From the NCBI RefSeq assembly GCF_016107395.1, contig NZ_JAAIKO010000008.1, positions 124,001 through 188,000 of the forward strand: a DNA stretch of 64,000 bases, written 5' to 3'. A program made the position numbers and the translations under genes. Under the pieces are notes generated by a model. The model saw nothing but the letters and a program-made list of their open reading frames with translations, had not been told where the DNA came from and made no database searches. Below are positions 1 through 64,000 of the stretch, in pieces. Position 1 is the stretch's first letter. Each line of letters opens with the position of its first letter. The DNA is from Streptomyces fildesensis. GTDB taxonomy: Bacteria; Actinomycetota; Actinomycetes; Streptomycetales; Streptomycetaceae.

Positions 1-3627
<3,627 letters not shown>

Positions 3628-3994
3628 TGCCTCACCTGGGAGCGCTGGGGAGTGGACAGGAGGGGGATGCTCCGGAGGCTGCTTGCGCCGGCGGGCGGCG
3701 GCGCGGCGGGCGGCTTCCTTGCGTGCTCCCGCTCTTTGTATCTGCTCCTGTGGACGTGTTCTCGCGTGCATGGCCGCTCCTGTCCGCGTTCACTCGGTTG
3801 GAGGGTCGGGCGAATGGCGGAGTCATGAGGGGGATGAAGTGACTCCGCATTGCCGGGAGCCTTCCCATTGGATGGCAGTCAAAAGCTCCCGGGAAGGGGT
3901 ACCGGTGCGTACTTTGCGGGGAGTTGGAGAAGCCGTCCGGCCCCGCAGGACGGGAGGGGCCGGACGGCTGGTCGGTGAATATGCCGGAGGACGG
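3628..3994. other. Intergenic region upstream of glgE
   Basis: This 367-base gap lies between the glgE start and the stop of the NmrA-type gene. Apart from the hairpin at 3931-3969 I see no gene. The open frames crossing it are low-complexity and lack good start sites. The glgE promoter should lie in the left half, but I cannot assign -10 and -35 boxes with confidence. Confidence 0.5.
3931..3969 (-). terminator. Terminator-like hairpin after the NmrA-type gene
   Basis: A perfect 14-bp inverted repeat (AGCCGTCCGGCCCC at 3931-3944 and its complement at 3956-3969) with an 11-base loop. It lies 26 bases beyond the stop of the minus-strand gene at 3995. There is no U-tract, as is common for Streptomyces hairpin terminators. 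Confidence 0.7.
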
Positions 3995-4912
3995 TCAGAG
4001 CGGGCGGCTGGACCAGGTCTGCCAGGGCTGCGCGGCCACCCAGCCGGCGATGGAGGTGAGCTTGATCCCCAGCCCCTGCTCGGCCTCCCGCGGGTCGCCG
4101 TCCATCAACCGCTCGTCCGTGCCCTCCGCCATGTAGTGGTAGATCCCGGCGACGCCGGCGGCCGCGTTCGGGCCGATGGCCTTGGCCAGCGCGGCCTCGA
4201 AGGCGGCGGGCGGCAGGGCCTGGTACGCGACGGGCCGGCCGAGGCCCTCGGCGAACGCGGCGGCGAGTTCGTTCCCGTCGACGGCCTGTCCGCCGCCGAT
4301 GTCCAGGACCCGGCCGTCGAGGCCGTCGTTGAAGAGCGCGGCGGCCACCGCGACCGCCAGGTCGTCGTGCGAGATCCAGGCGATCCGCCGGTCGGCCGGC
4401 AGCGGGTACGCGAGCACGCCCTCGTCGACCAGGGCCGGCCCGTTCCAGGGACTGAACAGGTTGTCGAGGTACACCGGTGGCCGCAGCACGACCAGCGGCA
4501 CACCGCAGTCCGCCAGCACCGCCTCGGCGATCCGGCGGGTCTCGAACGCGGCCACTCCGGCGGTGTCCGAGGGCACGCGGGTGTTCGCGTTGTACACGAT
4601 CCGGGTCACCCCGGATTCGAGCGCGGCCTCCGCGATGTGCATCGCATACGTCTCAATACGTAGGGGGTCGTACTCCAACGGCATGGTCACTACTGCGTGT
4701 GTGGCGCCCTTGAACGCCCACATCACGTCGTCCCGGCTACCGAGGTCACCGGCCACGAACGAGACCCCCGCGATGTCCGGGCGCGCTACGGCCGGCCGCC
4801 GCGTCAGGCTGCGGACCCGGTGCCCGCGTCCGGCGAGCAGCCGGGCCACGGCGCCCCCCTGGAAGCCGGTCGCTCCCACGACCAAGCAACGCTGGTGAAT
4901 CTCCTCCGACAT
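3995..4912 (-). CDS. NmrA-family NAD(P)-binding protein
   Basis: A 305-residue atypical short-chain dehydrogenase with a Rossmann fold. The N-terminal dinucleotide-binding loop reads VGATGFQG (about residues 12-19), followed by an Arg-rich SLTRRP segment suggesting NADP(H) preference. Members are either redox sensors without activity or NADPH-dependent reductases; I cannot tell which. The ATG at 4910-4912 has AAGGG about 11 bases upstream, so the ribosome site is weak. The gene is divergent from the AraC-type regulator at 5024, with a 111-base shared promoter region containing a small palindrome. It is probably controlled by that regulator (inference). A strong hairpin follows the stop. Confidence 0.8.
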   Translation of the reverse strand: MSEEIHQRCLVVGATGFQGGAVARLLAGRGHRVRSLTRRPAVARPDIAGVSFVAGDLGSRDDVMWAFKGATHAVVTMPLEYDPLRIETYAMHIAEAALESGVTRIVYNANTRVPSDTAGVAAFETRRIAEAVLADCGVPLVVLRPPVYLDNLFSPWNGPALVDEGVLAYPLPADRRIAWISHDDLAVAVAAALFNDGLDGRVLDIGGGQAVDGNELAAAFAEGLGRPVAYQALPPAAFEAALAKAIGPNAAAGVAGIYHYMAEGTDERLMDGDPREAEQGLGIKLTSIAGWVAAQPWQTWSSRPL

Positions 4913-4936
4913 CGGTGTGTCGCCCTTCGCTAGAAT

Positions 4937-4949
4937 GAATCAGCGATTC
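4937..4949. promoter_or_regulatory. Candidate operator between nmrA-type and araC-type genes
   Basis: A perfect 5-bp inverted repeat GAATC-AGC-GATTC in the 111-base divergent promoter region. It lies close to the minus-strand start at 4912, where a bound regulator could control either gene. It could also be chance. Confidence 0.35.
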
Positions 4950-5023
4950 CGCCTCACCTCAGGCTGGTCGGGGCGCACAGGGGCGGCAATAAGCAAACCG
5001 GGACGGGGATTAAGGGTTCGTCC

Positions 5024-5989
5024 ATGGAATCTGGCGGGAACGACCTCCTCAGCGAACTGCTCAGGCCACTGCGCCTGACCGGCGTGTTCGACAGCCTCTG
5101 GACGGTGCGGGCGCCCTGGGCGATCGAGGGGGACTCCGAGCAGAGCTGCGCGATCCTGCACTACATGGTCGAGGGCGACTGCTGGATCAGCGCGGGCGAC
5201 TGCCCGCCGATCCAGCTCCACCAGGGGGACTTGGCGGTCTTCCCCACCGGGACCGCGCACCGCCTCTCCGATCTGCCCGGCCGGCAGGGCGTCCCGCTCA
5301 GGGCGGTGCTCCCGGAGCGCGAACCCGGCACGTCAGGAGTGCTCGTCGTGGAGGGCACCGGCGAGCGGAGCCGCATCCTGTGCGCCGGACTGCACTACGA
5401 CGCGACGGCCGCGACCTCGCTGTACCGGGCGCTGCCGTGGTCGCTGGTGCTGGACCGGACGCAGGTCGACAAGGAACCGCTGCTGCGCGACACCCTCGCC
5501 TCGCTCGCCGCCGCCGAGCGGCGCGGCGAGCCGGGATCGCAACTCGTCACCCTGCGGGCGTTCGAGATGGCCTTCGTGCTGGCGCTGCGCCCGCTGCTGC
5601 GCGAGCTCTCCGACAACCCGGCCGTGCTGCCCGCGCTGCGTCACCCGGGCATCAGCAGGGCGCTCATCATCGTCTCCACCCGCTTCTCGGAACCGTGGAC
5701 GATCGAGGCGCTGGCCCGCGAGGTCGGCATGTCACGGTCGGCCTTCACCGCCACCTTCCGGGAGCTGGTGGGCGAGGCGCCGGCCCGGCATCTGACCGGG
5801 CGTCGGATGCAGGAGGCCGCCCGGCTGCTCACCGAGACGGCGGTTCCGCAGGCGGCCGTGCCGCCCCGCGTCGGCTACCAGAGCGCGGTCGGGTTCCATC
5901 TGGCGTTCCGCAAGTGGTTCGGGACAACGCCTGGTGAATACCGCGGCAACTGGCCGGTTCATAAACGGGACCGGCAGGACGTTCATTGA
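5024..5989 (+). CDS. AraC-family transcriptional regulator (cupin plus HTH)
   Basis: A 321-residue regulator. Residues 1-190 form an AraC-type cupin sensor domain: the HQGDLAVFPTGTAHRL segment is the typical cupin signature and probably binds a small ligand. Residues about 210-305 form the double helix-turn-helix DNA-binding domain, with EALAREVGMSRSAF as the first HTH and the family signature ending in FGTTPGEYR. It reads divergently from the NmrA-type gene and ends 61 bases before the HpaB-type gene. It is therefore a likely local activator of the nmrA-type gene, of cluster 1, or of both. Such AraC/NmrA divergent pairs are common in Streptomyces, so its link to cluster 1 is only inferred from position. 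Confidence 0.88.
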   Translation: MESGGNDLLSELLRPLRLTGVFDSLWTVRAPWAIEGDSEQSCAILHYMVEGDCWISAGDCPPIQLHQGDLAVFPTGTAHRLSDLPGRQGVPLRAVLPEREPGTSGVLVVEGTGERSRILCAGLHYDATAATSLYRALPWSLVLDRTQVDKEPLLRDTLASLAAAERRGEPGSQLVTLRAFEMAFVLALRPLLRELSDNPAVLPALRHPGISRALIIVSTRFSEPWTIEALAREVGMSRSAFTATFRELVGEAPARHLTGRRMQEAARLLTETAVPQAAVPPRVGYQSAVGFHLAFRKWFGTTPGEYRGNWPVHKRDRQDVH

Positions 5990-6012
5990 TTAGCACACGT
6001 GTATGAGGCAGT

Positions 6013-6045
6013 CTCTTCAACGGCGCGTCGAAGATCGTTGAGGAG
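6013..6045 (+). promoter_or_regulatory. Inverted repeat overlapping the ribosome-binding site of the HpaB-type gene
   Basis: CTCTTCAACG (6013-6022) and CGTTGAGGAG (6036-6045) form a 10-bp inverted repeat with one mismatch. The right arm contains GAGGAG, the Shine-Dalgarno sequence five bases before the GTG at 6051. It could be a regulator operator or an RNA hairpin that hides the ribosome site. Confidence 0.35.
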
Positions 6046-6050
6046 ACACG

Positions 6051-7508
6051 GTGACCAGGTCCGGCCAGGAGTACAAGGATTCGCTGCGAGACGGACGCGA
6101 GATATGGATCGACGGGGAGCGGGTCAAGGACATCACCCGCCACCCGGCCTTCCGCAACACCGTCGACTCCATCGCGGGACTGTACGACCTCTCCCACGAC
6201 TCCGCGCACTCCGCCGTACTCACTGAAGGCGGCGTCCACCGGGCCTTCCTGATACCCCGTTCGTACGAGGACCTGGTCGCCCGCCGAAAGGCGCACAAGG
6301 TGTGGGCAGAGGCGAGTTTCGGCTATCTCGGCCGCACTCCCGACTACATGGCGGCCGGGATCGCGGGCTTCGCGGCGGCGCCGGGGCTGTTCACCACGGA
6401 CACCTTCGACGGCGCTCCGAACGTCGCGGCATACCACCGGCGGATGTCGGAGGGCGATCTCTATCCGACGTTCACCATCACCAATCCGCAGATCGACCGG
6501 ACGAAGTCCGCGGCCGAGCAGGAGCGCGACGACCTCGTCGTCCGGGTGGTGGCGGAGCGCGACGGCGGCATCGTCGTCCGCGGCGCCAAGATGATCGGCA
6601 CCGCGGCGGTCTTCGGCAACGAGGTCCTCGTCGGCACCATCGAGCCGCTGGCCCCGCAGGACGTCGAGCACGCGCTGTGCTTCTCGATACCGGTCGACAC
6701 CCCCGGCCTGAAGTTCATCTCCCGCACCTCGTACGAGGCCCAGGCCCGCAGCGTCTTCGACAACCCGCTCTCCTCGCGCTTCGACGAGAACGATGCCCTG
6801 CTGGTCTGCGAGGACGTCTTCGTCCCGTGGGAGAACGTGCTCGCGTACCGCAACGTCGACGTCTGCTTCGGGCAGTGGTGGCAGACCCCCGCGTACGTGA
6901 ACTTCGTCCACCAGGCCGCCACCCGCTTCTGGACCAAGCTGGAGTTCCTCACCGGCGTCGCGATCCTGCTCGCCAAGGCCAACAACACCTACCAGCTGCC
7001 GCCGGTGCAGACCCAGATCGGCCGGCTGATGGGCTGGGTGGCGCAGGCCAGGTCGATGGTGCTGGCCGCCGAGGCCGGGTACGAGCAGGTCGACGGCGGA
7101 CGCGGCGGCGTGATGCCCGACAAGGAGATCTCCTACGCCCACCGGATCATGGCCGGTGACCTCTACCCCAGGGCGATCAGCGAGATCAAGCTGCTGGCCG
7201 GTGGCGGTGTCATCCAGCTCCCCGCCTCCGCGCAGGACCTGCTGCACCCGGAGATCGGCCCCGTCATCGCGAAGTACATCCGCTCGCCGGGACACCCGGC
7301 GCAGGACCGCGTCAAGCTGCTCAAGCTCGCCTGGGACGCGCTCGGCACGGAGTTCGCCGGACGGCACGAGCAGTACGAGCGCTTCTACCACGGCGCCCCG
7401 CACGTCTATCTGCTGCAGCAGGCGTGGGAGGGCGACACCGGTGCCTGCGAGAGCCTGGCCCGGACCTGCCTCGACGGGTACGAACTGCAGCCGCTGCCCC
7501 GGGCCTGA
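6051..7508 (+). CDS. HpaB-type flavin-dependent monooxygenase (4-hydroxyphenylacetate 3-hydroxylase family)
   Basis: A 485-residue large-component flavin monooxygenase of the HpaB/HpaH family, with an acyl-CoA-dehydrogenase-like fold. These enzymes use free FADH2 and O2 to hydroxylate phenols ortho to the OH group; relatives in biosynthetic clusters act on tyrosine or carrier-bound phenols. Family hallmarks are the TRSGQEYKDSLRDGR opening, DLVVRVVAERDGGIVVRGAK in the beta domain, and the conserved C-terminal helical half. The GTG at 6051 has GAGGAG five bases upstream. It is the first gene of a tight unit with the MFS, PrnB-like and PhzS-like genes. No partner flavin reductase is in the window, so a reductase must come from elsewhere. 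The substrate cannot be read from sequence. Confidence 0.9.
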   Translation: MTRSGQEYKDSLRDGREIWIDGERVKDITRHPAFRNTVDSIAGLYDLSHDSAHSAVLTEGGVHRAFLIPRSYEDLVARRKAHKVWAEASFGYLGRTPDYMAAGIAGFAAAPGLFTTDTFDGAPNVAAYHRRMSEGDLYPTFTITNPQIDRTKSAAEQERDDLVVRVVAERDGGIVVRGAKMIGTAAVFGNEVLVGTIEPLAPQDVEHALCFSIPVDTPGLKFISRTSYEAQARSVFDNPLSSRFDENDALLVCEDVFVPWENVLAYRNVDVCFGQWWQTPAYVNFVHQAATRFWTKLEFLTGVAILLAKANNTYQLPPVQTQIGRLMGWVAQARSMVLAAEAGYEQVDGGRGGVMPDKEISYAHRIMAGDLYPRAISEIKLLAGGGVIQLPASAQDLLHPEIGPVIAKYIRSPGHPAQDRVKLLKLAWDALGTEFAGRHEQYERFYHGAPHVYLLQQAWEGDTGACESLARTCLDGYELQPLPRA

Positions 7509-7512
7509 GGCG

Positions 7513-8955
7513 ATGGTGCATCGACGCGGCCTCGCGCTCGCCCTGCTGGCCTCGACCCAGCTCCTGCTGATCCTCGACACCGCGATCATCAACGTGGCGC
7601 TGCCCTCCATCGGCGCCGACCTCGGCACCGACGCCGCCGGCCTGTCCTGGGTCGCCAACGCGTACCTGATCACCTTCGGCGGCTTCCTGCTGCTGGCCGG
7701 CCGGGTCGCCGACCTCGTCGGCCACCGCCGGCTCTTCACGGCCGGACTGGCGCTGCTGTCCGCCGCCTCACTCGGCGGCGCCTTCGCCGGCGACAGCCGG
7801 CTGCTCGTCGCCGCCCGCGCCCTGCAAGGGGTCGGGGCGGCCTGCGCGGCCGCCGCGGCCTTCGCGCTGGTCCTGCTGCTCTTCGCCGAGGGACCCGAAC
7901 GGCACCGCGCCCTGGGCGTGTTCGCGGCGCTCGGGGGGCTGGGCGGCGCGCTGGGCACGGTGCTGGGCGGCGTCCTCACCTCCGGCCTCGGCTGGCGCTC
8001 CACGTTCGTCCTGAACGTTCTGGTGGGTGCGGCGCTCATCGCCCTGACACCGGCCGCGCTGGCCCCCGTCCTGGCCCGCCGTGAGCGGACCGCGGCGGCG
8101 CCCGGCGCCCTCCGGGACTTCGACCTCGGCGGCGCCCTCACCGCCACCGGCGGCCTCAGCCTGATCGCGTACGCGCTGGTCGACGCGGGTAGCGCGGGCT
8201 GGACCGACAGCGGCACCCTCCTCGCCGGAGCGGCCGGACTGGCCCTGCTGACGGCGTTCGCGGTCGTCGAGACCCGCGCCGCCCGTCCGCTGGTTCCGCC
8301 CGGTGTGCTCGGCCGGCCGGCGCTGCGGCTGGCCAACATCCTCAGCGCGCTGGCACAGATGGCGCTGTTCCCGATGTTCTTCCTCGTGAGCCTGTATCTG
8401 CAGAACGTCCTGGACTACGCACCGGTCACCGGCGGACTCGGACTGCTGCCGCTGTCGATCGTCGTCGTGCTGACCGCGCCGCAGACCGGACGGCTGGTCT
8501 CCCGCTTCGGACTGCGCCCGGTGATGACCTCCGGCTTCGCGCTGGTGGCCGCCGCCATGGTGTGGCTCGCGCTGTCGCTGTCGCCGGACGGATCCTTCGC
8601 CACGACGGTCCTCGCCCCCAGCCTGCTGATCGGGATCGGGCTGCCGCTGGTCATGGTGACCACCAACGTCGCCGCGACCGCGCAGGCCGGACCCGGCGAG
8701 ACCGGACTGGTGTCCGGACTGATCAACACCAGCCAGCAGTTCGGCTCCGTCCTCGGCCTCGCGGTACTCGTCGCGGTGGCCGCGGCGCACACCCGGACCG
8801 CGGGACCCGGAGCGGCCGCCGAAGCCGCCGGCTTCCGCACCGCGCTGCTCGCCGGCGCCGCCTTCGCCGCGGCCGCCACCCTCCTGACGCTGCTGCTGCG
8901 CAGCCCGTCGCGGGAGAAGGCCGACCCCACACCCAGCACACACACATCCCTGTGA
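7513..8955 (+). CDS. MFS drug-type exporter (DHA2/EmrB-QacA family)
   Basis: A 480-residue major facilitator membrane protein with about 14 hydrophobic helices. The first helix holds LDTAIINVALPSIGADL, a DHA2-family signature, and WVANAYLITFGGFLLLAGR with the cytoplasmic loop ADLVGHRRLF is motif A. It probably exports the product of the neighbouring biosynthetic genes or provides self-resistance (inference from position). The ATG at 7513 lies four bases after the upstream stop. The downstream PrnB-like gene begins at or just after its own stop, so the genes should be co-transcribed. A DHA2 exporter inside a four-gene oxidoreductase run is a typical mark of a small natural-product cluster. Confidence 0.92.
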   Translation: MVHRRGLALALLASTQLLLILDTAIINVALPSIGADLGTDAAGLSWVANAYLITFGGFLLLAGRVADLVGHRRLFTAGLALLSAASLGGAFAGDSRLLVAARALQGVGAACAAAAAFALVLLLFAEGPERHRALGVFAALGGLGGALGTVLGGVLTSGLGWRSTFVLNVLVGAALIALTPAALAPVLARRERTAAAPGALRDFDLGGALTATGGLSLIAYALVDAGSAGWTDSGTLLAGAAGLALLTAFAVVETRAARPLVPPGVLGRPALRLANILSALAQMALFPMFFLVSLYLQNVLDYAPVTGGLGLLPLSIVVVLTAPQTGRLVSRFGLRPVMTSGFALVAAAMVWLALSLSPDGSFATTVLAPSLLIGIGLPLVMVTTNVAATAQAGPGETGLVSGLINTSQQFGSVLGLAVLVAVAAAHTRTAGPGAAAEAAGFRTALLAGAAFAAAATLLTLLLRSPSREKADPTPSTHTSL

Positions 8956-8963
8956 CCCTCGGA

Positions 8964-10073
8964 ATGACGGTGCCCCACATGTCTGTGCTCCACGTGCTCC
9001 AAGGGCAAGAGCCCTATTACCGGATCGAGGAGATACGCGGTGTCGACCCGCTGGGAGCGGACGAGGCCTGCGAGAAGCTCCGCGTCATGAACGCGGACGG
9101 CGATGTGTCCGGCATGGTCACCGCGCTGCGCGAACTCCTTCCGGCCACCGACGTCCTGGACGACTTCTCCACCGTCGAGAACCTCGCGGCGATGCGGGAC
9201 CTGGGCATCTTCCTCGGCTCCGTCAAGCGGCACGGCACCGAGCCGCTCGACGCCGTACCGGAGGCGCTGCCGGTGCTGCGCGCGCTGGGCCGCCGTACCG
9301 GCATGGTGCCGCGGGACACCGTCCACCACTACACGGCCTGGAACCCGGTCGGCGCCCGCCAGCGCATGTACACCGGGGACCCCATGGAGGCCTGCCTCCA
9401 GGACGCCGTCCGGATGGTCTTCCCCAGCCTGTGCGCCTCGCTGGACGCCTGCTCGGAACTGGCCACCCTCGAACCCCACGACAGCCGCTTCTCGTCCTGC
9501 CTCGACCGGCTCGCCGGACTCGTCCAGGCCATGGTCGACTCGATCGACTTCACCATCGCCAACGTCTCACCGGTGTTCTTCGCCCGGGTCCTGCGCCCCT
9601 ACTTCGAGGAGATCACCCTCGACGGCCGCGAATACCTCGGCCCGGCGGCGGCCCAGGTCCCGCTCTGGCTGGTCGATCTGACCCTCTGGCAGTCCGACCG
9701 CAGCACCGGGCGGTACGAGTCCTTCCTCACCGAGTCGGTGCCCTACAGCCTCCCGGCCTGGCGTACCTTCCACGCGCGGTACCAGGGCAGCCCCTCCGCG
9801 GTGGGCAAGCTCTCCTTCGCGATCAGCTGGGAGGAGGCGGACCGGCTGCCGCCCACCCTGCGGGCGAGCGCCGTCGCGCTGGCGCGGGTGCTGCGCATCC
9901 TGAAGACCTTCCGGGCCCGGCACATCCGTATCGCCCGTGAGGCGTACAGCGACGAGGTGCGGCTGTACGACTACGGGAGCGGCGGCGCACCGGTCGAACT
10001 GCTGCGCTCCGTACTCGACCTGACCCGCGAGAACGAGACGCTGGTCCGGCGCTCCACCGAAGGGGAACGATGA
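8964..10073 (+). CDS. PrnB-family heme enzyme (monodechloroaminopyrrolnitrin synthase-like)
   Basis: About 369 residues, matching the PrnB family (DUF1864), whose fold resembles tryptophan/indoleamine 2,3-dioxygenases. Recognisable blocks are AMRDLGIFLGSVKRHGTEP, VARVLRPYF-type LRPYFEEI, YLGPAAAQVPLW and FRARHIRIAREAY. His320 in the last block corresponds by position to the proximal heme ligand of PrnB as I recall it. PrnB rearranges 7-chlorotryptophan in pyrrolnitrin synthesis; no halogenase is present here, so the substrate must differ. Starts are uncertain: ATG at 8964 is used, but a GTG at 8952 overlaps the MFS stop as GTGA, and an ATG at 8979 is also possible. Its stop overlaps the next gene's start (ATGA). 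Confidence 0.85.
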   Translation: MTVPHMSVLHVLQGQEPYYRIEEIRGVDPLGADEACEKLRVMNADGDVSGMVTALRELLPATDVLDDFSTVENLAAMRDLGIFLGSVKRHGTEPLDAVPEALPVLRALGRRTGMVPRDTVHHYTAWNPVGARQRMYTGDPMEACLQDAVRMVFPSLCASLDACSELATLEPHDSRFSSCLDRLAGLVQAMVDSIDFTIANVSPVFFARVLRPYFEEITLDGREYLGPAAAQVPLWLVDLTLWQSDRSTGRYESFLTESVPYSLPAWRTFHARYQGSPSAVGKLSFAISWEEADRLPPTLRASAVALARVLRILKTFRARHIRIAREAYSDEVRLYDYGSGGAPVELLRSVLDLTRENETLVRRSTEGER

Positions 10074-11371
10074 ACCGCATCGTCATCGCGGGAGGCGGCA
10101 TCGCCGGCCTCACCGCGGCACTCAGCCTGCACGCCGTCGGCCGCACCGACGTGATGGTCGTCGAGGCCGCCCCGGAGATCCAGCCGGTCGGCGCGGGACT
10201 CAACATCATGCCCAACGCGGTCCGTGAACTGGCGGCCCTGGGGCTGTACGAGGAACTGGCCGCCGTGTCGGTACCCACCAGCGAGCTGCGCTACTACCAC
10301 AGCAGCGGCAGCCTCGTCTGGCAGGAGCCGCGCGGCACCGGCGCCGGGTACCGCTGGCCGCAGCTGTCGATCCACCGCGGTCAGCTGCAGAACGTGCTGT
10401 CCCGCGCGGTCCGGGAACGGCTCGGCCGCGCGGCGGTCGTCTCCGGCGCCCGGGTGGACGACTTCACCGAGCTGCCCGGCGCCCAGCTGCGCGTCGCCAT
10501 CAGGGACCGGGCCAGCGGCGCCACCACCGACATCGGCGCGGAGATCCTGATCGGCGCGGACGGCATCCGCTCGGCGGTCCGCTCCGCCATGTACCCCGGC
10601 GAGGGCGAACCGCCGTGGAACGGCATGCTGGTCTGGCGCGGGGTGTCCTGGATGCCGGCCGACCGCGTCGGCACCTTCATGTTCATCGCGGGGAACAACC
10701 GGCAGAAGGCCGTCGTGTACCCGATGACGATTCCGGCCGCGCCCGGCGAGAAGGTGCTCGTCAACTGGGCGCTGGCGATGCCGGCGGAGCAGGACGGCGC
10801 CCCGGACCGCAGCGACTGGAACCGCCCGGTGCCCACCGCCAAGTTCCGCCACCACTACGAGGGCTGGGTCTTCGACGGGGTCGATGTCGGCGAGGTCGTC
10901 GATGCCGCCGAGGCCGCCTTCGAGTACCCGATGGTGGACCGTGAGCCGCTGGTGCGCTGGACCTTCGGCGGGGCGACGCTGATCGGCGACGCCGCCCACG
11001 CGATGTACCCGATCGGCTCGAACGGCGCCACCCAGTCGATCATCGACGGCCGCGCCCTGGCGCACGCGATGGCCGCCCACGAGGACCCCGCGCGGGCCCT
11101 GCTGGCCTACGAGGCGGAGCGCCGGCCGCCCATGACCGAACTGCAGCGCTCCAACCGCCGGCTGGGCCCGGAGGTGGTCATCAACATGGCCCACGAACGG
11201 GCCCCCGACGGCTTCACGGACATCCACGACGTGATCCCGCGCACCGAACTGGAGACGATCGCCAGGAGCTACGCCGTGGCCGGCGCGTTCGACCCGGCCA
11301 CGGTGAACCAGGGTTCCCCCTACGACGTCGGAGCTGTCCGCGCCGTCCAAGCCGTCCGGGCGGTGCGCTGA
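10070..11371 (+). CDS. FAD-dependent aromatic monooxygenase, PhzS-like
   Basis: A 433-residue single-component class A flavoprotein hydroxylase. The N-terminal Rossmann motif GGGIAGL (about residues 8-14) binds FAD, GADGIRSAVR is the DG motif, and LIGDAAHAMYPIGSNGA is the GD motif with the ribityl-binding region. The protein closely follows PhzS, the phenazine 1-hydroxylase, over most of its length, including HELRY-type SELRYYHSSG, SIHRGQLQ and YPMVDREPL. It hydroxylates, possibly with decarboxylation, an aromatic substrate using NAD(P)H and O2. It overlaps the PrnB-like gene by 4 bases (ATGA), so the products are probably made together. No phenazine core genes are in the window, so a phenazine substrate is not supported. 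Confidence 0.9.
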   Translation: MNRIVIAGGGIAGLTAALSLHAVGRTDVMVVEAAPEIQPVGAGLNIMPNAVRELAALGLYEELAAVSVPTSELRYYHSSGSLVWQEPRGTGAGYRWPQLSIHRGQLQNVLSRAVRERLGRAAVVSGARVDDFTELPGAQLRVAIRDRASGATTDIGAEILIGADGIRSAVRSAMYPGEGEPPWNGMLVWRGVSWMPADRVGTFMFIAGNNRQKAVVYPMTIPAAPGEKVLVNWALAMPAEQDGAPDRSDWNRPVPTAKFRHHYEGWVFDGVDVGEVVDAAEAAFEYPMVDREPLVRWTFGGATLIGDAAHAMYPIGSNGATQSIIDGRALAHAMAAHEDPARALLAYEAERRPPMTELQRSNRRLGPEVVINMAHERAPDGFTDIHDVIPRTELETIARSYAVAGAFDPATVNQGSPYDVGAVRAVQAVRAVR

Positions 11372-11396
11372 GCGGGTCGCGGGCGGGACGGGCGGC

Positions 11397-12026
11397 TCAG
11401 TCGAAGGAGAGCGAGCCCGTCCGCGTCCGCTTGAGCTCGAAGAAGTCCGGGTAGCCGGCCAGCGACCGGACGCCGTCGAAGACGCGGGCCGCCTCCTCGC
11501 CCCGGGGGATCGAGTTCAGCACCGGGCCGAAGAAGGCGACGCCGTCGACATGGATCGTCGGTGTGCCGACGTCGTCACCGACCGGGTCCATGCCCTCGTG
11601 GTGGCTCTTGCGCAGCGCTTCGTCGTACCGGGGATCGGTGGCCGCGGCGGCCACCTCGGCGGGCAGCCCCACCTCGGCCAGCGCCTCCTTGACGACGGTG
11701 TCGAAGTCCTCGCGGTTGCCGCCGTTGTGTATCCGGGTGCCCATGGCCGTGTACAGGTCCCGGAGCACACCCTCGCCGTGCTGCTCTGCGGCGGCGATCG
11801 CGACCCGCACCGGGCCGAGCGAGCGGTCCACCAGATCCCGGTACCACTCGGGCAGCTCGCGGCCCTCGTTCAGGACGAACAGGCTCATCACGCGGAAGCG
11901 CAGCTCGATGTCCCGCCGCTGCTCGACCTCGAGGATCCAGCGGGAGGTGATCCAGGCGAAAGGACAGGCGGGATCGAAGTAGAAGTCGACTTTCGCGGGC
12001 TGGACTTGGGAGGTAGGAGAGGTCAT
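11397..12026 (-). CDS. Mycothiol-dependent nitroreductase Rv2466c-family (DsbA-like) protein
   Basis: A 209-residue thioredoxin-fold protein with an inserted helical domain. The N-terminal [14 protein letters not shown] stretch holds a single active-site Cys (CPFA) in place of the CPWC of Mycobacterium Rv2466c, and the cis-Pro loop is GTPTIHVDG. The family uses mycothiol as electron donor to reduce disulfides or nitro compounds; the single Cys form may work by a monothiol route (inference). The gene converges on the PhzS-like gene, 25 bases away. The ATG at 12024-12026 has no Shine-Dalgarno sequence but a -10-like TAGCAT ends six bases upstream, suggesting leaderless translation. Confidence 0.85.
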
Positions 12027-12032
12027 GCGGCG

Positions 12033-12038
12033 ATGCTA
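12033..12038 (-). promoter_or_regulatory. Likely -10 box giving a leaderless transcript
   Basis: Read on the minus strand, TAGCAT ends six bases before the ATG at 12026, and no ribosome-binding site is present. This spacing places transcription start on the start codon, a common arrangement in actinomycetes. No convincing -35 box was seen. Confidence 0.45.
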
Positions 12039-12210
12039 ACCGGCACCTCTGACAGCCCGCCGGGCCCTGCGCCGCCCGGTGCCCACCCCGCGCCGCCCCG
12101 CGCGGTGACGCGCCGCCCGAATGCCCCGGCGCACGTCCGTTCGGGCGTTTGAACGACCGGATCGTGGATAGCGGACGGATCGCGGGGCGGGACCCGGCTA
12201 CCGTCGTAGC

Positions 12211-14829
12211 GTGAAGGCAATCCGTCGTTTCACCGTGCGAACTGTCCTGCCGGAACCGCTGCGTCCGCTCGGCGAACTGGCACAGAATCTGCGCTGGTCC
12301 TGGCACCCGGAGTCCCGGGAGCTGTTCCAGACCGTCGACGAGGAGGGCTGGCGGGCCGCTGCCGGAGACCCGGTACGGCTGCTCGGCGCCGTCTCCAGGG
12401 AACGGCTCGAGGCCCTCGCCCAGGACCGCAGATTCCTGCGCCGTCTCTCCTCCGCCTCCGAGGACCTGACCGACTACCTCACCAATCCGCGCTGGTACCA
12501 GGGGCAGTCCTCCGAACTGCCCGCCGCCATCGCCTACTTCTCGCCCGAGTTCGGGATCACCGCGGCCCTGCCCCAGTACTCGGGCGGCCTCGGCATCCTG
12601 GCCGGGGACCACCTCAAGGCCGCCAGCGACCTCGGTGTGCCGCTGATCGGCGTCGGACTGCTCTACCGGCACGGCTACTTCCGCCAGAGCCTGTCCCGCG
12701 AGGGCTGGCAGCAGGAGCACTACCCGGTCCTCGACCCCAACGAGCTGCCGCTGAGCCTGCTGCGCGAGCAGGACGGCACCCCCGCCCACGTCGTCCTCGC
12801 CCTGCCCGGCGGCCGGTCGCTGACCGCCCACATCTGGAAGGCCCAGGTGGGCCGCGTCCCGCTGCTGCTCCTCGACTCCGACGTCGAGGAGAACCACCGC
12901 ACCGAACGCGATGTCACCGACCGCCTGTACGGCGGCGGCAGCGAGCACCGGCTGCTGCAGGAGATGCTGCTGGGCATCGGCGGGGTGCGCGCCGTGCGTG
13001 CGTACTGCCGGCTCACCGCGCACCCGGCCCCCGAGGTCTTCCACACCAACGAGGGCCACGCCGGATTCCTCGGCCTGGAGCGCATCCGCGAACTCGGCGG
13101 GGAAGGGCTCGCCTTCGACGCGGCCGTGGAGGCGGTACGGGCCGGCACGGTCTTCACCACCCACACGCCCGTCCCCGCCGGGATCGACCGCTTCGACCGC
13201 GAGCTGGTCGGGCAGCACCTCGGCGACGGCGGCGAACTGCCCGGTGTCGACATCCAGCGGGTGCTGGAGCTGGGCATGGAGACGTACTCCGGCGGTGACG
13301 CGAACGTCTTCAACATGGCGGTGATGGGGCTGCGGCTGGCCCAGCGCGCCAACGGCGTCTCCACCCTGCACGGCGCCGTCAGCCGGCAGATGTTCGCCGG
13401 GCTGTGGCCCGGGTTCGACGCCGACGAGGTGCCGATCGCCTCCATCACCAACGGGGTGCACGCCCCCACCTGGGTGGCCCCCGAGGTCTTCCGGCTCGGC
13501 GCCCGCCAGATCGGCGCGCAGCGCGCCGAGGACGCCCTGATGATCGGCGAGACCCAGCGCTGGGAACCCGTCGCCGAGATCCCGGACCCGGCCGTGTGGG
13601 AACTGCGCCGGGTGCTGCGCGAGCAGCTGGTGGAGGACGTACGGCGCCGGGTGCGTGCCTCCTGGCGGCAGCGCGGCGCCGGCCAGGCCGAGCTGGGCTG
13701 GGTCGACGGCGTCCTGGACCCCGACGTCCTGACCATCGGCTTCGCCCGCCGGGTCCCGTCCTACAAGCGGCTCACCCTGATGCTCCGCGACCAGGACCGG
13801 CTGATGGACCTGCTGCTGCACCCCGAGCGGCCGGTCCAGATCGTCGTCGCGGGCAAGGCCCACCCGGCGGACGACGGCGGCAAGCGGCTCGTCCAGGAAC
13901 TGGTGCGCTTCGCCGACGACCCGCGGGTCCGCCACCGCATCGTCTTCCTGCCCGACTACGACATGGGCATGGCCCAGCACCTCTACCCGGGCTGCGACGT
14001 CTGGCTCAACAACCCGCTGCGCCCGCTGGAGGCGTGCGGCACGTCAGGGATGAAGGCCGCCCTCAACGGCTGTCTCAACCTGTCCGTGCTCGACGGGTGG
14101 TGGGACGAGTGGTTCGACGGCAACAACGGCTGGGCCATTCCGACCGCGGATGGCTTCGCGGACGACGATCCCGACCGCCGGGACGACGTCGAGGCGGCGG
14201 CGCTCTACGACCTCGTCGAGAACCAGGTCGCCCCGCGCTTCTACGACCATGACGCGAACGGCCTGCCCGCCCGCTGGATCGAGATGGTCCGGCACACCCT
14301 GGTGACCCTGGGACCCAAGGTGCTCGCGGGACGTATGGTGCGCGACTACGTCGGGCAGCTCTACGCCCCGGCCGCCCTCGCGCACCGGGCCATCGCCGGC
14401 GACGCCGCCCGGGAACTCGCGGCCTGGAAGGCCCGGGTCCGCGGCGACTGGCACCGGGTCACCGTCGACCATGTGGAGACCGGCTCCGTGGGCGGATCCC
14501 CCGAGCTGGGCTCCACCCTGACCCTGCGGGTCCAGGTGACCCTCGGCGACCTCGACACCAGCGACGTCGACGTCCAGGTGCTGTCCGGGCGGGTGGACGA
14601 CGCCGACCGGATCTCCGACCCGGCGATCGTCTCCCTCAAGCCGTCCTCCCAGCCCGACATCGAGGGGCGCCGGCTGTACGAGGGTCCGCTCACCCTCGAC
14701 CGGCCCGGGCCCTTCGGCTACACCGTCCGTGTCCTGCCCACCCACCCGCTGCTCGCCGCCCCCGCGGAGCTCGGCCTCATCGCCACTCCCGCCGAATCCG
14801 AGGGTATGACGACGGGCATACTCCGCTGA
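12211..14829 (+). CDS. glgP: Alpha-glucan (glycogen) phosphorylase
   Basis: An 872-residue PLP-dependent GT35 enzyme that releases glucose-1-phosphate from alpha-1,4-glucans. It is of the short bacterial AgP type with an N-terminal helical domain and a C-terminal extension of beta character after about residue 730. IAYFSPEFGITAALPQYSGG and EACGTSGMKAALNG are family signatures; Lys615 in the latter is the PLP-binding lysine. The GTG at 12211 has TACCGT six bases upstream and no Shine-Dalgarno sequence, so it may be leaderless. In Streptomyces this gene is normally divergent from and adjacent to glgE; here about 8 kb of accessory genes separate them. A very strong hairpin follows. Confidence 0.95.
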   Translation: MKAIRRFTVRTVLPEPLRPLGELAQNLRWSWHPESRELFQTVDEEGWRAAAGDPVRLLGAVSRERLEALAQDRRFLRRLSSASEDLTDYLTNPRWYQGQSSELPAAIAYFSPEFGITAALPQYSGGLGILAGDHLKAASDLGVPLIGVGLLYRHGYFRQSLSREGWQQEHYPVLDPNELPLSLLREQDGTPAHVVLALPGGRSLTAHIWKAQVGRVPLLLLDSDVEENHRTERDVTDRLYGGGSEHRLLQEMLLGIGGVRAVRAYCRLTAHPAPEVFHTNEGHAGFLGLERIRELGGEGLAFDAAVEAVRAGTVFTTHTPVPAGIDRFDRELVGQHLGDGGELPGVDIQRVLELGMETYSGGDANVFNMAVMGLRLAQRANGVSTLHGAVSRQMFAGLWPGFDADEVPIASITNGVHAPTWVAPEVFRLGARQIGAQRAEDALMIGETQRWEPVAEIPDPAVWELRRVLREQLVEDVRRRVRASWRQRGAGQAELGWVDGVLDPDVLTIGFARRVPSYKRLTLMLRDQDRLMDLLLHPERPVQIVVAGKAHPADDGGKRLVQELVRFADDPRVRHRIVFLPDYDMGMAQHLYPGCDVWLNNPLRPLEACGTSGMKAALNGCLNLSVLDGWWDEWFDGNNGWAIPTADGFADDDPDRRDDVEAAALYDLVENQVAPRFYDHDANGLPARWIEMVRHTLVTLGPKVLAGRMVRDYVGQLYAPAALAHRAIAGDAARELAAWKARVRGDWHRVTVDHVETGSVGGSPELGSTLTLRVQVTLGDLDTSDVDVQVLSGRVDDADRISDPAIVSLKPSSQPDIEGRRLYEGPLTLDRPGPFGYTVRVLPTHPLLAAPAELGLIATPAESEGMTTGILR

Positions 14830-14844
14830 CCCGGCACGCATGAC

Positions 14845-14891
14845 AACGCGACGGCCGGTACCAGGGACTCCCTGGTACCGGCCGTCGCGTT
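14845..14891. terminator. Bidirectional terminator between glgP and the helicase gene
   Basis: Perfect 23-bp arms at 14845-14867 and 14869-14891 with a single unpaired central base. It sits 15 bases after the glgP stop and 22 bases after the stop of the convergent helicase gene, so it can end transcription from both sides. Confidence 0.85.
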
Positions 14892-14913
14892 CGTCAGTGG
14901 TGCCGCTGTGCGG

Positions 14914-16446
14914 TCAGGCCGCGCGGCGGCCGCCGCCCGCGCCGTCCTCACGACGGGCACGACGGCCCACGGCGCCACCGCGGCCGGCGGCCGTGCGGCT
15001 GCCGGCGGCGGGGCGGCCGGGGGTGCCGCCGCGGCCGTTGACCCCGGCCCGGCCGGAGCCCGCCGCTGCGCCCTCGGCGTCGGTACGGGGGCGTCCGCCA
15101 CGGCCACCACGGGTGCTGCCCGCGCTGCGCGGCGTGCCCGTCGGAGCGGCGGTGGTGCCCGCGCCGGCAGTGGCCGCGCCGGCGGGGCGACGGCCACGGC
15201 CGCGCGTCCCGGAGACCTTGTTCGTCTTCGGCTTGGCGGCTTCCTGGGCGGCGGCGTGCACCGGGTCGTGAATGGTGACGGCACTGCCGGACGGCTTGCG
15301 GGCACCGGTGACGCGCACCAGCTCGGGGTCGCCGGGGCGGACCCGCGCGGTGTGCGGCTTGATACCGGCCAGCGCCATCAGGCGGGCGTTCTCCCGGCGC
15401 TGCGCGGGCAGCACCAGGGTGATGACGGTGCCGGACTCGCCGGCCCGCGCGGTACGGCCGCCACGGTGCAGGTAGTCCTTGTGGTCGCCGGGCGGGTCCA
15501 CGTTCACGACCATGTCGAGCCCGTCGATGTGGATACCGCGGGCGGCGACGTTGGTGGCGACCAGCGCGGTGGCCTTGCCGGTACGGAACTGGTCCAGGGC
15601 ACGGTTGCGCTGCGGCTGGGACTTCCCGCCGTGCAGGGCGACGGCGGTGACGCCGGCGGCCAGCAGGTGCTTGGTGAGCCGGTCGGCGCCGCGCTTGGTG
15701 TCGACGAACATGATCACGCCACCCTCGCGGGCGGCGATCTCGGCGGTCACGGCGCGCTTGGTGTCGTCGTCCACGTGCAGCACGTGGTGCTCCATGGTCG
15801 TCACGGTCGCGGCCGACGGGTCGACCGAGTGCGTGACCGGGCTGTGCAGGAAGCGCTTGACCAGCCGGTCGACGTTCTTGTCCAGGGTGGCGGAGAAGAG
15901 CATCCGCTGGCCGTTCGGCTTCACCTGGTCGAGCAGCTTGGTGACCTGGGGCAGGAAGCCCATGTCGGCCATCTGGTCGGCCTCGTCCAGGACGGTGATC
16001 TCGACCCGGTCGAGCATGCAGGCCCGGCGGTCGATCAGGTCGGCGAGCCGGCCCGGGGTGGCGACGAGGATCTCGGCGCCGTTGCGCAGCGCGGCGATCT
16101 GGCGGGTGATGGACGCACCGCCGACCACCGTCGTCTGGCGCAGCCCGAGCACCTGGGCGTAGGGCGCGAGCGCCTCGGTGACCTGGGTCGCGAGCTCACG
16201 CGTCGGCACCAGGACGAGCGCCAGCGGGTGCTTGGCCTCGGCCCGCTGCCCGGCGGTGCGGGTCAGCATCGGGAGCCCGAAGGCGAGGGTCTTGCCGGAG
16301 CCGGTACGGCCACGGCCCAGCACATCCCGGCCGGCGAGCGCGTCGGGCATCGTCGCGGCCTGGATCGGGAACGGCTCGGTGACGCCGTTGGCGTTCAGCG
16401 CGGTGACCAGCGCGGGAGAGATGGAGAGTTCTGAGAACAACTTCAA
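14914..16446 (-). CDS. DEAD-box ATP-dependent RNA helicase with basic Gly-rich tail
   Basis: A 510-residue superfamily 2 RNA helicase. FPIQAATMP holds the Q-motif region, GRTGSGKT (46-53) is motif I, VLDEADQMADMG is the DEAD motif, SAT is motif III, and HRGGRTARAG is motif VI (usually HRIGR). From about residue 390 the protein is a low-complexity tail rich in Arg, Gly, Ala and Thr, likely binding RNA. A TTG at 16444-16446 was chosen as start because GGAAGG lies seven bases upstream and because KLFSELSIS is the normal opening of this group. It lies just after a cold-shock protein gene on the same strand; cold-induced helicases often act with Csp proteins to open RNA structure (inference). Confidence 0.9.
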   Translation of the reverse strand: MKLFSELSISPALVTALNANGVTEPFPIQAATMPDALAGRDVLGRGRTGSGKTLAFGLPMLTRTAGQRAEAKHPLALVLVPTRELATQVTEALAPYAQVLGLRQTTVVGGASITRQIAALRNGAEILVATPGRLADLIDRRACMLDRVEITVLDEADQMADMGFLPQVTKLLDQVKPNGQRMLFSATLDKNVDRLVKRFLHSPVTHSVDPSAATVTTMEHHVLHVDDDTKRAVTAEIAAREGGVIMFVDTKRGADRLTKHLLAAGVTAVALHGGKSQPQRNRALDQFRTGKATALVATNVAARGIHIDGLDMVVNVDPPGDHKDYLHRGGRTARAGESGTVITLVLPAQRRENARLMALAGIKPHTARVRPGDPELVRVTGARKPSGSAVTIHDPVHAAAQEAAKPKTNKVSGTRGRGRRPAGAATAGAGTTAAPTGTPRSAGSTRGGRGGRPRTDAEGAAAGSGRAGVNGRGGTPGRPAAGSRTAAGRGGAVGRRARREDGAGGGRRAA

Positions 16447-16592
16447 GGGGGAACCTTCCTCGTGACGGAGACGAGGGAGGACCCTCGGCGCCAGGGGCCG
16501 TCCGGCGGATCGCGGACTGCCTCTTCGACGCCTGCGGACCGGCGTCCTGCGGCGCTCATCGGAGCGCCGCACTTGTTTTGTTTCCGCTGCGC

Positions 16593-16628
16593 GCGAGAGG
16601 CCCGCACCGTGCGGTGCGGGCCTCTCGC
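16593..16628. terminator. Terminator hairpin after the cold-shock gene
   Basis: A perfect 16-bp inverted repeat (arms 16593-16608 and 16613-16628) with a four-base loop, 30 bases beyond the cold-shock gene stop. It separates that gene from the helicase downstream. Confidence 0.8.
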
Positions 16629-16658
16629 TACTGGGCGCGATGAGCGCTCAGGGGTGCC

Positions 16659-16862
16659 TCAGAGAGGGCGGATGTTCTCGGCCTGCGGGCCCTTCTGGCC
16701 CTGCGTGACGTCGAACTCGACCTTCTGGCCCTCGAGCAGCTCACGGAAGCCCTGGGTGGCGATGTTCGAGTAGTGGGCGAAGACGTCAGCGCCGCCGCCG
16801 TCCTGCTCGATGAAGCCGAAGCCCTTTTCGGAGTTGAACCACTTCACGGTTCCGGTAGCCAT
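16659..16862 (-). CDS. Cold-shock protein, CspA family
   Basis: A 67-residue single cold-shock domain, the usual length for streptomycete Csp proteins. It is a small OB-fold that binds single-stranded RNA and DNA and acts as an RNA chaperone in the cytoplasm. Both nucleic-acid motifs are intact: KGFGFI (RNP1) and VFAHYSNI (RNP2). The ATG at 16860-16862 is preceded by GGGAGACAG, a good ribosome-binding site. The roughly 300-base upstream gap may include a long leader, as in regulated csp genes. Several paralogues are usual in Streptomyces, so cold induction of this copy cannot be assumed. Confidence 0.95.
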
Positions 16863-17171
16863 GTCTGTCTCCCTAATGGGTGCAGTTAATACAGCACCCG
16901 CACTTTACGGATGCCGCGTCGCCGCGATGATCTCCCCACACCGGACATGACGCCGGTAAAACAAATGTGCGCCTGGCCGCAAGGACCGGGCGCACATGGA
17001 GTTCATGGGTACCACAACTGCAACGCAGCCCACTGTACCAGAAACGTCGCGGACGATCATCCCGAAAGCGGTCGCGCCGCATGACCTCCGTCACACAGCG
17101 CGACCGCCGTTCTCGAGCCGTTCAGTCGGTCCGGAGTGCCCTCAGAGGATCCTCAGGGCGTCCGTTCCGGG
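16863..17171. other. Intergenic region between M4 protease and csp
   Basis: A 309-base gap holding the hairpin terminator at 16957-16996 and the promoter/leader of the cold-shock gene. A 73-codon open frame at 16873-17094 (minus) lacks a ribosome-binding site and has no recognisable domain, so I do not call it a gene. Confidence 0.5.
16957..16996 (-). terminator. Rho-independent terminator of the M4 protease transcript
   Basis: An 11-bp stem (16966-16976 with 16986-16996, one G-U pair) followed on the minus strand by the U-rich run TTTGTTTTA. This is one of the few hairpins here with a proper U-tract. It lies about 175 bases beyond the protease stop and upstream of csp. Confidence 0.7.
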
Positions 17172-19451
17172 TCAGAAGGTGAGCTTCCAGCTGTTGATGT
17201 AGCCGCTGTCGACGCTGTACACGTCCTGCACCTTGAGCCGCCACGTGCCGTTCGCGACCTCGCTGGAGGCGTTGACCGTGTAGGTGGCGACCACGTTGGC
17301 CGCGGAGTCCGACCCGCTGGAGTTCTTCAGCCGGTAGGTGCTGCCGTCGGGGGCGACCAGGTCGATGACCAGGTCACCGCGGTAGGTGTGGACGATGTTG
17401 ACGCCCACCTGCAGGGTGCTCGGGGCGTTGCCGGTACGTCCGGTCACCGCGATGTTGGAGTAGACCGCCGCGCCGTGGTCCGGGATCGAGACGTCGGTGG
17501 TGTTCTCGAAGACGTTGCCGCCACCACCGGTGGGGCTGATCGTCCAGTTGAACGTGGCCGAGCCGGTGGCGTTGGTGGAGTCCTTCGCCGTGACCGTCAC
17601 GCTGTTGTTGCCGACCGTGGTCGGCGTGCCGGAGATCAGGCCGCTGGAGGCGTTGATCGACAGGCCGGCCGGCAGGCCGGTGGCCGTGTAGGTCAGCGCG
17701 CCGCCGTTGGTGCTGCTGGCCTGGATCTGCAGGCTCGCGGCGGTGTTCACGACGGTGTTCTGGTCGGCCGGCTTGGTGACGGTGACGCCACTGGTCGGCA
17801 CCCGTGCGCCGACGCCGATGGCGGCCCAGGTGTTGGCGACCGTGTTCCACGTCGCGCTGCCGGATCCGTACAGGTCAGCAGCGGCCTGCAGGCTCTGGGT
17901 GCGGGCGGCCGCGTAGTTGGTGGTCGAGGTGAAGCGCTCGCTCAGCGCCTTGTACCAGACCTTCGAGGCGGCGTCCCGGCCGATGCCGGGGACCGGCAGG
18001 CTGTCGGCGGTCGGGCTGTTGTACGTGACGCCGTTGATGACCTTCGTTCCGCTGCCCTCGGAGAGCAGGTAGAAGAAGTGGTTCGCCGGGCCGGACGAGT
18101 AGTGCACGTCCAGGTTGCCGATGCCGGAGTACCAGTTGTCGGGCGACGTCCCGTCGCGCGAGGGCTTGTCCTGGTAGCGCAGCGGGGTGCCGTTGCCGTT
18201 GATGTTGATCTTCTCGCCGATGAGGTAGTCGCCGACGTCGCTGGCGTTGTTGGCGTAGAACTCGACCGAGGTGCCGAAGATGTCGGACGTCGCCTCGTTG
18301 AGGCCGCCGGACTCACCGCTGTAGTTGAGACCCGCGGTGGCGGCAGTGACGCCGTGGCTCATCTCGTGGCCCGCGACGTCGAGCGAGGTCAGCGGGTCGG
18401 CGTTGCCGCTGCCGTCGCCGTACGTCATGCAGAAGCAGCCGTCGTCCCAGAAGGCGTTGACGTAGGCGTTGCCGTAGTGCGTGCGGGAGTACGCGCCGAC
18501 ACCGTCGTTGCGTATGCCGTTGCGGCCCATCACGTTCTTGTAGAAGTCCCAGGTCTCCTGGGCGCCGTAGGCCGCGTCGACGCCCGCGGTCTCGGCATTG
18601 GACGTGGTGCCGTTGCCCCACGTGTCCGAGGACTTCGTGAAGAGGGTACCGGTGCCCGACGTGCCGTGGTTGAGGTTGTAGGTCTTGTGCCCGCCACGGG
18701 TGTTGTCGGTCATGCTGTACGTCGAGCCGGACAGCGTGGTGCCGAAGGTGACCTGGCCGCTGTACTGGCTGTTGCCGACGCCGGTCTCGATGCCCTGGTA
18801 CTCGAAGAGCCGGGAACCGGTCTTGGCGTCGGTGATCACGTGCAGCTGGTTCGGGGTGCCGTCGTCCTGCAGTCCGCCGACGACGGACTCCCAGGCCAGT
18901 GTCGGCACGCCGGTGGCCGCCCAGACGACCTTGCGCGGGGAGCCGGCCAGGGCCGGGCTCTTCGCGCCGTCCGCCTTGGCCCGGCTGATCGCGAAGGACT
19001 TCGCGGAGTCGGCGGTCGTGGTGGCCGTGGTGCTCGACACCGCGATCTCGGCGTTGGTCGCCCGGTTGACGCTCGTGGTGGCGCCGGCCGGCGTGCTCGC
19101 CACGACCAGGTCGCCGCCCAGGACGGGCAGGCCGTCGTAGGTGCGCTGGTAGCGGGTGTGCACGGTGCCGTCGGCGTCCCGCAGAACGCTGGTCGGGATG
19201 AGCCGCTCCTTGGCGCCGAGCCGCAGTTCGCCCGCGGTGCGGGCGACATTGGCGTTGGCGTCGGCCAGCAGCGTCGCGCGCTGGGTGGCCGAGAGGGCGG
19301 CCGGCAGGGCGCCGGAACGGGGCTGAACGTGGGAAGCGCTCTGTGCGTCGGTGCCGGCCGCGGCGGTGCCCGAGGGCAGCGCTACGGCTAGCAGTGCGGC
19401 GGTGGCGGCGAGTGCGCCTGCCGCGACTGCCTTGCGGGGGGATCGTCTCAC
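17172..19451 (-). CDS. Secreted M4-family (thermolysin-like) metalloprotease with Ig-like and P domains
   Basis: A 759-residue prepro-enzyme. An N-terminal RRSPRK plus hydrophobic stretch ending ...GTAAAG is a Sec signal peptide. An FTP/PepSY-type propeptide follows, then the M4 catalytic domain with zinc motif HEMSH (362-366) and third ligand Glu386 in NEATSD; VHYSSGPANHFFYL carries the catalytic His region. After that come a putative Ig-like domain (about 570-650, ending SATFNW) and a C-terminal P/proprotein-convertase domain (about 660-759). The GTG at 19449-19451 was chosen because AAGGAG lies seven bases upstream and the basic-hydrophobic signal peptide follows directly. It acts outside the cell in protein breakdown. 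It is monocistronic, with a U-tract terminator. Confidence 0.93.
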   Translation of the reverse strand: MRRSPRKAVAAGALAATAALLAVALPSGTAAAGTDAQSASHVQPRSGALPAALSATQRATLLADANANVARTAGELRLGAKERLIPTSVLRDADGTVHTRYQRTYDGLPVLGGDLVVASTPAGATTSVNRATNAEIAVSSTTATTTADSAKSFAISRAKADGAKSPALAGSPRKVVWAATGVPTLAWESVVGGLQDDGTPNQLHVITDAKTGSRLFEYQGIETGVGNSQYSGQVTFGTTLSGSTYSMTDNTRGGHKTYNLNHGTSGTGTLFTKSSDTWGNGTTSNAETAGVDAAYGAQETWDFYKNVMGRNGIRNDGVGAYSRTHYGNAYVNAFWDDGCFCMTYGDGSGNADPLTSLDVAGHEMSHGVTAATAGLNYSGESGGLNEATSDIFGTSVEFYANNASDVGDYLIGEKININGNGTPLRYQDKPSRDGTSPDNWYSGIGNLDVHYSSGPANHFFYLLSEGSGTKVINGVTYNSPTADSLPVPGIGRDAASKVWYKALSERFTSTTNYAAARTQSLQAAADLYGSGSATWNTVANTWAAIGVGARVPTSGVTVTKPADQNTVVNTAASLQIQASSTNGGALTYTATGLPAGLSINASSGLISGTPTTVGNNSVTVTAKDSTNATGSATFNWTISPTGGGGNVFENTTDVSIPDHGAAVYSNIAVTGRTGNAPSTLQVGVNIVHTYRGDLVIDLVAPDGSTYRLKNSSGSDSAANVVATYTVNASSEVANGTWRLKVQDVYSVDSGYINSWKLTF

Positions 19452-19779
19452 TACGGAACTCCTTCTGCGGCGGCCGCGGGGTCGGGCCGTGAACAGACGG
19501 GCAGGTGGGGTTGTGTGCTGCCCGGGTAGAGCGACGTGCGGGTGGGACGTGCGTGACCGCTGCTGCTGCACAGACCCGTGGTGCTGTTGGGGGAGTGCTG
19601 TACGGCGGCTGCGGGAAGAGTGCCACTGTTTACCGGTACATGTCATTGGGGTGGCGAAAACTTGGCCGATTTCCGTCCGTTGACCGATGCGCGGCGCCCG
19701 TTATACGGACGCCGCTGCGTCGAATCGCGGACCGGTCCGGTCGCGGCCAGGTCAGCGGGCCGGTACCGGGCCGCCCCGG
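19452..19779. other. Intergenic region upstream of the M4 protease
   Basis: A 328-base gap between the ABC exporter stop and the protease start. It should hold the protease promoter and an exporter terminator; the palindromic GGGCCGGTACCGGGCC core near 19758-19773 is the only notable structure. No gene is visible. Confidence 0.4.
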
Positions 19780-21660
19780 TCAGACCAGGCTGTCCCGCCA
19801 GGCCTCGTGCAGATCCGCGAACCGGCCATGGTCCGCGATCAGTTCGGCGGGGGCCCCGTCCTCGACGATCCGGCCACCCTCCATGACCAGCACCCGGTCG
19901 GCGATCTCCACCGTCGAGAGCCGGTGCGCGATGATCACCGCGGTCCGGCCGCGCAGCACCGTGTCCATCGCGTGCTGCACCGCTCGTTCACCCGGCACGT
20001 CCAGCGAGGACGTCGCCTCGTCCAGGATGAGGACGGCGGGATCGGCGAGCAGCGCCCGCGCGAAGGCCACCAACTGCCGCTGGCCGGCGGAGATCCGGCC
20101 GCCGCGCTTGCGGACGTCCGTGTCGTAGCCGTCCGGCAGCGCGGAGATGAAGTCATGTGCTCCGATCGCTTTCGCGGCCCGCTCGACCTCCTCGCGTCCG
20201 GCATCGGGTCTGCCGATCGCGATGTTCTCAGCGACCGTCCCGGAGAACAAGAAGGCCTCCTGGGTCACCATCACGACTCCGCGTCGCAGCTCCGGAAGCG
20301 CGAGTTCCCGCAACGGGACGCCGTCCAGCGTGATCCGGCCGTCCGTCGGGTCGTAGAAGCGGGCCAGCAGCTTGGCGAGGGTGGACTTGCCGGCGCCGGT
20401 CGCCCCGACCACCGCCACCGTCTGCCCGGCCGGAATCCGCAGATCGAAGACCGGGAGGATCTCGCCGCCGGTGCGGTACGCGAAGCGCACGCCGTCGAAG
20501 AGCACCTCGCGGCCCGGCAGCTCGCCGCCGCGGCCGGGCAGCTCGCGGGGTTCCTCGGGTTCGGGCACCGAGGGGCGCTGCGCCAGCAGGCCGGCGATCT
20601 TCTCCAGCGACGCGGCGGCCGACTGGTACGAGTTGAGGAACATCCCGAGCCGGTCGATGGGGTCGTACAGCCGCCGCAGGTACAGCACGAACGCCGCCAG
20701 CACCCCCAGCGCCAGACCGCCGCCCGCCACCCGGTACGCGCCCCACACCACGATTCCGGAGATCGCCGCGTTGGCCATCAGCCGGGATCCGACGACATAG
20801 CGCGCCATCTCCAGGATCGCGTCCCCGTTGATCCGCTCATGGGTGCCGTTGAGCTCGGCGAAGTCCGCCTCGTTCGGCTTCTCGCGACGGAACGCCTGGA
20901 CCGGCCGGATGCCGTTCATCGTCTCGGTGAACTTCACGATCACCGCGGCGATGGCCGTGGACCGCTTGCGGTAGACGACCATCGAGCGCTTCTGGAAGGA
21001 CCGGATCATCAGATACAGCGGGGCGCAGGAGAACAGCGCCGCCAGTCCCAGCTTCCAGTCCAGCCAGAGCAGGATCACCGAGATGTAGACCGACGACAGG
21101 ACGACGCCGAGCAGCTCCTCCATGCCCTCGGTCAGCAGCTCGCGCAGCGATTCGACGTCCGAGGTGGCGCGCGCGATCAGCCGGCCCGAGGTGTAGCGCT
21201 CGTGGAAGTCCAGGCTGAGCGCCTGCGCGTGCCGGAAGATCCGGCCGCGCAGATCGATCAGCACATCCTGGCTCACCCGGGCCGCGACCCGGATGAACGC
21301 CCGTTGCAGCAGCCCGGAGGCCAGCGCGCAGCCCAGGTAGACGCAGGCGAGCAGGATCAGCGGGCCGTGCCGGCCGTCGCGCAGCGCCGGGATCGCCCGG
21401 TCGATGGCGTACGCCACCAGCAGCGGCCCGGCCTGCACGGCGGCCTGCTGCACCAGCAGCAGCACCGTCGCCACCCAGACCCGGCGGGTGTGCGGCGTCA
21501 GCAGCGACTTCAGCAGGGTGAGCTGCGCGCCCTTGGGGGAGGGGAGCACATCCTTCGTGAACGGGTCGTCCGGGGCCGGCGGCCGGATCGGGTCGTCCAC
21601 GGCGCCGGCCGGCTCCTCCCCGGAACCGGCCTGCCCGGTCTGTTCGGCCACGGAGGTCAT
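19780..21660 (-). CDS. ABC exporter half-transporter, catalytically competent subunit
   Basis: A 626-residue fused transmembrane (six helices, about 50-340) and ATPase protein of the multidrug/lipid exporter type. Walker A is GATGAGKST (419-427), Walker B LILDEATSSLD with catalytic Glu548, and the switch His is in IIAHRLST. Its signature is degenerate, ISAGQ instead of LSGGQ. It starts at an ATG overlapping the upstream subunit's stop (ATGA), so the two are made together. Paired with a partner that lacks the catalytic Glu, it fits the asymmetric heterodimeric exporters such as TM287/288 and BmrCD. Substrate unknown. Confidence 0.9.
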   Translation of the reverse strand: MTSVAEQTGQAGSGEEPAGAVDDPIRPPAPDDPFTKDVLPSPKGAQLTLLKSLLTPHTRRVWVATVLLLVQQAAVQAGPLLVAYAIDRAIPALRDGRHGPLILLACVYLGCALASGLLQRAFIRVAARVSQDVLIDLRGRIFRHAQALSLDFHERYTSGRLIARATSDVESLRELLTEGMEELLGVVLSSVYISVILLWLDWKLGLAALFSCAPLYLMIRSFQKRSMVVYRKRSTAIAAVIVKFTETMNGIRPVQAFRREKPNEADFAELNGTHERINGDAILEMARYVVGSRLMANAAISGIVVWGAYRVAGGGLALGVLAAFVLYLRRLYDPIDRLGMFLNSYQSAAASLEKIAGLLAQRPSVPEPEEPRELPGRGGELPGREVLFDGVRFAYRTGGEILPVFDLRIPAGQTVAVVGATGAGKSTLAKLLARFYDPTDGRITLDGVPLRELALPELRRGVVMVTQEAFLFSGTVAENIAIGRPDAGREEVERAAKAIGAHDFISALPDGYDTDVRKRGGRISAGQRQLVAFARALLADPAVLILDEATSSLDVPGERAVQHAMDTVLRGRTAVIIAHRLSTVEIADRVLVMEGGRIVEDGAPAELIADHGRFADLHEAWRDSLV

Positions 21661-23474
21661 CGGGCCACGCTCCTCTCGCCGTCGCCGGACATCAGATGGC
21701 GGTACTCCGCGCTGTCGGTCAGCAGTTCGTGATGGGTGCCGACGGCCGTGATGCGGCCCTCGGACATCAGGGCGACGCGGTCGGCGAGCATGACCGTGGA
21801 CGGCCGGTGCGCCACGACGAGCGCGGTGGTCTCCGCCAGGACCTCGCGCAGCGCGGCCTCGACGAGCGCCTCGGTGTGCACGTCCAGCGCGGACAGCGGG
21901 TCGTCCAGCACCAGGAAGGCCGGACTGCCGACGACGGCACGGGCCAGCGCGAGCCGCTGCCGCTGGCCGCCCGACAGGCTCAGCCCCTGCTCGCCGACCT
22001 GGGTGTCCAGACCGTGCGGCAGCCGGGCGACGAAGTCGCACTGGGCCGTCTCCAGCGCCCGCAGGACGGCGGCCTCGTCGGCGCCGCCCGGCCCCGCGCC
22101 CATCGCCACGTTCTCCCGCACGGTCGCGGAGAACAGCGTCGGCTCCTCGAAGGCGACCGCGACCAGTTCGCGCAGCCGCTCCCGGGACAGCAAGGCGATG
22201 TCGGCGCCGTCGAGCGTGATCCGGCCACCGGTGGCGTCGTGCAGCCGGGGGATCAGCGCGGTGAGCGTGGTCTTGCCGCAGCCGGTGGCGCCGACCAGCG
22301 CCATCGTCTCGCCGGGGCGGATGTGCAGATCGATGCCGTGCAGCAGGTCGGGGGTGTTCTCCGGCGCGTCCGGGTAACGGAAGCGGACGTCCTCGAACCG
22401 CACCCCGTCCAGGGCCCCGGCGGGCTCGGCGCCGAGGCCGGCGGCGTCGGCCTCCGCGGCGTCGATCGCCTCGAAGAACCGGTCGGCCGCCGTCGCCGAC
22501 TCGTTGCTGATCGCCAGCAGGAAGCCGAGCGACTCCACCGGCCAGCGCAGCGCGAGCGCGGTGGTCAGGAACGCGACGAGGGTGCCGGCCGAGAGCTCGC
22601 CGTCGGACACCTGCATGATCCCGAGGATCAGCGCCGCGCCGATGGCGACCTCGGGCAGCGTCATGATCAGCGCCCAGATGTCCGCCAGCAACGTCGCCTT
22701 GTGCAGTTCGGTACTTCGCAGCCCGTGCGCCTTCGCCCGGAACGCCTCGGTCTGGCTGCGGTGCCGGCCGAACGCCTTGATGATCCGCACGCCGAGCACC
22801 GACTCCTCGACCACCGTGGCCAGGTCGCCGGCCTGGTCCTGCGCGGAGCGGGCGGCCAGCGAGTACCGGGCCTCGAACACCGAGCAGAGGATCACCAGCG
22901 GGACGATCGGCAGCAGCAGGACCAGCCCGAGCGTCCAGGCCTGGGAGAACAGGATCGCGAAGCCCAGCACGATCGCGGCGCCGTTCACCACCAGGAACAC
23001 CAGCGGGAACGCCAGGAACATCCGCAGGATCTGCAGGTCCATCGTGGCGCGCGACAGCAACTGCCCGGAGGCCCAGCGGTCGTGGAAGGCGACGGGCAGC
23101 CGCTGCAGATGCCCGTACAGGGCGGAGCGCATCGACGCCTCGACGCTCGCCAGCGGCCGCGCCACCAGCCAGCGCCGCAGCCCGAACAGCCCGGCCTCCA
23201 GCAGGCCGAGGAGCAGCAACACGCCGCCGCCGAGCCACACCCCGGACGGGTCGTGGTCCGCGACCGGGCCGTCCACCATCCATTTCAGGACGAGCGGGAT
23301 CAGCAGCGCCATGCTCGACGCGAGGACGGCCGCCACCGCGGAGCCGGCCAACCGGCCGCGGATGGGGCGTACATACGGCCACAGCCGCAGCAGGGAGCGG
23401 ACGGCGGATCGGGGTCCGGGGGGCGCGGGGTCAGAAGTCGCTTCAGGCATCGATTCGACGATACGGGCGACCAC
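21657..23474 (-). CDS. ABC exporter half-transporter, degenerate-site subunit
   Basis: A 605-residue partner of the preceding entry with six N-terminal helices and a C-terminal ATPase domain. Walker A is GATGCGKTT (from 395) and the signature LSGGQRQR is canonical, but Walker B reads LVLDDPLSALD, with Asp525 where a catalytic Glu is expected. The heterodimer should therefore have one active and one degenerate ATP site, a known arrangement. The GTG at 23472-23474 lies nine bases after the MFS stop; an ATG at 23450 is an alternative start, and neither has a strong ribosome site. It forms an operon with the MFS upstream and the second subunit downstream, suggesting an export/resistance unit. Confidence 0.9.
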   Translation of the reverse strand: MVARIVESMPEATSDPAPPGPRSAVRSLLRLWPYVRPIRGRLAGSAVAAVLASSMALLIPLVLKWMVDGPVADHDPSGVWLGGGVLLLLGLLEAGLFGLRRWLVARPLASVEASMRSALYGHLQRLPVAFHDRWASGQLLSRATMDLQILRMFLAFPLVFLVVNGAAIVLGFAILFSQAWTLGLVLLLPIVPLVILCSVFEARYSLAARSAQDQAGDLATVVEESVLGVRIIKAFGRHRSQTEAFRAKAHGLRSTELHKATLLADIWALIMTLPEVAIGAALILGIMQVSDGELSAGTLVAFLTTALALRWPVESLGFLLAISNESATAADRFFEAIDAAEADAAGLGAEPAGALDGVRFEDVRFRYPDAPENTPDLLHGIDLHIRPGETMALVGATGCGKTTLTALIPRLHDATGGRITLDGADIALLSRERLRELVAVAFEEPTLFSATVRENVAMGAGPGGADEAAVLRALETAQCDFVARLPHGLDTQVGEQGLSLSGGQRQRLALARAVVGSPAFLVLDDPLSALDVHTEALVEAALREVLAETTALVVAHRPSTVMLADRVALMSEGRITAVGTHHELLTDSAEYRHLMSGDGERSVAR

Positions 23475-23483
23475 CGACAGCGC

Positions 23484-24797
23484 TCATCCGGTTTTTCCGG
23501 CCGGTTGTGCCACCCGCCGCAGATTGCGGATCGCCGGCACCGACAACAGCGACACACAGACCACCAGGGACACCACGCTGCCCGCCAGCAGCACATGGCG
23601 CGCGCCGAACGCGGACGACGCCGGCCCGGACAGCGCCTGGCCCACCGGCAGCATCGCGACCGACCCGGCGACCTCGTAGGCGTGGATCCGGTTCAGGATC
23701 TCGCCGGGCACCTGGGTCTGCACGCTGGTCGCCCAGTTCACGCCCCAGTACGCCCAGGCGGAACCGGCGACGAAGATGCAGCCGCAGATGGCCGGTACCG
23801 GCAGGTGCAGACCGACGGACGCCGGGTACAGCGCGCTGCCGAAGAGGGCGGTGGCTCCCGCCCGCAGCGGGAAGTGCGACCGGAACCGCATCGCGAGCAG
23901 CGCACCGAGCGCGGTGCCCGCGCCCAGGCAGGAGTTGACCAGGCCGTACGCCTTCGGGCCGTGCGCCGGCAGGATCTCACCGGCCGTGAGCGGCGTCACC
24001 GGGCCCATCACCGTCACCATGAAGACCATCCAGATCACGATGACCGTCCACATCCAGGTGCGGCCCCGGAACTCCCGCCACCCCTCGACGAGATCGGCCC
24101 GGAAGGTACTGGTCTTCGGCCCGGTGGTCTCATGGGCGACCGGCGGCAGCCGGAGCAGGAACACACAGACCGCGCTCACCCCGAAGGTGACCGCGTCCAC
24201 CGCGATCACGCCGCCCGCCGACGCGAACGCCACCAGCAGCCCGGCGACCGCGGGACCGGCCAGCGCCATCATCGACTCGGCGGTCCGCACCACCCCGTTG
24301 GCACCCTGCACATCGGTGGCGACCCGCGGCACCGTACTGGCCACGCCGGGCTGGAACATCGCCGCGGCGACCCCGTTGACGGCGGTGATCGCGCACACCT
24401 GCCACAGCACCACGTGGTCGGCGAAGAACAGACCGGCCAGCAGCGCCATCATGCCGAGCCGTACGAGGTCGGCGCCGATCATCAGCAGCCGGGCGTTGAA
24501 CCGGTCCGCGATCACGCCGCCGAATATCACCAGCCCGGCGAAGCACCCCATGTACGACGCCATCACCAGCCCGATGGCACCGGCCCCGTACCCGTACTGC
24601 AGCAGCCCGGCGGCCATCGCCACCGGCAGCATGGAGTCGCCGAGCATGGCGACCGAGCGCGCGGTGAAGTACAGCCGGAAGTTGGCCGACCACAGCCCCG
24701 GGCCCTTCGCGGGCGCTGTGACGGACCCCGCCGCCGGCCCGGTCGGCGGATCGATGAGGAGAGGGTTCTCGCAGGGCTGTGGCGCGGAGGAGGTCAC
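23484..24797 (-). CDS. MFS transporter, MFS_3/EntS-like family
   Basis: A 437-residue membrane protein with about 12 helices. The N-terminus FRLYFTARSVAMLGDSMLPVA is typical of the MFS_3 (EntS/macrolide efflux MefA-like) group, and GGVIADRFNARLLMIGADLVR is the motif A loop. EntS-like members export siderophores; others export macrolides, so the substrate is open. The GTG at 24795-24797 has no visible Shine-Dalgarno sequence and the start is uncertain. It is the first gene of a three-gene minus-strand unit with the heterodimeric ABC exporter, nine bases apart. glgX lies 44 bases upstream on the same strand, so read-through is possible. Confidence 0.87.
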   Translation of the reverse strand: MTSSAPQPCENPLLIDPPTGPAAGSVTAPAKGPGLWSANFRLYFTARSVAMLGDSMLPVAMAAGLLQYGYGAGAIGLVMASYMGCFAGLVIFGGVIADRFNARLLMIGADLVRLGMMALLAGLFFADHVVLWQVCAITAVNGVAAAMFQPGVASTVPRVATDVQGANGVVRTAESMMALAGPAVAGLLVAFASAGGVIAVDAVTFGVSAVCVFLLRLPPVAHETTGPKTSTFRADLVEGWREFRGRTWMWTVIVIWMVFMVTVMGPVTPLTAGEILPAHGPKAYGLVNSCLGAGTALGALLAMRFRSHFPLRAGATALFGSALYPASVGLHLPVPAICGCIFVAGSAWAYWGVNWATSVQTQVPGEILNRIHAYEVAGSVAMLPVGQALSGPASSAFGARHVLLAGSVVSLVVCVSLLSVPAIRNLRRVAQPAGKTG

Positions 24798-24841
24798 AGG
24801 GATCGAGTGTGGACTGGACCAATTCTCCGTGTCCAGGGGTT

Positions 24842-27193
<2,352 letters not shown>

Positions 27194-27461
27194 GTGCTCG
27201 CCTCCCGCGGCTCGACAGGATCCAGCCGTACGCGACCGCGGCCACGGTACGGCGGAACCCCACGCGTCCCACTAAAGCCCTGGCCGGGCGCGGCCCTTCC
27301 CGGCGTCCCGTGCCGGGTCGGTGCCGTCTCCTCCTACCATTCCTTCCCCTCCGGACGCGTGCAGTCACCCGTGTGATCGGTGTCGTCCCTGTTGCCCTGC
27401 TGTTCCCGTACACATGGGCGGTGACACGTTTCCCCGGGGGTGCCGCTCTCGTTGACCCTGC

Positions 27462-28730
27462 GTGACGAATGTGGTGAGGCGCGCCCTGCGCGCCGGGGCG
27501 GGACTGGTAGGAGCGGTAGTACTCGGCGGGCTCCTCGCCGGATGCGGGGCGGGAGGCGGTGGCGACGTCGGCAGCAGGAGCGACGACGCCGCCCCGAGGG
27601 ACGTCGTCCCGCAGGTGTCGGAAGCGGTCATCAGCATCACGCCGGACGACGCGGCGCACGATGTGCTGCCCGACGGGCAGCTGCGGGTCGGAGTGGAGAA
27701 GGGCGAGTTGACGCAGGTCAAGGTGGCCGACGCCGAGGGCGTACCGGTCCCCGGCACCCTCGCCGCGGACCACAGCGGCTGGCTGCCCACGGGCAAGCTG
27801 GCGCTCTCCACCCAGTACACGGTGGACGCCTACGCGGTGGACGGCCAGGGCCGCCGGGCCGCCAAGCACGCCGTGTTCACGACGCTGGTGCCCAAGCACA
27901 AGTTCATCGGCTTCTACACACCCGAGGCCGGATCCACCGTCGGTACCGGCATGATCATCACCATCAACTTCAACCGGCCGGTCACCGACCGTGCGGCGGT
28001 CGAGCGGGCGATCACCGTCCACGCGAAGCCCGCGGTGGACGTGGCCCCGCACTGGTTCGGCAGCCGGCGCCTCGACCTGCGCCCCAGGAAGCACTGGCGG
28101 GCCGGCACCGAGGTGACCATGTCGCTGCGGCTCAAGGATGTCGAGGGCGCCGACGGCATGTACGGCACCCAGTCCAAGGACGTCCGGTTCACCATCGGCC
28201 GCGACCAGACCAGCACCGTCGACGCGGACGCGCACACCATGACCGTGCGGCGCGAGGGCCAGTTGTTCAAGACGCTGCCGATCTCGGCCGGCAGCCCGGG
28301 GCACCCCACGTACCAGGGCACGATGGTGATCGCCGAGAAGTTCGCCCTCACCCGGATGAACGGCCAGACGGTCGGTTTCGGTGGGGAGTACGACATTCCG
28401 GATGTTCCGCACGCCATGCGCCTCACCCGCTCCGGGACGTTCCTGCACGGCAACTACTGGGCCGCGCCCGGGACCTTCGGCGTCACCAACACCAGCCACG
28501 GCTGTGTCGGGCTCGCCGATGTGAAGGGCGGCCGCTCGACGACGCCGGCGGGCTGGCTCTTCGAGCACTCGCTCGTCGGCGACACCGTCGAGGTGATCAA
28601 CTCCCACGACCGCACGGTCGCGGCGGACAACGGCATGGGCGGCTGGAACCTCAGCTGGCAGGAGTGGCGCGCGGGTTCCGCCGCGTCCCTCGACTCCGCC
28701 GCGTCCCCGGAATCCGGCTCCAACCCCTGA
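27462..28730 (+). CDS. L,D-transpeptidase lipoprotein (Ig-like plus YkuD)
   Basis: A 422-residue cell-envelope enzyme that makes 3-3 cross-links in peptidoglycan. A lipoprotein signal peptide ends in LLAGC (Cys about residue 28). Two Ig-like domains follow (about 55-270, with the conserved KFIGFYTPEAG linker), then the YkuD catalytic domain with HGNYW and the SHGCVG motif, whose nucleophile is Cys348. Domain order matches actinobacterial LdtMt2-type enzymes. GTG at 27462 is used; a second GTG at 27471 is possible. It is divergent from glgX, and a second copy of the same architecture follows, so this is a tandem duplication. Confidence 0.92.
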   Translation: MTNVVRRALRAGAGLVGAVVLGGLLAGCGAGGGGDVGSRSDDAAPRDVVPQVSEAVISITPDDAAHDVLPDGQLRVGVEKGELTQVKVADAEGVPVPGTLAADHSGWLPTGKLALSTQYTVDAYAVDGQGRRAAKHAVFTTLVPKHKFIGFYTPEAGSTVGTGMIITINFNRPVTDRAAVERAITVHAKPAVDVAPHWFGSRRLDLRPRKHWRAGTEVTMSLRLKDVEGADGMYGTQSKDVRFTIGRDQTSTVDADAHTMTVRREGQLFKTLPISAGSPGHPTYQGTMVIAEKFALTRMNGQTVGFGGEYDIPDVPHAMRLTRSGTFLHGNYWAAPGTFGVTNTSHGCVGLADVKGGRSTTPAGWLFEHSLVGDTVEVINSHDRTVAADNGMGGWNLSWQEWRAGSAASLDSAASPESGSNP

Positions 28731-28753
28731 CGCGGCGCTCCCCGCGGTCCCTT

Positions 28754-28802
28754 CCGGGCCCGGTCCGCCCCCGGTCGACCACCGGGTGGGGGCCGGGCCC
28801 GG
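28754..28802 (+). terminator. Terminator-like hairpin after the first L,D-transpeptidase
   Basis: About 22-bp arms with three internal mismatches, beginning 24 bases after the stop at 28730. It would insulate the second transpeptidase gene. Confidence 0.55.
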
Positions 28803-28873
28803 AGTCCGTTCCGGAAGCGGTTCCGGGGCCGGATCCTGCCTCGTGGCGCGTTCACAGCACACTGGGACGGAAT

Positions 28874-28893
28874 GGTGACATTCCCGTGTCACC
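28874..28893 (+). promoter_or_regulatory. Inverted repeat upstream of the second L,D-transpeptidase
   Basis: GGTGACA-TTCCCG-TGTCACC, a perfect 7-bp palindrome about 190 bases before the start at 29082. It looks like an operator for a dimeric regulator; no cognate protein can be named. Confidence 0.35.
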
Positions 28894-29081
28894 GGGCCTA
28901 CCTTGCGTGTGATTATCTGTCGTTTGCGTGAGCGGTATTACGCGCAGAAGCCCCAGCGGCTCTGCAGCGGCCACGCACAGGGGGGTCAGGGTCGGATCGG
29001 CCGGGCAGAATCGCTACCAGGGGTGCCGTAGCTGGGCATTCCGGACGCGTGGGCGGGCGGCCGTGTGAGGGGAGCAGAAAG

Positions 29082-30323
29082 TTGAAGCCGATACAGGCGG
29101 CGCCGGGCGCCAGGCAGACGTTGCTGGCACTGGCGCTGGGGGCGCTGCTGTTGATGACCACCGCATGCGGTGGCGGCGGCACGAACACCGGCAGCACCGG
29201 CGGTGCCGGTGGTAACAAGCCGGCCGGTGCGCAGGCCGGCACGAGCGCCGACACCAAGGCCTCGGCGGCGGTGGTCACCATCACGCCGAAGGACGGCGCG
29301 AACAACGTGGCCACCAGTGGCGCGTTGAAGGTGACGGCCGCGAGCGGCAAGCTCACCTCGGTCATCGTCAAGGACGACAAGGGCACGTCGGTCAAGGGCG
29401 AGACAGCCGCGGACGGTGCCAGCTGGGCGCCGGACGAGCACCTGGGCACCTCCACCAAGTACACGGTGGACGCGATCGCCAAGGACGCCGACGGCCGTGA
29501 GTCCGCCAAGCACGCGGTGTTCACCACGATCACGCCGAAGGATTCCTTCGTCGGCTTCTACACGCCGGAGGACGGCCAGACCGTCGGCGTCGGCATGGAG
29601 GTCTCGCTCAACTTCAACCGGGCGATCACCAACAAGAAGGCCGTCGAGGCGGCCGTCCAGGTCACCGCTTCTCCGTCCGTCCCCGTCAAGGGCCACTGGT
29701 ACGGCAACCAGCGTCTGGACCTGCGCCCCGAGCAGTACTGGGCGGCGGGCACCAAGGTGACGCTGAGCCTGCGGCTGGACGGCGTCGAAGGCGCCCCCGG
29801 CGTCTATGGCAAGCAGTCCAAGGACGTGAAGTTCACCATCGGCCGCAGCCAGGTCAGCGTGGTCGACGCCGCGAAGCACACCATGACGGTCAGCCGTAAC
29901 GGCTCGGTGATCCGCACCATTCCGATCAGCTCGGGCGCCCCGGCGCACACCACGTACAACGGCAAGATGGTGATGACCGAGAAGTACGACGTGACCCGGA
30001 TGAACGGCGACACGGTCGGCTTCGGCGGCGAGTACGACATCAAGGACGTACCGCACGCCATCCGCCTGACCAACTCGGGCACCTTCATCCACGGCAACTA
30101 CTGGGCGGCCAAGTCGATCTTCGGCAACTCCAACACCAGCCACGGCTGTGTGGGGCTGTCCGACACCCGCGGTGCCGGTGACCCGTCCACCCCGGCCGCC
30201 TGGTTCTACAACCAGTCGATCGTGGGCGACGTCGTCCAGGTGATCAACTCCAAGGACAAGACGGTGCAGTGGTACAACGGCCTCAACGGCTGGAACCTCT
30301 CCTGGAGCGAGTGGACCAGCTGA
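29082..30323 (+). CDS. L,D-transpeptidase lipoprotein, second copy
   Basis: A 413-residue paralogue of the preceding transpeptidase with the same order: lipoprotein signal peptide (Cys in LLMTTAC), Ig-like domains with SFVGFYTPEDG, and a YkuD domain with FIHGNYWA and SHGCVG, nucleophile Cys356. The lipobox is slightly off the canonical LxxC pattern. It differs from copy one mainly in the Gly/Ala linker after the Cys and in surface loops. TTG at 29082 was chosen because GGGGAG lies seven bases upstream and the signal peptide follows directly; a GTG at 29049 is less likely. A hairpin terminator follows. Tandem copies may allow regulation under different envelope conditions (inference). Confidence 0.92.
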   Translation: MKPIQAAPGARQTLLALALGALLLMTTACGGGGTNTGSTGGAGGNKPAGAQAGTSADTKASAAVVTITPKDGANNVATSGALKVTAASGKLTSVIVKDDKGTSVKGETAADGASWAPDEHLGTSTKYTVDAIAKDADGRESAKHAVFTTITPKDSFVGFYTPEDGQTVGVGMEVSLNFNRAITNKKAVEAAVQVTASPSVPVKGHWYGNQRLDLRPEQYWAAGTKVTLSLRLDGVEGAPGVYGKQSKDVKFTIGRSQVSVVDAAKHTMTVSRNGSVIRTIPISSGAPAHTTYNGKMVMTEKYDVTRMNGDTVGFGGEYDIKDVPHAIRLTNSGTFIHGNYWAAKSIFGNSNTSHGCVGLSDTRGAGDPSTPAAWFYNQSIVGDVVQVINSKDKTVQWYNGLNGWNLSWSEWTS

Positions 30324-30350
30324 CCCGCTGACCAGTCGATGTGACCTCCG

Positions 30351-30387
30351 TCGCCGGGCGGGCCTGTTCTTCGGGCCCGCCCGGCGA
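30351..30387 (+). terminator. Terminator after the second L,D-transpeptidase
   Basis: A perfect 14-bp inverted repeat (30351-30364 with 30374-30387) and a 9-base loop, 27 bases after the stop. It directly abuts the promoter of the next gene. Confidence 0.8.
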
Positions 30388-30389
30388 AG

Positions 30390-30395
30390 TAGTCT
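30390..30395 (+). promoter_or_regulatory. Likely -10 box for a leaderless enoyl-CoA hydratase transcript
   Basis: TAGTCT ends seven bases before the ATG at 30403, and no ribosome-binding site separates them. This indicates a leaderless mRNA. The -35 region would overlap the preceding terminator. Confidence 0.5.
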
Positions 30396-30402
30396 CCGGA
30401 CC

Positions 30403-31170
30403 ATGACTGTGAGCCTCGAAGTCGCCGAAGGCGTCGGCACGATCCGCATCGACCGCCCGCCGATGAACGCACTGGACATCGCCACCCAGGACCGGCTGAA
30501 GGTGGTCGCGGAGGAGGCGGGGCGGCGCGACGACGTACGCGCCGTGATCGTCTGGGGCGGGGAGAAGGTGTTCGCCGCCGGCGCGGACATCAAGGAGATG
30601 CAGGCCATGTCCTACGAGGGCATGGTCGACCGCTCGCGCGCCCTCCAGGAGTCGTTCACCGCGGTCGCCCGCATCCCCAAGCCGGTGGTCGCCGCGATCA
30701 CCGGCTACGCGCTGGGCGGCGGCTGCGAACTGGCGCTCTGCGCCGACATCCGCGTCGCGGCGGAGAACGCCAAGCTGGGCCAGCCGGAGATCCTGCTCGG
30801 TCTGATCCCGGGCGCCGGCGGCACCCAGCGGCTGAGCCGCCTGGTGGGTCCCTCCCGGGCCAAGGACCTGATCTTCACCGGCCGGATGGTGAAGGCCGAG
30901 GAGGCGCTGGCCATCGGCCTGGTCGACAAGGTCGTGCCCGCCGAGCAGGTCTACGCCGAGGCGCGCGCCTGGGCGGAACGCCTCGCCCGCGGCCCGGCGT
31001 ACGCGCTGCGCGCGGCCAAGGAAGCGATCGACGGCGGTCTGGAGACCGACCTGGAGACCGGGCTGACCATCGAACGCACCCTGTTCGCCGGTCTGTTCGC
31101 GACGGCCGACCGCGAGACGGGCATGCGCAGCTTCGTCGAGGACGGACCGGGCAAGGCGAAGTTCCGTTAG
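30403..31170 (+). CDS. Enoyl-CoA hydratase/isomerase family protein
   Basis: A 255-residue crotonase-fold enzyme that hydrates trans-2-enoyl-CoA in fatty acid beta-oxidation. FAAGADIKEM holds the first oxyanion-hole segment and GYALGGGCELALCADI the second. PEILLGLIPGAGGTQRL carries catalytic Glu; the second Glu position sits in the AKLGQPE region, as in true hydratases. The length is typical. It is monocistronic, flanked by hairpins on both sides, and probably transcribed from a leaderless promoter. The exact substrate chain length cannot be read from sequence. Confidence 0.92.
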   Translation: MTVSLEVAEGVGTIRIDRPPMNALDIATQDRLKVVAEEAGRRDDVRAVIVWGGEKVFAAGADIKEMQAMSYEGMVDRSRALQESFTAVARIPKPVVAAITGYALGGGCELALCADIRVAAENAKLGQPEILLGLIPGAGGTQRLSRLVGPSRAKDLIFTGRMVKAEEALAIGLVDKVVPAEQVYAEARAWAERLARGPAYALRAAKEAIDGGLETDLETGLTIERTLFAGLFATADRETGMRSFVEDGPGKAKFR

Positions 31171-31187
31171 TCCTGTCGTGCCGACGG

Positions 31188-31222
31188 GTCGGCCGAGGGT
31201 CCGCCGTGGACCCTCGGCCGGC
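31188..31222 (+). terminator. Terminator after the enoyl-CoA hydratase gene
   Basis: A 12-bp perfect stem (GGCCGAGGGTCC at 31191-31202 with 31208-31219), extended by three further pairs including one wobble, and a five-base loop. Confidence 0.8.
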
Positions 31223-31276
31223 CCATCACCCCTCTTTCGAGGGCCTGTTGACGTTGGGCCGACCGGGTGGGCCGAC

Positions 31277-31303
31277 CTTAACGCAGTCTTAAGCGAACCT
31301 TAA
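31277..31303 (+). promoter_or_regulatory. Three CTTAA direct repeats at 11-bp spacing
   Basis: CTTAA begins at 31277, 31288 and 31299, so the units repeat exactly every 11 bp. This spacing is typical of OmpR/PhoB-type response regulators binding head-to-tail on one DNA face. The motif is not the Streptomyces PHO-box consensus. It lies about 190 bases upstream of the gene at 31490. Confidence 0.45.
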
Positions 31304-31489
31304 AGAATCCCTGCCCTCAGTAGCCTGTAGCTGATCGTCAACGACTCATCACTGCAGGTCATCACGGCTTCTCGAGGGCGATCATTGTCCATGGCATATG
31401 CCTGAACACGCTTATGGAACCCCTCATTCCGGTCGGCCAATTCCCCCGGATCCACCCCGAACCGCCTCCTGTGCGGCCATGATGAACGC

Positions 31490-31984
31490 ATGGCGGGCCG
31501 GGGAGCATCCGAGCAACCGCAGCGGGTGAGCATCGCCGCTGCGGCGTGGCCGTCGGCGGCCGCCGACGAGGCCGCTGCCAAAGCCCTCGATCTGGTCGGG
31601 GATCCGTCGGTGGAAGAGGTCCGGCTGACCTCGCGCCCCGAATCCGCCTCGACCGCGCGCCGGCTCTCCGTCTCGGTGCTGCGCCGGTGGTCGCTTCCGC
31701 AGCTCTCCGACACCGTCGAGTTACTGGTCTCGGAACTCGTCGGCAACGCCGTCCGGCACACCGGCGCCCGCACCTTCGGGATCCGGATGCTGCACCGCCG
31801 CGGCTGGATCCGCGTCGAGGTCCGCGATCCCTCGCGGGCGCTGCCCTGTCTGCTGCCGGTCCGCGAGCTCGACATCAGCGGCCGCGGCCTCTTCCTCGTC
31901 GACAAGCTCTCCGACCGCTGGGGCGTCGACCTCCAGCCACGCGGCAAGACGACGTGGTTCGAACTGCGCGTCCTGGACCGCTGA
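31490..31984 (+). CDS. ATP-binding protein, anti-sigma-factor kinase-like (HATPase_c_2)
   Basis: A 164-residue GHKL ATPase of the RsbW/SpoIIAB-like type very common in Streptomyces. A variable 45-residue N-terminus is followed by the ATPase domain: ELVGNAVRHTG is the N-box (about 81-91), VRDPS the G1-type segment, and SGRGLFLVDKLSDRWG the G2 region. Such proteins bind sigma factors or anti-anti-sigma partners, but most have no known target. No sigma or partner gene is adjacent. The start ATG at 31490 is supported by family length only. A long hairpin terminator follows the stop. Confidence 0.82.
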   Translation: MAGRGASEQPQRVSIAAAAWPSAAADEAAAKALDLVGDPSVEEVRLTSRPESASTARRLSVSVLRRWSLPQLSDTVELLVSELVGNAVRHTGARTFGIRMLHRRGWIRVEVRDPSRALPCLLPVRELDISGRGLFLVDKLSDRWGVDLQPRGKTTWFELRVLDR

Positions 31985-32288
31985 GCGCCCGTTCTCCGCC
32001 ACAACGCGAAGAAGCCCTCCGGTGTCGCAGTGCGACACAGGGAGGGCCTCTTCGTACCGCCGCGGAGCAAGGGGGGTGTGGTCCGCGGCGCCTTGGGAAC
32101 GGCTCAGCCCGGGTCAGTGGGGGCCGTTGGCACCGACTCTGACACAGGGGGTACGGAGCAGGCAAACCCACATATCGGACATTAGCTAATATTCTTCATC
32201 AATCACTTGCGTATAAGGGAGTGAACTGCGCCACTTGCCTTGTAAATAGCGGATAAGCAGTGTATCGATCTTGCATTCGAACGATTCG
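31985..32288. other. Intergenic region with terminator and AT-rich patch
   Basis: A 304-base gap between convergent genes. The left part is a strong terminator (32007-32054). The right part, about 32165-32290, is strikingly AT-rich for this genome and includes the perfect palindrome ATTAGCTAAT at 32180-32189. No gene, tRNA or repeat pair was found in it. Confidence 0.5.
32007..32054. terminator. Long hairpin terminator after the HATPase gene
   Basis: A nested hairpin: outer arms of about 14 bp with one mismatch (CGAAGAAGCCCTCC and its near complement) and an inner GTGTCGCA/TGCGACAC stem. It lies 22 bases after the stop. Confidence 0.75.
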
Positions 32289-32768
32289 CTATGCAGTGGA
32301 GCGTATGGGCCGCGCGCCCATCAAGGGAGCCGCCGCCGCGCGCAGCTCGTCGCTCAGCGGGCTGGGGCGCAGGGTGGCCGGGTCCAGCTTGACCTGGGCG
32401 CGGCGTCCCGACGCGTGCACCACCTGGTGGTCGGCGGACAGCACGTGGAAGCCGTAGACGATGCTGGTGCGGCCCAGGTGCTCGATCCAGATGTGCACGG
32501 CCCCGTCGCCCGCGCCCAGGATCGGCGCCAGGTACTCGATGCGGAACTCGCGCACCGCGAGGAAGGTGTCGTCGTACTCGGTGCGGTCGGCGGTGTACGA
32601 CCAGCCCCGGTCGACCCAGTAGGCGGTGATCGCGCGCTCGACGAACAGGGCGTAGCGGGCGTTGTGGACCATTCCCAGGGCGTCGAGATCGTCGAAGTGG
32701 ATCTGGACGGGGAAGATCTGTGCGGCCGGTGCCTCTTGGGTGGCCGGTGGCTGGGCGGTGGTCGTCAT
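32289..32768 (-). CDS. Acyl-CoA thioesterase, hot-dog fold (4HBT family)
   Basis: A 159-residue single hot-dog domain protein. The VQIHFDDLDALGMVHNARYALF segment is the 4-hydroxybenzoyl-CoA thioesterase signature with its catalytic Asp. It hydrolyses an acyl- or aryl-CoA thioester in the cytoplasm; the substrate is unknown. Its ATG at 32766-32768 lies three bases after the TetR gene stop, with GGAGAG eight bases upstream, so the two are co-transcribed and the regulator likely controls the enzyme. It is followed by the AT-rich patch. Confidence 0.88.
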   Translation of the reverse strand: MTTTAQPPATQEAPAAQIFPVQIHFDDLDALGMVHNARYALFVERAITAYWVDRGWSYTADRTEYDDTFLAVREFRIEYLAPILGAGDGAVHIWIEHLGRTSIVYGFHVLSADHQVVHASGRRAQVKLDPATLRPSPLSDELRAAAAPLMGARPIRSTA

Positions 32769-32771
32769 GTC

Positions 32772-33416
32772 TCAGCTCTCCGGGAGGATCGAAGGGTCGG
32801 TGCAGCAGGATCTGAGCCGTTCCAGGACGGCCCGGTGCGCCTGGGCGAGGACGGTGGCCCGGTCCATGAGCCGGGAGCGGGTGACGACGGCCTCGCCGAG
32901 CGCGTCGATCTCGAACGTCAGCTGCGCGGCGTCCACGTCCGCCCGCAGCTCGCCGAGGGCGATCGCCTCCTCGACGAGGTCCTGGATGTGCCGCACCCAG
33001 TCGACGATCGACTGCGCGACGCGGTCGCGCACCGCGCCCGGCCGGTCGTCGAACTCCGTCTGCACCGCGGCGAAGAAGCAGCCGCCGGGCAGTACGTCCT
33101 CGGCGTAGAAGGCCAGCCGTGCCTCGTGCAGCGCGAGCAGCCGCCGCACGCCGGCCGGTGCGTCCTGCGCCGGCCGCATCACGAGCGCGCCCCACTGCTT
33201 GCGGGCCCGGTCGATCACGTCGAGCTGGAGCTGCTCCTTGTCCCGCCAGTGTGTGAACAGTCCGGACTTGCTCACCCCGAGCGCTCCGGACAGCCGTGCC
33301 AGCGAGAGTCCGTCCAGTCCGTCCACCGAGGCGAGCGCCACGGCCGTGTCCAGCACGGCTTGCCGCGTGCGCTCTCCGCGTACGCGTCTGCCGTCGGGCC
33401 GCTCGCTGTCTGCCAT
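32772..33416 (-). CDS. TetR-family transcriptional regulator
   Basis: A 214-residue repressor. The N-terminal TetR helix-turn-helix (about residues 15-62) is clear: AVLDTAVALASVDGLDGLSLARLSGALGVSKSGLFTHW is read in pieces as helices one to three, with GVSKSGLFTHW as the recognition helix. The C-terminal ligand domain has the TetR_C_11-like character with an SCCTDP tail. The ATG at 33414-33416 is used because GTGAGG precedes it and because the HTH should start near residue 15. It forms an operon with the thioesterase downstream, and a palindrome lies just upstream of its start, consistent with autoregulation. Confidence 0.9.
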   Translation of the reverse strand: MADSERPDGRRVRGERTRQAVLDTAVALASVDGLDGLSLARLSGALGVSKSGLFTHWRDKEQLQLDVIDRARKQWGALVMRPAQDAPAGVRRLLALHEARLAFYAEDVLPGGCFFAAVQTEFDDRPGAVRDRVAQSIVDWVRHIQDLVEEAIALGELRADVDAAQLTFEIDALGEAVVTRSRLMDRATVLAQAHRAVLERLRSCCTDPSILPES

Positions 33417-33441
33417 GGCCTCACCGTAACAGAAAGACGAC

Positions 33442-33451
33442 CGACCGGTCG
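33442..33451. promoter_or_regulatory. Candidate TetR operator
   Basis: The perfect palindrome CGACCGGTCG, embedded in GACCGACCGGTCGCAC, lies 25 bases upstream of the TetR start and 71 bases before the divergent EF-hand gene. It resembles typical TetR-family autoregulatory operators. Confidence 0.5.
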
Positions 33452-33522
33452 CACTTATTGTTGGGCCCGGAAACCCCGATAATCTGAGCCCGACCATCAG
33501 GCACAGAGAAGGGGCGGGTCAC

Positions 33523-33735
33523 GTGGCGGACATCGAGGCAGCGAAGAGGGCATTCGGCCGGTATGACCTCGACAAGGACGGTCAGATCACCGCGGCCGAG
33601 TACAAGAAGGTCATGGCCGAGCTCGGGGACTTCCACACCACCGAGTCGGTCGCCCAGGCCGTGATCAACGCCGACGACACCGACGGTGACGGGCAGCTCT
33701 CGTGGGACGAGTTCTGGGCCAAGCTGCAGGGCTGA
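33523..33735 (+). CDS. Small EF-hand calcium-binding protein
   Basis: A 70-residue protein with two complete EF-hands. Loop one is DLDKDGQITAAE (15-26) and loop two DTDGDGQLSWDE (52-63); both have all six oxygen ligands, so each should bind calcium. Cytoplasmic: no signal peptide or membrane segment. It resembles the calmodulin-like CabC/CabD proteins of Streptomyces, which act in calcium buffering and development. GTG at 33523 is the start. It is divergent from the TetR gene and followed by a strong terminator, so it is monocistronic. Confidence 0.93.
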   Translation: MADIEAAKRAFGRYDLDKDGQITAAEYKKVMAELGDFHTTESVAQAVINADDTDGDGQLSWDEFWAKLQG

Positions 33736-33743
33736 CGCACAGA

Positions 33744-33781
33744 AGTGGGGCCCGGCACCATGACCGGTGCCGGGCCCCACT
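33744..33781. terminator. Bidirectional terminator after the EF-hand gene
   Basis: A perfect 16-bp stem (33744-33759 with 33766-33781) and six-base loop, lying between the stop of the EF-hand gene and the stop of the convergent ATP-grasp gene. Confidence 0.85.
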
Positions 33782-33814
33782 CGTTCCTGTTCCTGCCGCG
33801 AGGGCGGGTCTCGC

Positions 33815-35074
33815 TCAGACGATGTCGTAGAAGCCTTCACCGTCCATGTACCGCGCCGACAGGATGTTGTGCATGACGACGCTCTCGGTCTCGTGCACGA
33901 GGTACACGCGCATCGGGTACGTCCAGTCGTCGATCGAGCGGTGGATCTCGTCGCCGGGGTGCACGTTCAGCGTGATGTCGTGGAAGCTCTCCAGCCCGCG
34001 GAGCTCGGCCATCTTCGGATAGCCGACGAGCTTGCCGGCCGCCGGCGAGACCATGTTGACGATCCCGGCGTGCCGGGCGAGTTCATATCCGGCTTCCCAG
34101 CGCTCCAGGAAGCGCTCGGGGTCGACGTACGCGTCCACGGTCCAGTCCAGCTGGCTCTCGCCGATCGCGCCCTTGGCCGGCACATGCACGTCCGCACCGC
34201 AGATCCGGGCGGCGCTCTCGACCAGCCGCGGGCCCTGCGGCGTCAGCTTGAGCTCGGTGTGCGCGGGACCGTTGCGCACCCCCAGGGCGTCCAGGACCAG
34301 GCAGTTGTACTCGACCAGCGCGTCCTGCTCCACGCCATGACGGGGCATCAGCTGGGCGCCGGCCGCCATGTCGTGCACCCCGTTGGCGCCGAGGTGGTGC
34401 ATCTTCCAGATGTCCGTGACGTGGTGCTTCCCGTCCAGGCTCACGGTGTTCACGATGTACTCGCTGCCGACCAGGTACTCCTGCGCCAGCACCGCGTGGT
34501 TGTGCAGCTCCAGCGCGCTCTCGGAGCCGAGCAGCGCCTCGAACGCGGCGCGCACCTGGTCCGCGTCGTCGCAGAAGAAGATGCCGTCGCTTCCCGCGCT
34601 CTTCAACGGCTTCAGCACGACCCGGCCTTCGGCCTCGCTGTGCCAGGCGAGCAGCGTGTCGAGGTCGGTGGCCAGGATCTGGCCGGTGCCCGGCACCCCG
34701 GCCTCCTTGACCGTCTCCATCATGCGGAACTTGTCCCGGCGGGACGGGCTCAGCGCCGTGCCGTTCGTCCGCAGGCCGAGCGCCTCGCTGAGCACGTCCG
34801 CGACCTCGACCCCGCTCTCGATGCCCGCCAGCAGACTGACCGGCGCGTGCGCGGCGAGGGCCGCGACCGTCGCGGCGACATCCCCCGCGTGCACGATGTT
34901 GGCGGTGAAGTCCGAGGCCCGGAAGCTCTTCTCGTACACCATCGGAATCGCCGGGGTGCTCTGGACGTGGACGCATTCATAGCCGCGCGCCTGGAAGAGC
35001 GGGGCAAGGGATCGTGCGCTCGAATACGCGTCGACGATGACGACCACGCGGGGAGCGGCGGGCTTGACGGTCAT
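33815..35074 (-). CDS. ATP-grasp ligase of cluster 2
   Basis: A 419-residue ATP-grasp enzyme with the usual N-terminal pre-ATP domain (VVVIVDAYSSARSLAPLF), the central ATP-binding part (VVLKPLKSAGSDGIFF, EYLVGSEYIVNTV) and C-terminal metal-binding residues around HTELKLTPQG and LVESAARICG. The family joins carboxylates to amines via acyl-phosphates; relatives such as BacD and DdaF make dipeptides or amides in antibiotic pathways. Here it probably forms the amide of the cluster product (inference). ATG at 35072-35074 follows GGTGAGG. It is the last gene of the minus-strand arm of cluster 2, 53 bases after the isochorismate synthase stop. Substrates unknown. Confidence 0.83.
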   Translation of the reverse strand: MTVKPAAPRVVVIVDAYSSARSLAPLFQARGYECVHVQSTPAIPMVYEKSFRASDFTANIVHAGDVAATVAALAAHAPVSLLAGIESGVEVADVLSEALGLRTNGTALSPSRRDKFRMMETVKEAGVPGTGQILATDLDTLLAWHSEAEGRVVLKPLKSAGSDGIFFCDDADQVRAAFEALLGSESALELHNHAVLAQEYLVGSEYIVNTVSLDGKHHVTDIWKMHHLGANGVHDMAAGAQLMPRHGVEQDALVEYNCLVLDALGVRNGPAHTELKLTPQGPRLVESAARICGADVHVPAKGAIGESQLDWTVDAYVDPERFLERWEAGYELARHAGIVNMVSPAAGKLVGYPKMAELRGLESFHDITLNVHPGDEIHRSIDDWTYPMRVYLVHETESVVMHNILSARYMDGEGFYDIV

Positions 35075-35127
35075 TCTTACCTCACCAATGGGCGATCCGG
35101 CAGGACGGACGGGGCGACGCGGGCTGG

Positions 35128-36627
35128 TCACTCGATTCCCAGGGCGGACATCATCGGGCGCAGCTTCGCGCAGGACTCCGCGTACTCCGCCTCGGGATCG
35201 GAGTCGGCCACGATGCCGCAGCCGGCGTACAGCGAGGCGGAGGGGCCGTCGACCAGGGCGGACCGGATGGTGACCGCGAACTGGCCCTGCCCGGAGCCGT
35301 CGGCCCAGCCGACCACTCCCGCGTACCAGCTCCGGTCCAGCCCCTCGTTGTCGGAGAGCCAGCTCAGCGACTCCTTGCGGGGGTGGCCGCCGAGGGCCGG
35401 GGTCGGGTGGAGACGGTCGACGAAGTCCAGGATTCCCGCGGTGGAGTCCGCGGCCAGCTCGCCGCGGACCTTCGTGGACAGATGCTGGACGTTGGCGAGC
35501 TTGACCACGCTCGGCTCCGCGTCGGAGGCGACATTGACGCACGAGTCCCGCAGCGCGTCGCGGAGCATCTGCACCACGACGTCGTGCTCGTGCTGGATCT
35601 TGGCGCTGCCGGCCAGTTCGAGGGCGAGAGCCGCGTCCTGTTCCGGGGTGAGCCCGCGGGGCGCCGTACCGGCCAGTCCCAGCGCGTGCACCGCCCGGCG
35701 GTTGACCCGTACGAGGTATTCGGGGGTCGCGCCGAGGAAGGTGTACTCCTCGTGGTCCACCGCGAAGACGGTGGTGCCGGGATAGGCGCTGCGCAGCCGG
35801 TTCACCGCGGTCGGCACGTCGAACGGGCTGGAAGCTGTGACCCGCAGCTCGCGCGCCAGCACCACCTTCTCGAAGTCGCCGTCCCGGATCCGGCCGGTCG
35901 CGCGGCGGACCAGGCCCTTCCAGTGGTCGGCGTCGGGCAACTCGGCGCTGGTGTGCGTCCGTTCGTCCGCGTACGCCAGTTTCCGGGCTTCGGCGGCGGC
36001 TTCGGGCGGAAGGCAGAGGTCGGCGAGGTGGAGCAGGCCGTTGGCCACCTGCTCGGGGTCGCTGTCGTGCAACAGAACGGCGTTCAGGCGCAGTTCGGCC
36101 GGGCCGGGCCGGTCGGCGGCGGCCTGGTCGGGCACCGTGCCACGGATCTGCAGGGCGGGCACCCACATCAGGGCGTCCGGAAGGCGTCCCTTCTCCGGGG
36201 CGTTCTCGGGGCTGAAGGCGAAACCGCCGATGGCCAGCGGGCCTTCGCCCGTGGGCAGTTCGGCGACCGCCGTTCCGCCGGTGACGAGGTCCCGGGTCAG
36301 CGCCTGCCATCCGTCGCGGACGGACGCGACACGGTTCTCGCCCCGTCCCCGCAGATCGCGCGCCGATCCGATCGCGACGACGGATCCGCGGTCCCATGCC
36401 GACTGCCACAGGAACGAACGCGGCGTACCGCGACGGGCACGGCTCCAGATGGCGACGGGGTCGGCGAGGGTGAGCGGTTTGGCCCAGCTGACGAGGACCA
36501 GACGCTGGCTGCGGCGGGCCTGGTCGAGGGCGCGCCGGCAGGTGGCGAGGAGGCTGTCCCGGTCGGCGCGGTCGAGCAACGCGACGGGTCGTTCACGGGT
36601 GACCACTGGTGCGGCAGCGGAGGTCAT
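35128..36627 (-). CDS. Isochorismate synthase (EntC/DhbC/MenF-like)
   Basis: A 499-residue chorismate-utilising enzyme, longer than EntC (~390), because of a roughly 110-residue N-terminal extension. The C-terminal domain carries FEKVVLAREL (base Lys), LAGTAPRG, KIQHEHDVVVQML and HPTPALGGHP, the MenF/EntC pattern that converts chorismate to isochorismate with Mg2+. No glutamine-amidotransferase partner is present, arguing against anthranilate or aminodeoxychorismate synthesis. The ATG at 36625-36627 lies two bases after the LuxE-like stop, so they are co-translated. No menaquinone or siderophore genes are beside it; its neighbours point to specialised metabolism. Confidence 0.88.
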   Translation of the reverse strand: MTSAAAPVVTRERPVALLDRADRDSLLATCRRALDQARRSQRLVLVSWAKPLTLADPVAIWSRARRGTPRSFLWQSAWDRGSVVAIGSARDLRGRGENRVASVRDGWQALTRDLVTGGTAVAELPTGEGPLAIGGFAFSPENAPEKGRLPDALMWVPALQIRGTVPDQAAADRPGPAELRLNAVLLHDSDPEQVANGLLHLADLCLPPEAAAEARKLAYADERTHTSAELPDADHWKGLVRRATGRIRDGDFEKVVLARELRVTASSPFDVPTAVNRLRSAYPGTTVFAVDHEEYTFLGATPEYLVRVNRRAVHALGLAGTAPRGLTPEQDAALALELAGSAKIQHEHDVVVQMLRDALRDSCVNVASDAEPSVVKLANVQHLSTKVRGELAADSTAGILDFVDRLHPTPALGGHPRKESLSWLSDNEGLDRSWYAGVVGWADGSGQGQFAVTIRSALVDGPSASLYAGCGIVADSDPEAEYAESCAKLRPMMSALGIE

Positions 36628-36629
36628 GC

Positions 36630-37727
36630 CTAGTACACCCCTTCGACAGCGGTCTGGCCGCCGGCCACGGTGAGCGGCCTGATGTCGGCCAGCCCGTCCT
36701 GGGGGTACTTCGCGGTGGGTGCGATGCGCAGTACGGAGTCGCGCTCCAGCGTCCAGGGCAGCAGCAGGTCCCGGGAGACGAGGCTGATCTTCGCCTGCCC
36801 GCGCTCGCCGTGGGCCACGGAGGTGCCGGTGTTCTCGGGGTCCACCACCTTGACCCGGCTGAACGGGTGGAAGGGGATGAAGACACAGCGTTCGTCGTCC
36901 CGTTCGCCGTCCCGCGGGCGCTGCGGGGCGATGCCCATCATGGTGTTGCCGTACAGGCCGACCACGGCGGCATCGGGGAAGAGCTCGTCCTCGAAGACCC
37001 GGAGCGTCTCGGGGCTCACGCTGGTGCCGGCCCAGATGATGCCGCGCACCTTCCGCTGCACCAGATCCAGCAGCTTCTCGTCGGCGGCCAGCGCTTCGAG
37101 CACCGGCGGGGTGGCGAAGAGGACGGAGACGGGCTGGGTGGAGAGGATGTCCTGGGCCTGCGCCAGGATGTGCTTCACATAGCGGGCGGCCTCATCGGTC
37201 CTGCCCTGCTTGACGCTGTTCTTGACCCAGCGCGGGTCGAAGTCGATGTAGTGGCAGAACGTGCCGCGCATTTGCGCCAGCAGCCCGATGGAACGGCCGA
37301 CGATGTGCGGTCCGGTGGGGCCGAGATGCAGCCAGTGGCCCTCGCCCTCGCCCGGGACCTTGTGATCGGCGAGCACCTCGCTCACCCAGTGGACACCGTT
37401 GCGGCGCGACCGCGATTCCACGATGCGTTTGGGCCGTCCCGTGGTGCCCCCGCTGTCGAAGACCTGGAAGTCCCAGCCCTCCCTGCCGATCCCGGCGGGG
37501 ACCAGCGCGTCGACCGGGACGTCCTTCCACTCGTCGCTGACGTCCGGGAAGAGGTCGAGGTCGTCCCAGGTGTGGACGTCGGTGAGCGGATTGAAGTCCA
37601 GCTCGGCCGCGCGCTTCACCCAGTACGGCGAGCCGGTGGCGGGGGAGAAGTGCCACTGCATCGCGGCGTGGATGAAGTCCTCAGGCGCGAGATCGGCGGT
37701 TAACGGGTCGACGATGTGCTCGGACAT
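36630..37727 (-). CDS. LuxE-like / adenylate-forming carboxylate-activating enzyme
   Basis: A 365-residue ANL-superfamily-like protein of acyl-protein synthetase (LuxE) size, with the phosphate-binding loop FDSGGTTGRPKR (90-101) and a glycine-rich VGLYGNTMMGIAP nucleotide region. It lacks the large C-terminal domain of ordinary AMP ligases. LuxE-type enzymes activate a carboxylate as acyl-AMP and pass it to a partner that reduces it; GriC/GriD in grixazone biosynthesis is a two-protein carboxylic acid reductase of this kind. The partner here is likely the aldehyde-dehydrogenase-like protein at 40250. Codon 9 is TTA (37701-37703). The ATG at 37725-37727 lies 25 bases after the DAHP synthase stop. 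Confidence 0.78.
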   Translation of the reverse strand: MSEHIVDPLTADLAPEDFIHAAMQWHFSPATGSPYWVKRAAELDFNPLTDVHTWDDLDLFPDVSDEWKDVPVDALVPAGIGREGWDFQVFDSGGTTGRPKRIVESRSRRNGVHWVSEVLADHKVPGEGEGHWLHLGPTGPHIVGRSIGLLAQMRGTFCHYIDFDPRWVKNSVKQGRTDEAARYVKHILAQAQDILSTQPVSVLFATPPVLEALAADEKLLDLVQRKVRGIIWAGTSVSPETLRVFEDELFPDAAVVGLYGNTMMGIAPQRPRDGERDDERCVFIPFHPFSRVKVVDPENTGTSVAHGERGQAKISLVSRDLLLPWTLERDSVLRIAPTAKYPQDGLADIRPLTVAGGQTAVEGVY

Positions 37728-37752
37728 GCGGTGTCTCCAAGGAAGGTGGGGA

Positions 37753-38808
37753 TCAGACCCGGGCGAGGGAGTGGGTGAGGGCCGGCGACAGGGTGCGCCC
37801 CACGGCCTCCACGACCGGCTTGAGCCGGCCCATGAGGGTGCCGAACTGCTCACCGCTGAGGGCCTGGGCGCCGTCGCACATCGCGTTCGAGGCGTCCGTG
37901 TGGACATCGACGATTAGTCCGTCGGCGCCGCACGCGGCCGCCGCCAGGGACATCGGCGCGACGAGGTGCGGCTTGCCCGTGCTGTGGCTCGGGTCGACGA
38001 TCACCGGCAGATGGGTGAGCCGCTTGGCCTCGGCCACCGCACTGAGGTCCAGGGTGAACCGGGTGCCGCGCTCGAAGCTGCGGATACCGCGCTCGCACAG
38101 GACGACGTCGCTGTTCCCCATGTGCAGCACGTACTCGGCCGCGAGCAGCCACTCCTCGATGGTGGCGGACATCCCGCGCTTGAGGAGGACGGGCCGGCCG
38201 GAGGCTCCCGCCTCGCGCAGCAGCTCGAAGTTCTGCATGTTGCGCGCACCGATCTGGAGCATGTCGCTCTCCTCGGCGACGGATTCCACGTCTCCCGGGG
38301 TCACGACCTCGGTGACGACCGGCAGGCCGGTCCGCTTCCGCTGCTCGGCGAGGAGGGTCAGCCCCGCGAGTCCCAGCCCCTGGAAGCTGTACGGGGAGGT
38401 CCGGGGCTTGAACGCGCCGCCGCGCAGCATGACGGCGCCGCTCGCGACTACCGAGTCCACCACGGCGTTCATCTGCGCCGGGCTCTCGACCGCGCAGGGA
38501 CCGGCGATGACGGCGAATCCGGTGCCGCCGAACACCGCTCCGCCGGCGGAGCCGAGCGTCACCTGGGTGTCCTCGGGACGGAACACCCGGCTGGTCAACC
38601 GCTGCGATCCGGACACCACGACCACCCGGTCGACGCCGGGCGCCTTCTCCAGAACCGTTGCCAGATCAGGCCCGTCGGTTCCTTCTGTGATGAGCACTGT
38701 GACGCCCGCCACAGTGCTGGATATCGGAATCAGGCCACTGCCCCGAAGTAATTCATTTACGGATTCAACTTGTTCGCGGGCAGCCTGCGGACTCATTACC
38801 ACAATCAT
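37753..38808 (-). CDS. 3-deoxy-7-phosphoheptulonate (DAHP) synthase, type I-beta (AroF-like)
   Basis: A 351-residue enzyme condensing phosphoenolpyruvate and erythrose-4-phosphate, the first step of the shikimate pathway. An N-terminal ACT-like/ferredoxin-like domain of about 85 residues is followed by the barrel with GPCAVES, RGGAFKPRTSPYSFQG and DPSHSTG, hallmarks of the Bacillus/Thermotoga group. A primary-metabolism copy is usual elsewhere, so this one probably supplies cluster 2. Codon 20 is TTA (38749-38751), very rare in Streptomyces and read only by the bldA tRNA. ATG at 38806-38808 has GGAAGG seven bases upstream. It heads the minus arm, divergent from the cyclase gene. Confidence 0.92.
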   Translation of the reverse strand: MIVVMSPQAAREQVESVNELLRGSGLIPISSTVAGVTVLITEGTDGPDLATVLEKAPGVDRVVVVSGSQRLTSRVFRPEDTQVTLGSAGGAVFGGTGFAVIAGPCAVESPAQMNAVVDSVVASGAVMLRGGAFKPRTSPYSFQGLGLAGLTLLAEQRKRTGLPVVTEVVTPGDVESVAEESDMLQIGARNMQNFELLREAGASGRPVLLKRGMSATIEEWLLAAEYVLHMGNSDVVLCERGIRSFERGTRFTLDLSAVAEAKRLTHLPVIVDPSHSTGKPHLVAPMSLAAAACGADGLIVDVHTDASNAMCDGAQALSGEQFGTLMGRLKPVVEAVGRTLSPALTHSLARV

Positions 38809-39013
38809 GGGAGTGCCTTCCAAGGGACTGTCGGGAGTGCTCCGATGGAGCTCAGGGGGAGTGCCACCCAGTCGTGGTCGTGGCATCGCTTTTCACTGAG
38901 ACTCGTCCCCCCGGAAAGATCTTCTTCCGGACAGTAACCCAGAAGTGAAGGGATTGCCAAGCGTATTCTTCCTGTGCTGTCATCGCCGTGCCGTCCTCAG
39001 GCAGGGCGGATGC

Positions 39014-39044
39014 CGTTGGCCGAAAGATGTTTCGTTGGCCGAAA
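39014..39044. promoter_or_regulatory. 12-bp direct repeat in the divergent promoter of cluster 2
   Basis: CGTTGGCCGAAA occurs at 39014-39025 and again at 39033-39044, 19 bp apart. Between and across them lie inverted CGAAA/TTTCG elements. The site is 30 bases before the cyclase start and about 205 bases before the DAHP synthase start. It is a candidate binding site for an activator or repressor of both arms; no regulator gene is in the cluster. Confidence 0.5.
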
Positions 39045-39073
39045 CCGAACAACATGAACAGCGGGGGTACGAC

Positions 39074-39745
39074 ATGAAGATGGTCGATATCAGCCAGGGT
39101 TGGTACGAGGGAATGCCTTCCTATAACGCCTCGTGGTATCCGAAGTTTGGTATACGCAAGGCGATGACCCCGGAGACCGACCCGGCCGGCGGCGGCCGGA
39201 CCTTCTCGGATCTGCAGATTTTCCCGCACAACGGAACCCATGTGGAATCCGGATTCCACTTCTACGAGGACGGCGCGAAAATCGACGAGGTCCCGCTGGA
39301 GACCTTCGTCGGCCGGGTGGTCATCGCGGACCTTTCCGGCCACCGTGACCTCGACCCCGTCACCGGCGACGAACTGGAGAAGGCGGTCCGCGACGTATGG
39401 CAGGCCGGGGACCGTCTGCTGATCCGTACCGACCACCCGAACCGGTACCTGGGGCGCGAGGACTACTGGGACAAGCCGCCCTATCTCACCCTGTCCTCGG
39501 CGGACTGGATGGTCGACAACGACGTCCGGCTCGTCGGCATGGACTGCATCACGGAGCGGCCGGACGACCGCAGCGGGCAGGTGCACCGGCGGCTGCTGGC
39601 CGCCAACATCCCGATCCTGGAGAACATCCAGAACCTCGACCAGATCGACAACCAGGTCGCCCAACTGATGGCGCTTCCCATCAAGATTTCCGGCGTGGAA
39701 GCCGCCCCGGCCCGCGCCGTGGTGTTCGACGGATGGCCGGTCTGA
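39074..39745 (+). CDS. Cyclase/kynurenine formamidase-family metal enzyme
   Basis: A 223-residue protein of the putative-cyclase family (PF04199), which includes kynurenine formamidase and isatin hydrolase. The metal-binding motif HNGTHVES (52-59) corresponds to the HxGTHxD/E signature, and GMDCITERPDD and the C-terminal ISGVEAAPARAVVF fit the family end. It probably hydrolyses an amide/lactam or catalyses a cyclisation/dehydration; the reaction is open. ATG at 39074 was chosen because the MKMVDIS start fits the family; a GGGGG run lies seven bases upstream. It starts the plus-strand arm of cluster 2. Confidence 0.82.
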   Translation: MKMVDISQGWYEGMPSYNASWYPKFGIRKAMTPETDPAGGGRTFSDLQIFPHNGTHVESGFHFYEDGAKIDEVPLETFVGRVVIADLSGHRDLDPVTGDELEKAVRDVWQAGDRLLIRTDHPNRYLGREDYWDKPPYLTLSSADWMVDNDVRLVGMDCITERPDDRSGQVHRRLLAANIPILENIQNLDQIDNQVAQLMALPIKISGVEAAPARAVVFDGWPV

Positions 39746-39780
39746 CCCCCTCGGCGGAACACTCACACAAGGGGGTCCAC

Positions 39781-40248
39781 ATGGCTGGAAATCAGACAGC
39801 CGTTTCTCTGAAAGAAGCCGGGAACCAAACAGCCGCCGCCATCGACGAAGGCCTCGAAGCGGCGCTGGATCTGCTCGGTGATCCATTACCGGACACCGGC
39901 AGAGGCGACCGTGTCGTCATCAAGCCAAACACGATCCAGCGAAAACCGGGTTTTCGGACAGGCTCGTGTCTGCGGCCGGAACTGCTGCCGGCGCGGGCTA
40001 TACGCGCGTCCGCGCGCGGTGCTGAAGTTCGCATTGCCGGGTGCACCCGGGTGCACCAGGAACTACCGCGCGAAAGCCAGTTCCACAAGTGCGCTCCGGT
40101 GGCCGGTTCCGCCGGCCCGCCGTTACGCATTGTGCAGGTTTGCAGCGCAAGATCGTTGCGGGCGCTGAACGCCGTTCCCGATATCGTCACCGAGGGTGAT
40201 TTCTTCTCGCGTCCCCTTTCCCGGCCGGTACCCGAGGAGTTGGTCTGA
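39781..40248 (+). CDS. Short DUF362-like protein, probably truncated
   Basis: A 155-residue protein. The segment DRVVIKPN (43-50) followed by a Leu-Arg-rich stretch and GAEVRIAGC resembles the N-terminal part of DUF362 proteins, which are normally about 300 residues or more, so it looks shortened. The N-terminus contains a repeated AGNQTA (2-7 and 13-18). Codons 36 and 115 are TTA, and GC3 is lower than in its neighbours, suggesting foreign origin. The stop is one base before the next gene's GTG, so translation is coupled, which argues that the frame is real even if the function is lost. I cannot give it a function. Confidence 0.55.
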   Translation: MAGNQTAVSLKEAGNQTAAAIDEGLEAALDLLGDPLPDTGRGDRVVIKPNTIQRKPGFRTGSCLRPELLPARAIRASARGAEVRIAGCTRVHQELPRESQFHKCAPVAGSAGPPLRIVQVCSARSLRALNAVPDIVTEGDFFSRPLSRPVPEELV

Positions 40249-40249
40249 C

Positions 40250-41596
40250 GTGTTGTCCATACCCGTGCTCCGCGACGGGGAGGAGCGGAGCTCCCGCGAC
40301 ACGCGTGTGCTGCACGGCGTGAACGGCGCTCCCCTTGCCACCGTCCATGAAGCACCCGCCCTGGTGACCAGGCTCACCGTCAAACGCATGCGCGAAGCAC
40401 CGCGGATGACGTCGGACGAGCGCCTCGCGGTGCTCGCCGACGCGGGCCGCCGGTTCGCCGGGGCCACCCTGGGCGGACAGACCCCGGAGGAGTACTGCCG
40501 TATCCAGGCACTCGTCTCCGGTGTGCCCATCAGCGTGGCCCGCCAGACCCTCGGCCGGATGCAGAACGACTGCGGGCTGCTCGGCGACGTCGTCGCGCGG
40601 CAGTCCCCGGTCGGCGCAGGCCGCACCGCCCGCTGGGTGCGCCGCGGTTCCGTCTTCGGTGTCGTGGCCCCCAGCAACCACCCGGCCACCCACGGAGCCT
40701 GGCTCCAGGCCGTGGCGCTGGGGTACCGGGTCGTGGTGCGCCCTGGCACCCGTGACCCCGTCACCCCGCTGCGCCTGGTCCGGGCGTTGCTGGAGGCAGG
40801 TCTCGATCCCGGCTGGATCAGCCTGCTGCCCGGGTCGCACGCCGCCGCCGACGCTCTCGTGGACGCGGCCGATCTGGCCCTGGTCTACGGCAGCGAGGCC
40901 ACGGTGGCCCGGCTGCGCGGCAACGACCGGGTGCTGGTCCGCGGTCCCGGCCGGAGCAAGATCCTCGTGGACGGTCCGGTCGACGAGGCGGTCCTGGACC
41001 ATCTCGTCGCCGAGATCTCCGCGGACGGCGGGGTGCGGTGCACCAACACCACCGCGGTCCTCACCTCGGGCGACCACCGTGCCCTGGCCGAGGCGTTGGC
41101 CGAAAGACTGGCCTCGCTGCCGGCCCTTCCGGTCACCGACGAGGGGGCCGTCCTTCCCGTCCGTCCCCGCAAGGAGGCGGCGGGCCTGCGGGCGGCCCTC
41201 GACCGGGCGGCACAGGGCGCCGTCGATCTGACGGAGCGGTACTACGAGGCGGACGGCGGTCCGGTGACCGTCGTCGACGAGGACGCCGCGGCCCTGCGGC
41301 CCGCGGTGATGTGCGTGGACCGGTCCGACCACCCGGGGCTCGGCACGGAACTGCCGTTCCCCTGCGTATGGGTGGCGCCCTGGCAGCCGTCGGAGGGCAT
41401 CGGCCCGCTGGACGACTCCCTGGCCCTGACCCTCCTCACCGACAACGCGGCGCTCGTCGACGAAGCCCTGGACACCCCCGGCATCCGCACGGTCCTGCAC
41501 GGCAGGGTCCCGGGCTGGTACCGGGATCCGTATCTGCCGCACGACGGGTACATCGGGCAGTTCCTCAAGGAGGCCCGTGGTTTCGCCGGGTCGTGA
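40250..41596 (+). CDS. Aldehyde dehydrogenase-like acyl reductase (LuxC-like)
   Basis: A 448-residue member of the aldehyde dehydrogenase superfamily. VAPSNHPATHGAWL and VVVRPG suggest the NAD(P) site, GVRCTNTTAVL holds the likely catalytic Cys264, and LVYGSEATV lies in the nucleotide-binding core. With the LuxE-like enzyme at 36630 it could reduce an activated carboxylate to an aldehyde, as LuxC does in luminescence and as GriC/GriD do in grixazone synthesis. The GTG at 40250 follows the upstream stop by one base, with AGGAG ten bases before. It is not a usual fatty-aldehyde dehydrogenase because of weak similarity in the C-terminal half. Partner and substrate are inferred. Confidence 0.8.
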   Translation: MLSIPVLRDGEERSSRDTRVLHGVNGAPLATVHEAPALVTRLTVKRMREAPRMTSDERLAVLADAGRRFAGATLGGQTPEEYCRIQALVSGVPISVARQTLGRMQNDCGLLGDVVARQSPVGAGRTARWVRRGSVFGVVAPSNHPATHGAWLQAVALGYRVVVRPGTRDPVTPLRLVRALLEAGLDPGWISLLPGSHAAADALVDAADLALVYGSEATVARLRGNDRVLVRGPGRSKILVDGPVDEAVLDHLVAEISADGGVRCTNTTAVLTSGDHRALAEALAERLASLPALPVTDEGAVLPVRPRKEAAGLRAALDRAAQGAVDLTERYYEADGGPVTVVDEDAAALRPAVMCVDRSDHPGLGTELPFPCVWVAPWQPSEGIGPLDDSLALTLLTDNAALVDEALDTPGIRTVLHGRVPGWYRDPYLPHDGYIGQFLKEARGFAGS

Positions 41597-41656
41597 AACC
41601 AGCGGTGCCCCGACCGACCGCTCCCAGGTCATTCAGAAGATAGTGAGGTGATGGAC

Positions 41657-42748
41657 ATGTCTGCTGCCTGTCCCGACATCCCGATCGTCGTCCTTCCCGA
41701 GAACAACGTGGTGCGCGGCCGCACCAGCCCGGCCGCACCGGTCGGTACCGCCCTGACCACGGCCACCGACGCGCTGATGCGTCTGCACGGCGAACTGCTG
41801 AACCCGGCGGGAGCCGGCGACGCGGTCCGCAAGGCGATGGACGCGGCGGTCGAGGAGACCGACCGGCTCGCCGTCGAGGCCATGGTCGTCCCCATGGACG
41901 CCGCGGCGCTGAAGCCGATCGTTCCCAACCACGAGTACTTCGGGGTCCGCACGGCGCCGGTCGACGACGCCCGGCTCGTCTCGGAAGTGACGACGATCAT
42001 CGCGCGGACGCTCCGCGATCTGCGCGACGCGCGGCTGGATCTGAACGATCAGGCCTACGAGGTCCACGCCATGGCCAAGATCCTGGAGGGCCTGGCGCCG
42101 CGCGACGCCGCGGCGCCCTCCGGCGGGACCCCCACGGGGGGCCGGAGCCCGTACGTTCCGGGCAACGACGAGCTGACGCGGTGGGTCATCACCCACCACT
42201 TCTACTTCGTGCTCAACCTCGCGGCGGCCGAGGCCGTCTCCCGGGCGGCCGCCGGGCTGGTGGACGGGGACCGCGACGCGGCCTTCGACGCCCTCCAGGA
42301 GGCGATCGCCTATGTCCGCGGCTTCACCGCGGCCATGATCCACTCCGGGGACATGTCGGCTCCGTGCTACGACGCGAAGGTCCGCCCGACCATGCAACCG
42401 CCGGCCGTGCCGGTGGCACTCACCGGCCGGACGCAGCCCGAGCACAAGGCGTTCCGCAAAGCCATGCGGAACCTCGTCAAGGTCTCCGCGCAACCCTTCG
42501 CCGAACTGGCGGCGACCGACCCCGAACTGGCGCTCGCCCGCGACGCGTTGCTCGAGGCCGATCTGCAGGACATCGAGCGGCACATCAGCGTGACGGCCGG
42601 TCTGGTCGGTGACGACCGCTCGATCGTCCAGGGCGAGGCGTCGGCCGAGAGCGCGGTCGGCGTGCTGCGCACCATGCGGCACTCCCGGGCGGAGCTGTAC
42701 CGCGACCTGATGAGGTTCGGTGACCCGGTGACCCTCATCGGGGCCTGA
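41657..42748 (+). CDS. Unrecognised, predicted all-helical protein
   Basis: A 363-residue soluble protein that I cannot assign to a family. It has no signal peptide or membrane segments and is mostly amphipathic helix, with a Gly/Pro-rich loop around residue 155. A conserved-looking block is WVITHHFYFVLNLAAAEAV, followed about 40 residues later by MIHSGDMSAP and VRPTM. That spacing loosely recalls the helical core of PrnB-family heme enzymes (the LRPYF block), but this is weak. The ATG at 41657 has the ideal GAGGTGAT ribosome site; an earlier GTG at 41648 and ATG at 41651 are less likely. It probably catalyses a key unknown step of cluster 2. Confidence 0.6.
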   Translation: MSAACPDIPIVVLPENNVVRGRTSPAAPVGTALTTATDALMRLHGELLNPAGAGDAVRKAMDAAVEETDRLAVEAMVVPMDAAALKPIVPNHEYFGVRTAPVDDARLVSEVTTIIARTLRDLRDARLDLNDQAYEVHAMAKILEGLAPRDAAAPSGGTPTGGRSPYVPGNDELTRWVITHHFYFVLNLAAAEAVSRAAAGLVDGDRDAAFDALQEAIAYVRGFTAAMIHSGDMSAPCYDAKVRPTMQPPAVPVALTGRTQPEHKAFRKAMRNLVKVSAQPFAELAATDPELALARDALLEADLQDIERHISVTAGLVGDDRSIVQGEASAESAVGVLRTMRHSRAELYRDLMRFGDPVTLIGA

Positions 42749-42765
42749 ACGACGCAGAGTTGACC

Positions 42766-42815
42766 GGGCGGTCCGGCCGGGGTCGTCCTCACCGACGATC
42801 CCGGCCGGACCGCCC
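42766..42815 (+). terminator. Hairpin terminator between the helical protein and MFS genes
   Basis: A perfect 16-bp stem (42766-42781 with 42800-42815) plus an inner CGTC/GACG pair. It starts 18 bases after the upstream stop, so the exporter downstream may have its own promoter or be expressed by read-through. Confidence 0.75.
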
Positions 42816-42844
42816 GCCCCCCCGTCCCCCCGGAAGGGAACAGC

Positions 42845-44050
42845 GTGACGAAGACCGCACAAGTCCGTGCCGAGGCACCTCCGTTCACTCTCGTGGCGAC
42901 CCTGGCCGGGCTGTCCGCGCTCGGCCCGCTGTCGATCGACATGTACCTCCCCGCGCTGCCCGAGCTCGGCAGGGACCTCGGCGGCGGCGCATCCCTGATC
43001 CAGCTCACCCTCACCGCCTGCCTCGTCGGGCTCGCGCTCGGCCAGGCGGTGGCAGGCCCCGCCAGCGACCTGCTGGGACGGCGCCGGCTGCTGCTCGGCG
43101 GCGTCATCGGCTACACCGTGGCGTCGCTGCTGTGCGTCATCGCGCCGAACGTCTGGTTCCTGATCGCGTTCCGGCTGCTCCAGGGCGCCTCGGGCGGCAC
43201 CGCGATCGTGATCGCCCGCGCCGTGGTCCGGGACCGCAACGAAGGGGCCGCGGCGGCCCGCTTCTTCGCCAGCCTCGTCCAGGTCAGCGCGCTCGCGCCG
43301 ATCGTGGCGCCCCTGGCCGGCGGGGCGCTGCTCCAGATCATGCCCTGGCGCGGGCTGTTCGCCGTCATCACCGGGCTCGGCGCGGTGCTGGTCGTCGTCG
43401 TGTACCGCGGCATGCCCGAGACGCTGGCACCGGAGGACCGGCGCGGCGACGGGCCCAAGGCCGTGCTCGTGACGTTCGGCAAGCTGGCCGCCGACCGGGC
43501 CTTCGCCGGCTACATGCTCACCGGCGGGCTGGCCTTCGCCGCGATGTTCACGTACATCTCCGGATCGCCGTTCGTGATCCAGGAGGTCTACGACCTGCCC
43601 CAGCTGGCGTTCGCCGGCATCTTCGCGGCGAACGGCGCGGGCATCGTCATCGCCGGCCGCGTCGGCGCCCGGCTGCTGGACCGGCACGGCTCCCGCCGGC
43701 TGCTCGGCATCGGTCTGACCGTCGCCGCCGTCGGCAGTCTGACCGTGGTGAGCTCTCTGGCGGCCGGGCTCTGGACGCTGCTGCCCGGCCTCTTCCTGGT
43801 GGTCGCGCCGATCGGGCTCATCCTGCCGAACTCGATGGCCCTCGCACTGTCCGGCCGCCCCCCGCGGATGGCGGGCACCGCCTCCGCCCTCATGGGCCTG
43901 GCCCAGTTCGCCCTCGGCGGCCTCGCCGCCCCGATGGCCGGCCTCGGCGGTTCCGACACCTCGGTCCCGATGGCCCTGGTCATCGCCGGCCTGAGCCTGT
44001 CCGCCCTCGCCGCCTTCCGGCTGACCCCGCGGCCGCCGGTGACGGCCTGA
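42845..44050 (+). CDS. MFS exporter, Bcr/CflA drug-resistance type
   Basis: A 401-residue membrane protein with 12 predicted helices. LGPLSIDMYLPALPELG in helix one and ASDLLGRRRLLLGG as motif A are marks of the Bcr/CflA group of drug exporters; the conserved motif C-type PIVAPLAGGAL is also visible. It lies at the end of cluster 2 and probably exports or confers resistance to its product (inference). The GTG at 42845 has GGAAGGGA six bases upstream. A terminator-like hairpin separates it from the gene before. Downstream lies a PIN-domain remnant, which marks the cluster edge. Confidence 0.9.
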   Translation: MTKTAQVRAEAPPFTLVATLAGLSALGPLSIDMYLPALPELGRDLGGGASLIQLTLTACLVGLALGQAVAGPASDLLGRRRLLLGGVIGYTVASLLCVIAPNVWFLIAFRLLQGASGGTAIVIARAVVRDRNEGAAAARFFASLVQVSALAPIVAPLAGGALLQIMPWRGLFAVITGLGAVLVVVVYRGMPETLAPEDRRGDGPKAVLVTFGKLAADRAFAGYMLTGGLAFAAMFTYISGSPFVIQEVYDLPQLAFAGIFAANGAGIVIAGRVGARLLDRHGSRRLLGIGLTVAAVGSLTVVSSLAAGLWTLLPGLFLVVAPIGLILPNSMALALSGRPPRMAGTASALMGLAQFALGGLAAPMAGLGGSDTSVPMALVIAGLSLSALAAFRLTPRPPVTA

Positions 44051-44083
44051 ACCCCTGGCCCGGTGAGCCTCGCCGACCGTTGC

Positions 44084-44268
44084 CAGAGATCGTCCGGCAA
44101 CAAGCGGAACGCGTGGTGCGGAGTCAAGGGCCGCACTGCGCGGAAATCACGGCGGTCCAGGGTGAGTACGGCATCGCTGCGGTACTCGGCGGCCAGAGCC
44201 ACGTTCACCGCGTCCGCGAGGTCCAGGTCCAGGTCGGCGTAGCGCCGTTGGACGGCTTGCGCCGTGCG
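44084..44268 (-). pseudogene. Remnant of a PIN-domain (VapC-like) toxin gene
   Basis: The minus strand here encodes a fragment matching the C-terminal half of VapC-type PIN proteins: ADAVNVALAAEYRSDAVL, TLDRRDFRAV and AFRLLPDDL are read in order. An in-frame stop (44269-44271) cuts off the N-terminus, and the usual stop after LLPDDL is lost. The active-site Asp of the N-terminal part is gone, so it cannot be functional. No antitoxin gene is beside it. It suggests past rearrangement at the right edge of cluster 2. Confidence 0.7.
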
Positions 44269-44309
44269 CTAACGCATGTACTTTTCGTCCGATACGGAGT
44301 GTGAGCGGG

Positions 44310-45677
<1,368 letters not shown>

Positions 45678-45814
45678 GAGAAACTCCTTGGTTGCGCAGA
45701 CGCCGTTGTCTGCCGGGTGGTGCGCGGGACAGGTGGTGCGGGAGGCATGGTGCGGGGCACCGGCTCACCTTCCAGTGTGCGCGGTGCCCCGACCTGACGC
45801 GTACGACGGTCCGA

Positions 45815-47083
45815 TTACAGTCCGGGGTACAGCGGGTGCTTCGCCGCCAGTGCGGAGACGCGGGCGGACAGGCTCTTGGCCAGGTCCTCGTCGAAGTCCG
45901 GCTTCAGGACCTCGGCGATGATGTCGGCGACCTCGGTGAAGTCCTCGGTGCCGAAGCCGCGGGTGGCCAGCGCCGGGGTGCCGATCCGCAGCCCCGAGGT
46001 GACCATCGGGGGACGCGGGTCGTTCGGGATGGCGTTGCGGTTGACCGTGATGCCGACCTGGTGGAGCCGGTCCTCGGCCTGCTGCCCGTCGAGCTCGCTG
46101 CTGCGCAGGTCGACCAGGACCAGGTGCACGTCGGTGCCGCCGGACAGCACCGAGACGCCGACCTCGGTCAGGTCCGGCTGGACCAGCCGGTCGGCGAGGA
46201 TCTTGGCGCCTTCGAGGGTACGGACCTGGCGGTCCTTGAACTCGTCGGTGGCCGCGGCCTTGAAGGCCACCGCCTTGGCCGCGATCACGTGCTCCAGCGG
46301 GCCGCCCTGCTGGCCGGGGAAGACCGCGGAGTTGATCTTCTTGGCGTACTCGGCCTTGGAGAGGATCACGCCACCGCGCGGGCCGCCCAGGGTCTTGTGG
46401 GTCGTGGTGGTGACCACGTCCGCGTACGGCACGGGCGAGGGGTGCAGCCCGGCCGCGACGAGGCCCGCGAAGTGGGCCATGTCGACCATCAGGAGGGCGC
46501 CGACCTCGTCCGCGATCCGGCGGAACTCGGCGAAGTCGAGCTGGCGGGGGTAGGCCGACCAGCCCGCGATGATCAGCTGCGGACGGTGCTCCCTGGCGAG
46601 GCGCTCGACCTCCTCCATGTCCACGAGGCTGGTCTTCTCGTCGACGTGGTAGGCCGCGACCTTGTAGAGCTTGCCGGAGAAGTTGATCTTCATGCCGTGG
46701 GTGAGGTGCCCACCGTGCGCCAGATCCAGGCCGAGGATGGTGTCGCCCGGCTTGATCAGGGCGAACATCGCGGCGGCGTTGGCCTGGGCGCCGGAGTGCG
46801 GCTGCACGTTCGCGGCCTCGGCGCCGAACAGCGCCTTGACCCGCTCGATGGCGAGCGTCTCGATGACGTCGACGTGCTCGCAGCCGCCGTAGTAGCGGCG
46901 GCCGGGGTAGCCCTCGGCGTACTTGTTGGTGAGGACCGAGCCCTGGGCCTCCAGGACGGCGACCGGCGCGAAGTTCTCCGACGCGATCATTTCGAGGGTG
47001 GACTGCTGACGGTGCAGCTCGGCGTCGACGGCGGCGGCGACGTCCGGGTCGAACTCATGAAGGGAGCTGTTCAGGAGCGACAT
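45815..47083 (-). CDS. glyA: Serine hydroxymethyltransferase
   Basis: A 422-residue PLP enzyme that interconverts glycine plus methylene-tetrahydrofolate with serine plus tetrahydrofolate. It is a fold-type I aminotransferase-like homodimer. [13 protein letters not shown] carries the PLP lysine Lys230, and [12 protein letters not shown] the conserved PLP-region motif. ATG at 47081-47083 is preceded by AGGAAG. It follows gcvH by 68 bases in the gcv operon, where it works with the glycine cleavage proteins to convert glycine-derived one-carbon units into serine. It may be a second glyA in the genome; this cannot be checked here. Confidence 0.96.
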
Positions 47084-47151
47084 GGGATCTTCCTGGTCGA
47101 GGTCGGTTTCGAGCTCCGGACCCGGGGGCCCGGATCGAGGTCCGGGAGGGA

Positions 47152-47529
47152 TCAGCCGCCGGTGAAGGCGGAGTACTCCTCGGCGGAGAGCAGGTCCGAG
47201 GGCTCCTCCGTCGTCTTCACCTTGAACAGCCAGCCGCCCTCGAAGGGGGCCGAGTTGACGAGGGAGGGATCGTCGACGACGTCCTGGTTGACGTCCGTGA
47301 CCTCGCCGGTTACCGGGGAGTACAGGTCGCTGACCGACTTGGTCGACTCCAGTTCGCCGCAGGTCTCGCCGGCGGTGACGACGGCTCCGACCTCCGGGAG
47401 CTGGACGAAGACGACGTCGCCGAGCGCGTCGGCGGCGTGTGAGGTGATGCCCACGGCGGACACTCCGGCCTCAGAGGCGGAGAGCCACTCGTGCTCCTTG
47501 CTGTAGCGCAGCTGCTGGGGGTTGCTCAT
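47152..47529 (-). CDS. gcvH: Glycine cleavage system H protein
   Basis: A 125-residue lipoyl carrier protein of the glycine cleavage system. The lipoylation site is Lys64 in [14 protein letters not shown], and the fold is a short beta-barrel. It shuttles the aminomethyl group from the P protein to the T protein. ATG at 47527-47529 has GGGAG about eight bases upstream. It lies 53 bases downstream of gcvT in the riboswitch-controlled operon. The P-protein gene gcvP is not in the window. Confidence 0.96.
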
Positions 47530-47582
47530 AACGGAATTCTCCCGGATGTGAAGGGGTGCTCGCGCAGGGGTGGGCGGGTCGG

Positions 47583-48713
47583 TCAGCGCTGGCGCTTGTA
47601 GAAGGGCAGCGCAACCACCTTGTGCGGCTCTTGAGCGCCACGGATGTCGACGGCCACGCCCTCGGTGCCGGGCGTGGCGTGGGCCGCGTCGACGTAGGCG
47701 ATGGCGATCGGCTGTCCGAGGGTCGGGGAGGGCGCACCGGAGGTGACCTCGCCGATCACGGCGCCGCCGGCGGCGGTGACCGCGAACCCGGCGCGCGGGA
47801 CCCGGCGGCCCTCGGCGACCAGGCCGACCAGCTTGCGCGGCGGCTGCGCGGCGGCCCGCTCGGCGGCGGCGGTGAGCGCGGTGCGCCCGACGAAGTCGCC
47901 CGGCTTGTCGAACTTCACGACACGGCCGAGCCCGGCGTCGAACGGCGTGGTGGCGGTGGTCAGCTCATGCCCGTAGAGCGGCATGCCGGCCTCCAGGCGC
48001 AGCGTGTCGCGGCAGGACAGGCCGCACGGGATGAGGCCGACGCCGGCACCCGCCTCGGTGATCGCCTTCCACAGCGCCTCGGCGTGCTCGGGCGCCACGA
48101 AGAGCTCGAAGCCGTCCTCGCCGGTGTAGCCGGTACGGGCGATCAGCGCGGGGACGCCCGCGACGGTGCCGGGCAGGCCCGCGTAGTACTTGAGCCCGTC
48201 CAGGTCGGCGTCGGTCAGGCCCTTCATGATGCCGGGGGACTCGGGGCCCTGGACGGCGATCAGCGCGTACGCGTCGCGGTCGTCGCGGACCGTGGCGTCG
48301 AACGCCGCGGCGCGCTCGGTGACGGCGTCCAGGACGACCTGGGCGTTGCCGGCGTTCGCGACGACCATGTACTCGTCCTCGCCGAGGCGGTAGACGATCA
48401 GGTCGTCCACGATCCCGCCGTCCTCGGCGCAGATCATCGTGTAGCGGGCCCGGCCGACCGCGAGGGCCGAGATGTGGCCGACGAGCGCGTAGTCCAGCGC
48501 TTCGCCCGCCTCGGGACCGGTGACGGTGATCTCGCCCATGTGCGAGAGGTCGAACAGCCCGGCGCGCGTGCGGACGGCGGTGTGCTCGTCGCGCTCGCTG
48601 GCGTAGCGCAGCGGCATGTCCCAGCCGGCGAAGTCGGTCATCGTCGCGCCGAGCGCACGATGCAGGGCGTCGAGCGCGGTACGGCGCGGGGCGTCGGTGG
48701 GCGGCTGGCTCAT
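47583..48713 (-). CDS. gcvT: Glycine cleavage system aminomethyltransferase (T protein)
   Basis: A 376-residue folate-dependent T protein that takes the aminomethyl group from lipoyl-H protein to tetrahydrofolate, releasing ammonia. [30 protein letters not shown], and [10 protein letters not shown] are family motifs; the catalytic Asp lies in the VDDL region. ATG at 48711-48713 has GGGAG eight bases upstream. It is the first gene of gcvT-gcvH-glyA-sdaA and follows a tandem glycine riboswitch in its leader, which turns expression on when glycine is high. Confidence 0.96.
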
Positions 48714-48789
48714 CAGTCGGGCTCCCGGTGCAGGCGTGGCGAGACTCTCATGGCAATGACAAAGAATGACGAAACCCCGAAGGAAGGGG

Positions 48790-48988
48790 CCTCCCCATCT
48801 GTCATCGGAACCTGAGAGGTTCACCGCGGCCTGGTGGGGCCCCGGCTTGCACCTTGGGTGGGTCGGACCGTGAACGGGCCCGACCGCTTTTCAGATGTGC
48901 CTCGCCCGCGCGGTGACTGTGCCTGAGAGATTCAAGGGAGGACTTGCTCCTTCGGCGCCCTGCTCATGATGGCAGGGACTCTCCCGCG
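48790..48988 (-). promoter_or_regulatory. Tandem glycine riboswitch upstream of gcvT
   Basis: Two glycine aptamers read on the minus strand. The first (about 48905-48988) starts with CGGGAGAG, has the conserved GCGCCGAAGGAGCAAG core and closes with CTCTCAGGCA. The second (about 48793-48900) has GGTGCAAGCC and closes with CTCTCAGG and TGACAGATGGGGA. This is the typical two-aptamer gcvT leader. It senses glycine and allows expression of the glycine cleavage operon; the roughly 80 bases between aptamer two and gcvT would hold the expression platform. Boundaries are approximate. The rest of the 48714-49166 gap holds the riboswitch promoter and the divergent promoter of the P-loop gene. Confidence 0.92.
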
Positions 48989-49166
48989 CGGCCTCGAACG
49001 GCCAGTATGCAAGTTGTGGCGCTCATCATTGCATGCGGCGGAAGCCACCGGGCCTCTGGGGAAACCCTTTGCTTGCCATTACCCTCTCTTTACTGACAGT
49101 GGCCGGGTTCCACCGGGGCCCGGTCGAGGCCGAGGCCGGCAGGCCGGCCTCGGGGAGGTGGGGGCT

Positions 49167-49829
49167 GTGCAGGGGGACGAGCGGTGGGCCGGGACGACGC
49201 TGCGCTACCCGGCGGGGGACGTGCTGGTCGTGTCGGGACTGCCGGGCAGCGGCAAGAGCACGCTCATGCGGCGCGCGGTCGACGAACGGGACGGCGCAGG
49301 GGATCCCGGAGGAGCGGTCCGCCGGATCGACTCGCAGGACGTACGGCTGCACTGGGAGGCGCTGATGCCGGCCCTGCTCCCGTACGCGGCGTACCGCCCG
49401 CTGGTACGGCTCGACCACTACGCGAGGCTGCGCCGGGCGCTGCGCACCGGCGCCAGCCTCGTCGTCCACGACTGCGGCTCGCTGGCCTGGGTACGGCGCT
49501 GGCTGGCCCGGGACGCCCGGCGCCGCGGCCGGGGGCTGCACCTGCTGGTGCTGGACGTCCCGGAGGACGCCGCCCGCGCCGGCCAGCTCGCGCGCGGGCG
49601 GATGGTGTCCGGGTACGCCATGGCCCGGCACCGCAGGGCCGCCCGGCGGCTGGTGGCGCTGGCCGGGCCCGGCGGACGGCCCGACGGCTGTGTCTCCGCG
49701 CTGCTTCTGGACCGGCCCGCGGCGGGTGCGGTGCGGCGGATAGTCTTCGGCGGCGGCCGGGCCGGATCCGAGGCGTCACCGGTGGCCGTTACCGCGGATC
49801 AGGGCAGTTGCCAACCGGGTTACCGCTAG
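49167..49829 (+). CDS. Small P-loop ATP/GTP-binding protein (AAA/kinase-like)
   Basis: A 220-residue protein with a clear Walker A motif GLPGSGKST near the N-terminus (about residues 24-32), followed by an Arg-rich helical part. The DSQDVR and LLVLDVPED segments fit the adenylate-kinase-like or zeta-toxin-like P-loop group. It may phosphorylate a small substrate; none is identifiable. The C-terminal 40 residues are poorly conserved. A GTG at 49167 was chosen because GGGGAGG lies eight bases upstream and places the P-loop at the usual distance. It is divergent from the gcv riboswitch. Confidence 0.75.
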   Translation: MQGDERWAGTTLRYPAGDVLVVSGLPGSGKSTLMRRAVDERDGAGDPGGAVRRIDSQDVRLHWEALMPALLPYAAYRPLVRLDHYARLRRALRTGASLVVHDCGSLAWVRRWLARDARRRGRGLHLLVLDVPEDAARAGQLARGRMVSGYAMARHRRAARRLVALAGPGGRPDGCVSALLLDRPAAGAVRRIVFGGGRAGSEASPVAVTADQGSCQPGYR

Positions 49830-49917
49830 GGTTCCGGCAGGGCGGCAGACGTCGGGAACGGCGGTCGCCGGCCGCACGCAGCAGACACTCAGGCCCTATC
49901 CCGCGAGGCACAGCGCA

Positions 49918-50694
49918 GTGAACACGCAGCTTCCGCCGCCCCCGGCCACCGCTGGAGGCGCCCCCGGCCCGGCCGACGCATGGCCGGCCAACGAACTCGA
50001 AGCCGTCCTCGCAGCGAGCGTCGGCACTCCGGGTGTGAACGCCCGGCTCCTCGAAGTGCTCGGCCGCTCCCAGCTGTGGGTTCCGCTGCCCAACGGCGGC
50101 GGGCCCGGCAGCCGGGACCTGGACCTGCCGTCCTTCGAGATCGACGGCACCCTGTACATACCGGTGTTCAGTTCCGAGCACCAGTTCCTGCGGGCCGCCC
50201 AGGGGATGGCCTGCACCGTCGCACCGGCCCGCGAGTTCGCCCGCGGGCTGCCCCCGGAGGTCGGCATCGCCGTCAATCCGGGCGGGACGGCCGGGATCCC
50301 GCTGCCGCCCCCCGCCGTCCAGGACCTCTGCCGGTCCGACCGCGACCCGCGGTCGGCGACCGGCGGCCGGGTCCGGCTGTGGGAGCCCGAGCCGGACGAC
50401 GAGCCGGTCGACTTCCTCGCCGCCGCCGCGGGCGAGTTCGCGGTCACCCCGGTGGTGCTCTCCGCGCGGCGCGCGGTGGCCAGCGTCGAGGGCGCGCCCC
50501 CGCAGCTGTTCGTCGGCGTCGAGCTGGACCGCTGGCAGGACGAGGACCGGGCCGCCGCGATGGACGCGCTGGGCCGCGCACTCGGCGCCGTACCGCTGCC
50601 GCTGCCGGTGCAGCTGGTATTGCTGGACATCGCCCAGGACCCCGTCGGCGACTGGATGCTGGAGCGGGTCCGGCCCTTCTTCGGACGGGACTGA
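49918..50694 (+). CDS. SseB-family protein (enhanced serine sensitivity)
   Basis: A 258-residue protein of the SseB group, with the N-terminal SseB domain (LLEVLGRSQLWVPLP and IDGTLYIPVFSSEHQF) and the C-terminal SseB_C part (QLFVGVELD, PVGDWMLERVRPFFGR). Escherichia coli SseB affects serine sensitivity, but its biochemical role is unknown. Streptomyces type III-like relatives often occur near other soluble hypothetical proteins. GTG at 49918. The next gene encodes a second protein of the same kind; both may form a pair. The serine link fits the gcv/sdaA neighbourhood, but may be chance. Confidence 0.82.
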   Translation: MNTQLPPPPATAGGAPGPADAWPANELEAVLAASVGTPGVNARLLEVLGRSQLWVPLPNGGGPGSRDLDLPSFEIDGTLYIPVFSSEHQFLRAAQGMACTVAPAREFARGLPPEVGIAVNPGGTAGIPLPPPAVQDLCRSDRDPRSATGGRVRLWEPEPDDEPVDFLAAAAGEFAVTPVVLSARRAVASVEGAPPQLFVGVELDRWQDEDRAAAMDALGRALGAVPLPLPVQLVLLDIAQDPVGDWMLERVRPFFGRD

Positions 50695-50801
50695 GCCCGT
50701 GCGCTGTCTGCGGGGGCGCACAACCTGGTTTGATGGCGGGCGGTGCACAGGCGTGCGCCGGACCCGGTGACACCGGTGACGGAGAGAAGGGGCGGACCCA
50801 C

Positions 50802-51614
50802 GTGATCGCGGGCGCGCAAGGCGGTGCGGCGGCAGCCGGCCACGTCGAGCAGATGCTTCGACAGGTGGCGCCCGGACGATTCGACGCCTACGAGGATCTG
50901 CTCGTGTCGCTGGCCGGCGGCCAGGTCTGGATGCTGCTGTGGCACGGCTCACCCGGATCACCGGACGCCCAGTACGGGAACATGGAGATCGACGGCTACG
51001 GCTACGCGCCGGCCGTCACCTCCCCCCAGGAGCTCGCCACCAGCGGCTGGAACCGGGCCCATGAGATCGTCCAGGGCCGCGACATCGCGACCGCCCTGTT
51101 CCCCGAGCGCTGGGGACTGTGGCTGAATCCGCACGCCCCCGGCGGCGGCGTCGGCATCCCCTGGCTCGACCTGCGCCGGATCGCCACCGGCCTCGAACGG
51201 CTGCCCGCCGGACCGCTGCAGATCGGCGAGCCCGCCCTGCAGATCCCGCAGTTCTACGCCCTGCTCTCGCAGCACGCCCACCGGACGCCGGCCGTACGGT
51301 CGCTGCGCCGCGCCTGGGTGCAGCCCGCGCTGGGCGAGCCGTATCTCGCCATCGGCCTGGACATGTACGACTCCTCGCCACAGGCGGTGGAAGCGGTACG
51401 CCTGATGATGCAGCAGTCGATCAGCGGAGTGCCGGACGGGCTGGCCGTCTCCACGGTCGCCATGGCGGACGAGTACGACCCCGTCGCCATGTGGATGCGG
51501 ATGAACGGCCAGCCCTTCTTCGACCGTGAGGCGCACGCCGCCTCGGGCCCGGCCCCCGCGGCCGCCTGGGGCTGGCCGCAGCAGGGCTGGCCGCAGGGCC
51601 AGGCGCCCCGCTAG
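50802..51614 (+). CDS. Second SseB-like protein
   Basis: A 270-residue protein related to the preceding SseB-type protein: it shares the MLRQVAPGRFDAYEDLLVSL-type N-terminal helix, the LLWHG and NMEIDGYGYAPAVTSPQEL strands, and an SseB_C-like end (PVAMWMRMNGQPFFDR). The C-terminus is a Trp/Gln/Pro-rich tail (WGWPQQGWPQGQ) of about 25 residues, unusual for the family. GTG at 50802 has AAGGGG about nine bases upstream. It lies 107 bases after the first copy on the same strand and is probably co-transcribed. Function unknown. Confidence 0.72.
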   Translation: MIAGAQGGAAAAGHVEQMLRQVAPGRFDAYEDLLVSLAGGQVWMLLWHGSPGSPDAQYGNMEIDGYGYAPAVTSPQELATSGWNRAHEIVQGRDIATALFPERWGLWLNPHAPGGGVGIPWLDLRRIATGLERLPAGPLQIGEPALQIPQFYALLSQHAHRTPAVRSLRRAWVQPALGEPYLAIGLDMYDSSPQAVEAVRLMMQQSISGVPDGLAVSTVAMADEYDPVAMWMRMNGQPFFDREAHAASGPAPAAAWGWPQQGWPQGQAPR

Positions 51615-51632
51615 GGGCCGGTCGAGGGTTCG

Positions 51633-53162
51633 CTACGCGCCGCTGAGCGCCGCGCCGATGAGGCCGAGCGGCGGGCTGCCGAGGTCCAGCAGCGCGCCGT
51701 GGAAGCGTTCCAGCGAGAAACCGGACCCCCAGTCGCGGCGGGCCCGCTCGCGTAGTCGCATGATCTCCAGCTTGCCCCAGGTGTAGCGCCCGTAGGCGGC
51801 GTCGAAGGTGCCGCGGCGGGCCTCGGAGGCGGCGCCGGCGCGGGCCAGGTGGGCATCGCGCATGAAGAGCTCGGTGGCCTCGTCGACCGTCATCGCGCCG
51901 GTGTGCAGACCGATGGCGCAGGACAGCCGGGTGACGCGTACCAGCGCCTCCAGGGCCACCCCGATGGCGAACCGCGGGTCGCGGGCCCGGAAGCCCTCTT
52001 CGAGGCAGACCTCCTCGACGTAGTGCGCCCAGCCCTCGCAGAAGGACAGCGAGTGCAGGACCCGCCGGACGGGCGTGGGCGCGCGGCGCAGTGAGCGCCC
52101 GTGCGCGAAGTGGCCGGGGGCGACCTCGTGCACGGTGATCGAGGGGAGGCTGGTGCGGCTGAAGACGGTCAGCCACTCCTCACGCTCGGAATCCGGCCAG
52201 TCCGGCTCCGGCGGGGTGACGTGGTACCAGGAGGCGGCGTCGGGTTCGCCGGGCGCGGCCCAGGACATCATCGCCATCGCCCAGCGGCGGGAGGGCGGTG
52301 CGGGGCCGACCAGGCAGTCGCCGTCGAGATGCGGCACCAGCCGCTTGGCCCGGGTGAACTCGATGACCTCCTCGGTCAGCCGGGCGGCCTCCGGGATGAC
52401 GCCGTCGGCCGCCGGGTGGTCGGCGAGGAGCTCCGCGATCAGTTCGTCGACGTCGCGGTCCGGGTCGAGCGCGCGACAGGACTCGGTCAGCAGCTCCGTC
52501 AGCCGGTCCCGTTCGCGGGCCGCCTCGTCCGCCAGCGCCGTCAGGTCGACGGGCAGGCCCTCCTGACTGCCCATCAGGGCGGCCAGCGCGGCGCCGCCGA
52601 GCCGAGGGTCGGGATCGCCCGTCTTCGCCGCCCGGGCCACATGCGCCACCAGCCGCTCGTGCGCGGGGAGCGCCGCGGCGGCCTCGGGGCCCTGGTCCGG
52701 GTGGAGTCCCGCGGCCAGCCCGCGTACGGCGCCGAGGAGCGCGCCCGCGACCGGGGCGCTCACCCGGTCGAGCGAGCTGATCGCGGCGTCCACCGCCTCC
52801 GGCCACTGCGCCAGGTGCTTGAGCCGGGCGGCGGCTCGCTCCTGCCGGGGGGCGTACTCGCGGTCGTAGGAGGCCAGTTCCAGGTTGGACAGATGGGGGT
52901 ACGGGTCGCGGCGGTGCAGCTCCAGCTCGCCGTACTGCACCTTCAGCGCGTTCTCGAAGACGGACAGGTGCGCGTCGTCATGGCGCTCGCGCGCGCCGTG
53001 CGGGGCCGGGCGCCCGCGCCGCGCGTGCGCGAGGGCGGACAGTCCGCGCCGGACGCCGGCGGGTGACAAATCCTGCACCCGCCCGTCGTACTCGTGCAGA
53101 CCGGCCATTTCCCGGACAGTGGGGATCATCAGGTCGCACACCGCATGCAGCCGATCATTCAT
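51633..53162 (-). CDS. DUF885-family metallopeptidase-like protein
   Basis: A 509-residue all-helical protein of the DUF885 family, related to M32/M3-type metallopeptidases. The zinc motif is HEVAPGH (345-351), HExxxGH in form, and GWAHYVEEV downstream supplies the likely third ligand Glu. No signal peptide, so it is cytoplasmic. It ends 18 bases from the convergent SseB-like gene, so the two share a terminator region. ATG at 53160-53162. Substrate unknown. Confidence 0.85.
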   Translation of the reverse strand: MNDRLHAVCDLMIPTVREMAGLHEYDGRVQDLSPAGVRRGLSALAHARRGRPAPHGARERHDDAHLSVFENALKVQYGELELHRRDPYPHLSNLELASYDREYAPRQERAAARLKHLAQWPEAVDAAISSLDRVSAPVAGALLGAVRGLAAGLHPDQGPEAAAALPAHERLVAHVARAAKTGDPDPRLGGAALAALMGSQEGLPVDLTALADEAARERDRLTELLTESCRALDPDRDVDELIAELLADHPAADGVIPEAARLTEEVIEFTRAKRLVPHLDGDCLVGPAPPSRRWAMAMMSWAAPGEPDAASWYHVTPPEPDWPDSEREEWLTVFSRTSLPSITVHEVAPGHFAHGRSLRRAPTPVRRVLHSLSFCEGWAHYVEEVCLEEGFRARDPRFAIGVALEALVRVTRLSCAIGLHTGAMTVDEATELFMRDAHLARAGAASEARRGTFDAAYGRYTWGKLEIMRLRERARRDWGSGFSLERFHGALLDLGSPPLGLIGAALSGA

Positions 53163-53466
53163 GTGCCGACGTTACATCCGGCGCGAGCCCCATAACGGAC
53201 GATGATTCACCAGATCACAGTTGCGCATCCATTCGTTGTGAGGTCTGGCGGGTGATCGCGGACTGGATGAAGACTCTCGCCGCAAGGGGCTCGCGGCCCC
53301 GGCGAACACCTGCTCCGCCTGCACCAACAGCACCGCCTGCACCGCCTGTTTTCCCTGCAATTGAGCATGGCACAGCACCAGCAGCACGACTGATGAGTGA
53401 AGAGTAAAGCCGCTACAGCGGCGGGCGCGCGCCGGTTATCCGCCGGCGAGAGGGGTCAGTTTCACC
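53163..53466. other. Intergenic region upstream of the oligopeptide operon
   Basis: A 304-base divergent promoter region between the DUF885 gene and the importer operon. It contains short CACCGCCTG-type repeats (about 53290-53345) that give a Pro/Ala-rich open frame, but no gene is convincing. An AT-richer stretch near 53195-53240 may hold promoters. Confidence 0.45.
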
Positions 53467-54465
53467 ATGACCGCACCGATCGAGACCACTGCCGCACAGG
53501 CCGGGGCGCAGCCCGAAGCCATTCTCAGTGGGGTCAAGAAGAGTCAGATCGAGGGACGTTCCCTCGGCCAGATCGCCTGGCTGCGCTTCCGGCGCGACAA
53601 GGTGGCCGTGGCCGGCGGCATCGTCGTGATCCTCCTGGTGCTGCTGGCCGTGCTGGCGAAGCCGATCGAGTCGATCTTCGGCCTGGACCCCAACGCGTTC
53701 CATCAGGACCTCGTGGACCCGGTGCTTCTCGCGCCCAAGGGCGCCTGGGGCGGCATGAGTTGGGAACATCCGCTCGGGGTCGATCCACAGTTCGGCCGCG
53801 ATCTGCTGGCCCGGGTGATCGAGGGATCATGGGTGTCGCTGCTCGTGGCGACCGGCGCGACGATCCTGTCCAACGTCATCGGTACGGTGCTCGGCGTCAT
53901 CGCCGGCTACTACGGCGGCTGGGTCGACAGCGTGATCAGCCGCATGATGGACACCTTCCTGGCCTTTCCGCTGCTGCTCTTCGCGATCTCCATTTCGGCT
54001 TCGCTGCAGGACGGCGCGTTCGGACTGGACGGACTTCCGCTCCGCATCTGCGTACTGATCTTCGTCATCGGATTCTTCAACTGGCCCTACATGGGTCGAA
54101 TTGTGCGCGGGCAGACCCTCAGCCTGCGTGAACGTGAGTTCGTGGAAGCCGCCCGCAGCCTGGGTGCCCGCGGTCCGTTCATTCTTTTCCGTGAGCTGCT
54201 CCCCAACCTTGTGGCGCCGATCCTCGTGTATTCGACGCTGCTGATTCCGACCAACATCATTTTCGAGGCCGCACTGAGCTTCCTCGGGGTCGGAATCGCC
54301 CCGCCGCAATCGTCCTGGGGCGGCATGCTCACCAGCGCGATCGATCTCTACGAGGCCGATCCGCAATACATGATCGTGCCCGGCCTGGCGATCTTCGTCA
54401 CGGTCCTGGCATTCAACCTGCTGGGCGACGGGCTGCGCGACGCCCTCGATCCCCGCAGCAAGTGA
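53467..54465 (+). CDS. Oligopeptide ABC importer permease (OppC/DppC-like)
   Basis: A 332-residue inner-membrane permease with six helices. A 45-residue cytoplasmic N-terminus is followed by the OppC_N domain and the binding-protein-dependent transport domain, with EFVEAARSLGARGPFILFRELLPN as the EAA loop (contacting the ATPases). It imports peptides or small nickel/opine-like ligands; specificity cannot be read from the permease. ATG at 53467 follows a GAGAGGGG-type site. It is the first gene of a five-gene plus-strand operon in the unusual order permease C, binding protein, permease B, ATPase D, ATPase F. Confidence 0.93.
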   Translation: MTAPIETTAAQAGAQPEAILSGVKKSQIEGRSLGQIAWLRFRRDKVAVAGGIVVILLVLLAVLAKPIESIFGLDPNAFHQDLVDPVLLAPKGAWGGMSWEHPLGVDPQFGRDLLARVIEGSWVSLLVATGATILSNVIGTVLGVIAGYYGGWVDSVISRMMDTFLAFPLLLFAISISASLQDGAFGLDGLPLRICVLIFVIGFFNWPYMGRIVRGQTLSLREREFVEAARSLGARGPFILFRELLPNLVAPILVYSTLLIPTNIIFEAALSFLGVGIAPPQSSWGGMLTSAIDLYEADPQYMIVPGLAIFVTVLAFNLLGDGLRDALDPRSK

Positions 54466-54529
54466 CCCCGCGGCGCGACCTTCCGCGCGCGGCTGTGTAT
54501 CTCCACCGAACGAGGGGGCTTTCCTCGGC

Positions 54530-56284
54530 ATGAACAGCAGAAAAGCGACAGCGGTGCTGGCGCTTGCCACGGCTCTGGCCTTGGGAGCGTCCGCTTGCAG
54601 CAGCAGCGACAAGACCACCGACAAGGGAACGGGGACGAGCGCGGGTACCGACGCCGCCCTCACCCAGGTCGTCAACAAGAGTGACAAGGCCGGTGGGACG
54701 GTCTCGTACGAGCACTCCGACGTGCCCGACTCGCTCGACCCGGGGAACACCTACTACGGCTGGGTGCAGAACTTCTCCCGGCTGTACGGCCGCACGCTGG
54801 TCACCTTCAAGCCCGCCGCGGGCGCCGAGGGCCTGCAGATCGTCCCGGACCTCGCCACCGGTCTCGGCAAGGCCAGCGCCGACGCCAAGACCTGGACCTA
54901 CACGATCCGCAAGGACGTGAAGTACGAGGACGGCACCCTCGTCACCTCCAAGGACGTCAAGTACGCGATCGAGCGCAGCAACTTCGCGCCCGAGGCGCTG
55001 TCCAACGGCCCGACGTACTTCAAGGCGTACCTGGTCGGCGGCGACGCGTACAAGGGTCCGTACAAGGACAAGAGCCCCGGCGGGCTCGCGTCCATCGAGA
55101 CCCCGGACGACTCGACGATCGTCTTCCACCTGAGCAAGCCCTTCGCGGACTTCGACTACCTGGCGACGTTCTCGCAGACCGCACCCGTGCCGCAGGCCAA
55201 GGACACCGGCGCCCAGTACGTGAAGCACATCATGTCGACGGGCCCGTACAAGTTCGAGTCCTACGACGACGGCAAGAGCGCCGTCCTGGTGCGCAACCCG
55301 ATGTGGTCGAAGGCGATCGACCCGCTGCGTCCCGCGCTCCCGGACAAGATCACGATGAAGTTCAAGGTGAACGGCGTCACGATCGACAAGGACCTGCTGG
55401 CCGGCACCATCACGGTCGACGCGGCCGGCGCGGGTGTGCAGCCCGCGAGCCAGCCGTCGGTGCTGAGCGCGGCGAACAAGAAGAACACGGACAACTCGTA
55501 CGCGGGAGCCACGTCCTACGTGGCGCTGAACGTGAACGTGAAGCCGTTCGACAACCCGGACTGCCGTAAGGCGGTCCAGTGGGCGATCGACAAGACCTCG
55601 GTGCAGACCGCCGCGGGCGGCAATGTGAAGGGCGACGTCGCCACCACGCTGCTGCCGCCGTCGGTCAACGGCTACAGCAAGTTCGACCTGTACCCGACCC
55701 CGGGCAACAAGGGCGACACCACGAAGGCCAAGGCCGCGCTGACCGCCTGCGGCCAGCCCGGCGGCTTCACCACCAACCTGTCGGCGCGTTCCGACCGGGC
55801 CTCCGAGATGGCGGCGGCGACGGCGATCCAGAACTCGCTGAAGGCTGTCGGCATCACGGTCAACATCAAGAGCTTCCCGGCCGGTAAGTACTTCTCCAAC
55901 TTCGCGGGTGTCCCGGACTACGTCCACTCGCACGGCCTCGGCATGATGATGATGGCCTGGGGCGCCGACTGGCCGACCGGCTACGGCTTCCTCGACCAGA
56001 TCATCGACGGCAGCGCCATCAAGCCCTCGGGCGGCAACAACCTGATGGAGCTGAACGACCCGACGATCAACAAGGCCCTGTCGGACGCCATCGCGAACAC
56101 GGACAGCGCCGCCCGCACCAAGGCGTGGGGCGACATCGACAAGCTGACCATGGAGAACGCGTCCGTGGTGCCGCTGCTGTACCGCAAGAACCTGCTCTAC
56201 CGGCCGCCGTCCGCGACCAATGTCACGGTCACGCAGGCCTTCCTGGGCATGTACGACTACCTGCTGATCAGCTCCTCCAAGTAA
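54530..56284 (+). CDS. Oligopeptide-binding lipoprotein (OppA/DppA-like, SBP_bac_5)
   Basis: A 584-residue extracellular substrate-binding protein. A lipoprotein signal peptide ends with ALGASAC (Cys about residue 23). The SBP family 5 fold then follows, with SLDPGNTYYGW near the start and ADWPTGYGFLDQI near the end. It delivers peptides to the permease pair. The lipid anchor holds it to the outer face of the membrane. ATG at 54530; a hydrophilic Ser/Thr/Lys linker follows the Cys. Which peptides it binds is unknown, but the Streptomyces relatives take up nutrients or signals. Confidence 0.93.
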   Translation: MNSRKATAVLALATALALGASACSSSDKTTDKGTGTSAGTDAALTQVVNKSDKAGGTVSYEHSDVPDSLDPGNTYYGWVQNFSRLYGRTLVTFKPAAGAEGLQIVPDLATGLGKASADAKTWTYTIRKDVKYEDGTLVTSKDVKYAIERSNFAPEALSNGPTYFKAYLVGGDAYKGPYKDKSPGGLASIETPDDSTIVFHLSKPFADFDYLATFSQTAPVPQAKDTGAQYVKHIMSTGPYKFESYDDGKSAVLVRNPMWSKAIDPLRPALPDKITMKFKVNGVTIDKDLLAGTITVDAAGAGVQPASQPSVLSAANKKNTDNSYAGATSYVALNVNVKPFDNPDCRKAVQWAIDKTSVQTAAGGNVKGDVATTLLPPSVNGYSKFDLYPTPGNKGDTTKAKAALTACGQPGGFTTNLSARSDRASEMAAATAIQNSLKAVGITVNIKSFPAGKYFSNFAGVPDYVHSHGLGMMMMAWGADWPTGYGFLDQIIDGSAIKPSGGNNLMELNDPTINKALSDAIANTDSAARTKAWGDIDKLTMENASVVPLLYRKNLLYRPPSATNVTVTQAFLGMYDYLLISSSK

Positions 56285-56360
56285 TCGGAAGGCAGGTGAA
56301 GGCATCGGTGTCCGCCGGGCCGGGTGACCCCCGGCCCGGCGGGCCCGGCGCCGCACGGCT

Positions 56361-57371
56361 GTGACTGCGTACATCATTCGACGCGTGATCGCCGCTTTGC
56401 TGCTGCTGCTGGTCGTCAGCGCGGTCACATTCGCGATCTTCTTCCTTCTGCCGCGCCTCGGCGGGCAAACCACCACCCAGTTGGCCACCCAGTACGTCGG
56501 CAAGGACGCCAACCCCGAGAGCATCGCGGCGGTCAAGAAGAACCTCGGCTTCGACCTGCCGCTCTACGAGCAGTACTGGCACTTCATCAAGGCCATCGCC
56601 GTCGGGGCGAACTACAAGTTCGGCCCGGACGCGTCGGTCTGCCACGCGCCCTGCTTCGGCTACTCCTTCAAGAGCCACATCGAGGTGTGGCCCGAGCTGA
56701 AGTCCCGTATTCCGGTCACGTTGTCACTGGCCATCGGTGCCGCCGTGATCTGGGTGATCTCCGGGGTGGCCATCGGTGTGCTGTCGGCCCTCAAGCGCGG
56801 CTCGTTCTTCGACCGGTTGTCGATGGGTGTCGCGCTGGCCGGCGTCTCGCTGCCGACCTTCTTCACCGGAATGCTCGCGCTGGGCTTCTTCCAGTACAAC
56901 TGGCACATCTGGGACAACGTCCAGTTCGTGCCCATCTCCGACGATCCGTTCCAGTGGGCCTGGAACCTGGTCCTGCCCTGGTGCAGCCTGGCCTTCCTCT
57001 ACTCCGCCCTCTACGCGCGGCTCACCCGCGCCGGGATGCTGGAGACGATGGGCGAGGACTACATCCGCACCGCGCGGGCCAAGGGGCTGCGGGAGAGCAG
57101 GGTCGTCGCCAAACACGGGCTGCGGGCCGCACTCACCCCGATCGTCACGATCTTCGGCATGGACTTCGGTCTGCTGATCGGCGGCGCCGTCATCACCGAG
57201 AACGTCTTCTCCTTCAAGGGGATCGGCGCCTACGCTGTCGACGGGATCAGGGACAACGACCTGCCCATCGTGCTCGGCGTGACCATGGTCGCGGCCTTCT
57301 TCATCATCATGTGCAGTCTCCTGGTGGACCTGCTGTACGCCGCTATCGACCCCAGGGTGAGGTACTCGTGA
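56361..57371 (+). CDS. Oligopeptide ABC importer permease (OppB/DppB-like)
   Basis: A 336-residue inner-membrane permease with six helices. The N-terminal helix reads [15 protein letters not shown], and the EAA loop is [22 protein letters not shown]. It pairs with the OppC-like protein to form the membrane channel. A loop between helices one and two (about 45-105) holds two Cys (CHAPCF) that might form an extracellular disulfide. GTG at 56361; the stop overlaps the next gene's GTG as GTGA, so the permease and ATPase are co-translated. Confidence 0.93.
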
Positions 57372-58516
57372 GCACCGCCGGCAGCGATCCGCTGCGGAAG
57401 GACAGCGACCGCGACCCGTTGCGCAAGGAGGACGGGCCGGCTCCGAGTGCGGGGGCCACGGTCGGCGAGCCGGTGCTCACCGCCCGGCCGGACACCGCGG
57501 AGGCCTTCCTGGCGGTACGCGATCTGAAGATCCACTTCAATACCGACGACGGCCTCGTCCGGTCGGTCGACGGGATCAGCTTCGATCTCCAGCGCGGCCG
57601 GACGCTCGGCATCGTCGGGGAGTCCGGCTCCGGCAAGTCCGTGACCTCGCTGGGCATCATGGGCCTGCACCGCACCGCCAAGGCCAGGATCTCCGGCGAG
57701 GTGTGGCTGGACGGCGAGGAGCTGATCGGCGCAGACCCCGACCGGGTACGGCGGCTGCGCGGCATGAAGATGGCGATGATCTTCCAGGACCCGCTCTCGG
57801 CGATGCACCCCTACTACACGGTGGGCGCGCAGATCGTCGAGGCCTGCCGGGTGCACCAGGACGTCAGCAAGCAGGTCGCCCGCAAGCGGGCGATCGAGAT
57901 GCTGGACCGGGTCGGCATCCCCGAGCCGCACCAGCGGGTCGCCGACTATCCGCACCAGTTCTCCGGCGGTATGCGCCAGCGCGCGATGATCGCGATGGCG
58001 CTGGTCAACAACCCGGAACTGCTGATCGCCGACGAGCCGACGACCGCCCTGGACGTCACCGTGCAGGCGCAGATCCTGGACCTGATCCGGGACCTGCAGA
58101 AGGAGTTCGGCTCCGCGGTCATCATGATCACGCACGACCTGGGCGTGGTGGCGGAGCTCGCCGACGACCTGCTGGTGATGTACGCCGGCCGGTGCGTCGA
58201 GCGCGGTACGGCCGAGAAGGTCTTCACCGAACCGCAGCACCCGTACACCTGGGGCCTGCTGGGCTCCATGCCGCGCATGGACCGCGAGCGGACCGAACGG
58301 CTCAACCCGGTCAAGGGCGCCCCGCCCAGCCTGATCAACGTGCCGTCCGGCTGCGCCTTCCACCCGCGCTGCCCGTACGTCGGGCTCAACGGCGGTTCCA
58401 GCGAGACGATCGTGCCGGAGCTGCGGGAGACCGCGGCCGGGCACTGGTCGGCCTGCCACCTCGGCGAGCAGGACCGGGACCGGATCTGGACCGAAGAGAT
58501 TGCGCCCAAGCTGTGA
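57368..58516 (+). CDS. Oligopeptide ABC importer ATPase (OppD/DppD-like)
   Basis: A 382-residue cytoplasmic ATPase. An unusually long hydrophilic N-terminus of about 45 residues precedes the ATPase domain: GESGSGKSV (Walker A), [12 protein letters not shown] (signature), [12 protein letters not shown] (Walker B) and ITHDLGVV (switch His). The C-terminus has the oligopeptide-binding-protein-type CxxxCxxx cluster ([10 protein letters not shown]). It drives transport with the OppF-like partner. GTG at 57368 overlaps the permease stop. The DppD-type end may hold an Fe-S or metal site, as reported for some DppD proteins. Confidence 0.93.
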
Positions 58517-58527
58517 AGGACCAGGCC

Positions 58528-59631
58528 GTGCCTCAAGAAGACGTGAAGATCCCCCAGCAGTCCACCGCGGGGGCGGAGCCCCTGCTCAGGGTCACCGGCC
58601 TGGTCAAGCACTTCCCGATCACCAAGGGAATGCTGCGCCGGCAGGTCGGCGCGGTGCAGGCGGTCGACGGGATCGACCTGCAGGTGGCGGCGGGCCAGAC
58701 GCTCGGCGTGGTGGGGGAGTCGGGCTGCGGCAAGTCCACCATGGGCCGGCTGATCACCCGGCTGCTCGAACCCACCGGCGGGAAGATCGAGTTCCAGGGC
58801 CGTGACATCACCCATCTGAGCGTGGGGGAGATGCGACCGCTGCGCCGCGATGTGCAGATGATCTTCCAGGACCCCTACTCCTCGCTCAATCCGCGGCACA
58901 CCATCGGCACCATCGTCGGAGCGCCGTTCAAGCTCCAGAAGGTGGCGACGGAGTCGGGCGTGAAGAAGGAGGTGCAGAACCTCCTGGAGCTGGTCGGCCT
59001 CAACCCCGAGCACTACAACCGCTATCCGCACGAGTTCTCCGGCGGGCAGCGGCAGCGCATCGGGATCGCGCGGGCGCTCGCCCTCAAGCCGAAGCTGGTC
59101 GTCGCGGACGAGCCGGTCTCGGCGCTGGACGTCTCCATCCAGGCGCAGGTGGTCAATCTGCTGGACGACCTGCAGAGCGAGCTCGGGCTGACGTACGTGA
59201 TCATCGCGCACGACCTGTCCGTCATCCGGCACGTCTCGGACCGGATCGCGGTGATGTACCTCGGCAAGGTCGTCGAGGTGGCGGACCGCGAGGCGCTCTA
59301 CGGGCAGCCGATGCATCCGTACACCAACGCGCTGCTGTCGGCGGTGCCGGTGCCGGACCCGAAGCGGCGTACCGCGCGGCAGCGGATCCTGCTGACCGGC
59401 GATGTGCCGTCGCCGATCAACCCGCCGTCCGGCTGCCGCTTCCACACCCGGTGCTGGAAGGCGACCGAGGTGTGCTCCACGCAGGAGCCGCCGCTGATCG
59501 CGCTCGCCACGGGACACGAGGTGGCGTGCCACCACCCGGAGAACGCTCCGGCGAAGGCCCAGGAGAAGAACGCCCAGGGGAAGGGCGCGGAGAACGGCCC
59601 GGCGATCGGTAATCAGCCAACTGACCTTTAG
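58528..59631 (+). CDS. Oligopeptide ABC importer ATPase (OppF/DppF-like)
   Basis: A 367-residue ATPase partner of Opp[12 protein letters not shown] is Walker [16 protein letters not shown] the signature, [11 protein letters not shown] Walker B and IAHDLSVI the switch. The C-terminal CRFHTRCW matches the OppF-type cysteine cluster, and the last 40 residues are Ala/Glu/Lys-rich and disordered-looking. GTG at 58528 was chosen because AAGGA lies seven bases upstream; a GTG at 58513 overlaps the OppD stop as GTGA and is an alternative. Last gene of the operon, followed by a palindromic hairpin. Confidence 0.93.
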
Positions 59632-59633
59632 TG

Positions 59634-59664
59634 CATGACCACTTAGCGAAAAGTCATGGTCATG
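59634..59664 (+). terminator. Hairpin after the oligopeptide importer operon
   Basis: An 8-bp perfect stem CATGACCA/TGGTCATG (59634-59641 with 59657-59664) with a 15-base loop. It is relatively AT-rich for a terminator and could instead be an operator for the peptidase gene that follows. Confidence 0.4.
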
Positions 59665-59723
59665 ACGAGGGGGGAGGGTGCAGAGTCGGCGCGTCACTGT
59701 TCGCGTCCGAAGGGCAGACCCCC

Positions 59724-61142
59724 ATGGCACCCTCCCGTCCGGCCCGACTCCTCGGCACCGCACTCGCTGTCATCAGCGTCTCGGCCTGTCTGATCTCCGG
59801 CGCCCCCGCGTCGGCAGCCGCCTCGCACAGCCCCAAGCCCGGCGCCCCCGGCATCGGGGACCCGTACTTCCCCCAACTCGGCAACGGCGGCTACGACGTC
59901 GCGCACTACGGGCTCGACGTCTCCTACGACCCGGCCAGTGACCGGCTCGACGGCCGGGCGGCCGTCACCGCCCGCGCCAACCAGAACCTCTCCTCCTTCG
60001 ACCTCGACCTGCAGCAGCTCACCGTCACCTCGGTCAGCGTGGACGGCAAGCCGGCGCGCTTCACCCGCAGCGGCGACGAGATCGTCATCACCCCGCGGCA
60101 CGCGCTGCGCAAGGGGCAGGAGTTCACCACCACCGTCGTCTACGGCGGAGTTCCGGAGCCGCTGAGCGGCCCCATCGTCTTCGGTTCCAACTACGGGTGG
60201 ATGAAGACCACCGACGGTGTCTTCGTCGCCTGTGAGCCGAACGCCGCCTCGACCTGGTTCCCCGGCAGCGACCATCCGGCCGACAAGGCCACCTTCGACA
60301 TCCGGATCAGCGCCCCCAAGGGCCTCAAGGGCGTCTCGAACGGCGTGCTCACCTCCCAGTACGACAAGGGCTCGCGCACCGTCTCCACCTGGCGTGAGTC
60401 CCGGCCGATGGCCACCTACCTCGCGACCGCCACCATCGGGAAGTTCGACGTCAAGACCGGAACCACGCCGGGCGGCATACCGATCTACGTCGCCACCGAC
60501 CCGGTCCTCGCCAACGGCCCGGTGGACGTCTACGCCGTCACCGCCGAGGCCACCGACTACTGGTCCCAGGTCTTCGGCCGCTACCCCTTCGAGGAGACCG
60601 GCGCGATCGTCGACGACATGCCGGAGGCCGGGTTCTCGCTGGAGGTGCAGTCCAAGCCCGCCTACTCCGCGGTCCGCAGCGAGTCCACGATCGTCCATGA
60701 ACTGGCCCACCAGTGGTTCGGCGACTCGGTGAGCGTCGAGCAGTGGAAGGACATCTGGCTCAACGAGGGCTTCGCGACCTATGCCCAGTGGCTGTGGACC
60801 GAGCACCGGGGCACCCGCTCCGCCCACGACGCGTTCCTCGCCGCGTACAACGGCCGCCCCGCCACGGCCGCCTTCTGGCAGATCGACGTCGCCGACCCGC
60901 AGCGCGACACGATGTTCGCCGACGCCGTCTACACCCGCGGCGCGATGACGCTCCAGATGCTCCGCGAGAAGATCGGCGACGCCGCCTTCTTCAAGCTGCT
61001 CAAGACCTGGACCTCGCAGCACCGCTACGGCAACGCGAACACGGCCCAGTTCACCGCGCTCGCCGAGAAGGTGTCCGGACAGCAGCTGGACGATCTGTTC
61101 GGTACCTGGCTCTCCACGAAGGGCAAGCCGGCCCTGTCGTAG
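59724..61142 (+). CDS. Secreted M1-family zinc aminopeptidase
   Basis: A 472-residue metallopeptidase. The N-terminus ([20 protein letters not shown]... to APASAAA) is a signal peptide, probably of Sec type; the Cys at about residue 19 might suggest a lipoprotein but the lipobox is poor. The beta-sandwich N-domain is followed by the catalytic domain with HELAHQW (325-331) and third ligand Glu348 in NEGFATY, the HExxH-x18-E pattern. It lacks the large C-terminal domain of full-length M1 enzymes. It probably trims peptides outside the cell, which fits the neighbouring peptide importer (inference). ATG at 59724 follows AAGGG. Confidence 0.92.
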
Positions 61143-61155
61143 GAGACCATATGGC

Positions 61156-61833
61156 GTGATCTCGGAACTCTTCTCCCCCTCCGTCCAGCACACGCTCGAT
61201 ATCGTCGGCATCTTCGTCTTCGCGATCTCGGGCGCGCTGGCCGCCGTCCGCAAGAACTACGACGTGTTCGGCATGGCCGTGCTCGCCGAGGTGACCGCGC
61301 TGGGCGGGGGGATCTTCCGGGACCTGATGATCGGGGCGGTGCCGCCCGCCGCCTTCAGCGACCTCGGCTACTTCAGCACCCCGCTCTTCGCCACGGTGCT
61401 GGTGTTCTTCCTGCACCCCGAGGTCGAGCGGATCAACACCACCGTGAACGTCTTCGACGCCGCCGGCCTCGGCCTCTTCTGCGTGGCCGGCACCGTCAAG
61501 GCGCACGACTACGGCCTCGGCCTGGTGCCGTCCGCCGCCCTGGGGCTCGCCACGGCGGCGGGCGGCGGCGTGCTGCGCGACCTGCTCGCCAACGAGGTGC
61601 CGTCGCTGCTCCGCTGGGACCGCGACCTGTACGCGGTCCCCGCCATGGTCGGCTCGATCATGGCGGCGCTGCTGATCAAGTTCGACGCGCTCACCGGGTT
61701 CACCAGCGGCGCCGCGGTCGTCAGTGCCTTCCTGCTGCGGCTGTGCGCCATGTACTTCGGCTGGCGCGCGCCCCGCGCCTGGCACCGCAGGAGCAGGGCG
61801 ACGAGCGAGGAGGAGGCGCGGCAGGCGATGTAG
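61156..61833 (+). CDS. TRIC-type cation channel protein (UPF0126)
   Basis: A 225-residue membrane protein with seven predicted helices and two repeated UPF0126 halves, each holding a glycine-rich GGGIFRDLMIG / GGGVLRDLL motif. Prokaryotic TRIC proteins are potassium-permeable channels. GTG at 61156; AGGAG overlaps the stop codon of the M1 peptidase gene, so both are likely co-transcribed. The C-terminus is a charged tail of about 25 residues. It converges on the SDR gene. Confidence 0.9.
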   Translation: MISELFSPSVQHTLDIVGIFVFAISGALAAVRKNYDVFGMAVLAEVTALGGGIFRDLMIGAVPPAAFSDLGYFSTPLFATVLVFFLHPEVERINTTVNVFDAAGLGLFCVAGTVKAHDYGLGLVPSAALGLATAAGGGVLRDLLANEVPSLLRWDRDLYAVPAMVGSIMAALLIKFDALTGFTSGAAVVSAFLLRLCAMYFGWRAPRAWHRRSRATSEEEARQAM

Positions 61834-61854
61834 GGCGCCCGCCCGGGCTCCGGG

Positions 61855-62598
61855 CTACCGTCCCAGCGCCGCACCGCCGTTGATGTGCAGGATCTGGCCG
61901 GTGACGTACGCCGCCTCGGGGGAGGCCAGATACCGGATGGCCGCCGCGATCTCGCTGGGCGCGCCGGGCCGGCCGGTCAGGGTCTGGGAGACCCGCGACG
62001 CGACGAAGTCGGGCGTCGCACGGTCGCCGAAGAACTCGGTGTCGCCGACGAAGCCCGGCGCGACCGCGTTGGCCGTCACCCCGTCGGTGCCCAGCCGCTG
62101 CGCCAGCTCGAACGTGTAGGCGTGCAGGGCCGCCTTGGCGCCGCCGTAGGAGCCGGGGCCGCGGAGCGCGGCGATCGAGGACAGATGCACGATGCGCCCG
62201 CCGGGCCGCCGGATCTGCGGCAGCAGCGCCTCGGTCAGCAGCACCGCGGTGAGCACGTTGGCCTCGAAGTTCCTCCGGTAGCCGGCCGCGATCCCCTCCA
62301 GCGTCCCGTCCGAGGACGAGGCGACGTTGCCGCCCGCGTTGGTGACGATCACGTCGACCGGGCCGTCTCCTTCGACGAACCGCGCCGCGTCCCGTACCTG
62401 CTCCGGGTCGCTGAGGTCGGCGGCGGTCCAGCTGACCAGCCCGTCGCCGTGCGTGGCGTTGAGCTTGTCCGCCGTCTCCCGCAGCAGCTCGGCGCGCCGG
62501 CCGATGATGACGACCCGGTCGCCGTCGGCCGCGAACGCCTCCGCGGTCGCGAGCCCGATGCCTGTGCCCCCGCCGGACACCACTACCCGTCGTCCCAC
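61855..62598 (-). CDS. Short-chain dehydrogenase/reductase
   Basis: A 247-residue classical SDR with Rossmann fold. SGGGTGIG (about 8-15) binds the cofactor, NAGG and the catalytic Ser in HLSSIAAL, Tyr and Lys in YGGAK, are all present. The GRR at the end of beta-2 suggests NADP(H) preference. It reduces a ketone or oxidises an alcohol; substrate unknown. GTG at 62596-62598 has CGGAG six bases upstream. It is divergent from the acyl-CoA thioesterase with a 148-base shared promoter region that contains ACTCGAGT, a possible operator. Confidence 0.9.
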   Translation of the reverse strand: MGRRVVVSGGGTGIGLATAEAFAADGDRVVIIGRRAELLRETADKLNATHGDGLVSWTAADLSDPEQVRDAARFVEGDGPVDVIVTNAGGNVASSSDGTLEGIAAGYRRNFEANVLTAVLLTEALLPQIRRPGGRIVHLSSIAALRGPGSYGGAKAALHAYTFELAQRLGTDGVTANAVAPGFVGDTEFFGDRATPDFVASRVSQTLTGRPGAPSEIAAAIRYLASPEAAYVTGQILHINGGAALGR

Positions 62599-62733
62599 TG
62601 TGTACTCCGTCAGGTATATGAACTCGAGTCATGTCCTTGGTTGGAAACTAGGGAGCGGGCTCATCTGTGTCAAGGGTGTTCCGGTCGGTCGAATGAGGTC
62701 CAAGGAGCTGGACAAGACGGTGCTACTGGCGGG

Positions 62734-62739
62734 TAACAT
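62734..62739 (+). promoter_or_regulatory. Likely -10 box for a leaderless thioesterase transcript
   Basis: TAACAT ends seven bases before the ATG at 62747, with TGGACA (62709-62714) as a possible -35 at 19-bp spacing. No ribosome-binding site separates them, so the mRNA is probably leaderless. Confidence 0.55.
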
Positions 62740-62746
62740 TCACGCC

Positions 62747-63610
62747 ATGGCATATGCGGCAGCTCAGGCGACCATCGGGGACAGCGAATTCGACCGGGAC
62801 ACGGCGGTCGTCCCGCGACCCGGTGAACCCGGTGTCTACGACGCCGACCTCTCGGCGGGCTGGACCATCATCCAGGCCGTCAACGGCGGCTATCTGCTCG
62901 GCGTGATCGGCCGCGCCCTCCAGCAGGCGCTGCCGCACCCCGACCCCTTCACCGTCACCGCGCACTACCTCACCGCCTCCCAGCCAGGCCCCGCGACGAT
63001 CCGCACCGAGACCGTCCGCGCCGGCCGCACCCTGTCCACCGGCCAGGCGTCGCTCTTCCAGACCGACGCGGAGGGCCGCGAGGTCGAGCGGATGCGGGTC
63101 ATGGCGGCCTACGGCGACCTCGACGCACTGCCGGACGACGTGCGCACCGCCGCCGCCGTTCCGCCGATACCGCCCTACGAGGAGTGCTTCGGCGCCGACG
63201 CGGCGCCCGCGGGCGGCGGCGCCATCGCCGGCTCGACCGCCATCATCCAGCGCCTCGACCTGCGGCTCGACCCCGCCACCGCCGGCTGGGCGATCGGCGC
63301 CCCCTCCGGCAAGGGCGACATGCGCGGCTGGCTCGGCCTGGCCGACGGCCGCGACCACGACCCGCTCTCGCTGCTGCTCACGGTCGACGCCCTGCCGCCG
63401 ACCGCCTTCGACCTCGGCATCAAGGGCTGGGTCCCGACCGTCGAGCTGACGGCGCACATCCGCTGCCGCCCCGCGCCCGGTCCGCTGCGCGTCTCCATCA
63501 CCACCCGCAACCTGGCCGGCGGCTTCCTCGAGGAGGACGCCCAGGTCTGGGACAGCGCGGACCGCCTGGTCGCGCAGTCCCGTCAGCTCGCGCGGGCCCT
63601 TCTGTCCTGA
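62747..63610 (+). CDS. Acyl-CoA thioesterase, double hot-dog fold (TesB/thioesterase-like superfamily)
   Basis: A 287-residue protein with two hot-dog repeats. The first half holds [21 protein letters not shown], the helix of the thioesterase-like superfamily 3HBD type; the second has [20 protein letters not shown]. It hydrolyses acyl-CoAs; a role in fatty acid turnover is likely but the substrate is unknown. The ATG at 62747 follows a -10-like box directly. It is monocistronic, divergent from the SDR gene and ends in a strong hairpin. Confidence 0.87.
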
Positions 63611-63612
63611 CC

Positions 63613-63648
63613 GTCGCCCGGGTCGGTCCCGACAGCCGGCCGGGCGAC
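63613..63648 (+). terminator. Terminator after the acyl-CoA thioesterase gene
   Basis: A perfect 9-bp stem (GTCGCCCGG at 63613-63621 with 63640-63648), two bases after the stop. It overlaps the -35 region of the next promoter. Confidence 0.6.
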
Positions 63649-63650
63649 CG

Positions 63651-63656
63651 TAGAAT
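63651..63656 (+). promoter_or_regulatory. Likely -10 box of the cysteine desulfurase gene
   Basis: TAGAAT ten bases before the ATG at 63667, with CCGACA (63629-63634) as a -35 candidate at 16-bp spacing. The transcript would have only a very short leader and lacks a ribosome-binding site. Confidence 0.5.
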
Positions 63657-63666
63657 CGGCGTCATC

Positions 63667-64000
63667 ATGGCCTACCTCGACCACGCCGCCACCACGCCGA
63701 TGCTGCCGGAAGCGGTGCGGACGATGACCGCGCACCTCACGGTCACCGGCAACGCCTCCTCGCTGCACGCACCCGGGCGGCGGGCCCGGAGAACCGTCGA
63801 GGAGTCCCGGGAATCGCTCGCCGAGGCACTCGGCGCCCGCCCCAGTGAGATCGTCTTCACCGGCGGCGGAACCGAGTCCGACAACCTCGCCGTCAAGGGC
63901 CTGTACTGGGCCCGCCGGGCCGAGGACCCGCGCCGGGTCCGGGTGCTGGCCAGCCCCGTCGAGCACCACGCCGTCCTGGACGCCGTCGACTGGCTCGTGG
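63667..64000 (+). CDS. Cysteine desulfurase (IscS/NifS family), 5' part
   Basis: The first 111 residues of a PLP-dependent class V aminotransferase-like enzyme, cut by the window end. [11 protein letters not shown] is the canonical cysteine desulfurase opening, [10 protein letters not shown] and [15 protein letters not shown] carry PLP-phosphate contacts, and VEHHAVLD holds the conserved His that stacks on PLP. It provides sulfur for tRNA thiolation or Fe-S clusters. In Streptomyces such a gene often precedes the tRNA 2-thiouridylase gene mnmA, which would lie beyond the window. The catalytic Lys and Cys are not visible. Confidence 0.92.

Follow-up and report, generated by a model that had tools for sequence, protein, structure and literature searches.

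A conserved orphan cassette in Streptomyces with a PrnB-family haem enzyme, most likely oxidising tryptophan

The gene cassette and its chromosomal site

The window analysed here is a stretch of 64,000 nucleotides from Streptomyces fildesensis. It carries a compact group of oxidative genes between two flanks whose names, glgE and glgP, are our own reading. The features are as follows.

1642-3771, flank read as glgE
3995..4912, minus strand, NmrA-type NAD(P)H-binding reductase, divergent partner gene (PF05368, E 9.1e-26)
5024..5989, plus strand, AraC-family regulator with a Cupin_6 domain (PF12852, E 2e-38; PF12833, E 5.3e-20)
6051..7508, plus strand, HpaB-type FADH2-dependent oxygenase, GTG start (PF11794, E 3.5e-90; PF03241, E 1.2e-54)
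7513..8955, plus strand, MFS exporter, DHA2/EmrB-like (PF07690, E 4.3e-47)
8964..10073, plus strand, PrnB-family His-ligated haem enzyme (PF08933, E 7.4e-35)
10070..11371, plus strand, PhzS-like group A flavin monooxygenase, FMO (PF01494, FAD_binding_3, E 1.2e-22)
12211-14829, flank read as glgP

The HpaB, MFS, PrnB and FMO genes lie on the same strand and their four open reading frames are intact. HpaB and MFS are spaced by 4 nt, MFS and PrnB by 8 nt, and the FMO start is located on the PrnB stop in a 4-nt ATGA overlap. The Pfam matches and this spacing bear out an earlier note on this DNA, which had described four co-directional genes at 6051-11371 that overlap or nearly do so. A profile search found no halogenase, NRPS, PKS or flavin reductase among these four genes, as the note had also stated. 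The lack of a flavin reductase in the unit carries little weight, because eight PF01613 matches are found elsewhere in the host genome, none of them on the cassette contig. PF08933 has a single match in the host genome. The four genes are real, but the unit had been drawn too small. The AraC gene, which ends 61 nt before the HpaB start, and the divergent NmrA gene had been missed, and each is present in 65 of the best 80 of 99 related loci. The unit is composed of six genes, NmrA, AraC/cupin, HpaB, MFS, PrnB and FMO.

The interval between FMO and glgP contains a further gene on the minus strand (11397-12026) for an Rv2466c-like mycothiol-dependent nitroreductase (PF22234, E 1.6e-88). This gene is present in the window and in L008/L080 and in no other of the best 80 of 99 loci. 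With an occurrence of 1/80 in that set and its absence from the nearest relative, L011, it is ruled out as a member of the unit. Farther along the window, at 54554-59631 on the plus strand, an ordinary oligopeptide-type ABC transporter (solute-binding protein, permease and two ATPases) precedes a gene for a peptidase M1 (59724-61142).

PF08933 is present in 6/35 genomes of the genus and 41/394 of the family; in a sample of the order it is present in 32/293 genomes, with the matches again within the same family. Around the 41 loci of the family sample (window left out) tblastn found FMO in 21, HpaB in 17 and glgP in 16, and all 17 loci with HpaB near PrnB also have FMO. The remaining PrnB-family loci of this sample have quite different neighbourhoods. 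Among named genomes we found 99 PrnB relatives and analysed the best 80; since these were chosen for their similarity to the window PrnB, counts in them are not an unbiased fraction. FMO is found in 75 of these 80 loci, HpaB in 61, MFS in 59 and glgP in 51. The FMO gene follows PrnB directly (start less than 400 nt from the PrnB match) in 74 of them. The neighbourhood search for the HpaB/PrnB/PhzS trio that the note had proposed recovers it in 60 of the best 80 of 99 loci, 46 of these 60 with glgP. Seventeen of the 80 loci end at contig ends, and absences there are not losses, because the loci are interrupted. Since HpaB, FMO and the trio recur near PrnB across relatives, the grouping is not due to chance. 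The six genes have dN/dS values of 0.02-0.28 (window versus its four nearest relatives in the genus). Relatives of the cassette are also found in other actinomycetes and in a betaproteobacterium.

In Streptomyces glgE and glgP bracket the fixed site of the cassette, whose carriers include S. chryseus and S. exfoliatus. Among the 35 genus genomes the glgE-glgP gap measures 253-729 bp in 27, 1.7-4.7 kb in three and 7.7-8.4 kb in the five that hold the cassette. The gaps of intermediate size belong to G029 (C1:2884596-2889280, 4.7 kb, no PrnB match) and to G009 and G013 (1.7 kb each), and possibly hold other cargo or remnants. The cassette is also subject to decay. The MFS gene is absent from 7/41 full-length glg-site loci (L102, L105, L110, L113, L120, L121, L128), HpaB from L105 and L128, and FMO from L103, and in L040 only PrnB remains. 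From these losses it follows that the unit is dispensable, as is often the case in specialised metabolism.

The PrnB-family, PhzS-like and HpaB-type enzymes

The PrnB-family protein scores 120.9 bits against PF08933 (curated cut-off 27), and its nearest PDB sequence is 2v7i, a PrnB (E 2.4e-63). In the alignment to 2v7i, His313, Tyr321 and Ser332 of P. fluorescens PrnB correspond to window His320 (the axial haem ligand), Tyr328 and Ser339, which are kept in 79, 80 and 79 of the 80 relatives (best 80 of 99). In L128 both the axial His and the Ser are lost. Tyr123, kept in 80/80 of the same relatives, aligns with Tyr104 of FbPrnB, a residue described as narrowing the pocket (PMC11791213). According to the same description Ser319 and Gly210/Gly211 of FbPrnB contact the substrate carboxylate (PMC11791213). 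Ser319 corresponds to window Ser339, and Gly210/Gly211 are replaced by Ala229/Ala230 in the window PrnB; the offset of 20 in the construct numbering is our own deduction. The AlphaFold2 model has a mean pLDDT of 72.5, and its quality is low in the Ser339 loop (330-341). A Foldseek search with this model ranks PrnB crystal structures in the top 12 places (E to 1.1e-18, TM about 0.73-0.77 by query), followed by SO4414 and IDO. A viral copy of PrnB has no support, as a scan of viral contigs with the single PrnB query gave no relative.

The FMO finds its best PDB match in 2rgj/3c96 (E 2.5e-84, residues 4-365 aligned), which we take to be PhzS of pyocyanin biosynthesis, and it exceeds the cut-off of NF005720 (518.5 bits, cut-off 400). 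Both FAD motifs, GGGIAG (GxGxxG) and GDAAH, are present, and GDAAH is kept in 74/74 related FMO matches that cover this stretch. The FMO matches of L088, L112, L126 and L151 have one stop each. Unlike PhzS, the cassette FMO is paired with PrnB, and the cassette proteins and window ORFs that were scanned include no phenazine genes. A halogenase is ruled out for the FMO, since its weak match to Pfam Trp_halogenase spans only residues 3-66, the FAD-binding end. The best PDB matches of the NmrA protein are 5f5l/5f5n (E 1.7e-25), entries named 'Monooxygenase' and presumably KstA11 of kosinostatin biosynthesis, which acts in a quinone-modifying step. The MFS protein reaches 191.6 bits against TIGR00711, under the cut-off of 230.2.

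The HpaB-type assignment of the note holds with regard to the domains, since HpaB_N (PF11794) and HpaB (PF03241) are both over their cut-offs; the active-site His of ordinary HpaBs, however, is replaced by Phe. The nearest PDB sequences (300 bits) are two-component FADH2 hydroxylases of the HpaB/SgcC type (4oo2, 6b1b, 2yyg), which share with the cassette enzyme both domains and Arg95. The protein stays below the equivalog cut-offs of TIGR02309 (328.1 vs 480.2 bits) and TIGR02310 (328.5 vs 885.2). Phe141 is positioned where all five PDB HpaB-type sequences in the comparison have His, the residue (T. thermophilus His142, E. coli His155) that we take to serve the phenol substrate. The cassette alignment has 68 rows from 87 loci, with four genomes represented twice. 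In all 67 rows that cover the site the residue is Phe; Arg95 is likewise found in 67/67, and residue 99 is Tyr in 56 and Cys in 11. The 28 non-cassette controls, from which L187 was left out as it has no HpaB match, have His at this position in 23 cases, Pro in three, Tyr and Ser in one each, and Phe in none. In the tree the cassette HpaBs form a single clade of their own with support 100/100, and thus the replacement of His by Phe is one inherited change and not 67 events. As far as the aligned sequences go, this change is a new observation, and the altered active site makes this HpaB subfamily a new enzyme target.

Related clusters and the supply of tryptophan

Several relatives carry additional genes. 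Among the best 80 of 99 loci, ketosynthase-type (KAS) genes are found in 16, DsbA-like genes in 13, TrpC and TrpD in 10 each and TrpG and TrpE in 9 each. The expanded clusters L133-L137 and L139-L141 have two FMO genes and also hold ketosynthase-type, DsbA-like and trp genes; most of them possess a berberine-bridge-type oxidase as well. Their hosts include Plantactinospora, S. coelicoflavus, Actinokineospora, Kitasatospora aureofaciens and S. parvulus. L144, L147 and L152 resemble them without trp genes, and L150 (S. iconiensis) is a compact cluster at a different site. In Crenobacter oryzisoli (L143) the cassette is complete, with 44-54% identity over its six genes. Two Aquabacterium loci hold PrnB, FMO, AraC, NmrA and TrpE/G/D/C and no HpaB. 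There (L138, L142; families scanned on L138) PrnB-FMO adjoins a UbiA-type prenyltransferase gene and a dehydroquinate-synthase-type gene beside the trp genes, and the predicted product is possibly a prenylated relative of the cassette product. In Glycomyces (L153, L155; families scanned on L153) PrnB-FMO is followed by flavin reductase, DoxX-like, KS and KASIII genes; an 84-aa ORF beside PrnB-FMO may be a carrier protein.

In the PrnB tree (64 rows, with the L081-L128, L131, L151 set thinned to one locus in four) the glg-site clade (100/99) is sister to a proteobacterial clade (100/97), and both fall into one group (99/97) with the expanded relatives, termed type B. Four FMO-less loci are nested inside type B. 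L036 and L037, which rank highest among the Pfam hits of the family sample, lay outside the first PrnB collection and were unmatched by its queries; their PF08933 matches (L012, L013) fell far outside in the tree. The clusters with trp genes belong to type B and to part of the proteobacterial sister clade, and no glg-site cassette among the best 80 of 99 loci has trp genes.

S. parvulus TrpD and TrpC as well as Aquabacterium TrpD and TrpE score over the curated NCBIfam cut-offs; the TrpE-like protein of S. parvulus (351 bits vs 517.7) is under every curated TrpE cut-off shown. A second TrpD is found elsewhere in 8/8 genomes tested whose cluster holds trpD, and thus the cluster copies look dedicated. 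In G112 and G431 the match to the second TrpD contains one stop. Crenobacter, with a cluster that lacks trpD, has only one TrpD in its genome. The earlier note had proposed the oxidation of a free aromatic amino acid, either tyrosine or tryptophan. The general proposal is supported, and between the two tryptophan is favoured by the extra trp genes of related clusters and by the Trp-binding positions that PrnB has kept, so that it is the likely precursor. The note had further put forward three successive oxidations and export, which, like the order of steps, are predictions here. Tyrosine is set aside on account of the trp genes.

A proposed pathway and its alternatives

We consider the locus to be a real and conserved orphan cassette, most likely for the oxidation of tryptophan, and a variant of PrnB-based biosynthesis. 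In the best explanation, to which we assign a probability of roughly 0.5, it is a small biosynthetic cassette that makes a tryptophan-derived metabolite with PrnB, FMO, HpaB, NmrA, MFS and AraC. Gene content, gene order and conservation are observed, and so are the genes for tryptophan supply in relatives, the haem and substrate positions that PrnB has kept and the replacement of His by Phe in HpaB. In the following scheme we infer that PrnB rearranges the ring, in which order the enzymes act, that a quinone results and that the product is exported. Free L-tryptophan would be bound by PrnB on its His-ligated haem. PrnB might then perform the oxidative ring rearrangement of the pyrrolnitrin pathway on this unchlorinated substrate and yield a compound of the 3-(2-aminophenyl)pyrrole type; for this step in particular the chances seem about even. 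The PhzS-like FMO, co-translated with PrnB, and HpaB would hydroxylate this compound, probably to a hydroquinone or quinone. HpaB would receive FADH2 from a reductase encoded elsewhere in the genome, the NmrA-type reductase may maintain the redox balance, the MFS protein would export the product and the AraC/cupin protein would regulate the unit. A compound of the proposed kind, 3-(2'-aminophenyl)pyrrole, has been reported from a marine gliding bacterium as a natural product (PMC2630848). In a Corynebacterium expressing prnB, putative monodechloroaminopyrrolnitrin went along with less growth, for which the authors blame toxicity (PMC11112847). A need for export would fit with such toxicity, although the absence of the MFS gene from 7/41 full-length glg-site loci means that export by this protein is not strictly required. 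Besides these MFS losses, several observations weigh against the scheme, namely Ala229/Ala230 at the FbPrnB glycine pair, the glg-site cassettes being free of trp genes among the best 80 of 99 loci, the low score of the S. parvulus TrpE-like protein and the low model quality around Ser339.

The comparison with pyrrolnitrin biosynthesis (prnABCD) shows both likeness and difference. Both systems have a PrnB-family haem enzyme, inferred here to act on tryptophan, and neither has an NRPS or PKS. However, the halogenases PrnA and PrnC as well as PrnD are absent from the seven genes at 3995-12026, and the cassette has HpaB-type, PhzS-like, NmrA, MFS and AraC genes instead.

PrnB might also oxygenate tryptophan without rearrangement to hydroxytryptophan or an oxindole, which HpaB and FMO would turn into an indolequinone-type pigment. 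Precedents come from the His-ligated haem tryptophan monooxygenases MarE and the bacterial tryptophan hydroxylases (PMC11904535, PMC12921851), and the paenidepsin PrnB homologue is proposed, untried, as an indole hydroxylase (PMC13036774). Nevertheless, the closest solved structures by sequence and fold are PrnBs, far ahead of IDO. Furthermore, a hydroxyindole substrate fits less well with an HpaB that has lost the His presumed to serve phenols, and on balance we regard this course as rather doubtful. A catabolic or detoxification module, in which an aromatic N-compound is taken up, broken down and expelled by the MFS pump, would be in keeping with the AraC regulator, the efflux-type MFS and the two monooxygenases, all usual in such modules, and with the catabolic members known in the HpaB and PhzS-like families. 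Genes for anthranilate and tryptophan biosynthesis inside related clusters, the ketosynthase-type genes in 16 of the best 80 of 99 loci and the KS, KASIII and flavin reductase genes beside PrnB-FMO in Glycomyces make a breakdown pathway very improbable.

The cassette could also belong to an already described compound published under other gene names, for example a mansouramycin-like quinone. Mansouramycin of S. albus Del14 is described as built from tryptophan and oxidised, as in our best reading, and its cluster as left unannotated by antiSMASH (PMC12690601). Its reported neighbours are genes for an ATP-grasp ligase and for an MFS protein (PMC12892944), which would set it apart, since the cassette has no ATP-grasp counterpart; nor is there an S. 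albidoflavus record among the best 80 of 99 loci. The open-licence literature searched contained no description of the HpaB/PrnB/PhzS trio or of the cluster, nor of a pathway with the same four genes. An already described product appears unlikely.

Returning to the ring rearrangement by PrnB, a wider and more tentative proposal would be that a PrnB-FMO core makes a widespread class of unchlorinated phenylpyrrole metabolites in actinomycetes and proteobacteria. The glg-site cassette might then be the minimal six-gene form, the His-to-Phe change of HpaB might serve this scaffold, and the FMO might be the partner that purified PrnB lacks. The chemistry of PrnB is an open problem. In the published account the enzyme works in vivo but showed no activity in vitro, where some cellular component is suspected to be missing (PMC11791213). 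A cassette in which an FMO nearly always follows PrnB provides a well-delimited system for this chemistry, with the FMO as a candidate partner. It also points to a new compound class in many Streptomyces, and a cassette this compact and without NRPS or PKS may escape cluster-finding software, as reported for mansouramycin. The PF08933 family includes a distant branch as well (L060, L066, L069, L070, L071), whose members neighbour GHMP-kinase-type and methyltransferase genes, joined in those loci that were scanned by HAD and PLP-decarboxylase-type genes; by its gene neighbours it reads as a putative further orphan pathway.
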